DNA from: Pleomorphomonas carboxyditropha
GTDB lineage: Bacteria; Pseudomonadota; Alphaproteobacteria; Rhizobiales; Pleomorphomonadaceae
DNA length: 58,641 nucleotides
Direction of reading: 5' to 3'
Assembly (NCBI RefSeq): GCF_002770725.1
Contig: NZ_NQVN01000028.1
Location: 1-58,641, forward strand
This document shows, in pieces, positions 1 through 58,641 of this stretch. Under the pieces are notes generated by a model. It had not been told where the DNA came from. It did no database searches and worked only from the letters and a program-made list of their open reading frames with translations. The first letter of the stretch is position 1. Every line of letters begins with the position of its first letter. Position numbers and translations under genes: made by a program.

Positions 1-93
1 ACGACGATCTAACCGTTGCCTGGACGGTTCTCTCCGGCCACAATGGCCGCTGCCGACCGGTTGCCTCGACGGCCGCCCAAGGGAGACGCCAGG

Positions 94-1857
94 ATGGACA
101 CGCCGACGCCGGCCGCCCCGGCTGTGAACAGGGAGCACGCGCCGGCGGAATTCGGCCCTGTCTGGCGGAATGGTCTCGTCAGCTTCCGCCTGTGGGCGCC
201 CGACCAGGCGACTGTCATTCTGGCGATCGACGGACGCGAGTCGCTGCCGATGGCGCGCGAGGCCGGCGGCTGGTTCACGGCGGCCACCGCGGTGCCGGCC
301 GGCGTCCGCTACCGCTTCCTGCTGCCGGACGGCAGCGCCGTGCCCGATCCGGCCAGCCGCTTCCAGCCGGAGGACGTGCACGGGCCGAGCGAGCTCGTGG
401 CGCCCGGCGCCTTTCGCTGGACCGATGCCGGCTGGCGCGGCCTGCCGTGGCACGAAGCGGTGATCTACGAGCTGCACATCGGCACGTTCACGCCGGAAGG
501 CACCTTCGCCGCCGCCGCCGCGCGGCTTCCCTACCTGAAGTCGCTCGGCGTCACGGTGATCGAGGTGATGCCGGTCGGCGACTTTCCCGGCCGCTGGAGC
601 TGGGGCTACGACGGGGTTCTGCTGTTTGCCCCGGACAGCCGCTACGGCCGGCCCGACGATCTCAAGGCTTTCGTCGACCGGGCGCACGCGCTCGGCATGG
701 CGGTGCTGCTCGACGTCGTCTACAACCATTTCGGTCCGGAGGGGAACTATCTGCCGCTATTGGCGCCGGCCCACACCGATCTTCACGTGACGCCGTGGGG
801 CGACGCCGTCGACTACGGTCGCCGCGAGGCGACGTCGATGCGCGACCTGGTGATCGCCAATGTCCGCATGTGGATCGGCGAATTCCACCTCGACGGCCTG
901 CGCATCGATGCCGCCCACGAGATCCGCGACAGGGAGCCGGATCACATCCTCGCCGCCATGGCCGAGGCGGCGCGCGGCGCCGGCGGTAGCCGGAAGATCC
1001 ATCTCGTTCTCGAAAGCGCCCGGCTGGAAGCCGGCCGGGTGTCGGCGGCCGGCGGGTTCGACGGTCAGTGGAACGACGATCTCCACCACGCCCTCCATGC
1101 CGCCATCACCGGCGAGGCCGACAAGGACTATGTCGATTACGCGGGACGGCCGGATGTTCTGGCGCAGGCGCTGGCCGAGGGCTTCCGGGGCGGCGGCGAC
1201 GCGGATCGGGCGACCGTCACCCTGCCGCCGACGGCCTTCGTGTCGTTCCTGCAGAACCACGATCAGGTCGGAAACCGGGCGCGCGGCGAGCGCATCGGCA
1301 TGCTGGCGACGCCGGCTGCCTGCCGGACGGCGGCCGCCGCCTATTTGCTGGCGCCGCAGATACCGATGCTGTTCCAGGGCGAGGAATGGGCGGCTCGATC
1401 GCCCTTTCCCTTTTTCTCCGATCTGGCGCCGACCTTCGCGACGGCGGTGCGCGACGGGCGGATCGCCACCTTTGCGACCGATCCGGACGACCTGCTCGAT
1501 CCGTTCGATCCCGCTACCTTCGCCGCCGCCCGGCTCGACTGGAGCGAACATCGCCAGTCGCGCCATGCCCGCATGCTCGACTGGTATCGCGCCATCCTGC
1601 GCGTCCGCCGGCGGGAGGTGGCGCCGCTGTGCGCCGGCATCCGGACGGGCGGCGACTGGCGCGTCGACGACGGCGTGATCCGCATCACCTGGGCGGGAGC
1701 CAAGAAGGACCTGATGCTGACGCTCAACCTGTCGCCGCGCCCGGCGCCGCTGCCGGCGCCTTTGAAGGGCAGGGCGATCTGGCGGGAGGGGCGGATTGCC
1801 GACGGGCGCTGCCCGCCGTGGTTCGTCGCCTGGTCGGTGCGGCGGCGGGAGCGCTGA
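94..1857 (+). CDS. treZ: Malto-oligosyltrehalose trehalohydrolase (TreZ)
   Basis: Hydrolyses the alpha-1,4 bond next to the trehalose unit at the end of maltooligosyltrehalose, releasing trehalose in the cytoplasm; the partner synthase is TreY. The 588-residue product has an N-terminal CBM48-like beta domain (about 15-100) and a GH13 barrel. Visible barrel motifs are VYELHIGTF, DVVYNHFGPEG, the nucleophile region LRIDAAHE (Asp272), the acid/base region VLESARLE (Glu307) and FLQNHDQVGNR (His389-Asp390). Length and motifs fit TreZ better than branching or debranching enzymes. I chose ATG 94 because GGGAGA lies seven bases upstream; the frame stays open to a TTG at 16 and an ATG at 43. treY is not in the window and may lie to the left. 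The stop nearly abuts the convergent alcohol dehydrogenase gene. Confidence 0.9.
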   Translation: MDTPTPAAPAVNREHAPAEFGPVWRNGLVSFRLWAPDQATVILAIDGRESLPMAREAGGWFTAATAVPAGVRYRFLLPDGSAVPDPASRFQPEDVHGPSELVAPGAFRWTDAGWRGLPWHEAVIYELHIGTFTPEGTFAAAAARLPYLKSLGVTVIEVMPVGDFPGRWSWGYDGVLLFAPDSRYGRPDDLKAFVDRAHALGMAVLLDVVYNHFGPEGNYLPLLAPAHTDLHVTPWGDAVDYGRREATSMRDLVIANVRMWIGEFHLDGLRIDAAHEIRDREPDHILAAMAEAARGAGGSRKIHLVLESARLEAGRVSAAGGFDGQWNDDLHHALHAAITGEADKDYVDYAGRPDVLAQALAEGFRGGGDADRATVTLPPTAFVSFLQNHDQVGNRARGERIGMLATPAACRTAAAAYLLAPQIPMLFQGEEWAARSPFPFFSDLAPTFATAVRDGRIATFATDPDDLLDPFDPATFAAARLDWSEHRQSRHARMLDWYRAILRVRRREVAPLCAGIRTGGDWRVDDGVIRITWAGAKKDLMLTLNLSPRPAPLPAPLKGRAIWREGRIADGRCPPWFVAWSVRRRER

Positions 1858-1874
1858 CTCCCGCCGCCGGAACG

Positions 1875-3044
1875 TCAGCGAGCGAGACGCAGGATGTCGG
1901 CGATGGCGCGGCTGTCCAGCCTGACGAACTGGCCGAGCGTGCGGCTGTCGTCGTTGGTGCCCTTCTGCGCCATCTCGTCGATGCGGTCGTCGTGGATGCC
2001 GAGCGAGGCGAGTGTCGTGCCGAGGCCGATCCTGTGGAAGAAGGCTTCGAGGCGGGCGATGCCCTCGCGGGCCGTCGCCTCCTTGTCGAACACGTCGAGA
2101 TCGACGTTCCAGACGCGCACCGCCCACTGCACGAAGCGGTCGATGTCGTGGTGGAGGACGTATTTCATCCAGGCCGGGAAGACGACGGCGAGGCCGGCGC
2201 CGTGGGCGACGTCGTAGATGCCCGACACCTCGTGCTCGATATCGTGCGAGGCCCAGTCGCCGATGCGGCCGGTGTTGAGGAGGTTGTTGTGGGCGATGGT
2301 GCCGGCCCACATCAATTCCGACCAGGCATCGTAGTCGTCCGGGTTGGTCAGCACCTTGGGCGCCTGAGCGGCGACGGTCTTCATGGTCGCCTCGATCAGC
2401 CGGTCGGTGAAGGCGACGTTCGTCACGTTGGTGAAATAGCGCTCCATCAGGTGCGCCATGATGTCGGCGGCGCCGCAGGCCACCTGGAAGGGCGGCAGGG
2501 TGACGCAGAGGGCGGGGTTGAGGATCGAGAAGCGCGGGTAGAGGAACGGACCGCCGACGGCGCGTTTCAGCCAGCCGTCCTCGTTGGTGATCACCGAACC
2601 GTCGCTCGATTCCGAGCCGGCGGCCGGAATGGTCAGCACGGTGCCGATCGGCAGCGCGTCGGCGGGGGCGCCGCGGCCAACGTAGAAATCCCAGACGTCG
2701 CCGTCGATGACGGCGCCCATGGCGATCGCCTTCGCCGAGTCGATGGCGCTGCCGCCGCCCACCGCCAGGATGAAGCCGAGCCCGTGCTGCTTGCAGAGGC
2801 GGACGCCCTCCTGGACGAGGGAGAGGCGCGGGTTGGGCTTGACGCCGCCGAGTTCGACCCACTCGACGCCGGCCGCCTTCAGCGAGGCGCAGACGCGATC
2901 GTAGAGGCCGGAGGCCTTGATGGAGCCGCCACCGTAGTGGAGCAGGATTTTCTTGCTGTAGCGCGCGGTTTCGGCACCGGCCGACGCTTCGGTATCCCGG
3001 CCGAAGATGATCTTCGTCGGGTTGAGGAAGGTGAAGTTTTCCAT
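1875..3044 (-). CDS. Iron-containing alcohol dehydrogenase, YqhD/BdhA type
   Basis: Probable NAD(P)H-dependent aldehyde reductase/alcohol dehydrogenase of the group III, metal-dependent family (389 residues). The protein follows E. coli YqhD along its whole length: opening NFTFLNPTKIIFG, cofactor loop AVGGGSAID, TIPAAGSESS, a metal-ligand segment with Asp and His in CGAADIMAHLMERYF, and two further ligand histidines in DWASHDIEHEVSG and DVAHGAGLA. The start at 3044 is preceded on the minus strand by GGGGAGA; the frame continues upstream into a palindromic repeat (3071-3118) that is unlikely to be coding. It is convergent with treZ and has no operon partner. Physiological substrate is unknown; members reduce short-chain aldehydes, so aldehyde detoxification is the plain guess. 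Confidence 0.88.
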   Translation of the reverse strand: MENFTFLNPTKIIFGRDTEASAGAETARYSKKILLHYGGGSIKASGLYDRVCASLKAAGVEWVELGGVKPNPRLSLVQEGVRLCKQHGLGFILAVGGGSAIDSAKAIAMGAVIDGDVWDFYVGRGAPADALPIGTVLTIPAAGSESSDGSVITNEDGWLKRAVGGPFLYPRFSILNPALCVTLPPFQVACGAADIMAHLMERYFTNVTNVAFTDRLIEATMKTVAAQAPKVLTNPDDYDAWSELMWAGTIAHNNLLNTGRIGDWASHDIEHEVSGIYDVAHGAGLAVVFPAWMKYVLHHDIDRFVQWAVRVWNVDLDVFDKEATAREGIARLEAFFHRIGLGTTLASLGIHDDRIDEMAQKGTNDDSRTLGQFVRLDSRAIADILRLAR

Positions 3045-3070
3045 GGCGTTTCTCCCCGGATCCGGTTTCT

Positions 3071-3118
3071 GGAGCATCGGACCGAAAAGTGGAATTCGGT
3101 TTTCGGAAAATCCGATGC
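3071..3118. repeat. Rhizobial-type palindromic intergenic repeat, copy 1
   Basis: Nested palindrome: outer arms GCATCGGA (3074-3081) and TCCGATGC (3111-3118), inner arms CCGAAAA (3082-3088) and TTTTCGG (3100-3106). I recall the same GGAGCATCGGACCGAAAAGTGG core as a dispersed intergenic element in many Hyphomicrobiales genomes. A second copy in the opposite orientation is at 35684-35723. It lies in the leader of the alcohol dehydrogenase gene. Confidence 0.75.
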
Positions 3119-3129
3119 GGTAACAAAGA

Positions 3130-3171
3130 GCTGGATCGCCGTGCGTCATAGCGGACGCACGGCGATCCAGC
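3130..3171. repeat. 18-bp perfect inverted repeat
   Basis: Arms 3130-3147 and 3154-3171 are perfectly complementary with the six-base loop atagcg. It follows directly on the dispersed palindromic repeat and sits between the PAS-GGDEF-EAL gene and the alcohol dehydrogenase gene, both read leftward. There is no T-run on the exit side, so an intrinsic terminator is not evident. It could be the second module of the mosaic element or an RNA-stabilising hairpin. Confidence 0.7.
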
Positions 3172-3255
3172 GGGCGACCGGAATCGGGCGGAGCCTATGT
3201 CGGCCGGCGGCGGCGCACAACCTTCATTCATCCGGCCCGGGGCGGCAGCCGGCCG

Positions 3256-5895
3256 TCAGCGCGTGCGCGCCGGGTCCAGCCTGTCGACGATCTGGCCGTA
3301 GACCCGGATCGGCGCCGGCCGGCCGACGATATAGCCCTGAATTTCCGGACAGTGCTCCTGCGCCAGGAAGCTCCGCTGCTCCTCGGTCTCGACGCCCTCG
3401 GCGATGACGGGGATGCCCAGCCCCCGGCAGAGGCCGATGACGGCGCGGATGATGGTCATCGCCTGTTCGGTGCGGCCGATCGACTGGATGAAGCTCTTGT
3501 CGATCTTGATCTTGTCGAAGGGGAAGGCCTGCAAATAGGACAGCGAGGAATAGCCGGTGCCGAAATCGTCCATGGCAATGCGGACGCCCATCGCCTTGAT
3601 CCGCCTCAGCATGCTGACGATATGCGCGAAGTCGCCGAGCAGGACGCTCTCGGTGATCTCCAGTTCGAGGCGCGATGGCCGAAGGCCGGTGTCGACGAGC
3701 GTCTGCCGGATGAGCCGCGGCAACTCGCTATGCTGGAACTGGATCGGCGACAGGTTGACGGCGACGGTGAGCGGCTGCGTCCAGCTCGCGGCGGTGCGGC
3801 AGGCCTCGGTCAATATCCAGGCCGACATGTCGAGGATGAGGTTGGATTCCTCGGCCAGCGGAATGAAGTCGTCCGGCGAGATGGGGCCGCGTGTCGGATG
3901 CGTCCAGCGCATCAGGGCCTCGAAGCCGAATATACGGCCGTTTATCTCCGCCTGCGGCTGGAAGTGCAGGGAGAGTTCCCCGTTGCGCAATGCGTGGCCG
4001 AGGTCGGCCTGCAATGCCCAGCGGTCATGGATGAGCTGATCGGTTTTCGATTCGTAGACCCGTACATGACCGCGCGCCTCGGACTTGACGTGGTAGAGCG
4101 CGGCGCCCGCGTTGGCGAGCAGCAGGGAACCGCTGTCGCCGTCGGCCGGATAGGTGGCGATGCCGATGCTGATCCCGACCCGGATGGCTTTGCCATCGAC
4201 CACGATGTCGTCGGAAAAAGCGTCCTGGGCCAGCGCCGCCAGCCGCCTCGAGGCGTCCGGCTGGTCGGGATCGTTGGAAATGACGACAAACTCGTCGCCG
4301 CCCGGCCGGAACACCAGTCCGTCGCCGGCGATATCGACAAGGCGTCTGGCCGCTTCCTTCAGCACCCGGTCGGCGACCGCGTGACCGTAGAGGTCGTTGA
4401 GCGTCTTGAACCGGTCGATGTCGATGCTGAGAAGGCCGAAGCGCGCCTGCGTCGCCGTGGCGGCAAAGATGCCGTCGGCAAGGCGGACCATCATCGCCTC
4501 CCGATTGGGCAGGCCGGTCAGCGCGTCGTGCTGCGAAAGATAGGCGATCCGCTCCTCGGCCCGCCGCTTTTCGGTGACGTCCATCGTGACGCCGACGATG
4601 AAGCGGGGCGAGCCGTCGGCCTTGCGGACCACCATGCGGGTCACCGTGACGAGCCGGGCGCCATTGGGGGTCGAGATCGTCTCGGAGGTGGTCAACTGCG
4701 GCGCGCCCTCCGAGAGAAGCTCGTCCTCGCTCGCCTCGGCGGCCGCGGCGACGCGTTCGCCGAAGATCTGCCGGGCGTTCCTGCCGACAAAGGCGTCGCG
4801 CGGATGGCCGAAGAGCAATTCGCCCGCCTGGTTCAGCAGGATGTATTTGCGGCTGACCGGATCCTTGGCGAATACCGCCGCCGGCACATTCTCGACGATG
4901 GTGTCGAGGAATTCGCGCGTCGCCTCCAGCTCGTCGGCGGCGCGCTTGCGCTCGGTGACGTCGATGGCCGTCACCAGAACCGCCTGCCTGCCGTTGTGGA
5001 TCTGCTGCCGGATGAAGACCTCGACGTCGATCTCGGCGCCGTCGGCCTTCAGGTGCCGAAAGAGGCGATCGCCGCTCTGGGTATCGATCCAGTTTCGAAT
5101 GGCCTTCAGTGCCTCCTTGCGACACCGCTCCGGGCGGATCTCCAGGACGCTCATGGTCATGAACTGATGGACGGTGTAGCCGTAATGCGCGACGGCGGCG
5201 CGGTTGACCGCCAGGAACCTCAGGGTTTCGAAGTCGAACAGGTACATGGGAACCGGGCTGTCCTCGAACAGCAGCCGCGAGGCGGCCTCCCGCCGCTTGA
5301 ACTCGCTGATGTCGACGCGGATGCCGACCCAACCGCCGTCCGCCAGGCGGCTCTCTTCCACCCGGATCCAGCGTCCGTCGGCCCGGCGCTGCTCTTCGCT
5401 GTTGCTCGGCAGGGCGTGCCGCTCGATGCGGGCCTTGAGCCATGCCTCCTCCCGGCCGAGGGCATCGACATAAGCGCCGCGATCGAGCCCGCGACGCAGT
5501 ATCGTCTCGAAGTCACGGCCCTCGGCAAGGAAACCGTCGAGCTCGGGATAGAGCTCGACATAACGGCGGTTCCACAGGACGATCCTGTTGTCGGCGTCAA
5601 AAACGGCAATGCCTTCCGACGCGGCGTCGAGCGCGGCGCTCATGCGGGCGCCGTTGCCGGTAAGGCCGGCGCGCAAGGGACCGGTCGCGGCGGCAGCCTC
5701 ATCGAGCGCCGTTTCCAGGTTTTCGTAGGTCGATCCGACGGCTTTCAGCAGGGCCGTGACGTCGATCCCGCCATCGGGGCGCGTCGCCGCGGCAAGCTGG
5801 CGGGCCAACAGGTCCCGCGTTCGGTCGGCTCCACCCAATGAGATGTTTCCGGCATCCGAGCCTCGGCGGGCGTCAATCTCCCGATCAAATGTCAA
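3256..5895 (-). CDS. PAS-PAS-PAS-GGDEF-EAL cyclic di-GMP signalling protein
   Basis: Putative bifunctional cyclic di-GMP enzyme. After a region without recognisable domain come three PAS domains (about residues 85-200, 205-325 and 330-455 counted from 5895), a GGDEF domain with intact GGDEF (about 531-535) and an EAL domain with EALMRW (about 659), ELEITES, MDDFGTGYSSL, KIDKSF and AEGVETEEQ. Both catalytic signatures look intact, so both synthesis and breakdown are possible. I see no RxxD inhibitory site before GGDEF. No transmembrane segment is evident, so it is probably cytosolic with the PAS domains as sensors. The start is uncertain: there is no in-frame ATG before the first PAS domain. 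TTG at 5895 has GGAG nine bases upstream; another TTG is at 5979. Confidence 0.88.
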   Translation of the reverse strand: MTFDREIDARRGSDAGNISLGGADRTRDLLARQLAAATRPDGGIDVTALLKAVGSTYENLETALDEAAAATGPLRAGLTGNGARMSAALDAASEGIAVFDADNRIVLWNRRYVELYPELDGFLAEGRDFETILRRGLDRGAYVDALGREEAWLKARIERHALPSNSEEQRRADGRWIRVEESRLADGGWVGIRVDISEFKRREAASRLLFEDSPVPMYLFDFETLRFLAVNRAAVAHYGYTVHQFMTMSVLEIRPERCRKEALKAIRNWIDTQSGDRLFRHLKADGAEIDVEVFIRQQIHNGRQAVLVTAIDVTERKRAADELEATREFLDTIVENVPAAVFAKDPVSRKYILLNQAGELLFGHPRDAFVGRNARQIFGERVAAAAEASEDELLSEGAPQLTTSETISTPNGARLVTVTRMVVRKADGSPRFIVGVTMDVTEKRRAEERIAYLSQHDALTGLPNREAMMVRLADGIFAATATQARFGLLSIDIDRFKTLNDLYGHAVADRVLKEAARRLVDIAGDGLVFRPGGDEFVVISNDPDQPDASRRLAALAQDAFSDDIVVDGKAIRVGISIGIATYPADGDSGSLLLANAGAALYHVKSEARGHVRVYESKTDQLIHDRWALQADLGHALRNGELSLHFQPQAEINGRIFGFEALMRWTHPTRGPISPDDFIPLAEESNLILDMSAWILTEACRTAASWTQPLTVAVNLSPIQFQHSELPRLIRQTLVDTGLRPSRLELEITESVLLGDFAHIVSMLRRIKAMGVRIAMDDFGTGYSSLSYLQAFPFDKIKIDKSFIQSIGRTEQAMTIIRAVIGLCRGLGIPVIAEGVETEEQRSFLAQEHCPEIQGYIVGRPAPIRVYGQIVDRLDPARTR

Positions 5896-6484
5896 GATCG
5901 AATGCTCCGTCAGGGACAACGGGCTATCCGCCGATTTTGTCCGAAGCGTAGTAAAGCTATTTCGATTTCCGGAATACAATCAGTCCATCATTCATTGTGG
6001 AAATGCAAGCTCTCAAGTCGGATGACTTGTGTAGACTCGCAAAATATGTTGCGGTCTGCATATATTAACGCTTGAAAAACTTTCGACATTTGGTCTCTAC
6101 GGAATTCTTTTCAAGGAAAACGACCGTGGCCTGGAGCATTCGCCCGGAAAGAGGGCTTGCGTGGAACGGACGGTGATCGCGCCGGCCAATGCGGGCACGG
6201 ACATTTGCCCGGGAGATGGGGAGGACGCCGAAGCGTTCCCATTCCGGCTCTCCTGGAATGTCGCCGGCCACTCCCGGAGGCTCTTTGAAAAGACACTCCG
6301 GCAATCGGCCCGGCCGGAGATGGAAATTGCCCTTCTGGCCGGCGCAAAGAAATTCCAGAACTGTCATCACCACCCGGCGCGTGCTGGAATGGGTTTCGGC
6401 AGCAGGGCAGGGGACGAAAAATCGTTCTCGGCGCTGTCCTGGGCGCCATGGCGAGCGCCGGATGATCAAGCTGGGAGTCCTTTT
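5896..6484. other. Intergenic region between the PAS-GGDEF-EAL gene and metY
   Basis: About 590 bases without a convincing gene; the frames running through it look like ordinary GC-rich noise. It holds the divergent promoters of the signalling gene and metY. A bulged dyad at 6033-6057 (AGAC-T-CGCAA / TTGCG-GTCT) is the best operator candidate. The metY side can fold locally: CGGGCA/TGCCCG at 6192-6211, CTCCGG/CCGGAG at about 6296-6319, and TTCTGG/CCAGAA at about 6333-6360. A degenerate copy of the dispersed repeat core is at 6131-6151. I could not match the leader to SAM-I, SAM-II or SAH riboswitch consensus cores by eye. Confidence 0.5.
6033..6057. promoter_or_regulatory. Candidate operator, bulged dyad
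   Basis: AGAC (6033-6036), a bulged T, CGCAA (6038-6042), six-base loop, TTGCG (6049-6053), GTCT (6054-6057). It lies in the divergent region between the cyclic di-GMP gene and metY, in an AT-richer patch where promoters are expected. No regulator can be assigned. Confidence 0.35.
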
Positions 6485-7804
6485 ATGAGCAAGTCGCTGC
6501 ATCCCGAGACCCTTGCGCTTCACGGCGGCAGTTTCCGCGCCGATCCGAGCACCGGCTCCGTCGCGGTGCCGATCCATCAGACCACCTCCTATCAGTTCCA
6601 GGATGCCGGCCATGCCGCCCGCCTGTTCGGCCTCGAGGAGCTCGGTTTCATCTACACGCGCATCGGCAATCCGACGCAGGATGCGCTTGAGACGCGCATC
6701 GCCGAGATCGAGGGCGGCGCCGCGGCCGTCGCCGTGTCGTCCGGCCAGGCGGCTTCGACCTTTGCCATCCTGAACGTCGCTTCGGCCGGCGACAACGTCG
6801 TCTCGTCGACCGACCTCTATGGCGGTACCTGGGCGCTGTTCGCCGATACGCTGAGCCAGTTCGGCGTCGAGGTCCGCTTCGTCGATCCGGCCGACCCTGA
6901 GAATTTCCGCAAGGCCACCGACGAGCGCACCCGCGCCTACTATGCCGAGCTGCTGCCCAATCCGAAGCTCAACGTCTTCCCGGTGAAGGAAGTCGCCGAC
7001 ATCGGCCGGCCGCTCGGCATTCCGCTGATCATCGACAACACGGCGGCGCCGATCCTGTCCAAGCCGTTCAAGCACGGCGCGGCGGTGGTGGTCTATTCGG
7101 CCACCAAGTATATCGGCGGCCACGGCACGACGATCGGCGGCCTGATCGTCGACGGCGGCAATTTCGACTGGGAGAGTTTCCCGGAGCGCCAGCCGCTGTT
7201 CAACACGCCCGACCCGGCCTATCATGGCGCCGTCTGGTCGCAGGCGGCCAAGCCGCTCGGCCCGATCGCCTATGCGTTGCGCGCCCGCGTCAAGCTGTTG
7301 CGCGACGTCGGCGCGGCGCTGTCGCCGTTCAACGCCTTCCAGCTCATCCAGGGCATCGAAACGCTGCCGCTCAGGATCCGCCAGCATGTGGCGAATGCCG
7401 AGAAGGTGGCCGATTACCTGACCAAGCACAAGGACGTGACGCGCGTCATCTATCCGAAGCTGCAGGAGGGCGAGTTCCGCCGCCGCGCCGACACCTACCT
7501 CGAAGGCGGCTACGGCGCGCTGCTCGGCTTCGAGCTGAAGGGCGGCGTCGAGGCCGGCAAGAAGTTCATCGACGCGCTGAAGCTGTTCTATCACGTCGCC
7601 AATATCGGCGATGCGCGGTCGCTGGCCATCCATCCGGCCTCGACGACGCATTCGCAGCTGACGCCCGAGGAGCAGCTCAAGACCGGCGTCACGCCCGGCT
7701 ACGTGCGCCTTTCCATCGGCATCGAGCACCCCGACGACATCATCGCCGATCTCGACCAGGCGCTTGCCGCCGCGTCGGCGCCGGTTGCCGTCGCCGCCGA
7801 GTGA
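6485..7804 (+). CDS. metY: O-acetylhomoserine sulfhydrylase (MetY), PLP-dependent
   Basis: Cytosolic PLP enzyme that makes homocysteine from O-acetylhomoserine and sulfide (direct sulfhydrylation). The 439-residue length is typical of MetY and longer than the usual ~390 of MetZ, MetB and MetC. Family signatures are SLHPETLALHGG, the YTRIGNPTQDALE segment, IPLIIDNTAA (PLP-ring Asp region) and VYSATKYIGGHG, with Lys208 as the Schiff-base lysine. ATG 6485 has TGGGAG seven bases upstream. A long leader of about 500 bases precedes it, which suggests leader-level control. It is followed by a strong terminator at 7826-7863, so it is probably monocistronic, although the next gene pair (msrPQ) also concerns methionine. 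Confidence 0.93.
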   Translation: MSKSLHPETLALHGGSFRADPSTGSVAVPIHQTTSYQFQDAGHAARLFGLEELGFIYTRIGNPTQDALETRIAEIEGGAAAVAVSSGQAASTFAILNVASAGDNVVSSTDLYGGTWALFADTLSQFGVEVRFVDPADPENFRKATDERTRAYYAELLPNPKLNVFPVKEVADIGRPLGIPLIIDNTAAPILSKPFKHGAAVVVYSATKYIGGHGTTIGGLIVDGGNFDWESFPERQPLFNTPDPAYHGAVWSQAAKPLGPIAYALRARVKLLRDVGAALSPFNAFQLIQGIETLPLRIRQHVANAEKVADYLTKHKDVTRVIYPKLQEGEFRRRADTYLEGGYGALLGFELKGGVEAGKKFIDALKLFYHVANIGDARSLAIHPASTTHSQLTPEEQLKTGVTPGYVRLSIGIEHPDDIIADLDQALAAASAPVAVAAE

Positions 7805-7825
7805 TGCTGATCGCGTAAGCGATGG

Positions 7826-7863
7826 GGCCGGCGCCGTTCGCTGAATGGCGCCGGCCGCTTTTT
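7826..7863 (+). terminator. Rho-independent terminator of metY
   Basis: Perfect 10-bp GC stem (7826-7835 with 7847-7856), 11-base loop, then GCTTTTT. It begins about 20 bases after the metY stop and separates it from msrP. Confidence 0.9.
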
Positions 7864-7959
7864 GCACTACACGAAATAGTGGCTTTTCATTCCGATCGGC
7901 TCATTCGAGAATGCCTCCAAAGTGCGGCGCGGAAATGCGCTGCCGGGAGGACCGCCGAT

Positions 7960-8918
<959 letters not shown>

Positions 8919-8919
<1 letters not shown>

Positions 8920-9527
8920 TGGCCGCCGCCCGGTCGGCTCTCGTCGACGGCCTGACCGGCTGGGGCATCTATGTCGTCGGCTTTGTTCCGGCGGTCGCGA
9001 GCTTCTGGCTCGGCGCGACCGGCGGCCTCGGCGCCGATCCGGTGCGCGCCTTCGAGCAGACGCTCGGCCTGTGGGCGCTGCGCTTCCTGATCTTGACGCT
9101 GGCCATCACGCCGCTCCGCCAGTTGGCCGGCATCAATCTCTTGCGCTTCCGCCGGGCGCTCGGCCTCCTCGCCTTCTGGTACGCGGCGATGCATTTCACC
9201 GTCTACCTGACGCTGGATCGCGGTCTCCTCTGGGACACCATCCTTCCCGACATCGCACGGCGGCCGTTCATCACGCTGGGCTTCTCGGCCTTCGTGCTGC
9301 TCATACCGCTGGCGGTCACCTCCAACCGGCTGTCGATCCGCCGCCTGGGGAAGAACTGGCGGCGGCTGCACTGGTTGATCTACGTCGCCGTCGCGCTGGC
9401 CGCCGTTCACTACCTCCTGGCGACCAAGGTGGTCGATCCGGGGCAGGCGGCGCATGTCGGCCTGATCGTCCTGCTCCTCGGCTACAGGCTGATGCGGCCG
9501 CTCTTGCCGCGTCGCCGCCCGGCCTGA
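8919..9527 (+). CDS. msrQ: Haem-binding membrane subunit MsrQ (YedZ)
   Basis: Six-helix inner-membrane b-type haem protein of the ferric reductase-like family that passes quinone- or flavin-derived electrons to periplasmic MsrP. The 202-residue product shows the hydrophobic segments and the histidines expected as haem ligands in WYAAMHFTVYL, RRLHWLIYVAV and AAVHYLLATK. It overlaps the msrP stop by four bases (ATGA), the usual arrangement for this pair. Confidence 0.92.
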
Positions 9528-9565
9528 TCCGCCGCGCCGATCGCCAAAGGATTTTTCCCGACGAT

Positions 9566-9579
9566 TTGACCCAGATCAA
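9566..9579 (+). promoter_or_regulatory. FNR/FixK-type anaerobox upstream of pseudoazurin
   Basis: TTGAC-CCAG-ATCAA matches the FNR-family consensus TTGAT-N4-ATCAA with one change. A -10-like TAGATT at 9601-9606 puts transcription start near 9613, so the box centre sits near -41, the spacing of FNR-activated (class II) promoters. The gene behind it is pseudoazurin, a known denitrification and microaerobic electron carrier. Confidence 0.75.
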
Positions 9580-9599
9580 AGGCACGATCCGGTTGCTGA

Positions 9600-9614
9600 T
9601 TAGATTGATTCTAA
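9600..9614 (+). promoter_or_regulatory. Irr (ICE)-like dyad over the pseudoazurin -10 box
   Basis: TTAGA-TTGAT-TCTAA is a perfect 5-bp dyad and differs by one base from TTAGAA-N3-TTCTAA, the form of the iron control element bound by Irr in rhizobia. It overlaps the predicted -10 box (TAGATT, 9601-9606). The assignment to Irr is inference. Confidence 0.4.
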
Positions 9615-9653
9615 CCGGATACATTCGCCGGTGATGGGAGAGATCGGAAGAAA

Positions 9654-10088
9654 ATGAAATTCGTGCTGCCTGCCGCCATCGCCGCCGCCCTGGCGTTCAC
9701 CCTCACGGCCGCCAATGCCGCCGACGTCGAAGTCAAGATGCTGAACAAGGGCGCCAAGGGCGTCATGGTGTTCGAGCCCGACCTCATCAAGATCCAGCCG
9801 GGCGACAGCGTCACTTTCGTTTCGACGGATCCCGGTCACGACGCCATGAGCATTCCCAGCATGCTGCCCGAAGATGCCCAACCCTTCGAAGGCAAGCTCG
9901 GCAAGGACGTTACGGTGACCTTCACCCAGCCGGGCGTCTACGGCGTCAAGTGCAAGCCGCACTATGTCATGGGCATGGTGGCCGTCGTCGTGGTCGGCGA
10001 TGCCGCCCCCAACCTCGAAGCGGCCAAGACGGCGAAAAATCCCGGCAAGGCCGGCAAGGTGTTCGCCGAACTGCTGGGCGGCCTCTGA
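9654..10088 (+). CDS. Pseudoazurin, periplasmic blue copper protein
   Basis: Periplasmic type I copper electron carrier, typically the donor to nitrite or nitrous oxide reductase. The 144-residue precursor has a Sec signal cleaved after Ala22 (TAANA-A). Copper ligands are His62 (PGHDAM), Cys100, His103 (VKCKPH) and Met108 (VMGM). After removal of 22 residues these become His40, Cys78, His81 and Met86, exactly the pseudoazurin numbering. The FNR-type site upstream predicts low-oxygen induction. No denitrification enzyme gene is in the window, so its partner reductase is elsewhere. A 14-bp inverted repeat follows the stop. Confidence 0.94.
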
Positions 10089-10101
10089 ATTTGGAAACAA
10101 G

Positions 10102-10138
10102 AAGGGCGTCCGGATGGGAGATCCGGACGCCCTTATCT
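10102..10138. terminator. Bidirectional hairpin terminator, pseudoazurin/rpiB
   Basis: Perfect 14-bp stem (10102-10115 with 10121-10134) with a five-base loop GGGAG between two convergent genes. It starts about 14 bases after the pseudoazurin stop. The arms end in TT on one side and AA on the other, so it may act in both directions, although the T-run is short. Confidence 0.7.
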
Positions 10139-10182
10139 CCTCCCGGCCGGCCGCCTATCGGGAGAACGGCGGCCACGCCCTT

Positions 10183-10647
10183 TCAGCAGACCGAATGGCC
10201 TGCCTCAAGCTCGGAAATCATGCCGACGCGGCGCGCATGCCGGCCGCCCTCGAACTCGGCGTCGAGGAATTCGTCGACGATCATCAGCGCCAGATCCTGG
10301 CCGACCACGCGGGCGCCGAAGGCCAGCATGTTGGCGTTGTTGTGCTGGCGCGACAGCTTGGCGGTATAGGGCTCCGAACAGACGACGCAGCGGATGCCCT
10401 TCAGCTTGTTGGCGGCGAGCGAGATGCCGAAGCCGGTGCCGCAGATGGCGATGCCGAGCTGCGCCCCGCCGGCCAATACCACCCGCGCCGCCTTCTCGCC
10501 CCACTTGGGATAGTCGGTGCTCTCGGGGGATGTCGGGCCGACATCCTCGACCGCGTAGCCGCGCGCCTCGAGGTGAGCCACGACAGCCTTCCTGAGGTCG
10601 ATGCCGGTGTGGTCGGAGGTGATGACGATCTTGGTCTTGTCGCTCAT
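10183..10647 (-). CDS. rpiB: Ribose 5-phosphate isomerase B / RpiB-LacAB family sugar-phosphate isomerase
   Basis: Interconverts ribose 5-phosphate and ribulose 5-phosphate in the cytosol. The 154-residue protein matches the RpiB/LacAB fold throughout: opening KIVITSDHTGIDLRK, YPKWGEKAA, the active-site cysteine loop GIAICGTGFGIS, NKLKGIRCVVCSE, and the anion-hole segment RQHNNANMLAFGARVVG. Members of this family can act on other aldose/ketose phosphates (for example allose or erythritol derivatives), so the exact substrate is not fixed by sequence. It is monocistronic between convergent pseudoazurin and the downstream end of the hutDU unit. Confidence 0.87.
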   Translation of the reverse strand: MSDKTKIVITSDHTGIDLRKAVVAHLEARGYAVEDVGPTSPESTDYPKWGEKAARVVLAGGAQLGIAICGTGFGISLAANKLKGIRCVVCSEPYTAKLSRQHNNANMLAFGARVVGQDLALMIVDEFLDAEFEGGRHARRVGMISELEAGHSVC

Positions 10648-10809
10648 GGCTTGGCGCCCATGCTGTTGTCGAACTGTCCGGCGCCGCGAAACGCCGGAGA
10701 AAGCCAGTTTCCCCTAACACTTATGTATGACAAATTCCAGCATCCAGGCCGCGAGCGGCGTCTTCGTGCCAATACGCATGACGGGAAAACGCTCGATCGG
10801 GCGCCCGCG

Positions 10810-11388
10810 TCACAGGAGCGCTTCACCGTCGCTTGCTAGGATGCGGACGGCGAGGGCGGTCCCCGCCTCGTCGACCTCAAGCCGCACTTCGCTCTCCTGC
10901 CGGCACTCGATCAGTTCGCCCGTCCCGGCGCGGACCGTCGCGCCGCCGGTGGTGGCCACGACGCCGCCGCGCGCCGCGAAGACATAGGCGAGCGGGGCGG
11001 CCATGACGCCATTCCGGGCCGTCTCGACCTCGGCCGCGATCCTGCCGCGCGCCGTCATGACGTTGAAGTCGCGCGACGCACCGTGGACGGCGACGGCGGC
11101 CGTCGGCCAGTCGCCGGAAAAGGCCAGCGGCTCGAACGGCCGGAGCGGCACCGGCGGCCGCGCCCCGCCGAAATCGAGGTCGAATCCGGCGCCGTCGATC
11201 AGCGTGATCACCCGGTCGATGCCGGGCAGCGGCGAGAAGGGGCCGGGCTCGACGACGTCGGCGACCGACAGGCGCCAGAGCAGGGCGCCGGCCGCGTCGT
11301 CGCGCCGGACGAGCTCCAGCGTCGTGCCGCGACCGTTCTGCCAGGGCAGGCGGCGGAAATCGGCGGCCGTGAGAAGCCGCAGGCTCAT
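10810..11388 (-). CDS. hutD: HutD family protein
   Basis: Small cupin-like protein (192 residues) found with histidine-degradation genes; HutD is thought to limit or tune the pathway rather than catalyse a step. Recognisable family features are the opening [40 protein letters not shown] and [16 protein letters not shown]. The start ATG overlaps the hutU stop as ATGA, so it is the second gene of a hutU-hutD unit under the HutC-controlled promoter at 13087-13115. Confidence 0.88.
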
Positions 11389-13058
11389 TTCCCCAGCATC
11401 GGCAGGTCGAGTTCCTTGTCGCGGGCGCACTCGACGGCGATGTCGTAGCCGGCGTCGGCGTGGCGCATGACGCCGGTCGCCGGATCGTTGTGCAGGACGC
11501 GGGCGATGCGGCGGTCGGCGTCCTCGCTGCCGTCGCAGACGATCACCATGCCGGCGTGCTGCGAGAAGCCCATGCCGACGCCGCCGCCGTGGTGGATCGA
11601 CACCCAGGTGGCGCCGGAGGCGGTGTTGAGCAGGGCGTTGAGCAGCGGCCAGTCGGAGACGGCGTCCGAGCCGTCGCGCATCGCCTCCGTCTCGCGGTTG
11701 GGCGAGGCGACCGAGCCCGAGTCGAGGTGGTCGCGGCCGATGACGATCGGCGCCTTGACGATGCCCTGCCGGACCAGCTCGTTGAAGGCGAGGCCGAGCC
11801 GGGCGCGGGCGCCGAGACCGACCCAGCAGATGCGGGCCGGCAGGCCCTGGAAGGCGATGCGCTCGGCGGCCATGTCCAGCCAGTTGTGGAGATGGGGATT
11901 GTCGGGCAGCAGCTCCTTCACCTTGGCGTCGGTCGCCGCGATATCGGCCGGATCGCCCGACAGCGCCGCCCAGCGGAACGGGCCGATGCCGCGGCAGAAC
12001 AGCGGCCGGATATAGGCCGGGACGAAGCCGGGGAAGGCGAAGGCATTCTGCTCGCCGGCGTCGAAGGCGCGCTGGCGGATGTTGTTGCCGTAGTCGAACA
12101 CCGGCACGCCCAGCGTCTGGAAGTCGAGCATGGCGCGGACGTGCTGCCGCATCGACGCGGTGGCGGCGGCGATCACCACCTCGGGCTCCACCTTGGCGCG
12201 GGCGCGATACTCCTCCCAGGTCCAGCCGGACGGCAGATAGCCGTTGAGCGGATCGTGGGCGGAGGTCTGGTCGGTGACGAGATCGGGCCGCACGCCGCGC
12301 CGCACCAGCTCCGGCAACACGTCGGCGGCATTGCCGAGCAGGGCGATGGAGACGGCCTCGCCCCTGCCGGTGTGGTCGGCGATGAGCCGCAGCGCGTCGT
12401 CGAGATCCCGGGCCTGCGTATCGACGTAGCGGGTGCGCAGGCGGAAATCGATGCGCGACTGCTGGCACTCGACGACCAGCGCGCAGGCGCCGGCCATGAC
12501 GGCGGCGAGCGGCTGGGCGCCGCCCATGCCGCCGAGGCCTGATGTCAGCACCCAGCGCCCCTTGAGGTCGCCGTCATAGTGCTGGCGCCCGGCTTCCACG
12601 AAGGTCTCGTAGGTGCCCTGCACGATGCCCTGGGCGCCGATGTAGATCCACGAGCCGGCCGTCATCTGGCCGTACATCATCAACCCCTCGGCATCGAGCT
12701 TGTTGAAATGCTGCCAGTTCGCCCAGTTGGGCACCAGGTTGGAATTGGCGATCAGCACGCGCGGCGCGTCCTTGTGCGTCCGGAAGACGCCGACCGGCTT
12801 GCCCGACTGGACGAGCAGCGTCTCGTCCTCCTCGAGGCGTTCGAGCGTGCGGACGATCGTATCGAAGCACTCCCAGTCGCGGGCGGCGCGGCCGATACCG
12901 CCATAGACAACCAGTTCCTTGGGATTCTCGGCGACGTCCGGGTCGAGGTTGTTCATCAGCATGCGGAGCGGCGCCTCGGTCAGCCAGCTCTTGGCCCGAA
13001 GCGTCGTGCCCCGGGGGGCGCGGATTTCGACGTCACGATAGCGCGTGTTGCTCGGCAT
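11385..13058 (-). CDS. hutU: Urocanate hydratase (HutU)
   Basis: Cytosolic NAD-containing enzyme that hydrates urocanate to imidazolonepropionate, step two of histidine degradation. The 557-residue length is typical. Signatures include [15 protein letters not shown], the NAD-binding run [32 protein letters not shown], the conserved cysteine in [15 protein letters not shown], and the C-terminal [16 protein letters not shown] and [16 protein letters not shown]. Its promoter and a HutC operator lie within 60 bases upstream. It is the first gene of a leftward hutU-hutD pair; hutC is transcribed toward it from about 120 bases away. Confidence 0.97.
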
Positions 13059-13071
13059 GATGATCCCCTAT

Positions 13072-13085
13072 CTTGTCTATACAAG
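13072..13085. promoter_or_regulatory. HutC operator at the hutU promoter
   Basis: Perfect 5-bp dyad CTTGT-CTAT-ACAAG. It begins one base downstream of the predicted hutU -10 box and covers the expected transcription start, so bound repressor would block initiation. The same dyad stands at 13992-14005. Confidence 0.85.
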
Positions 13086-13086
13086 G

Positions 13087-13115
13087 TAGAAAGCACCGGA
13101 CGGATAGCGAGTCAA
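13087..13115 (-). promoter_or_regulatory. Predicted sigma-70-type promoter of hutU-hutD
   Basis: On the minus strand: -35 TTGACT (13110-13115), 17-base spacer, -10 TTTCTA (13087-13092). Start is expected near 13080, inside the HutC operator, about 22 bases before the hutU ATG. Confidence 0.6.
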
Positions 13116-13179
13116 TGATAAAGGACGAGGATTCCTTCCATCGATACGTCCCCTCCGAACGGGAGATCCGGCGCTGCCG

Positions 13180-13917
13180 TCACGTCATGCTGGCGCCCTG
13201 CCGGCTCTCGATGCGGCTGCGTCCGCCGGGCATCAGCAGCCGGACCGCGGTGACGACCCGTTCGCCGGCAAAGGTGCGGCGGCGGATCAGGAGGCAGGGG
13301 TCGCTGCGGGCGATGGCCAGCAGCTTGGCTTCCCAGGGGGCCGGCAGGACCGCCTCGACGGTATGCTCGACCGTCGTCCACGGCGCCACGGCGCTGAGGT
13401 AGCTGTTGGGCGTGCGGGCGGAAAAATCCTGGGTGAGATAGTCCGGCGCCAGGGCCGGGTTGACGTGCCGGTCCTCGAGCTGGACCGGGATGTCGTTTTC
13501 GAGGTGGATCACCAGCGAGTGGAACACCGGCGCGCCGAGCTCGACGCCCAGCTCGTCGGCGAGTTCCGGCGTCGCCTTCACCTCGTCCTTCATCACCGTC
13601 TGCGCCGCGTGGGCGTGGCCGCGCTCGCGGATCTCGTCGGCGATGTTGCGCACCTTGAACACCGAGGTCTGGCTCTTGCCCTCGGCGACGAAGGTCCCAA
13701 GACCCTGGATGCGCAGCAGCACGCCGTCCGCCGCCAGCTCGCGCAGCGCCCTGTTGATGGTCATGCGGCTGAGGCCGAGCGAGGCGACCAACTCGTTCTC
13801 CGAGGGAATGCGATGGCGGGCCGGCCATTCGCCGCTGCCGATGCGGGCGAGAATCATCTGCTTGACCATCGCGTAATGCGGGGGAGTCCCGGCGTGACGC
13901 GCGCTGACGTCGCTCAT
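13180..13917 (-). CDS. hutC: Histidine utilisation repressor HutC (GntR family)
   Basis: GntR/HutC-family repressor (245 residues) that releases DNA when urocanate binds. An N-terminal winged helix (about 15-80: YAMVKQMILARI, RIPSENELVASLGLSRMTINRALREL, IQGLGTFVAE) is followed by a UTRA ligand domain (about 95-235: RPVFHSL-like GAPVFHSLVIHLEN, PVQLEDRHVNP, and a closing VTAVRLLMPGGRSRIES). It sits between the two operons it is predicted to control, with CTTGT-N4-ACAAG operators at 13072 and 13992; the second lies in its own divergent upstream region, so autoregulation is likely. Confidence 0.93.
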   Translation of the reverse strand: MSDVSARHAGTPPHYAMVKQMILARIGSGEWPARHRIPSENELVASLGLSRMTINRALRELAADGVLLRIQGLGTFVAEGKSQTSVFKVRNIADEIRERGHAHAAQTVMKDEVKATPELADELGVELGAPVFHSLVIHLENDIPVQLEDRHVNPALAPDYLTQDFSARTPNSYLSAVAPWTTVEHTVEAVLPAPWEAKLLAIARSDPCLLIRRRTFAGERVVTAVRLLMPGGRSRIESRQGASMT

Positions 13918-13962
13918 TTACTAGGCACTCCCCAAAAATAGTCAGAGGCGGATGAATTCGGC

Positions 13963-13990
13963 TTGCGGCCTAAGAATTTTCCTCTACAGT
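13963..13990 (+). promoter_or_regulatory. Predicted promoter of the hutF-ABC-hutH operon
   Basis: TTGCGG (13963-13968), 16-base spacer, TACAGT (13985-13990). The HutC operator follows immediately at 13991, the same layout as at the hutU promoter. Confidence 0.55.
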
Positions 13991-14006
13991 GCTTGTATGT
14001 ACAAGC
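13991..14006. promoter_or_regulatory. HutC operator between hutC and hutF
   Basis: Perfect 6-bp dyad GCTTGT-ATGT-ACAAGC containing the CTTGT-N4-ACAAG core. It directly follows the predicted -10 box of hutF, 20 bases before the hutF ATG, and lies about 75 bases upstream of the divergent hutC start. Confidence 0.88.
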
Positions 14007-14025
14007 GTGAGGTTTCGCGGACAAG

Positions 14026-15402
14026 ATGGTAACAGATAACCATCAATTGCTTTTTGCCGAAAGGGCCTTGCTGGCCGACGGCTGGGCCGACGACGTCGTG
14101 CTCGCCATCGGCGCCGACGGCCGGATCGCCGCTTTGAAACAAGGGGCGTCGGCGGCCGGCGCCAGGCGCCTCGGCGGGCCGGTCGTTCCGGCGATCGCCG
14201 ACCTGCATTCCCACGCCTTCCAGCGCGCCATGGCCGGTCTGACGGAGGTTGCCGGGCAGGGCGACGACAGCTTCTGGACCTGGCGGGAGGAAATGTACCG
14301 GCTGGTGTCGCTGCTGACGCCCGACGATGTGGCGGCGATAGCGGCCAAGCTGCAAATCGAGCTGATGAAGGGCGGCTTCGGGCGCGTCGCCGAATTCCAT
14401 TATCTCCATCACGGCGCCGACGGCCGTCCCTATGGCGAGCCGGCCGAGATGTCGCTGGCCATCGTGCGGGCGGCCGAGCTGTCCGGCATCGGCCTGACGC
14501 TGCTGCCGGTGTTCTACGCCCATTCGGATTTCGGCGGCGTCGCGCCGACCGCCGGCCAGCGCCGGTTCATCCATGACGTCGACGGCTTCCTGACGCTGCT
14601 GCACGGCCTCGTCGCGCCCTGCCGGTCGGCGGGCGCCCGGCTCGGACTGGCGTTTCACTCGCTGCGGGCGGTGACCGGCGACGAGATCGCCGCCATCATG
14701 GAGGCGGTGCCCGAGCATGCGCCGATCCATATCCACGTAGCCGAGCAGGAGCGCGAGGTGGAAGCCTCGATCGCCCATTCCGGCCGCCGGCCGGTCGAGC
14801 GGCTCTATGACATCGCCGAGGTCGACGAGCGCTGGTGCCTCATCCACGCCACCCATGCCACCGAGGCCGAGGTGGCGATGATCGCCGGCTCGGGCGCCGT
14901 GGCCGGTCTCTGCCCGACGACCGAGGCCGATCTCGGGGACGGCATCTTCCCGGCGGCCGATTTTCTCGCCGCGGACGGGCGCTTCGGCATCGGGACCGAC
15001 AGCCACGTCGCCACCTCCGTCGCCGACGAACTGCGCCTTCTCGAATATGGCCAGCGGCTGCGCGATCGCCGGCGGAACCGGCTGGCCGGCCGGCCGGGAG
15101 CGTCGGTCGGCCGCACGCTGTTCGACCGCGCGCTTGCCGGCGGCGCCCAGGCGGCGGGCGCGGGCGGATCGGGCCTTTCCGTCGGCGCGCCGGCCGATCT
15201 CGTGGTGCTGGACGGCCGTTCGCCGTATCTCGCCTCGGTGGAGGGGGACGCGATTCTCGATCGCTGGATATTCGGCGGCGTCGGGCCGGCGGTTCGCGAC
15301 GTGATGGTCGGCGGCCGCTGGCTGATCGAGGATGGGCGCCACGCCAGGGACGAAGAGGTCGACCGGGCGTTTGCCGCTGCCCTTCAGCGCCTCAAGGCGT
15401 GA
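14026..15402 (+). CDS. hutF: Formimidoylglutamate deiminase (HutF)
   Basis: Amidohydrolase-family zinc enzyme converting N-formimino-L-glutamate to N-formyl-L-glutamate plus ammonia; the product is then cleaved by HutG-type N-formylglutamate deformylase. The 458-residue protein shows the metal HxH in IADLHSHAFQRAM, SFWTWREEMYRL typical of HutF, HIHVAEQEREVEA, CLIHATHATEAE and the late GIGTDSHVATSVADELR metal Asp. Its presence shows the two-step (HutF/HutG) variant of the pathway. It is the first gene of a rightward unit that continues with an ABC importer and the HutH homologue. Confidence 0.95.
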   Translation: MVTDNHQLLFAERALLADGWADDVVLAIGADGRIAALKQGASAAGARRLGGPVVPAIADLHSHAFQRAMAGLTEVAGQGDDSFWTWREEMYRLVSLLTPDDVAAIAAKLQIELMKGGFGRVAEFHYLHHGADGRPYGEPAEMSLAIVRAAELSGIGLTLLPVFYAHSDFGGVAPTAGQRRFIHDVDGFLTLLHGLVAPCRSAGARLGLAFHSLRAVTGDEIAAIMEAVPEHAPIHIHVAEQEREVEASIAHSGRRPVERLYDIAEVDERWCLIHATHATEAEVAMIAGSGAVAGLCPTTEADLGDGIFPAADFLAADGRFGIGTDSHVATSVADELRLLEYGQRLRDRRRNRLAGRPGASVGRTLFDRALAGGAQAAGAGGSGLSVGAPADLVVLDGRSPYLASVEGDAILDRWIFGGVGPAVRDVMVGGRWLIEDGRHARDEEVDRAFAAALQRLKA

Positions 15403-15485
15403 TATGTCTTTGACCTGACCGCTTGCCGTTGCGGAAAGAAATCAACAAGAAGCCGGAGCGCTTCGAAAAACCAGAGGAGAACACC

Positions 15486-16322
15486 ATGAACATCCGTAGT
15501 CTCGTTGCGGCGTCCGCCTTGTTTGCCGCGCTGGCCGCGCCGGCGTCGGCCAAGGAGTGGAAGGAAGTCACCATCGCGCTCGAAGGCGCCTATGCGCCGT
15601 GGAACCTCACCGACGCCAACGGCAAGATCGTCGGCTTCGAGCCGGACCTCACCGAATATCTCTGCGCCCACGCCAAGCTGAAGTGCACGCTGATCTCGCA
15701 GGACTGGGACGGCATGATCACCGCCCTCAACGCCGGCAAGTTCGACGTGATCATGGACGCGCTGTCGATCACCCCGGAGCGCAAGGAAGTGATCGACTTC
15801 ACCGTTCCCTATGCCGCGACGCCGGCCGTCTTCGCCGCGCCCAAGGATGGCGATCTCGCCAACCTCGCCGGCACCGGCTCGGTGATCAAGCTCGCCACCA
15901 CCAAGGACGGCGCCGACGCCATCGCCCCGCTCAAGACGGCGCTGACCGGCAAGACCATCGGCATCCAGGCGTCGACCGTCTACGCCGGCTTCATCTACGA
16001 CAACTTCAAGGACGTCGCCGAGATCAAGGAATACAAGACCTCGGCCGAACGCGACCTCGACCTGTCGGCCGGCCGCATCGACGCCGGCTTCGACGACGCC
16101 ACCTATTTCCTCGGCGCCTTCGAGAGCGCCGACAATGCCGATCTCGCCTTCACCGGCCCGGAAATCGCCGGCCAGATCTGGGGCGAGGGCGAAGGCCTCG
16201 GCATCCGCAAGTCCGATCCGGAGCTGAAGGCGCTGTTCGACGAGGCGATCAAGGCCGCCGTCGCCGACGGCACGGTGAAGACGCTGTCGGAGAAGTGGCT
16301 CAAGGTCGACGTCACCCCGTGA
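15486..16322 (+). CDS. Polar amino-acid ABC transporter, periplasmic binding protein (histidine-type)
   Basis: Family 3 solute-binding protein (278 residues) with a Sec signal ending ASA-KEW. The mature domain shows the usual features of lysine/arginine/ornithine/histidine binders: ALEGAYAPWNLTDANGKIVGFEPDL, SQDWDGMITALNAGKFDVIMDALSITPERKEVIDF and LGIRKSDPELK. GAGGAGA precedes ATG 15486. It follows hutF by 83 bases and precedes two permeases, an ATPase and the HutH homologue, which makes histidine or urocanate the most likely ligand; that is inference. An intercistronic hairpin (16336-16385) follows the stop. Confidence 0.88.
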   Translation: MNIRSLVAASALFAALAAPASAKEWKEVTIALEGAYAPWNLTDANGKIVGFEPDLTEYLCAHAKLKCTLISQDWDGMITALNAGKFDVIMDALSITPERKEVIDFTVPYAATPAVFAAPKDGDLANLAGTGSVIKLATTKDGADAIAPLKTALTGKTIGIQASTVYAGFIYDNFKDVAEIKEYKTSAERDLDLSAGRIDAGFDDATYFLGAFESADNADLAFTGPEIAGQIWGEGEGLGIRKSDPELKALFDEAIKAAVADGTVKTLSEKWLKVDVTP

Positions 16323-16335
16323 TGCGCGACAGGAA

Positions 16336-16385
16336 GCTCCCGGATCTAGCGGTGTCCGACACGATCCGCTAAAGGGTCCGGGAGC
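16336..16385 (+). promoter_or_regulatory. Intercistronic two-tier hairpin after the binding-protein gene
   Basis: Outer stem of 9 bp (16336-16344 with 16377-16385) and inner stem TAGCGG/CCGCTA (16347-16352 with 16366-16371). There is no T-run. Hairpins here, as in the hisJ-hisQ gap of enterobacteria, protect the upstream mRNA so that the binding protein is made in excess. Confidence 0.65.
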
Positions 16386-16403
16386 GCCCGACGGAGAGCC
16401 TTG

Positions 16404-17126
16404 ATGTCCTGGATTGACCTGATCGGCTTCGGCGAACAAGGCCGGGGCGGTATCCTCCTGTGGGCGATGGGCATAACGCTGGCCGTTACCGCCGCGTCGC
16501 TGTGCGTCGGCGCGGTGCTCGGCGCCATCATCGCGGCGGCCAAGCTGTCGGCGTCGCGGCCGGCCCGTTGGCTCGGGGATGCCTATACGACGGTGTTTCG
16601 CGGCGCGCCCGAGCTTCTGGTCATCTATCTCGTTTATTTCGGCGGCTCGCAGGCGGTGACCGCCATTGGAAAGTGGCTCAACTACGAGGGCTTTCTCGGG
16701 CTGCCGTCCTTCCTGGCCGGCGCCTTTGCCGTCGGGCTGATTTCCGGTGCCTATCAGGCGGAAGTCTACCGCGGCGCCTATCATGCCGTCTCCCGCGGCG
16801 AGATCGATGCCGCCCGTTCGATCGGCATGGGAACGATGCTGCGCTTCCGCCGCATCCTGGTGCCGCAGATCCTGCGGTTCTCCCTGCCGGGCCTCGGCAA
16901 TGTCTGGCAGCTCAGCCTGAAGGACTCGACGCTGATATCGGTGACGGGGCTTGCCGAGCTGATGCGGACGTCGCAGATCGCCGCCGGCTCGACCAAGCAG
17001 TATTTCCTGTTCTTCATCGTCGGCGGCGCGCTCTACCTCGTGCTGACGACGCTGTCCGACCGCATCTTCAGTTTCGCCGAGCGGCGGGTGGCGCGAAGCT
17101 TCCGCCACAGCCTCGGCCGGCGCTAG
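16404..17126 (+). CDS. Polar amino-acid ABC transporter permease, HisQ type
   Basis: Inner-membrane permease (240 residues) of the His/Glu/Gln/Arg family with about five helices. It carries the FRGAPELLVIYLVYFGG segment and the EAA-like ATPase contact EIDAARSIGMGTMLRFRRILVPQIL. ATG 16404 has GGAGAG upstream; a TTG lies three bases earlier. It pairs with the next permease as HisQ with HisM, 14 bases apart. Confidence 0.9.
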   Translation: MSWIDLIGFGEQGRGGILLWAMGITLAVTAASLCVGAVLGAIIAAAKLSASRPARWLGDAYTTVFRGAPELLVIYLVYFGGSQAVTAIGKWLNYEGFLGLPSFLAGAFAVGLISGAYQAEVYRGAYHAVSRGEIDAARSIGMGTMLRFRRILVPQILRFSLPGLGNVWQLSLKDSTLISVTGLAELMRTSQIAAGSTKQYFLFFIVGGALYLVLTTLSDRIFSFAERRVARSFRHSLGRR

Positions 17127-17140
17127 GAAAGGAGGACGCC

Positions 17141-17878
17141 ATGGATTTCGATGTCGCCTTCCTGGTCTCGACCTTTGTCAAGCTGGTCGACGCCGTGCCG
17201 ATGACGCTGGCGCTGTTCGCCGCCTCGGTCAGCCTCGGCGCGCTGTTCGCGCTCGGCATCACCTATTGCCGGGTGTCCGGCGGCTTGCTGCTGTCGACCT
17301 TTGCCCGCGCCTACGTCTTCGTGTTCCGCGGCTCGCCGCTGCTCATCCAGATGTTCCTGATCTACTACGGCCTCGGCCAGTTTCCGGCCGTCCGCCACAG
17401 CCTGTTCTGGCCGGTGCTGCGCGACCCCTTCTCCTGCGCCGTGCTGGCGCTCGCCCTCTGCACCGCCGGCTATCAGGCGGAGATCATGCGTGGCGGCTTG
17501 CAGGCGGTTCCCGCCCGCGAGATCGAGGCGGGCCGGGCGGCCGGCATGTCCGGCCTCCTGCTGTTCCGGCGCATCATCGCGCCGATCGCCATCCGGCAGG
17601 CGCTGCCGGCCTATTCGACCGAGGTCATCCTGATGGTGAAATCGACGGCGCTCGCCAGCCTCGTCACCGTCTGGGAAGTGACCGGCACGGCGCAGCGGCT
17701 GATTTCGCAGACCTATCGCACCATGGAGGTATTCCTGGTGGCGACGCTGATCTATCTTCTGATCAATTTCATCATTGTCCGCCTGATGGCCTTTGCCGAA
17801 TACCGGCTGTCGCCGCACCTCAGGGAGCGGCCGGATCCGGCAAGCGGCGGCGGACGCCAGGGAGAGGTTCATGGCTGA
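17141..17878 (+). CDS. Polar amino-acid ABC transporter permease, HisM type
   Basis: Second inner-membrane permease (245 residues). [17 protein letters not shown] and the EAA loop [33 protein letters not shown] are typical of HisM/ArtM. AAAGGAGG stands before ATG 17141. The last eight bases overlap the ATPase gene start, so the two are translationally coupled. Confidence 0.9.
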
Positions 17879-18650
17879 CGCCCCGGTGCCGGCAATTTCG
17901 GTCCGCAACATCCACAAGTCCTTCGGCCAGCACGAGGTTCTGCGCGGCATCTCGCTCGATGCCCACGACGGCGACGTGATCTCCATCCTCGGCGCTTCCG
18001 GTTCCGGCAAGAGCACCTTCCTGCGCTGCATCAACCTTCTGGAGACGCCGGACGAGGGCGAGATCACGGTGGCCGGCGAGGCCATCGCCATGAAGCGGAA
18101 CCGGGCGGGGTCGCTGGTGCCGGCCGACCGCAAGCAGGTCGACCGTATCCGTTCCGAGCTGGCCATGGTGTTCCAGAGCTTCAACCTCTGGTCCCACATG
18201 ACGGTGCTGCAGAACCTGATCGAGGGGCCGGTGCACGTCCTGAAGCGTCCGAAGGCGGAGTGCGTCGCGGAGGCGGAAGCGCTGCTCGAAAAGGTCGGCC
18301 TCGCCGAGCGGCGCAATTACTATCCCGCCCATCTGTCCGGCGGCCAGCAGCAGCGCGCCGCCATCGCCCGGGCGCTGGCCATGCAGCCGAAGGCACTATT
18401 GTTCGACGAGCCGACCTCGGCGCTCGATCCGGAACTGGTGGGCGAGGTGCTGAAGGTGATGCGATCGCTGGCCGAGGAGGGGCGGACCATGCTGGTGGTC
18501 ACCCACGAGATGGCGTTCGCCCGCAACGTCTCGGACCGGGTGATGTTCCTGCACGAGGGCGTCGTCGAGGCCGACGGCGCGCCGGAGGACATTTTCACCA
18601 ATTCCGAGTCCGAGCGCTTCCGCCAGTTCATCGGCGGCTTCCAGGCCTGA
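17871..18650 (+). CDS. Polar amino-acid ABC transporter ATP-binding protein, HisP type
   Basis: Cytosolic ATPase of the importer (259 residues). Walker [19 protein letters not shown], signature [17 protein letters not shown], Walker [15 protein letters not shown] and switch His in [16 protein letters not shown] are all intact. RDGQ-length variations such as [23 protein letters not shown] resemble HisP. The gene ends seven bases before the HutH homologue, supporting one transcript from hutF through this point. Confidence 0.93.
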
Positions 18651-18657
18651 GGACATC

Positions 18658-20139
18658 ATGACCGATATCGTCGTCGATACCCATCTCGGCTGGCGCGACG
18701 TCGCCGCCGTTGCCGAGGGCGCGCGTCTTCGTCTTTCGGAGGCGGCCAAGCAGCGCATCAACAACGCCCGGGCGGTGGTCGAGGCGATCGTCGATCGCGG
18801 CATGCGCGCCTATGGCGTCAATACCGGCGTCGGCGCCCTCTGCGACGTGGTGGTGGACCGGCCGCTGCAACGACAGCTGTCGCACAACATCCTGATGAGC
18901 CATGCCACCGGCATCGGCGCGCCGCTCGGCGCCGTCGAGACGCGGGCGATCATGGCGACGGCGATCGGCAACTACGCGCTCGGCCATTCCGGCGTCAGGC
19001 TGGAGGTGGTCGAGGCGCTGGCTGAGCTGCTCAATGCGGATGTGACGCCGCTGGTGCCGGCCAAGGGATCGGTCGGCTATCTCAGCCACATGGCGCATAT
19101 CGCCCTGGTGCTGATCGGCGCCGGCCGGGCGCGGGTGGAAGAGAAGATCGTCGCTGGCGCCGAGGCGCTCGCCGCGGCCGGCCTCGTTCCGCTGGAATTG
19201 GGCGCCAAGGAAGGGCTGTCGCTGGTCAACGGCATTCCCTGCGCCAGCGGGCTGGCGTCGCTGGCCCTGAAGCGGGCCGAGCGGGCGCTCGACTGGGCCG
19301 ACGCCATCGCCGCGCTGACCATCGAGGCGCTGATGGGCAATCCGGCGGCCTTCGACGCGGCGGCGCTGTCGCTTCGGGCCTCGCCCTCCCTTCAGGCCGT
19401 CGGTGCCGGATTGCGCGACCGGCTTGCCGGCAGCGGCATCATCGCCGCCGGTGCCGGCCGCAAGACGCAGGACGCCCTGTCGCTGCGCGCCGTGCCGCAC
19501 GTGCACGGGGCGGCGCGCGACGCCTTTGCCGCCGCCGCCGACGTGGTGTCGCGGGAGCTGTCGTCGGTGTCGGACAATCCGGCCATCGTCGGCACGCCGG
19601 AGGCGCCCGGCGTTCATTCGGAAGCGCACGCGGTCGGCGCCGCCATGGGCCTTGCCCTCGACCAGTTGGCGGTCGCCGTCGCCGAGGTGGCGGCGATGGC
19701 CGAGCGGCGCCTCGATCGCCTGGTCAACCCGCTGGTCAGCGGCTTGCCGGCTTTCCTCGCCGCCGACAGCGGCGTCAATTCCGGCTTCATGATCGCCCAG
19801 TACGCGGCGGTGTCGCTGGTCAACGAAAACCGGCGGCTGTCGCTACCGGCGAGCCTCGACGGCGGCATCACCTCGGCGCTGCAGGAGGACCACCTCAGCC
19901 ATGCGACGCCGGCGTCGCTGAAGGCGCTGACGGTGATCGAAAACGCCGAGGCCGTCCTCGGCATCGAGCTTCTGGCCGCGGCGCAGGCGCATGAATTCCG
20001 CCGCGAGGGCCGGGCGGCCGGCACGGATCGTCTTTATCGCCAATTGCGCACCGTCGTTCCGTCCTATGCCGACGACCGTCCGCTTGCCGACGACATGGCC
20101 CTGGCGGCCGACCTCATCCGGGCCACAGCGCCGGCCTGA
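18658..20139 (+). CDS. Histidine ammonia-lyase homologue lacking the MIO-forming Ala-Ser-Gly triad
   Basis: Full-length member (493 residues) of the aromatic amino-acid lyase family, in the position of hutH. Canonical HutH forms its MIO cofactor from Ala-Ser-Gly in GSVGASGDLAPLAHM; here residues 137-148 read GSVGYLSHMAHI, that is, the triad is gone with three residues deleted. Tyr280 of P. putida HutH (QDPYSLR) is Leu274 (QDALSLR). Other active-site residues remain: Tyr52 (YGVNTGVG), His82, Asn191, Arg277 and the late QEDH Glu. The reading frame is intact and codon use matches the neighbours, so it is not a decayed gene. Either it is a pseudo-enzyme, or it does non-MIO chemistry. It ends the HutC-controlled operon, so a role linked to histidine is likely. 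Confidence 0.85.
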   Translation: MTDIVVDTHLGWRDVAAVAEGARLRLSEAAKQRINNARAVVEAIVDRGMRAYGVNTGVGALCDVVVDRPLQRQLSHNILMSHATGIGAPLGAVETRAIMATAIGNYALGHSGVRLEVVEALAELLNADVTPLVPAKGSVGYLSHMAHIALVLIGAGRARVEEKIVAGAEALAAAGLVPLELGAKEGLSLVNGIPCASGLASLALKRAERALDWADAIAALTIEALMGNPAAFDAAALSLRASPSLQAVGAGLRDRLAGSGIIAAGAGRKTQDALSLRAVPHVHGAARDAFAAAADVVSRELSSVSDNPAIVGTPEAPGVHSEAHAVGAAMGLALDQLAVAVAEVAAMAERRLDRLVNPLVSGLPAFLAADSGVNSGFMIAQYAAVSLVNENRRLSLPASLDGGITSALQEDHLSHATPASLKALTVIENAEAVLGIELLAAAQAHEFRREGRAAGTDRLYRQLRTVVPSYADDRPLADDMALAADLIRATAPA

Positions 20140-20215
20140 ATTGTCCGCTCCACGGATTTCGCAACATGGGTCATCGATGAGCCAGGATAATGTTTTAAGT
20201 GAAGAAAATACATTA

Positions 20216-20231
20216 ATATATTGAAATATAT
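20216..20231. promoter_or_regulatory. AT-rich palindrome
   Basis: ATATATT-GA-AATATAT, seven-base perfect arms, in the AT-rich patch upstream of the efe operon. It could be a repressor site or a bent promoter element; no regulator can be named. Confidence 0.35.
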
Positions 20232-20366
20232 CTATTTATTTCATCTATTAAAGTGTTGAATCCACTGCCGCTGCTCGCTTCTTCGCGCAGTGATTCAAGA
20301 TGGTCCGCAATGTGCTTCATGTTGTGAATCAGGTCGTTCCTCGCGGTGGGGTTGACTACGCAAATC

Positions 20367-20381
20367 TGCGAATGACTCGCA
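20367..20381. promoter_or_regulatory. Candidate Fur/Mur-type operator of the efe operon
   Basis: TGCGA-ATGAC-TCGCA is a perfect 5-bp dyad about 80 bases before efeU. Its size and TGC...GCA ends recall alphaproteobacterial Fur/Mur sites of the TGCAA-N5-TTGCA kind, but the match is loose; assignment rests on the iron-uptake genes behind it. Confidence 0.4.
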
Positions 20382-20461
20382 AAAACACTGATAGTGCTAT
20401 TGACAGGCGCGCTTTAAATGTTGAAAGCAAGTGTCACCTTATTGATCGGCAGGAGGCCGAG

Positions 20462-21307
20462 GTGCTTGCGCCATTTCTCATCATGCTGCGCGAGGGCATA
20501 GAGGCCGCGCTGGTGACCGGGATCATCGCGAGCTACCTCAAGCAGACGGGGCGAGGCGCTTTCCTGCCGGTGGTCTGGGTCGGCGTGTTTCTCGCCGTGG
20601 CGCTGTCGCTGTTTGCCGGCGCCGCCCTGCAATTGATGACCGCCGAGTTTCCCCAGAAGGCGCAGGAGCTGTTCGAGGCGATCGTCGGCTTCGTGGCGGT
20701 GGTCGTGCTGGTCAGCATGGTGTTCTGGATGCGGCGCGCCGCCCGCTCGATCAAGGGCGAGTTGCACGGGGCGATCGACGCCGCCATGCAGGCGCCGAAG
20801 GGCGCCACCTGGGCGCTGATCGGCATGACCTTCTTCGCCGTCGGGCGCGAGGGACTCGAGTCGGTCTTTTTCCTGCTGGCGATTTTCCAGCAGAGCCCCG
20901 GCGCCGGCGCGCCGCTTGGCGCTCTCCTCGGCCTGCTGGTGGCGGTGGCGCTGGGCTACGCGCTCTATCGCGGCGGCATCCGCCTCGATCTCCGGCGCTT
21001 CTTCCGCTGGACGGGCGTCTTCATTCTGGTGGTCGCCGCCGGGCTCGCCGCGGCCAGCCTGCGCAGCCTGCATGAAGCGGGCGTCTGGAACCTCCTGCAG
21101 GCGCGCGTCTACGATCTGTCCGACACGCTGCCGGTGTCGAGCGTCCTCGGCACCGTTCTGTCCGGCGTGTTCAACTATCAGGAGGCGCCGACGCTGGGCG
21201 AGGCGGTGCTCTATGTCGTCTTCCTCGCGGTGACGCTGACGCTGTTCCTGAAACCCGAGCGGCCGGTGTCGTTCCGGCCGGCCGCCGCCGGGACCGAGAA
21301 GGGGTAA
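20462..21307 (+). CDS. efeU: Iron permease EfeU (FTR1 family)
   Basis: Inner-membrane iron permease of the Ftr1/OFeT family (281 residues, seven predicted helices) that takes up iron after periplasmic processing by EfeO and EfeB. Both iron-binding REGLE-type motifs are present: IMLREGIEAAL and AVGREGLESVFF. The protein aligns with E. coli EfeU from its first residues (APFLIMLREG). I chose GTG 20462 because AGGAGG lies five bases upstream and the match begins there; the frame stays open further upstream without similarity. It ends three bases before efeO. Confidence 0.93.
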   Translation: MLAPFLIMLREGIEAALVTGIIASYLKQTGRGAFLPVVWVGVFLAVALSLFAGAALQLMTAEFPQKAQELFEAIVGFVAVVVLVSMVFWMRRAARSIKGELHGAIDAAMQAPKGATWALIGMTFFAVGREGLESVFFLLAIFQQSPGAGAPLGALLGLLVAVALGYALYRGGIRLDLRRFFRWTGVFILVVAAGLAAASLRSLHEAGVWNLLQARVYDLSDTLPVSSVLGTVLSGVFNYQEAPTLGEAVLYVVFLAVTLTLFLKPERPVSFRPAAAGTEKG

Positions 21308-21309
21308 GG

Positions 21310-22500
21310 ATGTCTTCGCCTGATCCGCAACGCGCCGGCGTGCCGTCGTCGCGACTGATGACCGTTGCCCTCGTCGGGGCGGCCGTGCTGGCGCTTGCCG
21401 GCGGCGGCGCCTTCTACTTCGCCTCGCAGAAGGCCGCCCGGCCGGTCGAGGCCGGCGCCATCGCCGTCCGCGTCGGCGCCAAGAGTTGCGAGCCGATGGA
21501 CCTGACGGTGCCGGCCGGCCGCAACGTGTTCGAGATCGAGAACGCGTCCGACCGGCCGATCGAATGGGAGATTCTCGACGGCGTCATGGTGGTGGAGGAG
21601 CGCGAGAACATCGCCCCCGGCTTCAAATCGCAGCTCACCGCGCGCCTCAAGCCCGGCACCTACGACATCACCTGCGGCCTCTTGTCCAACCCGCGCGGCA
21701 AGCTGACGGTGACCGCCTCGGCGCATTCGGAGGCGGAGAGGGCGAAGCCGCCGCTCAAGGCCTTCATCGGCCCGCTGTCCGAGTACAAGGTCTATCTCGC
21801 CCTGCAATCGGGCCAGATGAGCCAGGCGACCCAGGCGCTCGCGACGGCGGTGGATTCCGGCGACCTCGCGGCGGCCAGGACCGCCTATGCCGCCGCCCGG
21901 ATCGCCTACCGGCACGTGGAAGCGGTGAGCGGCCGCATCGCCGACATCGAGAACGCCATCGATCCGATCGCCGCCTATCTCGCCGGCCGCGAGCAGGATC
22001 CGGCCTTCACCGGCTTCCACCGCATCGAATTCGGCCTGTGGCACGAGAACTCGGCGGCCGGCCTCAAGCCGGTCGCCGACAAGCTGGCCGCCGACGCGGC
22101 GGCGCTGCGCGACCGGCTCAAGGCGTTGAAATTCGAGCCGGCCGACCTCGCCGGCAATGCGTCGCGCGAGGCGCGGCGGCTGGCCGAGGGGCCGATCGTG
22201 TCCGGCGACAGCCTCTATGCCGGCGACGACCTTAGTGAATTCGCCGCCGCCGTCGACGGGCTCGAAAAGCCGGTGTCGCTGCTGCTGCCGCTGGCCGGCG
22301 AGGCATCGCCCGACACGGCCAAGGCGGTGACCGACGCCTTCGCGGCGACGAGGGCCGAAATCGGCAAGCTCGGCGGGCCGGGCTCCGCGCCCGTCGCCTA
22401 TTCCGAAGTGCCGCCGGATGCCCGCAAGGCCCTCGCCGCCGCTTTCGTCGCGCTCGCCGATGCCGTCGACCGGATCAATCCGGCGCTCGGCCTGGAGTGA
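21310..22500 (+). CDS. efeO: EfeO: cupredoxin-imelysin periplasmic iron-binding protein
   Basis: Periplasmic component of the EfeUOB iron system (396 residues). An N-terminal hydrophobic anchor (about 16-38) is followed by a cupredoxin-like domain (about 45-140: CEPMDLTVPAGRNVFEIEN, YDITCGLLSNPRGKL) and an imelysin/M75 domain (about 145-396) with the GxHxxE metal motif in TGFHRIEFGLW. It therefore has both halves of the E. coli EfeO design. It lies between efeU and efeB in one tight operon. Confidence 0.93.
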   Translation: MSSPDPQRAGVPSSRLMTVALVGAAVLALAGGGAFYFASQKAARPVEAGAIAVRVGAKSCEPMDLTVPAGRNVFEIENASDRPIEWEILDGVMVVEERENIAPGFKSQLTARLKPGTYDITCGLLSNPRGKLTVTASAHSEAERAKPPLKAFIGPLSEYKVYLALQSGQMSQATQALATAVDSGDLAAARTAYAAARIAYRHVEAVSGRIADIENAIDPIAAYLAGREQDPAFTGFHRIEFGLWHENSAAGLKPVADKLAADAAALRDRLKALKFEPADLAGNASREARRLAEGPIVSGDSLYAGDDLSEFAAAVDGLEKPVSLLLPLAGEASPDTAKAVTDAFAATRAEIGKLGGPGSAPVAYSEVPPDARKALAAAFVALADAVDRINPALGLE

Positions 22501-22505
22501 ACACC

Positions 22506-23813
22506 ATGCTCGACCCGAAAGATCTCCGGCGCTCCTCGCCCTCTCTCGACCGCCGCCGGCTGCTCAAGGGGCTCGGCGTCACGGCGTTCGGCGGCTCGTT
22601 CGCCGGCGTCGCCCGTGCCGAGACCGAGCATCATTCGGTCGCCGATGCGCCGGTCGCCAACGCGGCAAGTCCGCTCGACAGCGTTCCCTACCTCGGCATC
22701 CATCAGGCCGGCATCGTCAACGCGCGCCCGGCCAACGGCATGGTGGCGAGCTTCGACGTGCTGGCCAAGGATGCGGGCGAGCTCGAGACGCTGTTCCGCC
22801 TGCTGACGGCGCGCATCGCCTTCCTGACCGTCGGCGGCCCGGTGCCGGTGCTCGATCCAAAGCTGCCGCCGGCCGATTCCGGCCTGCTGGGGCCGACGGT
22901 GCGGCCCGACAACCTGACGATCACCATATCGCTCGGCGCCTCGCTGTTCGACGACCGGCCGTGGCTTGCGCCGCTGAAGCCGAAGCATCTTCAGCGGATG
23001 ACGCGCTTTCCCAACGACGCGCTCGACGCCGACATCTGCCACGGCGATCTCACCATACAGATCTGCGCCAATACGCAGGATACGACGATCCATGCGCTCC
23101 GCGACATCATCAAGGCATCGAGCAGCCAGATGATCCTGAAGTGGAAGCAGGAAGGCAACGTGCCGGTGATCACGCCGGGGTCGGACGGCCGCGCCGAAAG
23201 CGCCCGCAACTTCCTCGGCTTCCGCGACGGCTCGGCCAATCCGAACTCCTCGGACGGCGCGGAAATGGACCGCGTGGTCTGGGTGGGGCCGGAGGACGGC
23301 GAGCCGGCCTGGGCGGTCGGCGGCAGCTATCAGGCGGTGCGCATCATCCGCAATTTCGTCGAACGCTGGGACCGCACGCCGTTCGGCGAGCAGGAGCGGA
23401 TCATCGGCCGCACCAAGATTTCCGGCGCGCCGCTCGACCGGCGGGACGGCAGCGAGTTCGACGTGCCCGACTATGCCGGCGATCCCGAGGGCAAGGCGAC
23501 GCCCCACGACGCCCATATCCGCCTCGCCAACGCCCGCGACGCGGCGGCGAGCACCAATACCATCCTGCGGCGGCCGTTCAACTACTCGAACGGCGTCACC
23601 CGCTCCGGCCAGCTCGACCAGGGCCTGTTGTTCATCTGCTACCAGGCCGACCTCGAACGGGGCTTCCTCACCGTGCAGCAAAAGCTCAACGGCGAGCCGC
23701 TGGAGGAATACATCAAGCCGGTCGGCGGCGGCTATTTCTACACGCTTCCCGGAATTCGCGACGCCGCCGACTATGTCGGCAGCCCGCTGATCGCCGCTGT
23801 CCGCGGTGCCTGA
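22506..23813 (+). CDS. efeB: EfeB: Tat-exported DyP-type haem peroxidase
   Basis: Periplasmic dye-decolorising peroxidase of the EfeUOB system (435 residues), proposed to oxidise ferrous iron for EfeU or to process haem. A twin-arginine signal (RRRLLKGLGVTAFGG, ending VARA) precedes the domain. The DyP signature GFRDGSANP, the haem-side PHDAHIRLAN histidine region and RRPFNYSNGV are visible. ATG 22506 has GGAG eight bases upstream; a GTG at 22497 overlaps the efeO stop and is the alternative start. Confidence 0.93.
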   Translation: MLDPKDLRRSSPSLDRRRLLKGLGVTAFGGSFAGVARAETEHHSVADAPVANAASPLDSVPYLGIHQAGIVNARPANGMVASFDVLAKDAGELETLFRLLTARIAFLTVGGPVPVLDPKLPPADSGLLGPTVRPDNLTITISLGASLFDDRPWLAPLKPKHLQRMTRFPNDALDADICHGDLTIQICANTQDTTIHALRDIIKASSSQMILKWKQEGNVPVITPGSDGRAESARNFLGFRDGSANPNSSDGAEMDRVVWVGPEDGEPAWAVGGSYQAVRIIRNFVERWDRTPFGEQERIIGRTKISGAPLDRRDGSEFDVPDYAGDPEGKATPHDAHIRLANARDAAASTNTILRRPFNYSNGVTRSGQLDQGLLFICYQADLERGFLTVQQKLNGEPLEEYIKPVGGGYFYTLPGIRDAADYVGSPLIAAVRGA

Positions 23814-23848
23814 TCCCGCATTCATTTTCATGAAGGGAGACTGAAAAC

Positions 23849-24667
23849 ATGCGTATTTCCAGCTTCGCCAGCGCTTCGGCGCTGGCGCTCATCCTTTCGT
23901 CCGGCGCCTTCGCCCAGGAGGCCAGCCTCGACCTCGTCGAGCCGATCGCCGACTACAAGATCTACGTTTCGGAAAACGTCGCCAAGCTGGTAGAGGACAC
24001 CACCGCGTTTGTCGCCGCCGTCAAGGCCGGCGAGGTGGACAAGGCCAAGGAGCTGTTCGCGCCGACCCGCATCTCCTACGAGGCGATCGAGCCGATCGCC
24101 GAGCTGTTCTCCGACCTCGACGTCGCCATCGACTCGCGCGCCGATGACTACGAGAAGGCCGAGGCCGATCCGGAATTCCCCGGCTTCCACCGCATCGAAT
24201 ACGGCCTGTGGGAGAAGAACTCCACCGAGGGTCTCGAACCGGTGGCCGACAAGCTGCTCGCCGACGTCAAGGAACTCGAGGGCCGCATCGCCTCGCTGAC
24301 CTTCCCGCCGGAGAAGGTGGTGGGCGGCGCCGCCGTGCTGATGGAAGAAGTGGCGGCCACCAAGATTTCCGGCGAGGAAGACCGCTACAGCCACACCGAC
24401 CTCTGGGACTTCCGCGGCAACTTCGACGGCGCCCGCAAGATCGTCGAGCTGGTGCGGCCGCTGATCGCCGACAAGGAAGCCGACTTCCTGAAGACGGTGG
24501 ACGCCAATTTCGACACCGTCGACACGACGCTGGCCAAGTACAAGGACGGCGACGGCTACGTCACCTACGACAAGCTCACCGAGGACGATCGCAAGGTGCT
24601 GGCGGCGGCGGTCAACACGCTCGCCGAGGACCTGTCGACTTTGCGCGGCAAGCTCGGCCTTGACTGA
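23849..24667 (+). CDS. Imelysin-family protein without cupredoxin domain (EfeM-like)
   Basis: Secreted M75-type iron-binding protein (272 residues) with a Sec signal ending AFA-QEA. The imelysin domain spans almost all of the mature protein and has the GxHxxE motif in PGFHRIEYGLWEKN, closely matching the one in EfeO. It lacks the N-terminal cupredoxin domain, so it resembles the EfeM subgroup. GGGAGA precedes the ATG. It follows efeB by 35 bases and is closed by a strong terminator, so it is the fourth gene of the efe operon, giving the system two imelysin components. Confidence 0.9.
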   Translation: MRISSFASASALALILSSGAFAQEASLDLVEPIADYKIYVSENVAKLVEDTTAFVAAVKAGEVDKAKELFAPTRISYEAIEPIAELFSDLDVAIDSRADDYEKAEADPEFPGFHRIEYGLWEKNSTEGLEPVADKLLADVKELEGRIASLTFPPEKVVGGAAVLMEEVAATKISGEEDRYSHTDLWDFRGNFDGARKIVELVRPLIADKEADFLKTVDANFDTVDTTLAKYKDGDGYVTYDKLTEDDRKVLAAAVNTLAEDLSTLRGKLGLD

Positions 24668-24687
24668 GGCTTTAATTCGAAGACCGA

Positions 24688-24725
24688 CGAAGGCGGCGGT
24701 CCGCAAGGGCCGCCGCCTTCGTTTT
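24688..24725 (+). terminator. Rho-independent terminator of the efe operon
   Basis: Stem of about 15 bp (24688-24702 with 24707-24721, one T-G pair) closed by a GCAA loop and followed by TTTT. It lies about 20 bases after the stop and between two convergent operons (efe and rib). Confidence 0.9.
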
Positions 24726-24731
24726 GGGTAA

Positions 24732-25187
24732 TTATCCGGCGTTGATCTTCGCGATCGTCGCCAGCGCCTCGACGCAGGCGGCGGCGGCTTCGCGACCCTT
24801 GTTGGCGGCGTCGTCGCGGCTGCGGACGAGCGCCTGCTCGTCGGTGTAGGTGGTCAGGATGCCGAAGGTGACCGGCACGCCGGTGGCGAGCGTCGCCTGC
24901 ATCAGCCCGGTGGCGGCGCCGAGGCTGATGAACTCGAAATGCGCCGTGTCGCCCTTGATGACGCAGCCGAGGCAGATCACGCCGGCGTAGCGGCCGCTCC
25001 TGGCCAGCGTCTGGGCGAGCAGCGGGATCTCGAAGGCGCCGGGCGCCGAGAAGACGTCGGCATCGACAAGCGGCACGCCGCGTTCGTCGAGCTCACGGCG
25101 GGCGCCGGCGAGCAGGCCGCCCGTCACCTCCGGGTTGAACTGGCTGACGACGACGGCAAGGCGCGGCGGGGTGGGGGAAGCTGTCAT
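24732..25187 (-). CDS. ribH: 6,7-dimethyl-8-ribityllumazine synthase (RibH)
   Basis: Condenses 5-amino-6-ribitylamino-uracil with 3,4-dihydroxy-2-butanone 4-phosphate, the penultimate riboflavin step. The 151-residue protein has VVVSQFNPEVTGGLL, the SAPGAFEIPLLAQ phosphate-site segment, ICLGCVIKGDTAHFEFI with the catalytic His, and PVTFGILTTYTDEQA. It is the last gene of the leftward ribD-ribE-ribBA-ribH operon, seven bases after ribBA, and ends against the terminator shared with the efe operon. Confidence 0.93.
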   Translation of the reverse strand: MTASPTPPRLAVVVSQFNPEVTGGLLAGARRELDERGVPLVDADVFSAPGAFEIPLLAQTLARSGRYAGVICLGCVIKGDTAHFEFISLGAATGLMQATLATGVPVTFGILTTYTDEQALVRSRDDAANKGREAAAACVEALATIAKINAG

Positions 25188-25194
25188 TGTCTCC

Positions 25195-26403
25195 TCAGGA
25201 GTCGTGCTGGCAAAGGCTGTGGCCGAAGCGCTCGCCCTTGGTGGCGAGGTAGCGGCGGTTGAAGGGATTGGGCGGGATGACCAGCGGCACCCGTCCGGCC
25301 ACGTCGAGGCCGTAGCCGGCGAGCGCGTCGGCCTTGGCCGGGTTGTTGGAGAGCAGGCGCAGGCGATCGATGCCGAGCGCCTTCAGGATCTGCGCGGCGA
25401 TGCCGTAATGGCGGGCGTCGGCCGGCAGGCCGAGGGCAGTGTTGGCGTCGAGCGTGTCGAGGCCGCCGTCCTGCAGCGCGTAGGCGCGGATCTTGTTGGC
25501 AAGGCCGATGCCGCGTCCCTCCTGGCCGCGCAGGTAGATCACCACGCCGCCCTCGGGATCCTCGGAGATCAGCCGCTGCGCCTCGTGGAGCTGCGGCCCG
25601 CAGTCGCAGCGGAGCGAGCCGAGCGCATCGCCGGTCAGGCATTCGGAATGGACGCGGACGAGCGGCGTCTTGCCGAAGGGGCGGCGCACGATGGCGAGAT
25701 GCTCGCCGCCGTCGATCAGGCTGCGGAAGGCGTGGACGCGCAGCACACCGTCGGCATAGGCCGTCGGCAGGTCGGCGCTCGCCACCTCCTCGACCAGCCG
25801 CTCGGTCGCCCAGCGGTATTCGATCAATTCGGCGATGGTCAGCACGGGGATGTCGTGCTCTTTCGCGAAGCGGTCGAGTTCCGGCCGGCGGGCCATATGG
25901 CCGCTGTCGCCCATCACCTCGCAGATGACGGCGGCCGGCTTGAGCCCGGCAAGACGGACGAGGTCGATCGCCCCCTCGGTATGGCCGTTGCGGGCGAGCA
26001 CGCCGCCCTCGGCCGCCCGAAGCGGGAAGACGTGGCCGGGCGAGACGATGGCGCCGGGCGCCACCGCGGGATCGGCGGCGACGGAAATGGTGCGCGCCCG
26101 GTCATAGGCCGATATGCCGGTGGTGATGCCCTCGCGCGCCTCGATGGAGACGGTGAAGGCGGTGGAGCGGCGGGCGCGGTTCATCGCCACCATCGGGCTG
26201 AGGCCGAGCCGGTCGATCTGTTCGCCGGTCAGCGTCAGGCAGATCAGGCCGCAGGCCTTCCTGGCCATGAAGGCGATGGCCTCGGGGGTGGCGAACTCGG
26301 CGGCGACCACCAGGTCGCCCTCGTTCTCCCGGTCCTCGTCATCGACGAGCAGGACCATGCCGCCGGCCTTCAGGCGGTTCAGAGCGCGGGATAGGGCTTG
26401 CAT
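25195..26403 (-). CDS. ribBA: Bifunctional DHBP synthase / GTP cyclohydrolase II (RibBA)
   Basis: Fusion enzyme supplying both precursors of riboflavin (402 residues). The N-terminal half is 3,4-dihydroxy-2-butanone 4-phosphate synthase (LLVDDEDRENEGDLVVAAE, ARKACGLICLTLT, RAREGITTGISAYDRA-like run, GHVFPLRA, HTEGAIDL). The C-terminal half is GTP cyclohydrolase II, with zinc cysteines in SECLTGDALGSLRCDCG and the GQEGRGIGLANKIRAYALQD motif. GGAGG stands six bases before ATG 26403; the start overlaps the end of ribE by 25 bases. Whether the cyclohydrolase half is fully active cannot be judged beyond the conserved cysteines. Confidence 0.93.
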   Translation of the reverse strand: MQALSRALNRLKAGGMVLLVDDEDRENEGDLVVAAEFATPEAIAFMARKACGLICLTLTGEQIDRLGLSPMVAMNRARRSTAFTVSIEAREGITTGISAYDRARTISVAADPAVAPGAIVSPGHVFPLRAAEGGVLARNGHTEGAIDLVRLAGLKPAAVICEVMGDSGHMARRPELDRFAKEHDIPVLTIAELIEYRWATERLVEEVASADLPTAYADGVLRVHAFRSLIDGGEHLAIVRRPFGKTPLVRVHSECLTGDALGSLRCDCGPQLHEAQRLISEDPEGGVVIYLRGQEGRGIGLANKIRAYALQDGGLDTLDANTALGLPADARHYGIAAQILKALGIDRLRLLSNNPAKADALAGYGLDVAGRVPLVIPPNPFNRRYLATKGERFGHSLCQHDS

Positions 26404-26987
26404 AGGGCCTCCACATATTTGGCGATGACGTCGACCTCGACATTGATCTCGTCGCCGAGCGCGGCGGCCGACAGGTTGGTGTTGTCCCAGGTGTGCGGGA
26501 TGATGGTGATGCCGATGCGGGCGCCGTCCGGTCCCGGCTCGATGCTGTTGATGGTCAGGCTGATGCCGTTGAGCGAGATCGAGCCCTTCTCGACGCAGTA
26601 GCGGGCGAGCGCGGTGGGCAGGTCGAATTCGAGGCGGCGGGCGTCGCTGTCGGGCGTCACGGCGACCAGCGCCGCCTTGCCGTCGACATGGCCCTGCACC
26701 ATGTGGCCGGACAGGCGATCGGCGAGCGCCACCGAGCGTTCGAGGTTGACCACCGAGCCGGTTATCAGCCGGCCGAGGTTGGAGCGGGCCAGCGTTTCCG
26801 GCGACAGGAAGAAGCGGGCGGTGCCGGCTTCGTCCATCTCGGTCACGGTGAGGCAGACGCCGTTGACGGCGATGCTTTCGCCGAGTTCGAGATCGAACCA
26901 GCCGGTGGGGATGGTCACCACCAGCGAGCCGCCGGTGGCCTCGGCCGTCCGGACCGCGACGGTCCGGGCAATGATGCCGGAAAACAT
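26379..26987 (-). CDS. ribE: Riboflavin synthase alpha chain (RibE)
   Basis: Dismutates two 6,7-dimethyl-8-ribityllumazine molecules to riboflavin. The 202-residue protein has two lumazine-binding repeats: MFSGII start, SIAVNGVCLTVTE and GHMVQGHVDG in the first and second barrels, SISLNGISLTINS, and the closing IPHTWDNTNLS. The start at ATG 26987 matches the invariant MFTGII-like N-terminus. It lies seven bases after ribD and overlaps ribBA. Confidence 0.94.
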   Translation of the reverse strand: MFSGIIARTVAVRTAEATGGSLVVTIPTGWFDLELGESIAVNGVCLTVTEMDEAGTARFFLSPETLARSNLGRLITGSVVNLERSVALADRLSGHMVQGHVDGKAALVAVTPDSDARRLEFDLPTALARYCVEKGSISLNGISLTINSIEPGPDGARIGITIIPHTWDNTNLSAAALGDEINVEVDVIAKYVEALCKPYPAL

Positions 26988-26994
26988 GGGATTT

Positions 26995-27996
<1,002 letters not shown>

Positions 27997-28090
27997 GCGG
28001 TCCTCTCGATCCATCGATCGAACGCATCGGGGCGCAAGCAGACGCAAAGCTGCACGCCTCCGGACAGGAGGACGCGCGCGTGGCGTCGGC

Positions 28091-28236
<146 letters not shown>

Positions 28237-28264
28237 TTCACCGCCATCAAAGGCGGCACCGAGA

Positions 28265-28293
28265 ACAATAGGCAGGACGATCGGGTCCTGCAA
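28265..28293 (-). promoter_or_regulatory. Predicted promoter of the riboswitch-rib operon
   Basis: On the minus strand: TTGCAG (28288-28293), 17-base spacer, TATTGT (28265-28270), with start expected near 28258, about 20 bases before the riboswitch P1 stem. A 6-bp dyad CAGGAC/GTCCTG (28273-28278, 28285-28290) lies in the spacer. Confidence 0.55.
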
Positions 28294-28353
28294 GATCGGA
28301 TCATCTACGAAGCGCGCCGCGCACGCGATCGTGTTCGGCGCGCTCCGCCGGCA

Positions 28354-29316
28354 TCACTTCGCCGCAAAGGCGACGGGCGCGACGAGATCCTTGCGGATGT
28401 CGATCGCCCGGTCCTTCGGCAGCATGCCGTTGTCGATCATGAAGGTCTGGTCGGCTTGGAGATTGGCGATGTCGGCGTCGGTCAGCGTCGGCGTGAAGTC
28501 GTAGAGCGGCAACTGCGCCTTGGCATCGTCGATCGAGATCTTCTGCTCGTCGGCGGCGATCTTCAGCGCCTCGTCGGGCCTTTCCGCCATGAAGTCGAGC
28601 GACGTGCGGTGGGCGGCGAGATAGGCGTCGACGAGATCGGGATGCGCGTCGATGAACGTGCCGGATGCGGCGATCACCGTGGTCGGATGGATGAGGCCGT
28701 CGCCGGTGACGAGCGTCTTGCCGCCGGCCTTCTCGACGGCGATGGCGTTGTTGCCGGCCAGCGTCGCCACGTCGATGTCGCCGGAGATGAGCGCGGCGCG
28801 GGCGGCCGGCAGATCCATGTTGATGTAGTCGACATCATTGATGGTGAGGCCGGTGGACGCGAGGGCGGCAGCCAGGAGCTGGTGCAGCGTCGTACCCTTG
28901 GGGCCGGCGATTTTCTTGCCCTTGAGATCGGCGAGCGTCGCCGGGCCATCCGCACGGGTCATCAGCGCGAAGGCCTTGGGCGAGCGCGAGTAGACGGCGA
29001 TGATGCGGACGTCGACGCCGTTGGCCTTGGCGAGGATGGCCGAGGCGCCGCCCAGCACCGAGGCGACGTCGATGGCGCCGGCGGCGATGGCCTCGGTCTG
29101 CTTGGCACCGGAGGTGATTTCCGGGCGTTCGATCTTGATGCCCCTGGCGCCGAAGTCGGCTTCGAGAATGCCCTCGTGCTTCTCGACGATCGACGGCACG
29201 TTGAACGGCGCCGTGACGTAGGTGACGCGCAGCGTCTCGGGATCGGCAGCGAGAGCGGACGACAGGGTGCCGGCGACGAATGCGGCGGCGAGCGCGAGGC
29301 GGGTGAACGATTTCAT
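28354..29316 (-). CDS. ABC transporter substrate-binding protein, SsuA/TauA/NrtA type
   Basis: Periplasmic binding protein (320 residues) of the aliphatic sulfonate/taurine/nitrate class (NMT1/THI5-like fold), with a Sec signal ending ALA-ADP. Typical are RVTYVTAPFNVPSIVEK, TSGAKQTEAIAAGAIDVASVLG, LADLKGKKIAGPKGTTLHQLL and MDLPAARAALISGDIDVATLAG. The ligand cannot be fixed by reading. Unusually it is the last gene of its operon: the order along the transcript is permease, ATPase, binding protein, with a four-base overlap to the ATPase gene. The FMN riboswitch lies beyond its stop, so this transporter is not controlled by it. Confidence 0.85.
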   Translation of the reverse strand: MKSFTRLALAAAFVAGTLSSALAADPETLRVTYVTAPFNVPSIVEKHEGILEADFGARGIKIERPEITSGAKQTEAIAAGAIDVASVLGGASAILAKANGVDVRIIAVYSRSPKAFALMTRADGPATLADLKGKKIAGPKGTTLHQLLAAALASTGLTINDVDYINMDLPAARAALISGDIDVATLAGNNAIAVEKAGGKTLVTGDGLIHPTTVIAASGTFIDAHPDLVDAYLAAHRTSLDFMAERPDEALKIAADEQKISIDDAKAQLPLYDFTPTLTDADIANLQADQTFMIDNGMLPKDRAIDIRKDLVAPVAFAAK

Positions 29317-30068
29317 GGTTTCCTCCTTGAACAGACCTGTGGATTGAACGGATCGGCACCGCCGACGAGGCGGGCGAGAATGCGGCGGCGGAGGTCGACC
29401 ACGGCCGGGTCGGTGGCTTCGCGCGGAAACGGCAGGTCGACAGCAACGCGCCCGACGACGCGGCCGGCTTCCATCTCGACGACGCTCTCGCCGAGCAGCA
29501 CGGCCTCTTCGACGTCATGGGTGACCAGCACCACGGTGGAGCGGCGGCGACGCCAGATATCGACGAGGACGCGTTGCAGGCTGCGGCGGGTGAAGGCGTC
29601 GAGGGCCGAGAAGGGCTCGTCGAGAAGCAGGATGTCGGGTCGCTGGGCCAGGGCGCGGGCGATGGCGACGCGTTGGGCCATGCCGCCGGAAAGCTGGGCG
29701 GGCAGGGCGCGCCGCGCGTCGGTGAGGCCGACCAGCGTCAGCGCCTCGTCGACGCGGGCGGCGATCTCGGCGCGGCCAAGCCGGCCCTTCAGCGGAAAGG
29801 CGACGTTGGCGGCGGCGTCGAGCCAGGGCATCAGCCGCGCTTCCTGGAAGACGACGCCGATGCTGCGGGCGGCGTCGCGCCGCACCTCGCCCGAGCTCGG
29901 ATCGGTGAGACCGGCGAGGAGACGGAGGAGGGTGGTCTTGCCGCAGCCGGAGCGGCCGACGACGGTGGTGATCGAACCGGCGGGAAAGCGCTCGCTCACG
30001 CCGTCGAGGGCGCGGACGGCGCGGCCGGCGACGTCGTACTGGCGGCTCGCGTCGATCAGCTCAAGCAC
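29313..30068 (-). CDS. ABC transporter ATP-binding protein, SsuB/TauB type
   Basis: Cytosolic ATPase (251 residues) with Walker A GRSGCGKTTLLRLLAGLTDP, Q-loop VVFQEARLMPWLDAAANV (the LMPWL form is typical of sulfonate/nitrate importers), signature LSGGMAQRVAIARAL, Walker B ILLLDEPFSALD and switch VTHDVEEAVLL. It overlaps the permease gene by eight bases and the binding-protein gene by four. Confidence 0.91.
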   Translation of the reverse strand: MLELIDASRQYDVAGRAVRALDGVSERFPAGSITTVVGRSGCGKTTLLRLLAGLTDPSSGEVRRDAARSIGVVFQEARLMPWLDAAANVAFPLKGRLGRAEIAARVDEALTLVGLTDARRALPAQLSGGMAQRVAIARALAQRPDILLLDEPFSALDAFTRRSLQRVLVDIWRRRRSTVVLVTHDVEEAVLLGESVVEMEAGRVVGRVAVDLPFPREATDPAVVDLRRRILARLVGGADPFNPQVCSRRKP

Positions 30069-30834
30069 GGGCGGCCTCCAGGTCGGCTGAGAGCCAGGGG
30101 AAGGCGCGGGTGACGGCGAGGCGGAGCACGAGGTCGGACAGAAGGCCGATGGCGCCGATCACCAGGATGCCGGCGAGCACGATGTCGGTGCGGGCGAGGT
30201 TCTCGGCGTCGATGATCATGTAGCCGAGGCCGGCCGACGAGGCGATCAGCTCGGCGCCGACCAGCGCCCGCCAACTGTAGCCGAGACTGATGCGGAGCCC
30301 GACCACCAGTTCCGGCAGCGCCGACGGCAGGACGATGCGTGTCAGGATGTCGCGGCGCGTCAGGCCGGCGACGCGGCCGACCTCGATCAGCTTCGGGTCG
30401 ACGCCGGCAATGCCGCCGCGAAAGCCGAGGAATACCGGGAAGAAGGAGGCGAGCACGATGATGCCGAGCTTCTGCGCCTCGCCGATGCCGAGCCAGAGGA
30501 TCAGCAGCGGGATCAGGGCCAGCGGCGGCACCTGGCGGACGAATTCGAGCAGCGGGTCGAGCACGACGCGGGCCGGCCGGCTCGCCGACAGCAGCACGGC
30601 GAGCGGCAGCGCCAGCGCCACCGACAGCGCAAAGCCGAGAAGCACGCGCTGGAGGCTGATCAGCGTATGCTTCAGAAGGGCGCCGGAGGCCGCGAGATCG
30701 GACAGCGCGGCGGCGACCGTCGACGGCGCCGGCAGCAGATAGGCATTGGTCCATCCCGCCCGGCCGGCCAGCCACCAGATCAGGGCGACGCTGGCGAAGA
30801 CGGCGGTGGGAGCGAGGAGGCGGCGGGCTGGCAT
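30061..30834 (-). CDS. ABC transporter permease, SsuC/TauC type
   Basis: Inner-membrane permease (257 residues) with about six helices and the binding-protein-dependent loop EVGRVAGLTRRDILTRIVLPSALPELVVGLRISLG. First gene of the leftward importer operon. ATG 30834 places the first helix (FASVALIWWLAG) at the usual distance; no strong ribosome site is visible, and the frame extends upstream to a TTG at 30897. The promoter lies in the 158-base gap shared with divergent pabB. Confidence 0.87.
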   Translation of the reverse strand: MPARRLLAPTAVFASVALIWWLAGRAGWTNAYLLPAPSTVAAALSDLAASGALLKHTLISLQRVLLGFALSVALALPLAVLLSASRPARVVLDPLLEFVRQVPPLALIPLLILWLGIGEAQKLGIIVLASFFPVFLGFRGGIAGVDPKLIEVGRVAGLTRRDILTRIVLPSALPELVVGLRISLGYSWRALVGAELIASSAGLGYMIIDAENLARTDIVLAGILVIGAIGLLSDLVLRLAVTRAFPWLSADLEAARA

Positions 30835-30992
30835 GGCTGCTGTTATACGTCCGAAGTCGACGCTGTCGAGCGTTATGGGGAAATGTTGAGAATGCAAATC
30901 ATAAATGGTTTCAACTGCTTGCGCTACGCGTTATACCGTATCCGTCCTTCTCTGTTATGGTGCGCGGCCGAAGGAGCCGATAGGGACGTTTG

Positions 30993-32408
30993 ATGATCGT
31001 CACCGCCTTCGATTGTCCGGATCCGATGGCCATTGCCGGGCGTTTTCGCCCGCTGCCGCGCTTTGTTTTTCTCGACAGTGCGCTGGTCGACGCGTCACTG
31101 GGCCGCCATGCCTTTCTCGCGGCCGATCCTTTCGGCACCCTCCGCGTTGCCGGCGGGCGAACGTTCTGGAACGGCGAGGAGATCGTTCCGCAACCGGATG
31201 ACCCTCGGTCGCCGGGGCGGCGGGCGCTGGCCGAGCTTACGCGCCGGCTGGCGCTCTACCGGCAGGAGCCGGTGGCCGGGCTGCCGCCGTTGCAGGCCGG
31301 CGCCATCGGCCATGTCGCCTACGAATTCGGCCGTCTTCTGGAGCGCCTGCCGTCGGCGCCGGCCCCGACCGACGGCATCGCCGAACTGGAGATGCATTTC
31401 TACGACGTGGTCGTCGCCTGCGATCTTGCCGCCGGCCGCGCCTTTCTCGTCTCCAGCGGCTGGCCGGAACCGCAGGCGGACAAGCGGCAGAAGCGGGCGC
31501 GGCAGCGGGCCGAGCAGTTCATGGCGCTGATCGAAGGGCCGGCGCCGGCCGAGGAACCGTTCGCCGGCCTCGGCGACCCGGCGTTCAGGGCCAGTCTCGA
31601 CCGGGCCGGCTACGAGGCGGCGGTGGCGCGAGCCCGCGACTACATCCTGGCCGGCGACATCTTCCAGGCCAACATCGCCCGCCGCTTGGAGATCGGCCTG
31701 CCGGCCGGCTTCGACGCCTGGGGCTATTACCGGGCGCTGCGCGCCGCCAATCCGGCCCCCTTCGCCGCTTTCCTCGACCATGGCGGCGTGCAGATCGCCT
31801 CGTCGTCGCCGGAGCGGCTGATCGACGTGCGCGGCCGCAATGTCGAAACGCGGCCGATCAAGGGCACGGCGCCGCGCGCCGCCGATCCCGTCGAGGACGC
31901 CGCCCGGGCAGCGGCGCTCGCCGCCTCGGAAAAGGACCGGGCGGAGAACGTGATGATCGTCGATCTCCTGCGTTCCGATCTCTCCGCCGTCTGCAAGCCG
32001 CACACGGTGAAGGTGTCCAGCCTCTGCGCCGTCGAGACCTATGCCTCTCTGCACCACCTGGTGTCGACGGTGGCCGGCGAGCTTGCCGACGGCCTGACGG
32101 CGGTCGACGCGCTCGCCGCCGTGTTTCCCGGCGGATCGATCACCGGCGCGCCGAAAATCCGCGCCATGGAGATCATCGCCGAGCTGGAGAAGGTGCCGCG
32201 CGATATTTATTGCGGAACGATCGGCTATCTCGGCTTCGACGGCTCGGCCGACTTCAACATCGCCATCCGCACGACGACGTTTGCCGGCGGCCGGGCGTCG
32301 CTCGGCGCCGGCGGCGGCATCACCCTGTTGTCCGATCCGGCGGCCGAGTTCGACGAGGCCGAGTTGAAGGCGCGGCGGCTCATCGATGCTTTCCGGAGGC
32401 CGGCATGA
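30993..32408 (+). CDS. pabB: Aminodeoxychorismate synthase component I (PabB)
   Basis: Chorismate-binding enzyme (471 residues) making 4-amino-4-deoxychorismate for folate, using ammonia from PabA. The PIKGT motif (ETRPIKGTAPRAA) with its lysine marks PabB rather than anthranilate synthase, which has PIAGT. Also present are DIFQANIARR, FAAFLDHGGVQIASSSPERL, RAENVMIVDLLRSDLSAVC, FPGGSITGAPKIRAMEII and YCGTIGYLGFDG. ATG 30993 has AGGGA upstream. The stop overlaps pabA as ATGA. Confidence 0.92.
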   Translation: MIVTAFDCPDPMAIAGRFRPLPRFVFLDSALVDASLGRHAFLAADPFGTLRVAGGRTFWNGEEIVPQPDDPRSPGRRALAELTRRLALYRQEPVAGLPPLQAGAIGHVAYEFGRLLERLPSAPAPTDGIAELEMHFYDVVVACDLAAGRAFLVSSGWPEPQADKRQKRARQRAEQFMALIEGPAPAEEPFAGLGDPAFRASLDRAGYEAAVARARDYILAGDIFQANIARRLEIGLPAGFDAWGYYRALRAANPAPFAAFLDHGGVQIASSSPERLIDVRGRNVETRPIKGTAPRAADPVEDAARAAALAASEKDRAENVMIVDLLRSDLSAVCKPHTVKVSSLCAVETYASLHHLVSTVAGELADGLTAVDALAAVFPGGSITGAPKIRAMEIIAELEKVPRDIYCGTIGYLGFDGSADFNIAIRTTTFAGGRASLGAGGGITLLSDPAAEFDEAELKARRLIDAFRRPA

Positions 32409-33013
32409 TCGTCGTGCTCGACAACTACGACAGCTTCGTCGGCAACGTCGCCCGCTACCTTGCCGAACTCGGCGAGGAGGTGACGGTGCTGCGCAACGAC
32501 GCGGTCGATGTGGCGGGCCTTGCGGCGCTCGGCGCCGAGGCGCTGGTCATCAGCCCCGGCCCCTGCGGCCCCGGCGAGGCGGGCGTTTCCACCGAGGCGA
32601 TCAGGGCGTTTTCCGGCCGGCTGCCGATCCTCGGCATCTGCCTCGGCCACCAGTGCATCGGCGCCGCCTTCGAGGCGCGGATCGCCAGGGCGCGCGAACC
32701 GATGCACGGCCGGTCATCGCCGGTCGTCCACGGCGGAACCGGCCTGTTCGCCGGACTGCCGAGCCCGCTCCGCGTCGGGCGCTATCACTCGCTGGCCGTC
32801 GACGAGACGGAGGGCGTGCCGCTCCGCGTCACGGCGCGGGCCGAGAGCGGCGACGTCATGGCCATCGCGCATGTGGAACATCCGACCTTCGGCGTGCAGT
32901 TCCACCCGGAAAGCGTGCTCACCGAAGGCGGCTATCGGCTGTTCGCCAATTTTTTGAGTAACCTGCCTGGACGAGAAGGTCGGTTCGCCGCTGCCCCTCT
33001 CAGCCCTTTGTGA
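32405..33013 (+). CDS. pabA: Aminodeoxychorismate synthase component II, glutamine amidotransferase (PabA)
   Basis: Class I glutamine amidotransferase (202 residues) feeding ammonia to PabB. It has LDNYDSFVGNVARYL, VISPGPCGPGEAG, the nucleophile in ILGICLGHQCIGAAF, and the His-Glu pair in GVQFHPESVLTEGG. The fourfold ATGA overlap with pabB gives translational coupling and 1:1 supply. Some PabA proteins also serve TrpE; no trp gene is in the window. Confidence 0.92.
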   Translation: MIVVLDNYDSFVGNVARYLAELGEEVTVLRNDAVDVAGLAALGAEALVISPGPCGPGEAGVSTEAIRAFSGRLPILGICLGHQCIGAAFEARIARAREPMHGRSSPVVHGGTGLFAGLPSPLRVGRYHSLAVDETEGVPLRVTARAESGDVMAIAHVEHPTFGVQFHPESVLTEGGYRLFANFLSNLPGREGRFAAAPLSPL

Positions 33014-33056
33014 TAGCAATTCGCGAAGATGCTGACGCATCCGCTCATTGAAGCCA

Positions 33057-33128
33057 TTGCCGATTTCTCATCTGCATCATGGGCATGAGAAATCGGCAAG
33101 AGGAATACCAACAGGCATTTTCAATGCC
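33057..33128. terminator. Convergent terminator region between pabA and mmsA
   Basis: A perfect 15-bp stem (33057-33071 with 33085-33099, 13-base loop) is followed by a second hairpin GGCATT-TTC-AATGCC (33114-33128). They fill the 126-base gap between two convergent genes. T-runs are weak, so the structures may act as processing or Rho-assisted ends. Confidence 0.6.
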
Positions 33129-33139
33129 TCTCGATATGA

Positions 33140-34639
<1,500 letters not shown>

Positions 34640-34691
34640 TTCACTTATTTCCTTATGGTTGAGTCCGCGTGTCGTGCGCGCTTGAGGCGAT

Positions 34692-34719
34692 AAAATACCG
34701 GATGGCCGTTGCGCGGCAA
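34692..34719 (-). promoter_or_regulatory. Predicted promoter of mmsA
   Basis: Minus strand TTGCCG (34714-34719), 16-base spacer, TATTTT (34692-34697). A direct repeat TGTGCA-TTAA-TGTGCA at 34741-34756, between this promoter and the LysR start, is a candidate regulator site. Confidence 0.4.
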
Positions 34720-34759
34720 TATGCTGGCGAGGAAAACTGTTGTGCATTAATGTGCAGGC

Positions 34760-35650
34760 ATGGACTGGGACCACTTTCGCGTATTCCTTGCCGTGGCGCG
34801 CGACGGCCAGCTATCGGCCGCCGCCCGCCGGCTCGGCGTCAATCACACGACGGTGGCGCGCCGTCTCGACGCGTTGGAAGCCCAGCTCGGCGCGGCGCTG
34901 TTCGAGCGGCGGCCGACCGGCTGCGTGCTGACCGAGGCCGGGGAACGGCTGATCCCGCTGGCCGAGCGCATCGAGATCGAGACGCGCGCCGCGGCGGCAG
35001 CGGTCTCCTCGGGGGAGGCGGAGATTTCCGGCACGGTGCGCGTCGGCGCGCCCGACGGGCTCGGCAACAGCTTTCTCGCCCGCGAACTGGGGGTGTTCGC
35101 CGAGCAATATCCGGGCATCACGGTGGAGCTGGTGCCGCTGCCGGTGAAGTTCTCGGTGTCGCGGCGCGAGGCCGATCTCGTCGTCGAGCTGTCGCGGCCG
35201 ACCACCGGCCGCCTCGTCGCCACCCGGCTGGTCGACTATACGCTCGGCGTCTACGCGGCGGAGAGCTATCTCGCCAACCATGGCCGGCCGCTCGGCCTCG
35301 ACGACCTCGCCGGCCATCGTCTCGTCACTGGCATCGACGACTACACCTTCTCGTCGGCGCTCGATTATGCGGCGACGTTGCAGGCCTATTCGAAACGCCT
35401 CTATCGCTGCGCCGGCGCCACCAGCCAGTTCGAGGCGATCTGCGCCGGGGCCGGCATCGGCGTGCTGCACGACTTCATGGCGCTCGACACGGCCGGCCTT
35501 GTTCGCGTCCTGCCGGAGGTGAGCTTTTCCCGCACCTACTGGCTGGTCGGCCACCCGGGCGCCACGTCGATCGCCGCCATCGCCGCCTGCCGCCGCTTCC
35601 TGGTGGAGACGTTCCGGCGGCAGCGCCGGCATTTCCAGCCGGCGGCCTAG
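34760..35650 (+). CDS. LysR-family transcriptional regulator, divergent from mmsA
   Basis: LysR-type regulator (296 residues): N-terminal winged helix (about 1-60: [45 protein letters not shown] is the helix-turn-helix region; key parts AAARRLGV and VARRLDALE) and a ligand domain from about 90 onward ([15 protein letters not shown]). It is divergent from mmsA with 120 bases between starts, the standard LysR arrangement, so mmsA is its likely target and an amino-acid or semialdehyde-related compound its likely effector. It is alone in its transcript. Confidence 0.88.
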
Positions 35651-35683
35651 AGTGGCGGGGGCCCGGATATATTCCGGGCTGCA

Positions 35684-35723
35684 CTCCGAAAACCGGCGTC
35701 CGCTTTTCGGCCCGATGCTCCAG
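35684..35723 (+). repeat. Rhizobial-type palindromic intergenic repeat, copy 2
   Basis: CTCCGAAAACCGG followed by CCGCTTTTCGG and CCCGATGCTCCAG. It matches the reverse complement of copy 1 (3071-3118) at about 36 of 42 positions and keeps the inner CCGAAAA/TTTTCGG palindrome, but the outer arm on its left is lost. It lies between the LysR gene and cysE. Confidence 0.7.
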
Positions 35724-35833
35724 GCCAAGGCATCATCGTCTCCCGGAAATGCCGGAGCCGGAAGAGATTTCCAATAAAATCGACGGTTATGGAACAAACT
35801 TCCAATCTTCGCCGTCAGGTCACACGCTCGTGC

Positions 35834-35861
35834 TTTGGCGAAGCTGCGACTTTCGTATAAA
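35834..35861 (+). promoter_or_regulatory. Possible cysE promoter
   Basis: TTTGGC (35834-35839), 16-base spacer, TATAAA (35856-35861), about 44 bases before the cysE start. The -10 is good, the -35 poor. Confidence 0.35.
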
Positions 35862-35904
35862 ATTCCGTCGGTTGGTCAAGTTATCTGCCTGCGGGTGAGG
35901 ACGA

Positions 35905-36765
35905 ATGGACAGCGCGCCGAGACTGCGGATGGGCGAGGTTGCAAGCGGCCGTTCGGCGGCGATCGACCTCTATTGGCATCGTCTCAGGGGCGAAGCCGAA
36001 GCCGCCATGACCCGCGAGCCGGCGCTTACCTCGCTTCTCGTCTCCACCATTCTCGAGCAGCCCGACCTTGCGACGGCCCTCGCCGGCCGTCTCGGCCAGC
36101 GGCTGGCCGGCGACGAGCTTCCCCCGGAGATGATCGCCCGGACGGTGCTGAAGGTGATCGACGCCGAGCCGGCCATCCTCGATGCCGTGCACGCCGACCT
36201 CAAGGCGGTGGTCGAGCGCGATCCGGCTTCGGGCCGGCTGATGGAGCCGTTCCTGTTCTTCAAGGGCTTCTCGGCCATCGAGACGCACCGCATCGCCTAC
36301 CACCTGTGGCAGGCCGGCCGGCGCGACATGGCGCTGGTGCTGCAAAGCCGGTCGTCGTCGGTGTTCCAGACCGACATCCACCCGGGCGCCACCATCGGGC
36401 AGGGCATCTTCATCGACCACGCCACCGGCGTGGTGATCGGCGAGACGGCCGAAATCGACGACGAGGTGTCGATCCTGCAGGACGTGACGCTCGGCGGCAC
36501 CGGCACCCACACCGGCAAGCGCCATCCGACCATCCGCACCGGCGTGATGATCGGCGCCGGCGCCCAGATCTTCGGGCCGGTGGAGATCGGCGCCTATTCC
36601 AAGATCGCCGCCGGCTCGCTGGTGACGACCACGGTGCCGGCCCATTCGACGGCCGTCGGCACGCCGGCCCGCATCATCCTCGGCGACGCGCCGGCCAACC
36701 CGGCCCGCAACATGGACCAGATGCTGACCGAGCGCGACTATTCCGCCTTCACCTGGGTGATCTGA
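35905..36765 (+). CDS. cysE: Serine O-acetyltransferase (CysE)
   Basis: Makes O-acetylserine from serine and acetyl-CoA, committing serine to cysteine synthesis. The 286-residue protein has the helical N-terminal domain (about 15-140: DLYWHRLRGEAEAA, FLFFKGFSAIETHRIAYHLW) and a left-handed beta-helix of hexapeptide repeats (about 150-255) with the active-site DIHPGATIGQGIFIDHATGVVIGE histidines (His in DIHP and in IDHA). The tail ends in Ile (TWVI), as needed for docking into cysteine synthase. It fits with metY as part of sulfur assimilation but is not linked to it. Confidence 0.95.
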   Translation: MDSAPRLRMGEVASGRSAAIDLYWHRLRGEAEAAMTREPALTSLLVSTILEQPDLATALAGRLGQRLAGDELPPEMIARTVLKVIDAEPAILDAVHADLKAVVERDPASGRLMEPFLFFKGFSAIETHRIAYHLWQAGRRDMALVLQSRSSSVFQTDIHPGATIGQGIFIDHATGVVIGETAEIDDEVSILQDVTLGGTGTHTGKRHPTIRTGVMIGAGAQIFGPVEIGAYSKIAAGSLVTTTVPAHSTAVGTPARIILGDAPANPARNMDQMLTERDYSAFTWVI

Positions 36766-37215
36766 AGGTATCCTTTGCAGCTCTTCTCATGGCGCCCGCG
36801 TATAGCAGACCGCCTGCGGTTGAATGTCCGAGCCACTTCCGATGCCATCGAAGGGGCGACGCTTCGTCCGTCCTTGCCGGATCGGGCGAAAAGGGGCGAA
36901 TTCATCATCCTATTTGCTAATGGAAACATCGCACGTTAACCGTTTCTTCGCCTTGTCGCGAAGGACGGGATACAATACTCCAGTCATGTTCGCATCGTTA
37001 CAGTGAAGCGGAAGGTTGCCTGGGGAGCGGGCGCCGCCATTGTTCCGCACGGTTCGGAATCCTGGGGAGGAGGAGGACCGGCGGGGCGGCGGCGAACGTG
37101 GTGGGGTTTGAGGCGAAATCGAACCGTTTGGCGCCCGGCATATCGTGCCGGAGCAATGGTTTGGCTTACCTGCCACGCGTCTTCCCTCGGCCGGATTTTC
37201 GTCGGGAGGATAAAG
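36766..37215. other. Intergenic region between cysE and cstA
   Basis: 450 bases with no gene I can support. The cstA frame stays open through about 210 bases upstream of its start, but that part has no similarity to CstA and no ribosome site. The region must contain the cstA promoter; I see no confident -35/-10 pair, CRP-type dyad or terminator after cysE. Confidence 0.45.
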
Positions 37216-39312
37216 ATGTCAACAGTCGCCAAGATGCCCCGTTCGCCGGGCGAGTGGCTCGTCTGGATACTGATCGCCGTCGTCGGCGCCGTCGCCCTCG
37301 GCGTCGTGGCCCTCAGCCGGGGCGAGACGATCAACGCATTGTGGCTGGTGGTGGCGGCCGTCGCCACCTATCTCGTCGCGTTCCGCTTCTACGCGCTCTA
37401 CATCGTCAATCGCGTTCTCGGTGCGGACCCCGCCCGCCGGACGCCGGCCGTGCGTCACAACGACGGCCTCGACTATGTTCCGACCGATAAATACGTGCTG
37501 TTCGGGCACCATTTCGCCGCCATCGCCGGTGCCGGCCCGCTGGTCGGTCCGGTGCTCGCCGCGCAGATGGGCTACCTTCCCGGCACCATGTGGCTGATCG
37601 CCGGCGTGATCTTCGCCGGCGCCGTCCAGGATCTCATGATCCTGTTCGCCTCGACCCGCCGCGACGGCCGGTCGCTCGGCGACATGATCAAGACCGAGCT
37701 CGGTCCGGTGCCCGGCATCGTCGCCTCGATCGGCATCCTGATGATCATGATCATCCTGCTCGCCGTGCTCGCCCTCATCGTCGTCAAGGCGCTGGCCGGC
37801 AGCCCGTGGGGCACGTTCACGGTGTTCGCCACCATTCCGATCGCCATCCTGATGGGCCTCTACAGCCGGTTTTTCCGGCCCGGCCGCATCGGCGAGATGA
37901 GCCTCATCGGCGTCGTGCTGCTGCTCGCCGCCATCTTCTTCGGCCGCACGGTGGCCGAGAGCGAGGCGCTGGCGCCGCTGTTCACCTACAAGGGCGAGAC
38001 GCTGGCCCTCATCCTGATCGGTTACGGCTTCGTCGCCTCGGTGCTGCCGGTGTGGTTCCTGCTCGCCCCGCGCGACTACCTGTCGACCTTCCTGAAGATC
38101 GGCACCATCATGGCGCTGGCCATCGGCATCGTGTTCGTGATGCCGGAGATGAAGATGCCGGCGGTCACCAAGTTCGTCGACGGCACGGGGCCGGTGTTCT
38201 CCGGCAACCTGTTCCCGTTCCTGTTCATCACCATCGCCTGCGGCGCCATCTCGGGCTTCCATTCGCTGATCGCCTCGGGCACTACGCCCAAGATGATCGA
38301 GAGCGAGAGCCAGTTCCGCTTCATCGGCTACGGCGCGATGCTGATGGAAAGCTTCGTCGGCATCATGGCGCTGATCGCCGCCTCGGTGATCGAGCCGGGC
38401 GTCTACTTCGCCATGAACACGGCGCCCGGCGTCATCGGCACCACCGCCGACCAGGCGGCGCAGGTGATCTCCGGCTGGGATCCGCTGTTCACCGTCTCGC
38501 CGGACATGCTGACGGACATGGCGAAGAACGTCGGCGAGGCGACCATCCTGTCGCGGGCCGGCGGCGCGCCGACGCTCGCCGTCGGCATGGCGCACATCCT
38601 GTCCGGCGTGATCGGCGGCGTGGCGCTGATGCCGTTCTGGTATCACTTCGCCATCCTGTTCGAGGCGCTGTTCATCCTGACGACGGTCGACGCCGGCACG
38701 CGCGTCGCCCGCTTCATGATCCAGGACCTGCTCGGCACGGCGGTTCCGACGTTCCGCCAGACCCATAGCTGGACGGCCAACCTGGTCGCCACGGCGCTGG
38801 CCGTCGCCGCCTGGGGCTACTTCCTCTACCAGGGCGTGGTCGATCCGCTCGGCGGCATCAACACGCTGTGGCCGCTGTTCGGCATCGCCAACCAGATGCT
38901 GGCGGCCATCGCGCTGGCCTTCGCCACGGTGATGCTGTTCAAGATGAAGCGGCAGGCCTATGCCTGGGTGGCGCTGGTGCCGCTCGCCTGGCTGGCCGTC
39001 TGCACGCTGACCGCCGGCTGGCAGAAGCTGTTCGACGGCCGTCCGGCGGTGGGCTTCATCGCCCAGGCCAACCGCTTCTCCAAGGCGATCGCCGACGGCA
39101 CCATCCTGGCGCCGGCCAAGACCGTCGAGGAGATGCAGCGCATCGTCTTCAACCAGTGGGTCGACGCGGCGCTGACCGCCGTGTTCATGATCATCGTCGT
39201 GGGCATGCTGGTGTTCGGCGTGCAGGCGATGCTGAAGGCGCTGCGCGAGCAGAAGCCGACCGCGAGCGAGGTGGGCGATGACCTGTCAGGTGTGCGGCCT
39301 CAGGCTACCTGA
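37216..39312 (+). CDS. cstA: Carbon starvation protein CstA family transporter
   Basis: Large inner-membrane transporter (698 residues, about 16-18 helices) of the CstA/BtsT family, which take up peptides or pyruvate during carbon limitation. Conserved runs include DYVPTDKYVLFGHHFAAIAGAGPLVGP (key parts LFGHHFAAIAG and GPLVGPVLAAQ), FAGAVQDLMILF, SRRDGRSLGD-type, SGFHSLIASGTTPKMI and DAGTRVARFMIQDLLG. ATG 37216 has GGGAGGA upstream. Its 3' end overlaps the small YbdD-type gene by 35 bases, the usual CstA-YbdD pairing. Confidence 0.94.
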   Translation: MSTVAKMPRSPGEWLVWILIAVVGAVALGVVALSRGETINALWLVVAAVATYLVAFRFYALYIVNRVLGADPARRTPAVRHNDGLDYVPTDKYVLFGHHFAAIAGAGPLVGPVLAAQMGYLPGTMWLIAGVIFAGAVQDLMILFASTRRDGRSLGDMIKTELGPVPGIVASIGILMIMIILLAVLALIVVKALAGSPWGTFTVFATIPIAILMGLYSRFFRPGRIGEMSLIGVVLLLAAIFFGRTVAESEALAPLFTYKGETLALILIGYGFVASVLPVWFLLAPRDYLSTFLKIGTIMALAIGIVFVMPEMKMPAVTKFVDGTGPVFSGNLFPFLFITIACGAISGFHSLIASGTTPKMIESESQFRFIGYGAMLMESFVGIMALIAASVIEPGVYFAMNTAPGVIGTTADQAAQVISGWDPLFTVSPDMLTDMAKNVGEATILSRAGGAPTLAVGMAHILSGVIGGVALMPFWYHFAILFEALFILTTVDAGTRVARFMIQDLLGTAVPTFRQTHSWTANLVATALAVAAWGYFLYQGVVDPLGGINTLWPLFGIANQMLAAIALAFATVMLFKMKRQAYAWVALVPLAWLAVCTLTAGWQKLFDGRPAVGFIAQANRFSKAIADGTILAPAKTVEEMQRIVFNQWVDAALTAVFMIIVVGMLVFGVQAMLKALREQKPTASEVGDDLSGVRPQAT

Positions 39313-39508
39313 TCCGCGTAAGGTGGGCCAAAGGCTCGCCCAGACGGCGCGCCTGATGGTCGGCGTTCCCGATTACGACACCTATGTCGCCCATCGGGCC
39401 GCCAACCATCCGGACCAGCCGGTGATGACGAAGGAAGAGTTCTTCCGCAACAGCCAGGAGCGCCGCTACGGCGGCGGCTCCACCGGCGGCGTGTTTCGCT
39501 GCTGCTGA
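39278..39508 (+). CDS. YbdD/YjiX family small protein (CstA partner)
   Basis: 76-residue soluble protein regularly encoded behind cstA/btsT and needed for transporter function in the cases studied. The core matches the family: LMVGVPDYDTYVAHRAANHPDQPVMTKEEFF (key parts GVPDYDTYV, HPDQPVMT and EEFFRNSQERRYGGG) and the cysteines at the C-terminus (FRCC). The extra N-terminal CQVC is not part of the usual family sequence. It overlaps cstA by 35 bases. Confidence 0.9.
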   Translation: MTCQVCGLRLPDPRKVGQRLAQTARLMVGVPDYDTYVAHRAANHPDQPVMTKEEFFRNSQERRYGGGSTGGVFRCC

Positions 39509-39527
39509 CGGGAACTTTCCCGCAAGG

Positions 39528-39572
39528 CGCCGGCTTCTTCCCGAGCGGAGAAGCCGGCGTCGTCATTTCGTC
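39528..39572 (+). terminator. Hairpin after the cstA-ybdD operon
   Basis: 11-bp perfect stem (39528-39538 with 39549-39559), ten-base loop, followed by a T-interrupted tail (TCGTCATTTCG). It lies 20 bases after the stop and is a fair intrinsic terminator. Confidence 0.6.
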
Positions 39573-39629
39573 GGTCGTTTCCGCGCCTGTCCCATGGCTC
39601 CCCGTGTTTCGGGGAAGGAGAAAAAGACG

Positions 39630-40010
39630 ATGCGTCTCGCCGCTTTGGCGTTTCTCGGTGGTTTCGTACCGGCCCTCGTCGGAGCCGCGCTGGCCGGCGA
39701 GGCCTTCAGCTTCGACCAGGTGCGGGCGGGATTGAATTCCAACCGCATCCATCTCGTCGATGTCCGCGAGGCCGACGAGTTCGCGGCCGGCCACGTGCCG
39801 GGCGCGGTCAACCTGCCGCTGTCGACCTTCAAGGTCGAGCAACTGCCGCCGCCCTCGGAAATCCCGGTGGTGCTGATGTGCCGCTCCGGCCGGCGGGCCG
39901 GCGAGGCGTTGGCGATCGCCGAGGCCGCCGGCCGCGCCGACGTCGGCGTCTACCCCGGCAGCATGATCGAGTGGACGGAGAAGAACGGCCCGGTGGTCAC
40001 CGAGCCGTAG
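39630..40010 (+). CDS. Exported rhodanese-domain protein
   Basis: Single-domain rhodanese (126 residues) with an N-terminal signal (LAALAFLGGFVPALVGAALA). It has the entry motif LVDVREADEFAAGHVPGAVNLPL and the active-site cysteine loop LMCRSGRRAGEAL, so it should be a sulfurtransferase or persulfide carrier in the periplasm. AAGGAG stands before ATG 39630. It is isolated, convergent with the GH13 gene; its acceptor is unknown. Confidence 0.85.
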   Translation: MRLAALAFLGGFVPALVGAALAGEAFSFDQVRAGLNSNRIHLVDVREADEFAAGHVPGAVNLPLSTFKVEQLPPPSEIPVVLMCRSGRRAGEALAIAEAAGRADVGVYPGSMIEWTEKNGPVVTEP

Positions 40011-40021
40011 TCCACGCCGGC

Positions 40022-41701
40022 TCAGTGCCGGCGGCAGCGGTGGACGCGCGCCTCCCAGCCGGCAAGGCGCCCGGCCTGCGACGGCACGGCCAGGTTGCCG
40101 AGCAACAGCTCCCCGGCCTCGATGCCGGCCGGCAGCTCGACGTCGATCGTCTCGCGCGAGAAATTGAGGAGGACGAGCAGGGCTTCGTCGCCGAGCCGGC
40201 GCGTATAGGCGAAAAGCCGGGGGTGCGCCGGCGCCAGGTCGGCGAAGTCGCCGTAGACGAGGGGCGGATGCGCCCGCCTGAGGCCGGCGAGCCTGGCGTA
40301 GTGGTGATAGATCGAGCCGGGATCGGCGAGCGCCGCTTCGGCGTTGATCTCGGGGTAGTTGGGGTTGACGGCGAGCCAGGCCTTGCCGGCGGTGGTGAAG
40401 CCGCCGTTGGGCGCGGCGCTCCACTGCATCGGCGTGCGGCTGTGATCGCGGCTGGTGCGCGCCATGCCGGCGAGGAAATCGGCGGCCGCTACGCGGCCGG
40501 TCAGCACGTCCGCCTTCCAGGCGTTCCTGACGGCGATGTCGTCGTATTGCTCGACCGAGGTGAAGGGATAGTTGGTCATGCCGAGCTCGTCGCCCTGGTA
40601 GATGAACGGCGTGCCGTGCAGCGTCATCAGCATGGTGGCCAGGAGCTTGGCCGACGGCACGCGCCAGGGGCCGGCGTCGTCGCCGAAGCTGCTGACGAGG
40701 CGGGCGTTGTCGTGGTTGGACAGGAACACGGTGTTCCAGCCGCGGGGGCCGGTGCCTTCCTCGAGGCGCGTGTAGATGGCCTTCAGTTCCGGCAGCGTCC
40801 AGGGCCGGTAGCGGTGCCCGTCGTTGTAGAGGCGGACGGCGTCGAAGTTGAAGATCATGTTCAGCTCGCCGCGCCGCTCGTCGACAAGGTCGAGCGTCTG
40901 CTCGGGCGTGACGCCGAAGGCTTCGCCCACCGTCATCACGTCGTATTTCGACAGCACCTCGCGGTTCATCTCCTGGAGGAACTCGTGCAGGCGCGGGCCG
41001 ACGGCGTGGTAATATTCGGTGCGCTGGCGATGCTCAGGCGGATAGTCGGGGAAGGCCTGGTCCTTGGAGATCATCGGGATGACGTCCATGCGGAAGCCGT
41101 CGACGCCCTTGTCGAGCCAGAAGCGCATCAGGTCGTAGACCTCGGCGCGCAGCTTGTCGTTCTCCCAGTTGAGATCGGGCTGCTTGTCGGCGAACAGGTG
41201 CAGATAGTATTCGCCGGTCGCCGGATCGAGCGTCCAGGCCGAGCCGGAGAAGTAGGAGCGCCAGTCGTTGGGCGGGCCGTCGCCGCGGCCGGGGCGCCAG
41301 ATGTAGTAGTCGCGATAGGGATTGTCCTTCGACTTGCGGCTCTCGACGAACCAGGCATGCTCGTCCGACGAATGATTGACCACCAGGTCGACGATGAGGC
41401 GCATGCCGCGCGCCTTGAGGCCGGCAAGCAGGGCGTCGAAGTCGGCCATGCCGCCGAACTCGGCCATCACCTTGCGGTAGTCGCGGATATCGTAGCCGTT
41501 GTCGGCGTTGGGCGAATCGTAGTGCGGGCTCAGCCAGACGACGTCGACGCCGAGCCCCTTCAGATAGTCGAGGCGCGACACGATGCCGGGGATGTCGCCG
41601 ATGCCGTCGCCGTTCGAATCCTGGAAGGAGCGCGGATAGATCTGGTAGACGACCGCTTCCTTCCACCAGCGGTGGCGGACGGTCCCTTCGTGTTCCGACA
41701 T
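40022..41701 (-). CDS. GH13 alpha-glucosidase (oligo-1,6-glucosidase type)
   Basis: Cytosolic retaining alpha-glucosidase (559 residues) of the GH13 oligo-1,6-glucosidase/trehalulose-hydrolase group. Motifs: WWKEAVVYQIYPRSFQDSNGDGIGD (key QIYPRSF), calcium-type loop DSNGDGIGD, DLVVNHSSDEH, nucleophile GFRMDVIPM, acid/base TVGEAFGV, and FLSNHDNARLV. QPDLNWEN and DWRSYF favour oligo-1,6-glucosidase over alpha-1,4-specific AglA, but specificity is not certain. ATG 41701 has GGGAG upstream. No sugar importer is adjacent. Confidence 0.88.
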   Translation of the reverse strand: MSEHEGTVRHRWWKEAVVYQIYPRSFQDSNGDGIGDIPGIVSRLDYLKGLGVDVVWLSPHYDSPNADNGYDIRDYRKVMAEFGGMADFDALLAGLKARGMRLIVDLVVNHSSDEHAWFVESRKSKDNPYRDYYIWRPGRGDGPPNDWRSYFSGSAWTLDPATGEYYLHLFADKQPDLNWENDKLRAEVYDLMRFWLDKGVDGFRMDVIPMISKDQAFPDYPPEHRQRTEYYHAVGPRLHEFLQEMNREVLSKYDVMTVGEAFGVTPEQTLDLVDERRGELNMIFNFDAVRLYNDGHRYRPWTLPELKAIYTRLEEGTGPRGWNTVFLSNHDNARLVSSFGDDAGPWRVPSAKLLATMLMTLHGTPFIYQGDELGMTNYPFTSVEQYDDIAVRNAWKADVLTGRVAAADFLAGMARTSRDHSRTPMQWSAAPNGGFTTAGKAWLAVNPNYPEINAEAALADPGSIYHHYARLAGLRRAHPPLVYGDFADLAPAHPRLFAYTRRLGDEALLVLLNFSRETIDVELPAGIEAGELLLGNLAVPSQAGRLAGWEARVHRCRRH

Positions 41702-41987
41702 GGCTTTCTCCCTTGGCACGCCTCCTGGGGCGCCTGATCACGAGCGTAGCAAAAACGATTCATCGCCACGAGACGGAATTGCCTCGTCCGGCCTTCCCGC
41801 AGACGGGAAAAGCCGGGAACGTGACATCCAAAGCGCATTGGAGAGCGTTTTGTTTCGATCGTCCCGATCAATCTTATCTCGACAATCCATTTGACGGATC
41901 AAAGTGGCGGCGATTGACTGTCGGCTCGCAAAGACAGACGGGATGCCGACGATCGGTTCGTCGGCCTTCGCCAGGGAGGAAATCGCC

Positions 41988-42962
41988 ATGCAATACGCCC
42001 GATTCGGAAAGTCCGGTCTCGAGGTCAGCCGCATCTGCTTCGGCTGCATGTCCTTCGGCAGGGTGATGGAAGAGCGCCCCTGGGTGCTCGGTCTCGACGA
42101 GGCGCGGCCGCTGTTCCGCCGGGCCTGGGAGGCCGGCATCAACTTCTTCGACACCGCCAACGTCTACGCGGCCGGCTCCAGCGAGGAGATCACCGGCGCC
42201 ATCCTGAAGGAGCTGGCGCCGCGCGAGGAGATCGTGCTGGCCACCAAGGTGTTCTTTCCGATGCGGCAGGGGCCGAACGGCCGTGGTCTGTCGCGCAAGG
42301 CGATCCTCGGCGAGATCGACAACAGCCTGAAGCGGCTCGGCACCGATTACGTCGACCTCTACCAGATCCACCGCTTCGACCCGTTCACGCCGGTCGAGGA
42401 AACCATGGAAGCGCTGCACGACGTGGTGAAGGCCGGCAAGGCCCGCTACATCGGCGCCTCCTCGATGTTCGCCTGGCAGTTCGCCAAGATGCAGCACGCC
42501 GCCGAGCTCAACGGCTGGACCAGGTTCTCATCGATGCAGAACCAGGTGAGCCTCGTCTATCGCGAGGAGGAGCGCGAGATGCTGCCGCTCTGCCGCGACC
42601 AGGGCGTCGCCGTCATGCCGTGGAGCCCGCTCGGAGGCGGCAAGCTCACCCGCCCCTGGGGCACCGAGACCAAGCGCAACACCACCGACCGCCACAACAA
42701 GGGCATGTACGACCGGACGGAGGGCAACGCGCCGGAGGTGGTGGCCGCCGTCGAGACGGTGGCGAAGGCGCGCGGCCGGTCGATGGCCGAGGTGGCGCTC
42801 GCCTGGGTGCTGCAGGTCGCCGGCGTGACGTCGCCGATCGTCGGCGTCAGCAGGATGGGCCATCTCGACGATGCCATCGCCGCCGTCGACCTCGAGCTCA
42901 CCGCCGAGGAGGTCGCCGCGCTGGAAGCGCCGTATCAGACCTTCATGGTCAAAGGCCTCTGA
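41988..42962 (+). CDS. Aldo/keto reductase
   Basis: NADPH-dependent oxidoreductase (324 residues) of the YhdN/Tas-like bacterial group. The barrel motifs are FGKSGLEVSRICFG, GINFFDTANVYAAGSSEE (catalytic Asp and Tyr), ATKVFFPM (catalytic Lys), YQIHRFD and the GASSMFAWQ loop; VMPWSPLGGGKLT and PIVGVSRMGHLDD form the cofactor site. GGGAGGA precedes ATG 41988. It starts a rightward group with an SDR and an epimerase; a sugar or polyol-related role for the group is inference. Confidence 0.9.
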   Translation: MQYARFGKSGLEVSRICFGCMSFGRVMEERPWVLGLDEARPLFRRAWEAGINFFDTANVYAAGSSEEITGAILKELAPREEIVLATKVFFPMRQGPNGRGLSRKAILGEIDNSLKRLGTDYVDLYQIHRFDPFTPVEETMEALHDVVKAGKARYIGASSMFAWQFAKMQHAAELNGWTRFSSMQNQVSLVYREEEREMLPLCRDQGVAVMPWSPLGGGKLTRPWGTETKRNTTDRHNKGMYDRTEGNAPEVVAAVETVAKARGRSMAEVALAWVLQVAGVTSPIVGVSRMGHLDDAIAAVDLELTAEEVAALEAPYQTFMVKGL

Positions 42963-42987
42963 GCCGGCATAACTGCCCATGGACAGC

Positions 42988-43019
42988 GGCGACCGGACGG
43001 GCTTTGCTGGTCCGTCGCC
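42988..43019 (+). other. Intercistronic hairpin between the reductase and SDR genes
   Basis: GGCGACCGGAC (42988-42998) pairs with GTCCGTCGCC (43010-43019) apart from one bulged C. There is no T-run; it may attenuate or stabilise the message between the two genes. Confidence 0.4.
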
Positions 43020-43063
43020 GGCAGCCTGACCGTCCGGCGACCCGTGCGACGAAGGAGGCCCCT

Positions 43064-43840
43064 ATGACCAAGCCGCTCAGCATTCCCGATCTCGCCGGCA
43101 AGGCCGTGCTCATCACCGGCGCCTCGTCCGGCATCGGCGCCGCGCTGGCGCGCGCCTTCGCCGGGCAGGGCGCGTCGGTGGGCGTCCACTACAATTCCTC
43201 GGCCGCCGCGGCCGAGGCGCTCTGCGCCGACATCCGCGAGGCCGGCGGCAGGGCGACGGCCGTGCACGGCGACGTCACCAAACCGGCGGAGATCGCCCGG
43301 ATCGTCGAGGAGACGGCCATGGCCTTCGGCCGGCTCGACGGCCTCGTCAACAACGCCGGCGGCATGGTGGCGCGCATGCCCTACGCCGCCTTCGACGAGG
43401 CGGTGTTCGAGGAAATCGTCGGCCTCAACGTCCGCTCGGTGCTGGTGGCCTCGCATGCGGCGCTGCCTTTCCTCAAGGCGCAGCAGGGCTTCGTCATCAA
43501 CACCACGTCGATCGCCGCCCGTACCGGCGCCAGCCTCGGCGCCGGTCCCTATGGCTCGGCCAAGGCGTTCATCGAGAACGTGACGCGCGGCATGGCCAAG
43601 GAGTTCGCGCCGTTCGGCGTCCGCGTCAACGCGGTGGCGCCGGGCATCGTCGAGACGCCGTTCCACGAGCGCTACTCCGATCAGGCCTATCTCGACGCCA
43701 TGCGCGTCACCATTCCGCTGCAACGCCTCGCCAAGCCGGAGGACATGGTCGGTCCCTACCTGTTCCTCGCCTCGCAAGCCCTGTCGGGCTACATGATCGG
43801 GCAGGTGCTCGAGGTGAACGGCGGCCAGCTCATGACCTGA
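43064..43840 (+). CDS. Short-chain dehydrogenase/reductase (SDR)
   Basis: Classical SDR (258 residues). It has the TGASSGIGAA nucleotide motif, NNAGG, the catalytic Ser in NTTSIAA, the YxxxK pair in GPYGSAKAF and the VNAVAPGIVETP segment. GGAGG precedes ATG 43064. It lies 101 bases after the aldo/keto reductase and 36 before the epimerase. Substrate unknown; the hexose/aldose-type SDRs of rhizobia are the nearest in feel. Confidence 0.9.
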   Translation: MTKPLSIPDLAGKAVLITGASSGIGAALARAFAGQGASVGVHYNSSAAAAEALCADIREAGGRATAVHGDVTKPAEIARIVEETAMAFGRLDGLVNNAGGMVARMPYAAFDEAVFEEIVGLNVRSVLVASHAALPFLKAQQGFVINTTSIAARTGASLGAGPYGSAKAFIENVTRGMAKEFAPFGVRVNAVAPGIVETPFHERYSDQAYLDAMRVTIPLQRLAKPEDMVGPYLFLASQALSGYMIGQVLEVNGGQLMT

Positions 43841-43876
43841 TCCCGCGTCGACGGCGGAAAGTTTTCGGAGAGAAGA

Positions 43877-44767
43877 ATGGGAAGCAAGATCGTCTTCACC
43901 GGCGGCTCGGGCAAGGCCGGCCGTCACGTCGTTCCCTACCTGAAGGCCAAGGGGCACGATATCTTCAACCTCGACCTCAAGCCGCTCGACTGCCCCGGCG
44001 TGACGACGCTTGACTGCGACCTCACCGACGGTGGGCAGGTCTACAGCGCGCTCTCCATGCATTTCGATTTCGACAGCCTGGCCAGTGGCTCGCGGCCGGT
44101 GCTGCCGGACGCCGTGGTGCATTTCGCGGCCGTGCCGCGCATCCTGCTGACGCCGGACAACAGCACCTTCGCAACCAACGTGATGTCGACCTACAACGTC
44201 ATCGAGGCGGCGATGAAGCTCGGCATCCGCAAGGTGATCGTCGCGTCGAGCGAGACCACCTACGGCGTCTGTTTTGCCGAGGGCGACAAGGATTTTCATC
44301 GGTTCCCGCTGACCGAGGACTACGACACCGATCCGATGGACAGCTACGGCCTGTCCAAGGTGGTGAACGAGAAGACGGCGCGCGCCTTTGCCATGCGCTA
44401 CGGCGCCGACATCTACGCGCTCCGGATCGGCAACGTCATCGAGCCGCACGAATACGCCAACTTCCCCGGCTTCATGGAGGATCCGCTGATGCGCAAGCGC
44501 AACGCCTGGAGCTACATCGACGCCCGCGACCTCGGCGAGATCGTCCATCTCGCCGTCGGCAAGGACGGGCTCGGCTTCCAGGTGTTCAACGCCGTCAACG
44601 ACACGATCACCGCCCGCGAGCCGACCGAAGCCTTCCTCGGGAAAGTCTGCCCGAACACGCCGCACAGCCGGCCGCTCGTCGGCTACGAGGCGCCGATCTC
44701 CAACGAGAAGATCCGCACCGTGCTGGGCTTCAGGGAACAGCACGACTGGCGGAAATACGTGAGCTAG
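43877..44767 (+). CDS. NAD-dependent epimerase/dehydratase
   Basis: Extended-SDR protein (296 residues). It has the glycine motif FTGGSGKAGRHVV, HFAAVPR, the catalytic SSETTYG serine/threonine region and the YGLSKVVNE tyrosine-lysine pair. Likely acts on a sugar or sugar acid rather than on a nucleotide sugar, judging by its short length and context with the reductase and SDR; this is inference. GGAGAGAAG precedes the ATG. The convergent LysR gene starts its stop 27 bases further on. Confidence 0.87.
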   Translation: MGSKIVFTGGSGKAGRHVVPYLKAKGHDIFNLDLKPLDCPGVTTLDCDLTDGGQVYSALSMHFDFDSLASGSRPVLPDAVVHFAAVPRILLTPDNSTFATNVMSTYNVIEAAMKLGIRKVIVASSETTYGVCFAEGDKDFHRFPLTEDYDTDPMDSYGLSKVVNEKTARAFAMRYGADIYALRIGNVIEPHEYANFPGFMEDPLMRKRNAWSYIDARDLGEIVHLAVGKDGLGFQVFNAVNDTITAREPTEAFLGKVCPNTPHSRPLVGYEAPISNEKIRTVLGFREQHDWRKYVS

Positions 44768-44794
44768 GAACGGGCGTAGGGCACGAAGGTTGCC

Positions 44795-45715
44795 TCAGGC
44801 GGCGGCCTCTTCCTCCTCGTCGACGCCGCGGGCGGCGATCAGCAGGTCCATGAAGGCCTTCGGCGCGCCGTCGAGGATGATCTCGTCGCCGCCGCCGGCG
44901 AGCGTGGCGACGGCCAGCTCCCAGCACATCTGCGGCTCGGCGAGGCGGACGACGCCGAGCGTCGCGGCTTCCGCCTCGGCGATCGCCTCGGGCACCAGCG
45001 CCACGCCGAGGCCGCGCGACACCAGTTCGATCAGCGTGCCGAGGTCGTTGACCTCGAAGGCGACGCGCCGCTCGACGCCGGCATGGCGAAAGCCGGTGTC
45101 GACGAGCTGGCGCGTACCCCAGGCCTGCTCGAAGTCGACGAAGGGCTCGTCGCGGAAGGCCGACAGCGGCACGTCGGTGCGGCCGGCCAGCGGATGATCC
45201 TTCGCCGAGATGGCGACGAGGTATTCGCAGGCGATCATCCTGGTGGCGATGCCGCGCGGCGCCTCGATCAGCGGCACGATGGCGAGGTCGATGGCGCCGG
45301 AGCGGATCTTGTCGACGAGGTGATCGGCATTGCCCTGGCAGAGGCGCACCTCGATGCCGGGATAGAGCTCGTGGAACGAGGCGAGCAGGGCCGGCAGGTC
45401 GACGAAGGCCGGCAGGCTCTGCACCGTGCCGATGGCGAGGCGGCCGCGCGTCAGGCCCTGCACGGCGGCAACGGCGTCGCGCGCCTCGCGCACCGCTTCG
45501 ATGGCGAGTCGCGCCTTGTCGAGAAAGACGCGGCCGGCGGCGGTGAGCTGCACCTGGCGCGTATTGCGCATGAACAGCTTGGCGGCGAGTTCTTCCTCGA
45601 GGGCGCGGATCGACGTCGACAGCGCCGACTGCACGATGTTGACGCGACGGGCCGCGCGGGTGAAGTGCATCTCCTCGGCGACGGCGACGAAATGCTGAAG
45701 CTGGCGAAGTTCCAT
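44795..45715 (-). CDS. LysR-family transcriptional regulator
   Basis: LysR regulator (306 residues): winged helix about 1-60 (LRQLQHFVAVAEEMHFTRAARRVNIVQSALSTSIRALEEELAAKLF; key parts AARRVNIVQSALS and IRALEEEL) and a periplasmic-binding-like effector domain from about 90 (LAIGTVQSLPAFVDLPALL). It is convergent with the epimerase gene and divergent from the HAD phosphatase gene, so its target could be either group or itself. Confidence 0.88.
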   Translation of the reverse strand: MELRQLQHFVAVAEEMHFTRAARRVNIVQSALSTSIRALEEELAAKLFMRNTRQVQLTAAGRVFLDKARLAIEAVREARDAVAAVQGLTRGRLAIGTVQSLPAFVDLPALLASFHELYPGIEVRLCQGNADHLVDKIRSGAIDLAIVPLIEAPRGIATRMIACEYLVAISAKDHPLAGRTDVPLSAFRDEPFVDFEQAWGTRQLVDTGFRHAGVERRVAFEVNDLGTLIELVSRGLGVALVPEAIAEAEAATLGVVRLAEPQMCWELAVATLAGGGDEIILDGAPKAFMDLLIAARGVDEEEEAAA

Positions 45716-45893
45716 CTAAATCCGCTTTATTGTGCTTTTGGCGAGATCAATATAGCCCGCCCGTTCGGGATGGAAGATTAAAAGTCGGGCAGTCCGGCTT
45801 GTCAAATAAGCGCCCGGCGGCTGGACCCGCCGGGGTGCGCGGTGTATGCAAAACCGCTTCAAAAAACGATGCCGCGCCCGGAGTTGTTCGCCG

Positions 45894-46556
45894 ATGTTTT
45901 CACGTGCCCTGCTGTTCGACATGGATGGAACGCTGACCAACAGCGATCCCTTCCATCACGAGGCTTTCGTGGAATTCGGCAAGGCCTATGGCGTCGACAT
46001 CGACGAGCCGACCTTTCTCAAATATGTGTCGGGGCAGGCCAATTCCCTGATTTTCAAGAATCTTTTCTCGCATGTCGCGACAGAGGAGCATCCGCGCCTG
46101 GCCGACGAGAAGGAGGCCCTGTTCCGGCGGCTGATCGTCGGCCGGCTCAAGCCGATCGACGGCCTGGTCGACCTTCTCAACTGGGCCGTCGAACGCAAGG
46201 TGGGGCTGGCCGTCGTCTCCAACGCGCCGCGCCCCAACGTGATCGACATGCTGGCCCAGCTCGGCATCGCCGAGTACTTCCACACCATCGTCCTCGGCAG
46301 CGAGCTCGCGCGCGGCAAGCCCGATCCGCTGCCTTACCTGACCGGCCTGGAGCGCCTCGGCGTTGCAGCCGACCGGGCGATCGCTTTCGAGGATGCGCCT
46401 CCGGGGCTTCGCGCCGCGCACGCGGCGAAGATCGCCACGGTGGGGCTGACCACCACGCTGGACGAGGCGACGGTGAAGCAGAACGGCGCCGACATTGCCG
46501 TGCCCGACTACCGGGCGCCGGGCCTGTGGGAGCTGATCGGCCGCGTGATCGGGTAG
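45894..46556 (+). CDS. HAD-family phosphatase (phosphoglycolate phosphatase/beta-phosphoglucomutase-like)
   Basis: HAD hydrolase (220 residues from 45894). Motif I FDMDGTLTNSD gives nucleophile Asp9 and Asp11; motif II VVSNAPR; motif III lysine in RGKPDPLPY; motif IV AFEDAPPG. An alpha-helical cap lies between about 20 and 85. The substrate is not predictable. The start is uncertain: ATG 45846 is in frame, but similarity begins at 45894, which has GGAG about ten bases upstream. Confidence 0.85.
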   Translation: MFSRALLFDMDGTLTNSDPFHHEAFVEFGKAYGVDIDEPTFLKYVSGQANSLIFKNLFSHVATEEHPRLADEKEALFRRLIVGRLKPIDGLVDLLNWAVERKVGLAVVSNAPRPNVIDMLAQLGIAEYFHTIVLGSELARGKPDPLPYLTGLERLGVAADRAIAFEDAPPGLRAAHAAKIATVGLTTTLDEATVKQNGADIAVPDYRAPGLWELIGRVIG

Positions 46557-46560
46557 AGGA

Positions 46561-46577
46561 GGGCGGCTTGGCCGCCC
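46561..46577. terminator. Short GC hairpin between convergent genes
   Basis: GGGCGGC-TTG-GCCGCCC between the HAD gene stop (46556) and the ABC ATPase stop (46584). It is a plausible shared end for both transcripts, without a T-run. Confidence 0.5.
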
Positions 46578-46583
46578 CTCGCG

Positions 46584-47381
46584 TCATTCGGCGATCAATA
46601 GCTCGTCGTCGTCGAGTGTCTGGCCGCGGACGCGGCGGAACATGTCGATCAGGTCTTCGACGTCCAGATTGCGGCGGTTGTTGCCCTCGACGTCCAGCAC
46701 GATCTCGCCGCCGTGCAGCATGATGGTGCGATCGCCGTAGTCGAGCGCCTGCCGCATCGAATGCGTCACCATCAGCGTCGTCAGCTTCTTGGCGCCGACG
46801 ATCTTCTCGGTGAGCTTCATGACGAATTCAGCCATGCCGGGATCGAGGGCGGCGGTGTGCTCGTCGAGCAGCAGCACGTCGCAGCCGGCCATCATCGCCA
46901 TGACCAGCGATACGGCCTGCCGCTGGCCGCCCGACAGCATGGCCATGCGGTCGGTCATGCGGTTCTCGAGGCCGAGGTCGAGCTCGGCGATCCGCTCGCG
47001 GAACAGCTTGCGGCGGCTATGGCCGAGCGCCAGCTTGAGGCCGCGCCGCCCGCCGCGCTTGTGGGCGAGCGCCAGGTTCTCCTCGATGGACAGCGCGCCG
47101 CAGGAGCCGGCCAGCGGGTCCTGGAAGACGCGGGCGACCCGGCCGGCGCGGGCGGCGGTCGGCAGTCTGGTGACGTCGGCGTCGCCGATGCGGACGCTGC
47201 CCTCGGTGGGAATGACGTCTCCCGCCAGCACGCCGAGCAGCGTCGACTTGCCGGCGCCGTTGGAGCCGATGACGGTGGTGAAGGCGCCTTCCTTGATGGT
47301 CAGCGAGACGCCCGACAGCGCCTTCTTCTCGAGCGGCGTGCCGCGTCCGAATACGACGTGGATGTTGTCGAGGGCGATCAT
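46584..47381 (-). CDS. ABC transporter ATP-binding protein (ABC_sub_bind/TrpXYZ-type system)
   Basis: Cytosolic ATPase (265 residues). Walker [18 protein letters not shown]-loop RVARVFQDPLAGSCGALSIEENL, signature MLSGGQRQAVSLVMAMM, Walker B VLLLDEHTAALDP (His in place of the usual Pro, as is common in this subfamily) and switch MVTHSMRQALDYGDR. It is the last gene of a leftward importer operon and overlaps the permease gene by four bases. Confidence 0.9.
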   Translation of the reverse strand: MIALDNIHVVFGRGTPLEKKALSGVSLTIKEGAFTTVIGSNGAGKSTLLGVLAGDVIPTEGSVRIGDADVTRLPTAARAGRVARVFQDPLAGSCGALSIEENLALAHKRGGRRGLKLALGHSRRKLFRERIAELDLGLENRMTDRMAMLSGGQRQAVSLVMAMMAGCDVLLLDEHTAALDPGMAEFVMKLTEKIVGAKKLTTLMVTHSMRQALDYGDRTIMLHGGEIVLDVEGNNRRNLDVEDLIDMFRRVRGQTLDDDELLIAE

Positions 47382-48259
47382 GACGAGAGCACTCCCCGCT
47401 TGAGGCGCGGCAGCACCAGCGCGAAGGTGACGAGCACGGCGGTGACGAGGTTGAGGTCGGACGCCTGCAGGCCGAGCGAGTCGGAGGACAGCGCCAACTG
47501 GATGGCGATGCGGTAGAGAATGGAGCCGACGACGCAGCCGATCAGGGCGATCAGGATGCGGCGGGTGCCGAACAGCGTCTCGCCGATGATCACCGCCGCC
47601 AGGCCGACGACGATGGTGCCGACGCCGGAGGTGACATCGGCAAATCCGTTGGTCTGGGCGAACAGCGCGCCGCCGAGCGCCACCAGCGCGTTGGACAGCG
47701 CGATGCCGAGATAGATCTGCCGGTCGGTATTGATGCCCTGGGCGCGGGCCATGCGGGCGTTGGCGCCGGTGGCGCGCATGGCGAGGCCGGCGTCGCTTTC
47801 GAGATAGCGCCAGACGACGACGAGCGCCACGATGGCCAGCACGAAAAGGAACATCGGCCGCACCATGAAGTCGCGAAGGCCGTGGCCGTAGAAGGGCGTC
47901 AGCATGGTGTCGACGGACAGCAGCGCCACGTTCGGCCGGCCCATCACCCGGAGGTTGACCGAGAACAGGGCGATCATGGTGAGGATCGACGCGAGCAGGT
48001 TCAGAATCTTGAAGCGGACGTTGAGCGTCGCCGTGACGAGACCGGCCAGCGCGCCGGCCAGCATGGCGACGGCGGCGGCGAGCCAGGGATTGGCGCCGGC
48101 CATGATCAGCACGGCGGTCACGGCGGCGCCGAGCGGGAAGGTGCCGTCGACGGTGAGGTCGGGAAAGTCGAGGACGCGGAAGGCGAGATAAACGCCGAGC
48201 GCGACGAAGGCATAGACGAGGCCGAGTTCGACGGCCCCCCAGAGGGCGATTTGGCTCAC
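47378..48259 (-). CDS. ABC transporter permease (branched-chain-type, BPD_transp_2)
   Basis: Inner-membrane permease (293 residues from GTG 48259) with eight or nine helices of the LivH-like family. DFPDLTVDGTFPLGAAV, ANPWLAAAVAMLAGALAGLVTA, AMRATGANARMARAQGI and TSGVGTIVVGLAAVIIGETL are visible. GTG 48259 has AAGGA eight bases upstream and fits the family N-terminus (SQIALWGAVELGLVYA); the frame is open upstream but crosses the intergenic hairpin. Confidence 0.86.
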   Translation of the reverse strand: MSQIALWGAVELGLVYAFVALGVYLAFRVLDFPDLTVDGTFPLGAAVTAVLIMAGANPWLAAAVAMLAGALAGLVTATLNVRFKILNLLASILTMIALFSVNLRVMGRPNVALLSVDTMLTPFYGHGLRDFMVRPMFLFVLAIVALVVVWRYLESDAGLAMRATGANARMARAQGINTDRQIYLGIALSNALVALGGALFAQTNGFADVTSGVGTIVVGLAAVIIGETLFGTRRILIALIGCVVGSILYRIAIQLALSSDSLGLQASDLNLVTAVLVTFALVLPRLKRGVLSS

Positions 48260-48349
48260 ACGCAGCGATCCTTGTGCTGGATATCCCGAACCGGCAGGCA
48301 TTGCGGAGCGGGATATCCCGGCCGGCGGCGGCCGGCCTTTTGCTGGAGA

Positions 48350-48380
48350 CGCGCCCCGCACCGCGGAGAGGCGGGGCGCG
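48350..48380 (-). promoter_or_regulatory. Intercistronic hairpin between binding protein and permease
   Basis: Perfect 10-bp GC stem (48350-48359 with 48371-48380) ten bases after the binding-protein stop; a second hairpin GGCCGGC/GCCGGCC lies near 48320-48337. No T-run follows in the leftward direction. Likely a 3' protector giving excess binding protein. Confidence 0.55.
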
Positions 48381-48389
48381 ACGCCCTGG

Positions 48390-49343
48390 TTATTCGATCA
48401 CCTTGGTGGCGCGGGCGACCAGGGCGTCGGGCAGCGTCACGCCCATCTTGGCGGCCGCCGTCTTGTTGACCACGAGGTCGGTGCCCTTGGCGACGGTGGC
48501 GGGAATATCGCCGACCGTTTCGCCCTTCAGGACGCGGACGACGATGTCGCCGGTCTGCTTACCGACGTCATAGTAGTTGAAGCCGAGGGCGGCGATGGCG
48601 CCGCGCGACACGCTGTCGGTGTCGGCGGTGAACAGCGGCAGCTTCGCCTCCTCGGCGACGCCGACGGCCGATTCCAGGGCGGAAATGATCGTGTTGTCGG
48701 TCGGCACGTAGACGGCGTCGGCCTTGTCGACCAGCGCCCGCGTGGCGCCCTGCACCTCGGCCGTCTTGGTGGCGGCGGATTCGATCACCTCGATGCCGGC
48801 CTTGTCGGCCTCGGCCTTGAGGGCGGCGAGCAGCGACACCGAGTTGGCCTCGCCGGAATTGTAGAGGAAGCCCAGCTTCTTGACGTTCGGCAGGATTTCC
48901 TTGATCAGGGCGATGTGCTCGGCCACCGGCGACATGTCGGAGAGGCCGGTGATGTTGCCGCCGGGCTTGTCCATGTTCTTGACGAGCTGGGCGCCCACCG
49001 GATCGGACACCGCCGAGAAGACGATCGGGATATCGCGCGTGGCGGCGGCGACGGCCTGGGCCGACGGGGTCGAGATCGGCACGATCACCGTCGGGTCCTC
49101 GCCGGCGAACTGGCGGGCGATCTGGGCGGCGGTGGCGGCGTTGCCCTGCGCCGACTTGTAGACGAAGGTGAGGTTGTCGCCCTCTTTATATCCGGCGGCT
49201 GCCAGCGCGTCCTTGACGCCGTCGCGGACGGCATCGAGCGCCGGATGCTCGACGATGGCGGTCACGTCCACCGTGACGTTCTCGGCATGGACCGGCAGGG
49301 CCGCCGCGACGCTGGCGGCGAGAGCAAACAACAAGGCACGCAT
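48390..49343 (-). CDS. ABC transporter substrate-binding protein (ABC_sub_bind, PF04392 type)
   Basis: Periplasmic binding protein (317 residues) with a Sec signal ending VHA-ENV. The mature part follows the ABC_sub_bind family (TrpX-like): TAIVEHPALDAVRDGVKDAL, GNAATAAQIARQFAGEDPTVIVPI, PIVFSAVSDPVGAQLV, PGGNITGLSDMSPV, LGFLYNSGEANS and PTDNTIISAL. Members bind aromatic amino acids or related small molecules; the ligand here is unknown. ATG 49343 has GGAGG upstream. First gene of the operon. Confidence 0.9.
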   Translation of the reverse strand: MRALLFALAASVAAALPVHAENVTVDVTAIVEHPALDAVRDGVKDALAAAGYKEGDNLTFVYKSAQGNAATAAQIARQFAGEDPTVIVPISTPSAQAVAAATRDIPIVFSAVSDPVGAQLVKNMDKPGGNITGLSDMSPVAEHIALIKEILPNVKKLGFLYNSGEANSVSLLAALKAEADKAGIEVIESAATKTAEVQGATRALVDKADAVYVPTDNTIISALESAVGVAEEAKLPLFTADTDSVSRGAIAALGFNYYDVGKQTGDIVVRVLKGETVGDIPATVAKGTDLVVNKTAAAKMGVTLPDALVARATKVIE

Positions 49344-49398
49344 CAAACTTCCTCCGTCACGGGGCTTCGGCCGGATTTCAGGCCTGGGTTTTGCACGG

Positions 49399-49426
49399 TC
49401 TTAGGTAATCCCGGTGAGTGAATCAA
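49399..49426 (-). promoter_or_regulatory. Possible promoter of the ABC_sub_bind importer
   Basis: Minus strand TTGATT (49421-49426), 16-base spacer, CTAAGA (49399-49404), about 55 bases before the start codon. Confidence 0.35.
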
Positions 49427-49601
49427 GCGCGGGAAATGCCGAGTGTGCACGAATTGATCGTCTCGTGCCGCCTTTGCGACGAAAAGCGCCACGCGCTGCC
49501 CTATTGGTGGGCGATTTGCCGCCAATTCCGGCATAACTCGAGGCAATTGAGAAATATTGCGTGCAGATGAAGTGTTTTGAAGAAAGCTGCGATAGGTCGA
49601 A

Positions 49602-49630
49602 TTGACGCTTTCGGGGCGCCGACATATGGT
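49602..49630 (+). promoter_or_regulatory. Predicted promoter of the DeoR-fucA-fucI operon
   Basis: TTGACG (49602-49607), exactly 17 bases, TATGGT (49625-49630). The expected start, six or seven bases after the -10, falls on the A of the DeoR ATG at 49637, so the mRNA is predicted to be leaderless. Confidence 0.65.
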
Positions 49631-49636
49631 CGCGGC

Positions 49637-50482
49637 ATGCTGAAGGAAGAGCGCTTCAACCTGATCCTGAAGGCCGTCGAAGGGCGCGATGCCGTTTCCT
49701 ACGAGGAGCTTCTCACCATGGTCGACGCGTCGGGCGCCACGCTGCGGCGCGACGTCGACCAGCTCTGCGAGGCCGGGCGCATCCGCAAGGTGCGGGGCGG
49801 CGTGGCGCCGCTGATGGCGGCCGGCCGGCCGCTCGCCTCCTATTTCTTCGGCGTGCAGGCGCAGCGCGCCGCGGCGGCCAAGGAGGCGATCGCCCGCCGC
49901 GCCGCCGGGCTCGTCTCAGCGCCCGACACGCTGATCCTCTACGGCGGCTCCACCGTGGCGCGGTTTGCCGAAATGCTGCCGGCCGCCGGCCTGACCGTGC
50001 TGACGGACTCGCTGCCGGTGGCCAATCACCTCGCCTTCAAGACCGACAACCGCGTCTTCCTGACGGGAGGCGAGGTGTTGGCGCAGCAGGGCATCGTGCT
50101 GAGCCCGTTCGACGATCCCCAGGCCTTCCACGTTGCCGCCAGCACCTTCTTCATCGGCTGCCACGCCGTCGGCCCGGCCGGCATCATGGAGGACGATCCG
50201 CTGCCGCTGCGGGCGGCGCGGGCGCTGCGCCGGCAGGCGGCGCGGCTCGTCGTGCTGGCCGACAGCAGCAAGTTCGGCGAGGCGCGCAGCCTCGTGGTGT
50301 TCCCGCTTGCCGAGGTCGACGTGTTCGTGACCGACGAAGGAATTTCCGACGGCGACCGGCGCATGCTGGAGGACGCCGGCGTCGAGGTGCTGATCGCGCC
50401 GCTCGATCGAGAAGACCGGGGCGAAGCTCCGGCGGAAAGGACGGCCGATCCGTCCGCGCCCCAGGAGGCGACCGGCAAATGA
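49637..50482 (+). CDS. DeoR-family regulator of the fucose-type locus
   Basis: DeoR/GlpR repressor (281 residues): helix-turn-helix near 20-45 (YEELLTMVDASGATLRRDVDQL), the wing RIRKVRGGVAPL, and a phosphosugar-binding domain from about 75 (LYGGSTVARFAEML, LTDSLPVANHL, FLTGGEVLAQQGIV, LADSSKFG). E. coli FucR is also of this family. No ribosome site precedes ATG 49637; together with the promoter at 49602-49630 this suggests a leaderless start. Its stop overlaps the aldolase gene as ATGA. The effector is likely a sugar phosphate of the pathway. Confidence 0.88.
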   Translation: MLKEERFNLILKAVEGRDAVSYEELLTMVDASGATLRRDVDQLCEAGRIRKVRGGVAPLMAAGRPLASYFFGVQAQRAAAAKEAIARRAAGLVSAPDTLILYGGSTVARFAEMLPAAGLTVLTDSLPVANHLAFKTDNRVFLTGGEVLAQQGIVLSPFDDPQAFHVAASTFFIGCHAVGPAGIMEDDPLPLRAARALRRQAARLVVLADSSKFGEARSLVVFPLAEVDVFVTDEGISDGDRRMLEDAGVEVLIAPLDREDRGEAPAERTADPSAPQEATGK

Positions 50483-51186
50483 CTGATCATCTGGATCTCC
50501 GCAAGGAGATCATCGCCACCTGTCTCAGGATGAACGCGGCCGGTCTCAACAACGGTTCGGCCGGCAACCTCAGCGTCCGGGTCGACGGCGGTCTTCTGAT
50601 CACGCCGTCGGGCATCGCCTACGAAGATCTGACGCCGGAGATGATCGTCGAGATGGATTGGGATGGCCGCTATTACGGCTCGCTGATCCCGACGTCGGAA
50701 TGGCGCTTCCACTACGAGATCCTGAAGGCGCGGCCGGACATCGACGTGGTGCTGCACAGCCATGCGCTGCACTGCGCGATCCTCGCCTGCTGCCGGCTCG
50801 ACATTCCGCCTGTTCACTACATGATCGGCGTCTCCGGCGGCGACGTGATCAAGTGCTCGGGCTACGCGCCGTTCGGCACGCCCGAGCTGTCGGCTCTGGC
50901 GCTCGAGGCGCTGGGGCCGCGCAGCGTCTGCCTGCTGGGCAACCACGGCGTCATCGCCACCGGCAAGACCATCGACAAGGCCTTCGGGGTGCTGGAGGAG
51001 GTGGAGAACCTCGCCAGGATCTACATCGGCACGCGCATGCTGGGCGGCGGGGTGATCCTCGGCAAGCCGGAGATGGACGTCGTGCTGGAGCGCTTCAAGA
51101 GCTACGGCAAGCAGCCGTCGGAGGTCGACCAGAGCCTGAAGAACAAGGTCGAGCCGCCGCCCTACGGCGGTCTTCGCCGGCAATGA
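50479..51186 (+). CDS. fucA: Class II aldolase, L-fuculose-phosphate aldolase type (FucA)
   Basis: Zinc aldolase (235 residues) cleaving L-fuculose 1-phosphate to dihydroxyacetone phosphate and L-lactaldehyde (or D-ribulose 1-phosphate to glycolaldehyde). It follows E. coli FucA closely: AGLNNGSAGNLSVR, LITPSGIAYEDL, the catalytic Glu in PTSEWRFHYEIL, zinc histidines in VLHSHALHC and the third in GNHGVIA, and FKSYGK near the end. It is translationally coupled to the DeoR gene and followed 66 bases later by fucI. Confidence 0.9.
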   Translation: MTDHLDLRKEIIATCLRMNAAGLNNGSAGNLSVRVDGGLLITPSGIAYEDLTPEMIVEMDWDGRYYGSLIPTSEWRFHYEILKARPDIDVVLHSHALHCAILACCRLDIPPVHYMIGVSGGDVIKCSGYAPFGTPELSALALEALGPRSVCLLGNHGVIATGKTIDKAFGVLEEVENLARIYIGTRMLGGGVILGKPEMDVVLERFKSYGKQPSEVDQSLKNKVEPPPYGGLRRQ

Positions 51187-51252
51187 ACTGCCGCCGGGCC
51201 GGCGCTTGAGGACGCGCCGGCGCCGGACGATCGGGAGGAAAGGGAGAGAGAG

Positions 51253-53025
51253 ATGAACGGCGCCTTCAACAACCTGCCGAAGCTCGGCATCCGTCCGGCC
51301 ATCGACGGCCGGCGCAACGGCGTGCGCGAGAGCCTGGAAGATCAGACGATGGGCATGGCGAAAGCGGTGGCCGAACTGGTCACCGCGACGCTGCGCCACC
51401 CGACCGGCGAGCCGGTGGAGTGCGTGATCGCCGACACCACCATCGGCGGCGTCGCCGAGGCGGCGGCCTGCGCCGAAAAGTTCGCACGGGAGAACGTCGG
51501 CGTGTCGCTGACGGTGACGCCCTGCTGGTGCTACGGCTCCGAGACCATGGACATGGATCCCCTGGTGCCCAAGGCCGTCTGGGGCTTCAACGGCACCGAG
51601 CGTCCCGGCGCGGTCTATCTCGCCGCCGTGTTGGCCGCCCATAACCAGAAGGGCCTGCCGGCCTTCGGCATCTACGGCTCGGAAGTGCAGGACGGCACGG
51701 ACCGGACGATCCCCGACGACGTGCGCGACAAGCTCCTGCGCTTCGTGCGCGCCGGCATCGCGGTGGCCACCATGCGCGGCCGCAGCTACCTCTCCATGGG
51801 CGGGGTGTCGATGGGCATCGCCGGCTCGATCGTCGATGCCGGCTTCTTCCAGCGCTATTTCGGCATGCGCACCGAATATATCGACATGAGCGAGTTCCAG
51901 CGCCGGCTGCAGCTCGAGATCTACGATCCGGTCGAGTACGAGACGGCGCTGGCCTGGACGCTCGAGCATTGCAAGGAAGGCTTCGATCCCAACGGCGACA
52001 CGACGTCGGACGCGGCGCGCAAGCGCTGGGAGTGGGAGACGTCGGTCAAGATGTGCCTGATCGCCCGCGACCTGATGGTGGGCAATCCGCGGCTGGCCGA
52101 GCTCGGCTATATCGAGGAATCCTGCGGCCACCACGCCATCGCCGCCGGCTTCCAGGGCCAGCGGCAGTGGACCGACTTCATGCCGAACGGCGACTTCATG
52201 GAGACCATGCTGAACACGTCGTTCGACTGGAACGGTCCGCGTCAGCCGCTGATCCTGGCCACCGAGAACGACTGCCTCAACGGCGTCGGCATGTTGTTCG
52301 GCAACCTCCTGACGGCGCGGGCGCAGATCTTCTCGGACGTGCGCACCTACTGGAGCCCGGAGGCGATCAAGCGCGTCTCCGGCCACACGGTCGAGGGGGC
52401 GGCGGCGGGCGGTCTCATCCACCTGATCAACTCGGGCGCCACCTGCCTCGACGGGGCCGGCGAGATGACCATCGACAACCGGCCGGGCATCAAGCCGTTC
52501 TGGGAGGTGACCGAGGACGACCAACGGCGTTCGCTGGAGGCGACGCGCTTCTGCCAGGGCAACCACGGCTACTTCCGGGGCGGCGGCTGGTCGACCGACT
52601 TTGCGACGCGCGGCGGCATGCCGGTGACCATGACGCGGCTGAGCCTGGTGGCCGGCATCGGCCCGGTGCTGCAGATCGCCGAGGGCGAGACGGTGGCGCT
52701 GCCCGACAAGGTGCACGACATTCTGGACAAGCGCACCGATCCGACCTGGCCGACCACCTGGTTCGCGCCGCGGCTCACCGGCGAGGGTCCGTTCAAGTCG
52801 GTCTACAAGGTGATGGCCGCCTGGGGCGCCAACCACGGCGCCATCTCCTACGGCCACATCGGCGCCGATCTGATCGCGCTGGCCGCCATGCTGCGCATCC
52901 CCGTCGCCATGCACAACGTCGACGAGGAGGCGATCTTCCGGCCCAGCACCTGGGCGATGTTCGGCATGGATCCCGAAGGCGCCGACTTCCGCGCCTGTGA
53001 GACTTTCGGACCGCTCTATCGTTGA
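51253..53025 (+). CDS. fucI: L-fucose isomerase (FucI)
   Basis: Manganese ketol isomerase converting L-fucose to L-fuculose, and also D-arabinose to D-ribulose. The 590-residue product aligns with E. coli FucI throughout: [68 protein letters not shown], the active-site Glu in ATENDCLNG and Asp in [27 protein letters not shown] and [33 protein letters not shown] precedes the ATG. A 26-base perfect palindrome follows the stop. No fuculokinase gene is adjacent. Confidence 0.96.
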
Positions 53026-53043
53026 GGCGAGGCGACCGGATGA

Positions 53044-53077
53044 GCCGTGGCGGGCATGCCCGCCACGGCGTTGGTTT
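53044..53077 (+). terminator. Palindromic terminator after fucI
   Basis: Perfect 26-base palindrome at 53044-53069 (13-base arms, able to form a 10-bp stem with a GCATGC tip), 18 bases after the fucI stop, followed by GTTGGTTT. Confidence 0.65.
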
Positions 53078-53503
53078 CGGCGCGGCGCCAGCCGGAATCT
53101 TCGAGAAGACGCGGCGAATCGCCGTCGTCTGTGCCGAGGCCGGCGCCGAGATGCCGGCAGCGGCGGCATTTCCCGCTTGCCCATCCGGCGGTCAAGGCAG
53201 GTGCCGGCATGAGCCGGCCCGGGGCCGCCAGTCGGACCTCCGACCGGTGTCGGACGGCGGTTCCCGTCGTCCTTTGGGAGCGGCCCGGGGCGGAAGGACT
53301 GCTTCCGGCCGGTGCGCCAACGCCCTGAGTCCTATCCGCTATCGCTTCGCCGACGCCACGGGGCGCGCCGGGATGACCATTCGTCGATGTGGGCCGCATT
53401 GTCTCTTGCCAAGCTGGGACGATGAGTATAATTTGAGGGTCGAATTTTACCGGCGGTGCGGAGGATGCCGGGAAACGCGTGTCGGGGACCGGAGGGAACG
53501 TCC

Positions 53504-53521
53504 TTGATGAAATCACATCAA
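53504..53521. promoter_or_regulatory. Candidate operator upstream of xylFGH
   Basis: TTGATG-AAATCA-CATCAA, perfect 6-bp arms, about 345 bases before xylF. The spacing does not fit FNR (TTGAT-N4-ATCAA would need arms two bases closer), so a sugar regulator such as the DeoR protein is a better guess; unproven. Confidence 0.4.
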
Positions 53522-53646
53522 ATTTGACGGCTATCCAACAGGAGAAGCGCGTCCGGGTTTGGCTGTGCCTGTGCCGGGAAAAGGCTTGGATGCAGCCATA
53601 TGGAGGGGAACCTCATGACGGAGATCGGAAATTTCTTCGTCAAATG

Positions 53647-53697
53647 GATGATGGTCACAACGCATCTACGCAATCAAAATGAGTTGCGTCCATCATC
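53647..53697. promoter_or_regulatory. Compound inverted repeat upstream of xylF
   Basis: GATGATGG (53647-53654) pairs with CCATCATC (53690-53697); inside, ACGCAA (53668-53673) pairs with TTGCGT (53684-53689), and ACGCA at 53660-53664 offers an alternative partner for TGCGT. The element covers a possible -35 box of the xylF promoter. Confidence 0.4.
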
Positions 53698-53866
53698 GCT
53701 TTGAGGCATCTATCCTCGCGTGAGGTATATCCCGAGCCAACGACGATGCCTATGACGGGCGTTGCCGGGGGAAGTGACCGGAGGATCAACCATCCGGTCG
53801 TGGTTCGGGTGCAAGGAGGCCGCCGGGAGGCGGCTAGGCCCGTGGGGGCCTTCAGGAGGAGTGACA

Positions 53867-54874
53867 ATGAAACTTTCTACCATTCTTTCGAGCACGATCC
53901 TGGCTGCCGCCGTTGCGCTGCCCATGGCCGCCCAGGCGTCCGCCGACAAGCCGGTGCTCGGCTTCTCGATCGACGACCTGCGCGTCGAGCGCTGGGCTCG
54001 CGACCGCGAGTATTTCATTGCCGCCGCCAAGGAACTGGGTGCCGAGGTGGTGGTGACGTCGGCCGACGCCAACGAGCAGAAGCAGGTCAATCAGGTCGAA
54101 GGCCTGATCGCCCAGAAGGTCGATGCCATCGCCATCGTTCCCTTCAACTCGCAGGTGTTCGGCGAAGTCATCGACGAGGCCCACAAGGCCGGCATCAAGA
54201 TCCTGTCGTATGACCGGCTGATCCTGAACGCCGACGAAGACGCCTACATCTCCTTCGACAACGAGCGCGTCGGCTTCCTGCAGGCCGAGGCCGTCCTCAA
54301 GGCCGTACCGGAAGGCAACTACTACCTGCTCGGCGGCGCGCCGACCGACAACAACGCCAAGCTGCTGCGCGCCGGTCAGGAGAAGGCCATCCAGGCCGCC
54401 GTCGACGCCGGCAAGGTCAAGGTGATCGGCTCGCAGTGGGTCAAGGAGTGGAGCCCGACCGAAGCGCTGTCGATCATGGAGAACGCGCTGACCGCCGCCA
54501 ACAACAAGATCGACGCCGTCATCGCGTCGAACGACGGCACGGCCGGCGGCGCCATCCAGGCTCTCGCCGCCCAGGGTCTCGCCGGCAAGGTGGCCATCTC
54601 CGGCCAGGACGCCGATCTCGCCGCCATCAAGCGGGTGATCGACGGCACGCAGACGGTCACCGTCTACAAGCCGCTGCAGCTGATCGCCTCGGAAGCGGCC
54701 AAGCTGTCGGTCAAGCTGGTCAAGGGCGAAACCGTCGAGTTCAACGCCAAGCTCGACAACGGCCAGAAGGAAGTCGACTCCCTTCTGCTGACGCCGATCC
54801 CGCTGACCAAGGACAACGTGATGAAGGTCGTCGAGGACGGTTTCTACACGAAGGAACAGGTCGAGGCTAAGTGA
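53867..54874 (+). CDS. xylF: D-xylose-type ABC transporter binding protein (XylF)
   Basis: Periplasmic sugar-binding protein (335 residues) with a Sec signal ending QASA-DKP. It matches E. coli XylF closely: SIDDLRVERWARDREYF, SADANEQKQVNQVEGLI, AIVPFNSQVF, ISFDNERVGFLQAEAV, GGAPTDNNAKLLRAGQ, NNKIDAVIASNDGTAGGAIQALAAQGLAGKVAISGQDADL (key parts SNDGTAGGA and SGQDADL) and TVYKPLQLIA. ATG 53867 follows AGGAGGAG. It begins the xylFGH importer; the fucose-type enzymes lie upstream on the same strand, so the true ligand could be another pentose or 6-deoxyhexose. Confidence 0.92.
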   Translation: MKLSTILSSTILAAAVALPMAAQASADKPVLGFSIDDLRVERWARDREYFIAAAKELGAEVVVTSADANEQKQVNQVEGLIAQKVDAIAIVPFNSQVFGEVIDEAHKAGIKILSYDRLILNADEDAYISFDNERVGFLQAEAVLKAVPEGNYYLLGGAPTDNNAKLLRAGQEKAIQAAVDAGKVKVIGSQWVKEWSPTEALSIMENALTAANNKIDAVIASNDGTAGGAIQALAAQGLAGKVAISGQDADLAAIKRVIDGTQTVTVYKPLQLIASEAAKLSVKLVKGETVEFNAKLDNGQKEVDSLLLTPIPLTKDNVMKVVEDGFYTKEQVEAK

Positions 54875-55280
54875 TCCTCTGAAAGAAAAACCGGGGCGGG
54901 CCGACACCCGCCCCGGCATGCTGTTTGCCGATGGAATCGGGAAAATCCGTCGGATCAACTCGCCGAATGGCGACTGGCCCTATCAGCCGTTTCGGTGAAT
55001 GACCGGAGGCGCTTGCGGGCGTCGCCCGGGCGTGGCGGGCGAGACGGCTGCCGGCCGAGGCCGACAGGCTCGGTCTTCACGAAAGACAGCAGCGGAATGT
55101 CGCGGCCCCCGACCGAGGTGCCGCGCCGGTCTGGCAAGCCGCGGGGGCGGCGCCGGGCCTTGTTCGGCGAAATGCCGGTTTGGGAAGCAACGGGCCTTCA
55201 TCGGCCTTTGATCCGATCGGAGAAGGATGGCGCGCGAGGCCGGCCCGAGGCCGTTCGCGCCGTCGAAGGGAGTGCGGTCC
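54875..55280. other. Intergenic region between xylF and xylG
   Basis: 406 bases, unusually long for the inside of an importer operon. It starts with a strong hairpin (54891-54916) and otherwise holds GC-rich sequence with several small potential stems and no gene. The xylG frame extends upstream to 55227 without similarity. It could contain a second promoter for xylGH; I see no clear one. Confidence 0.45.
54891..54916 (+). promoter_or_regulatory. Hairpin after xylF
   Basis: Perfect 10-bp stem CCGGGGCGGG/CCCGCCCCGG with a six-base loop (54901-54906), 16 bases after the xylF stop and preceded by an A-rich run. No proper T-run follows, so partial termination or message protection, giving more binding protein than membrane parts, is likely. 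Confidence 0.65.
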
Positions 55281-56819
<1,539 letters not shown>

Positions 56820-56853
56820 GGCTCACCTTTCATAAGAATACCGGTGTACGACC

Positions 56854-58023
56854 ATGACACTTACCAAGAAAGACGTCAGGAAGTTCCTGTCCGAGTACAA
56901 GATCGTCGCCCTTTTGATCGTCATCGCGATCATCTGGGGCTTCTTCGGCTATCTCACCTATGATTCCGACCTGGGCGGTTCGCAGTTCCTGACGCCGCGC
57001 AACTTCTCCAACCTGCTGCGCCAGATGGCGATCACCGGCATGCTGGCATCGGCGATGGTGTTCGTGATCGTCGCCGGCGAGATCGACCTGTCGGTCGGTT
57101 CGCTGCTCGGCCTGCTGGGCGGCATTGCCGCCGTGCTGGACGTCACCTACGCCTGGCCGCTGTGGGCGACCGTCGCGCTGGTCATCGTCATGGGCGTGTT
57201 CTTCGGCCTGATGGTCGGCTGGCTCACCGCCTATCTCGGCATTCCCTCGTTCATCGTCACGCTGGGCGGCCAGCTTGCCTTCCGCGGCATGGTGCTCGGC
57301 CTCACCGGCGGCATCACCATCGCCCCGGTGCATCAGGACCTCAAGTTCATCGGCCAGGGCTACCTGCCGGAATTGCTGGGCAACGCCGGCGGCGTGCTGC
57401 TGTTCCTGGTGCTGGTGTTCCTCGCCTTCCGCACCCGCGTCAACCGCCAGAAGCACAATCTCGTCGTGCCGACCATGCCGGCCGAGGTCGGCCGCCTGCT
57501 GTTCGCCGGCGTCATCATCCTCGGCTTCGTGCTGACGCTCAACGAATACCAGGGCGTTCCGGTGCCGGTGCTGGTCCTTTTGATCATCCTCGGCGTGTTC
57601 ACCGTCATCGGCAACAAGACCACCTTCGGCCGCCACATCTACGCCGTCGGCTCCAACATGGAGGCGACGCGGCTTTCCGGCGTCAACGTCGCCTACGTGA
57701 AGATGATGGTGTTCGCGCTGATGGGCCTGATGTGCGCCTTCGCCGGCCTCACCACCACCGCCCGGCTCGCCGCCGGCACGCCGTCGGCCGGCTTCGGCAA
57801 CGAGCTCGACGCCATCGCCTCCTGCTTCATCGGCGGCACGTCGATGCGCGGCGGCGTCGGATCGGTGTCGGGCGCGCTGGTCGGCGCGGTCATCATGGCC
57901 AGCCTCGACAACGGCATGTCGATGCTGGGCATCGACACCTTCTGGCAACAGATCACCAAGGGCATCATCCTGGTGGCCGCCGTCTACATGGACATCGTGT
58001 CGTCGGGCAACCAGCGCAACTGA
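56854..58023 (+). CDS. xylH: Sugar ABC transporter permease (XylH)
   Basis: Inner-membrane permease (389 residues, about ten helices, LivH/RbsC superfamily). NFSNLLRQMAITGMLASAMVFVIVAGEIDLSVGSLLGL (key part VAGEIDLSVGS), FIVTLGGQLAFRGMVLGLTGG, IYAVGSNMEATRLSGVNV and ASCFIGGTSMRGGVGSVSGALVGA are typical; the large insert between helices (about 180-220) is the XylH feature. It lies 34 bases after xylG and is followed by a clear terminator, closing the operon. Confidence 0.93.
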   Translation: MTLTKKDVRKFLSEYKIVALLIVIAIIWGFFGYLTYDSDLGGSQFLTPRNFSNLLRQMAITGMLASAMVFVIVAGEIDLSVGSLLGLLGGIAAVLDVTYAWPLWATVALVIVMGVFFGLMVGWLTAYLGIPSFIVTLGGQLAFRGMVLGLTGGITIAPVHQDLKFIGQGYLPELLGNAGGVLLFLVLVFLAFRTRVNRQKHNLVVPTMPAEVGRLLFAGVIILGFVLTLNEYQGVPVPVLVLLIILGVFTVIGNKTTFGRHIYAVGSNMEATRLSGVNVAYVKMMVFALMGLMCAFAGLTTTARLAAGTPSAGFGNELDAIASCFIGGTSMRGGVGSVSGALVGAVIMASLDNGMSMLGIDTFWQQITKGIILVAAVYMDIVSSGNQRN

Positions 58024-58106
58024 CGAAGGCGGCCGGCGCCGACGGGCGTCGGCTGGCTTTCGCAACACTACCCCGGCCGCCGAACGACCGGGGCCGGTCA
58101 TCGATG

Positions 58107-58132
58107 AACCTCGCCATTTTGGCGGGGTTTTT
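58107..58132 (+). terminator. Rho-independent terminator of xylFGH
   Basis: Nine-bp stem AACCTCGCC/GGCGGGGTT (58107-58115 with 58121-58129, one T-G pair), loop ATTTT, then a run of five T (58128-58132). Confidence 0.9.
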
Positions 58133-58278
58133 CATTTTGGAGGCGTATTTTCGCCTGAACGCAAGAGCGTTTCGTGAACGGCGGCGGCGCCGTGTTCACA
58201 TTGCCATCCCCCGCCAGGGATTAGACGAAAGTCGGTTTTTCGCGGCACACCAGGGTTTTCCTGAGTTCCAGCCCGGAC

Positions 58279-58442
58279 GTTCAACTTCCCGCACACATTT
58301 TCGCGACCCCCGTTCAACTGATCGGCGCGCATACGTCAAGACCGGCCGGTTTGAACGTGATCGGGCGGCACCCAAATGACGGTCATCGGCAGCGAACAAA
58401 ACGTTCCGCTGCCCCCGTACGACAGTTCAACAACAGTTCAAC
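58279..58442 (+). promoter_or_regulatory. Array of four GTTCAAC motifs
   Basis: Exact GTTCAAC at 58279-58285, 58312-58318, 58425-58431 and 58436-58442. Spacings are 33, 113 and 11 bases; 33 and 11 are whole helical turns. TTGAAC at 58351-58356 is an inverted partial copy. Likely binding sites for an activator of the secreted-protein gene that follows; no regulator known to me. Confidence 0.45.
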
Positions 58443-58468
58443 GCCTTTAAAAGACCGGAGATTTGATC

Positions 58469-58641
58469 ATGAACGCCAAGTTCCTCGCCGCCGCCGCCTT
58501 CGCCGTTGCCCTGGTGCCGGCCATCGCCAGCGCCGAAACCTTCTACGACCCGTCGGTCGACAGCGGCTCGTCGCCCTTCGTCGAACTGCCGACCCAGGTC
58601 AATCCCGCCAATGCCGCCGCCGCGGCCGCCGATGCCCAGCG
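58469..58641 (+). CDS. Secreted protein, 5' part only
   Basis: Start of a gene cut by the window end: 57 codons are visible. ATG 58469 has GGAG eight bases upstream. The product begins with a clear Sec signal (MNAKFLAAAAFAVALVPAIASA, cleavage after ASA) and continues ETFYDPSVDSGSSPFVEL, then an Ala-rich run. I do not recognise the family. It is preceded by an unusual array of GTTCAAC motifs and separated from xylH by a terminator, so it is its own transcription unit. Confidence 0.75.
   Translation, partial: MNAKFLAAAAFAVALVPAIASAETFYDPSVDSGSSPFVELPTQVNPANAAAAAADAQ

Follow-up and report, generated by a model that had tools for sequence, protein, structure and literature searches.

The locus examined here lies in a 58,641-nucleotide contig of Pleomorphomonas carboxyditropha, the whole of which is referred to below as the window. 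A hutD-like gene, hutU and hutC lie on the reverse strand and, divergent from these, hutF, genes for a periplasmic binding protein, two permeases and an ATPase, and finally a homolog of histidine ammonia-lyase (HutH) follow one another on the forward strand (Table 1). An earlier sequence-only reading of this DNA had placed the lyase gene in an importer operon with hutF, and we recovered this arrangement, with hutF and the ABC importer upstream of the gene and in the same direction. The palindromes CTTGTATGTACAAG and CTTGTCTATACAAG belong to a pattern for which, even with up to one mismatch allowed, 0.03 occurrences are expected in the window; they are putative HutC operators, as suggested by their placement and by known HutC sites. 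The genome also encodes an MIO-type HutH, which is located on another contig and adjoins a putative imidazolonepropionase-like frame recognised by eye. Beyond the lyase, at 20300-24664, the window carries iron uptake genes of the EfeU-EfeO-EfeB (Dyp peroxidase) type; a further EfeO-like protein is encoded at 23849.

Table 1. Features of the lyase locus, with positions counted from the first nucleotide of the window.
Feature	Position	Strand	Basis
hutD/Ves-like gene, boundaries approximate	10810..11388	-	profile search
hutU, ordinary urocanase, sole urocanase found in genome	11385..13058	-	hutU profile, 979.6 > 375
Palindrome CTTGTCTATACAAG, HutC-operator-like, precedes hutU	13072..13085		pattern search
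hutC, GntR-type repressor, divergent	13180..13917	-	TIGR02018, 294 > 220
Palindrome CTTGTATGTACAAG, HutC-operator-like, precedes hutF-importer-lyase	13992..14005		pattern search
hutF, formimidoylglutamate deiminase	14026..15402	+	TIGR02022, 663 > 413
Periplasmic binding protein, nearest in solved structure to octopine- and nopaline-binding proteins	15483..16322	+	structure-chain comparison
ABC importer permease 1	16401..17126	+	PF00528
ABC importer permease 2, HisM/ArtM-like; start is first in-frame ATG	17141..17878	+	profile search, reading frame
ABC importer ATPase, HisP-like	17871..18650	+	PRK10619, 357.6 bits, below cut-off of 466
HutH paralogue without MIO (493 aa), a proposed hercynine trimethylamine-lyase	18658..20139	+	Pfam PF00221, NCBIfam hutH, clade analysis
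GSVG-Y-LSHMAHI, in place of deleted Ala-Ser-Gly MIO triad, Tyr141 instead	19066..19101	+	alignment, clade comparison

Relative to P. putida HutH, the window lyase, whose frame is intact over all 493 codons, lacks exactly three residues at the Ala-Ser-Gly triad (residues 137-148, GSVGYLSHMAHI), and Leu replaces Tyr280 within QDALSLR (residues 271-277), as the sequence-only reading had claimed for both the in-frame deletion and the loss of the catalytic Tyr. A further change, missing from the list in that reading, is the replacement by Ala of Phe329, a residue situated beside MIO in HutH. The substrate-side residues listed there as kept (Tyr52, His82, Asn191, Arg277 and QEDH, from residue 409) were all found in the translation, and the alignment shows Tyr53, His83, Asn195, Gln277, Arg283 and Glu414 (HutH numbering) to be retained. 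With a PF00221 score of 492.6 bits, against a gathering cut-off of 27.3, the protein belongs at full length to the aromatic amino acid lyase superfamily, and its score of 474.5 for the NCBIfam hutH equivalog falls below the cut-off of 539.15. In a confident AlphaFold2 model built from 35 aligned sequences (pLDDT 90.7, pTM 0.92), the top PDB matches were HutH structures (P. putida 1b8f/1gkj/1eb4; E 1e-36, TM 0.92, 38% identity). The window lyase shares with HutH, its best fold match, the substrate-side residues, but differs in the replaced MIO triad, Tyr280 and Phe329 and in its sub-threshold hutH score.

Relatives of the lyase form a discrete group, being present at 49% identity or more in 21 of 297 genomes drawn from the order and at 46% or more in 23 of 398 drawn from the phylum, with the next matches in both draws at no more than 43%. 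Together the two draws yielded 39 clade genomes, 5 of which were shared. For residue comparisons we used 41 sequences (from 35 clade genomes, plus three each from named MAG contigs and from plasmid records), extended with the last four clade genomes to 45, the window lyase included. All 45 carry GS-x-G-Tyr with the three-residue gap in place of Ala-Ser-Gly, together with Leu at 280, which excludes chance or a sequencing error; this disposes of the objection, raised in the sequence-only reading, that a corrected sequence might restore the triad, and establishes the deletion and the Tyr-to-Leu change as properties of a clade. Tyr53, His83, Gln277, Arg283 and Glu414 are present in 41 of 41 sequences and Asn195 in 40, while position 329 is occupied by Ala (29), Pro (11) or Thr (1). 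None of the 41 contains a stop codon, and dN/dS over five within-genus pairs is approximately 0.1 (dN 0.06-0.07, dS 0.60-0.70). The clade is thus under purifying selection and, with its residues conserved throughout, agrees with the maintained new role proposed earlier.

In a quick tree of 72 hand-picked rows, from which the MIO columns were omitted, the 28 clade rows fell on one side of a single branch apart from HutH (SH-aLRT 100). Named members include the alphaproteobacteria Pleomorphomonas, Afifella, Rhizobium and Sinorhizobium and the betaproteobacterium Burkholderia, and hut gene order suggests that gammaproteobacterial members probably also exist. Among plasmids, 889 records match, 121 of them at 60-80% identity. 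Urocanase was present in all 21 clade genomes of the order draw. One clade lyase (G333; locus L208, 4729-8061) has neither hut genes nor a recognised importer around it; its neighbours include dioxygenases of the TauD and PhyH types and a putative LysR-like frame noted by eye. Judged by these sequences, the clade appears to be a widespread sister family of HutH that lacks MIO and is distinct from ergothionase.

The T. denticola MIO-less ergothionase was reportedly described by Maurer et al. 2019. The sequence-only reading had known of no described MIO-less subfamily, a statement that is contradicted by this enzyme, a HutH-fold homologue without MIO according to the passages on it in PMC13405746 (PDB 6s7j/6s7q). 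By analogy, ergothionase is a precedent for MIO-free elimination of trimethylamine. That the window lyase itself converts ergothioneine to thiourocanate and trimethylamine is a reading to which we assign a very low probability. The two proteins share the HutH fold (6s7j ranks 13th among PDB matches of the model), the absence of Ala-Ser-Gly, the residues Tyr53, His83, Gln277, Arg283 and Glu414, and Leu at 280, which occurs in 28 of 28 clade rows and in all six ergothionase-type rows (the known MIO-less trimethylamine-lyase itself, and five relatives whose function is unproved). Furthermore, an AU test did not reject a joint group of clade and ergothionase-type rows (p 0.59), and the tree constrained to that group even outscored the quick free tree, by 3.19 log units. 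However, identity to 6s7j is only 26%, as against 38% to HutH, and the loop common to all six ergothionase-type rows has a one-residue gap followed by Gly/Ala-Asp (SSIGE-GD), as opposed to the three-residue gap of the window lyase. Ergothionase also has Ser at Asn195 and keeps Phe at 329, and five of the six rows carry a Lys (residue 383 of the 6s7j chain), probably a mark of the ergothionase family, where the window lyase has Tyr. Finally, the product of ergothionase needs a thiourocanate hydratase, whereas the lyase has in its cluster a true HutU, the single urocanase of the genome, which scores 683.9 against the thiourocanate hydratase cut-off of 930. On sequence, loop and hydratase, ergothionase proper was therefore set aside.

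The differing gaps suggest that MIO may have been lost independently in the two groups, but the AU test, in not rejecting the joint group, is compatible with a single loss as well. Leu280 is not exclusive to MIO-less proteins, since it is also found in a HutH-like row with Ala-Cys-Gly (L121). This protein, in which the motif reads LRDGLSLR, and a second one (L137) with Ala-Cys-Gly for Ala-Ser-Gly occur beside urocanase-type genes and form a separate deep branch. Of three loci examined with a gene above the thiourocanate hydratase cut-off, one has an ergothionase-type lyase (L166), one a lyase retaining Ala-Ser-Gly (L167), and one no lyase within 20 kb (L165). In a class sample of 190 genomes, 52 matched this profile, which also recognises ordinary urocanases; the figure serves for orientation only. 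Ergothionase-type lyases were also seen on plasmids of Polaromonas and R. leguminosarum (L171, L174), near a LysR regulator and a gene for a YeiH-type or sulfate exporter, a setting that could belong to a pathway for ergothioneine sulfonate. In Sinorhizobium sp. B11 (L173, 7992-9476), another such lyase, with GSIGA-GD, QDPLSLR and Arg at His83, shares a gene row with ornithine cyclodeaminase-like and LLM flavin genes.

For a spare HutH, one would expect the clade loci to resemble other hut loci. We therefore compared 40 clade loci, leaving out three duplicates (L035, L039 and L040, of G260, G223 and G107), with 40 hut loci of genomes lacking the clade; these controls were hand-picked and non-random, and three of their anchors (L233, L248, L249) are only 39-42% identical to the HutH of the window genome and may be another lyase. 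Importers were classified by tblastn with genes of the window, of L160 and L209, and of a few of their kin. A recognised importer on the same strand within 4.5 kb was found at 34 of the 40 clade loci, compared to 1 of the 40 controls (Fisher p 5e-15, kinship ignored); disregarding strand and extending the distance to 7 kb gave 34 and 4, the control matches (L217, L220, L233, L237) having binding proteins 25-40% identical to the queries. The sequence-only reading had asked whether the gene always sits beside such an importer: it does so at most loci but not at the remaining six, all counted as having none, in which no recognised importer lies beside the lyase (L153, L163, L164, L207, L208) or the contig ends (L038). 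The importers comprised His/opine-type ABC systems at 24 loci, ProU-like betaine ABC systems at eight and BCCT carriers at two. In the ProU-like set of L160, an OpuAC domain (PF04069, 199 bits) accompanies a ProW/ChoW-like permease, both below NCBIfam equivalog cut-offs, while the carrier of L209 scores 399.7 bits for Pfam BCCT and is 71% identical to its counterpart in L210. Both BCCT and ProU-type carriers are known for the transport of quaternary ammonium compounds. At L209, a second lyase of ergothionase-like appearance (5043-6518; GSLGAADLAQL and LQDPLSYR) lies beyond hutI and hutG from the clade member.

The surroundings of the importer-lyase module vary between genomes. The palindrome TTGT-N4-ACAA occurs at least once in 26 of 41 clade loci and is absent from the other 15; it precedes modules outside hut operons at four loci (L149, L150, L169, L204) and the importer at two (L203, L211). 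R. etli p42e carries a separate hutC-importer-lyase module next to a complete hut operon, which has a hutH and a hutC of its own. In Burkholderia pyrrocinia, hutC is the sole hut companion of the module: a gene table that is itself incomplete shows no further hut gene within 12 kb, and tblastn likewise found none there, neither another hutH nor a hutU. In many genomes the clade lyase is located inside hut clusters. It adjoins a true hutH at L200, L201 and L213, where the genes run hutU, OpuAC-ProW-ProV, MIO-less lyase, true HutH, hutI, hutG (with a cytosine/purine-type permease gene after hutU at L201, in the position of hutTu), and lies near one at L152 and L158. In S. chiapasense (L170), hutC, a ProU-like ABC system and the MIO-less lyase follow in that order, for which hutXWV-hutH2 of S. 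meliloti is presumably the counterpart.

Such adjacency, together with the loss of MIO, Tyr280 and Phe329, would be in keeping with a catalytically dead paralogue that senses histidine or urocanate or serves the true HutH as a partner subunit, two of the three options offered by the sequence-only reading. We consider this improbable, given the stand-alone Burkholderia module, the location of the true HutH of the window genome on a different contig, and the presence of His83, Arg283 and Glu414 in 41 of 41 sequences; moreover, the loss of MIO and Leu280 are common to ergothionase, an active enzyme, and HutC already answers to urocanate as a signal (PMC8871633). What finds support is the lyase of the third option, a non-MIO lyase or isomerase.

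A published trace of the clade may exist in P. fluorescens SBW25. The sections of a review that concern this system give the gene order hutU, hutTu, hutXWV, hutH1, hutH, implicate HutXWV in histidine uptake, and state that hutH1 is dispensable for growth on histidine (PMC8871633). This order fits that of L200, L201 and L213, in which the first of two lyases is MIO-less, and by synteny, as distinct from sequence, hutH1 would be a clade member; the review's passages on hutH1 make no mention of MIO (PMC8871633). The dispensability of hutH1 argues also against the reading that the clade enzyme is an ordinary histidine ammonia-lyase working without MIO. Its HutH-like imidazole and carboxylate residues and its frequent location inside hut clusters are in keeping with that role, to which we nevertheless give the slightest of chances, with an MIO-type HutH in the same genome and the importers of the clade rare in hut loci that lack it.

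We propose instead that the lyase is an MIO-independent enzyme of the HutH fold that converts hercynine (histidine betaine; N,N,N-trimethyl-L-histidine) to urocanate and trimethylamine, the urocanate passing to HutU-HutI-HutF-HutG and inducing the cluster via HutC, a reading to which we assign a probability of roughly 55%. Following the catalytic roles of HutH residues, the imported histidine relative would carry a quaternary alpha-ammonium, with ring and carboxylate held by His83, Glu414 and Arg283, and the trimethylammonium group would be accommodated by Tyr141 together with the space vacated by MIO, Tyr280 and Phe329. Tyr53 (Tyr52 in the window lyase) would take the beta proton, trimethylamine would leave and urocanate would form, to be passed to HutU and then HutI-HutF-HutG; urocanate would also lift HutC, thereby inducing the cluster. 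An MIO electrophile would be unneeded, because the quaternary ammonium is a leaving group from the outset. The importer, the HutC-like operators, the retained imidazole and carboxylate residues, the loss of the electrophile-side set and the entry of urocanate through a true HutU appear to be supported by sequence, while the identity of the substrate, trimethylamine as leaving group, Tyr52 as base and the trimethylammonium pocket are predictions; hercynine itself is guessed from the chemistry, the classes of importer and the point of entry into the pathway.

Several observations argue for hercynine. The deletion, Tyr141 and Leu280 are clade-wide and the substrate residues kept, with Leu280 common to the ergothionase-type rows; the importer link extends to betaine-type (8) and BCCT (2) carriers; a true HutU is near, urocanase is found in clade genomes, and HutC-like palindromes precede stand-alone modules too; and, given the MIO-type HutH of the window genome, a second histidase would be redundant. 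In addition, a gene above the N-methyl-L-tryptophan oxidase cut-off (NF008425, 416 > 257) starts 10 bases after the end of the lyase in G187, and may, as a guess, clear partly methylated histidines. Against hercynine, the most frequent class of importer, the His/opine type at 24 of 40 loci, does not itself indicate a betaine; six of 40 loci have no recognised importer and 15 of 41 no palindrome; in L161, a genome related to G187, the oxidase-like gene does not adjoin the lyase; Leu280 is shared with L121; and the ergothionase-type Lys is absent from the window lyase. The binding proteins of the modules also keep, in 28 of 28, the Asp by which HisJ-type proteins hold a free alpha-ammonium. HutXWV of P. 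fluorescens, moreover, is credited with histidine uptake (PMC8871633). Sensing of PCA by P. aeruginosa HutC is reported in the title of a further paper (PMC12772324), so that urocanate may not be the only signal of HutC, and HutC control alone is thus no proof of a urocanate product.

A related reading is that the enzyme makes urocanate or a close analogue, again without MIO, from another imported imidazole such as a histidine with one or two methyl groups, or an opine or other conjugate of histidine. The similarity of the window binding protein to octopine- and nopaline-binding proteins, the FAD oxidases of N-methyl or D-amino acid type beside some modules, and the varying transporter type all lend it some weight. 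However, the binding proteins of the modules differ from both opine-binding proteins at Asp92, Tyr167 and Asp205, which are invariant in 28 of 28 and would fit a strongly cationic ligand but also free histidine, and the BCCT and ProU-like carriers at 10 of 40 loci favour a quaternary ammonium compound. Since secondary and tertiary amines are not pre-activated leaving groups, the loss of MIO would also be harder to explain, and we regard such a substrate as possible but unlikely.

Returning to hercynine, two further candidates for support were rejected. Trimethylamine-N-oxide demethylase (Tdm) exceeded its cut-off in 9 of 21 clade genomes and in 52 of 276 others (Fisher p 0.02, kinship ignored), but in none of the five clade genomes of the window genus, where trimethylamine use is therefore unsupported. 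A DMGDH-like oxidase near the R. etli module is two genes away and convergent.

More broadly, we give even odds to a scenario in which the clade provides the entry enzyme of bacterial hercynine catabolism. The HutH fold would then have a second, structurally different way of eliminating trimethylamine without MIO, with Tyr in its place; the genes, annotated as hutH and accompanied by those of dedicated importers in soil- and plant-associated Proteobacteria, would include the one for the pseudomonad histidase that is dispensable for growth on histidine. Hercynine is a compound of fungi, actinobacteria and cyanobacteria, and we know of no enzyme for its catabolism; among the matches listed in open PMC papers, we found no description of a hercynine lyase or of an MIO-independent relative of this kind. 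If the proposal is true, the lyase would be a sink for hercynine and an added source of trimethylamine, and would offer a reason why one of two hutH copies in P. fluorescens is dispensable. Two MIO-less groups in one fold, both without Tyr280, also present a natural comparison of the purpose of MIO. Lastly, many hutH-labelled genes may not encode histidine ammonia-lyases: among the matches listed, 52 of 60 plasmid records, which are clade-level matches, carry that label.
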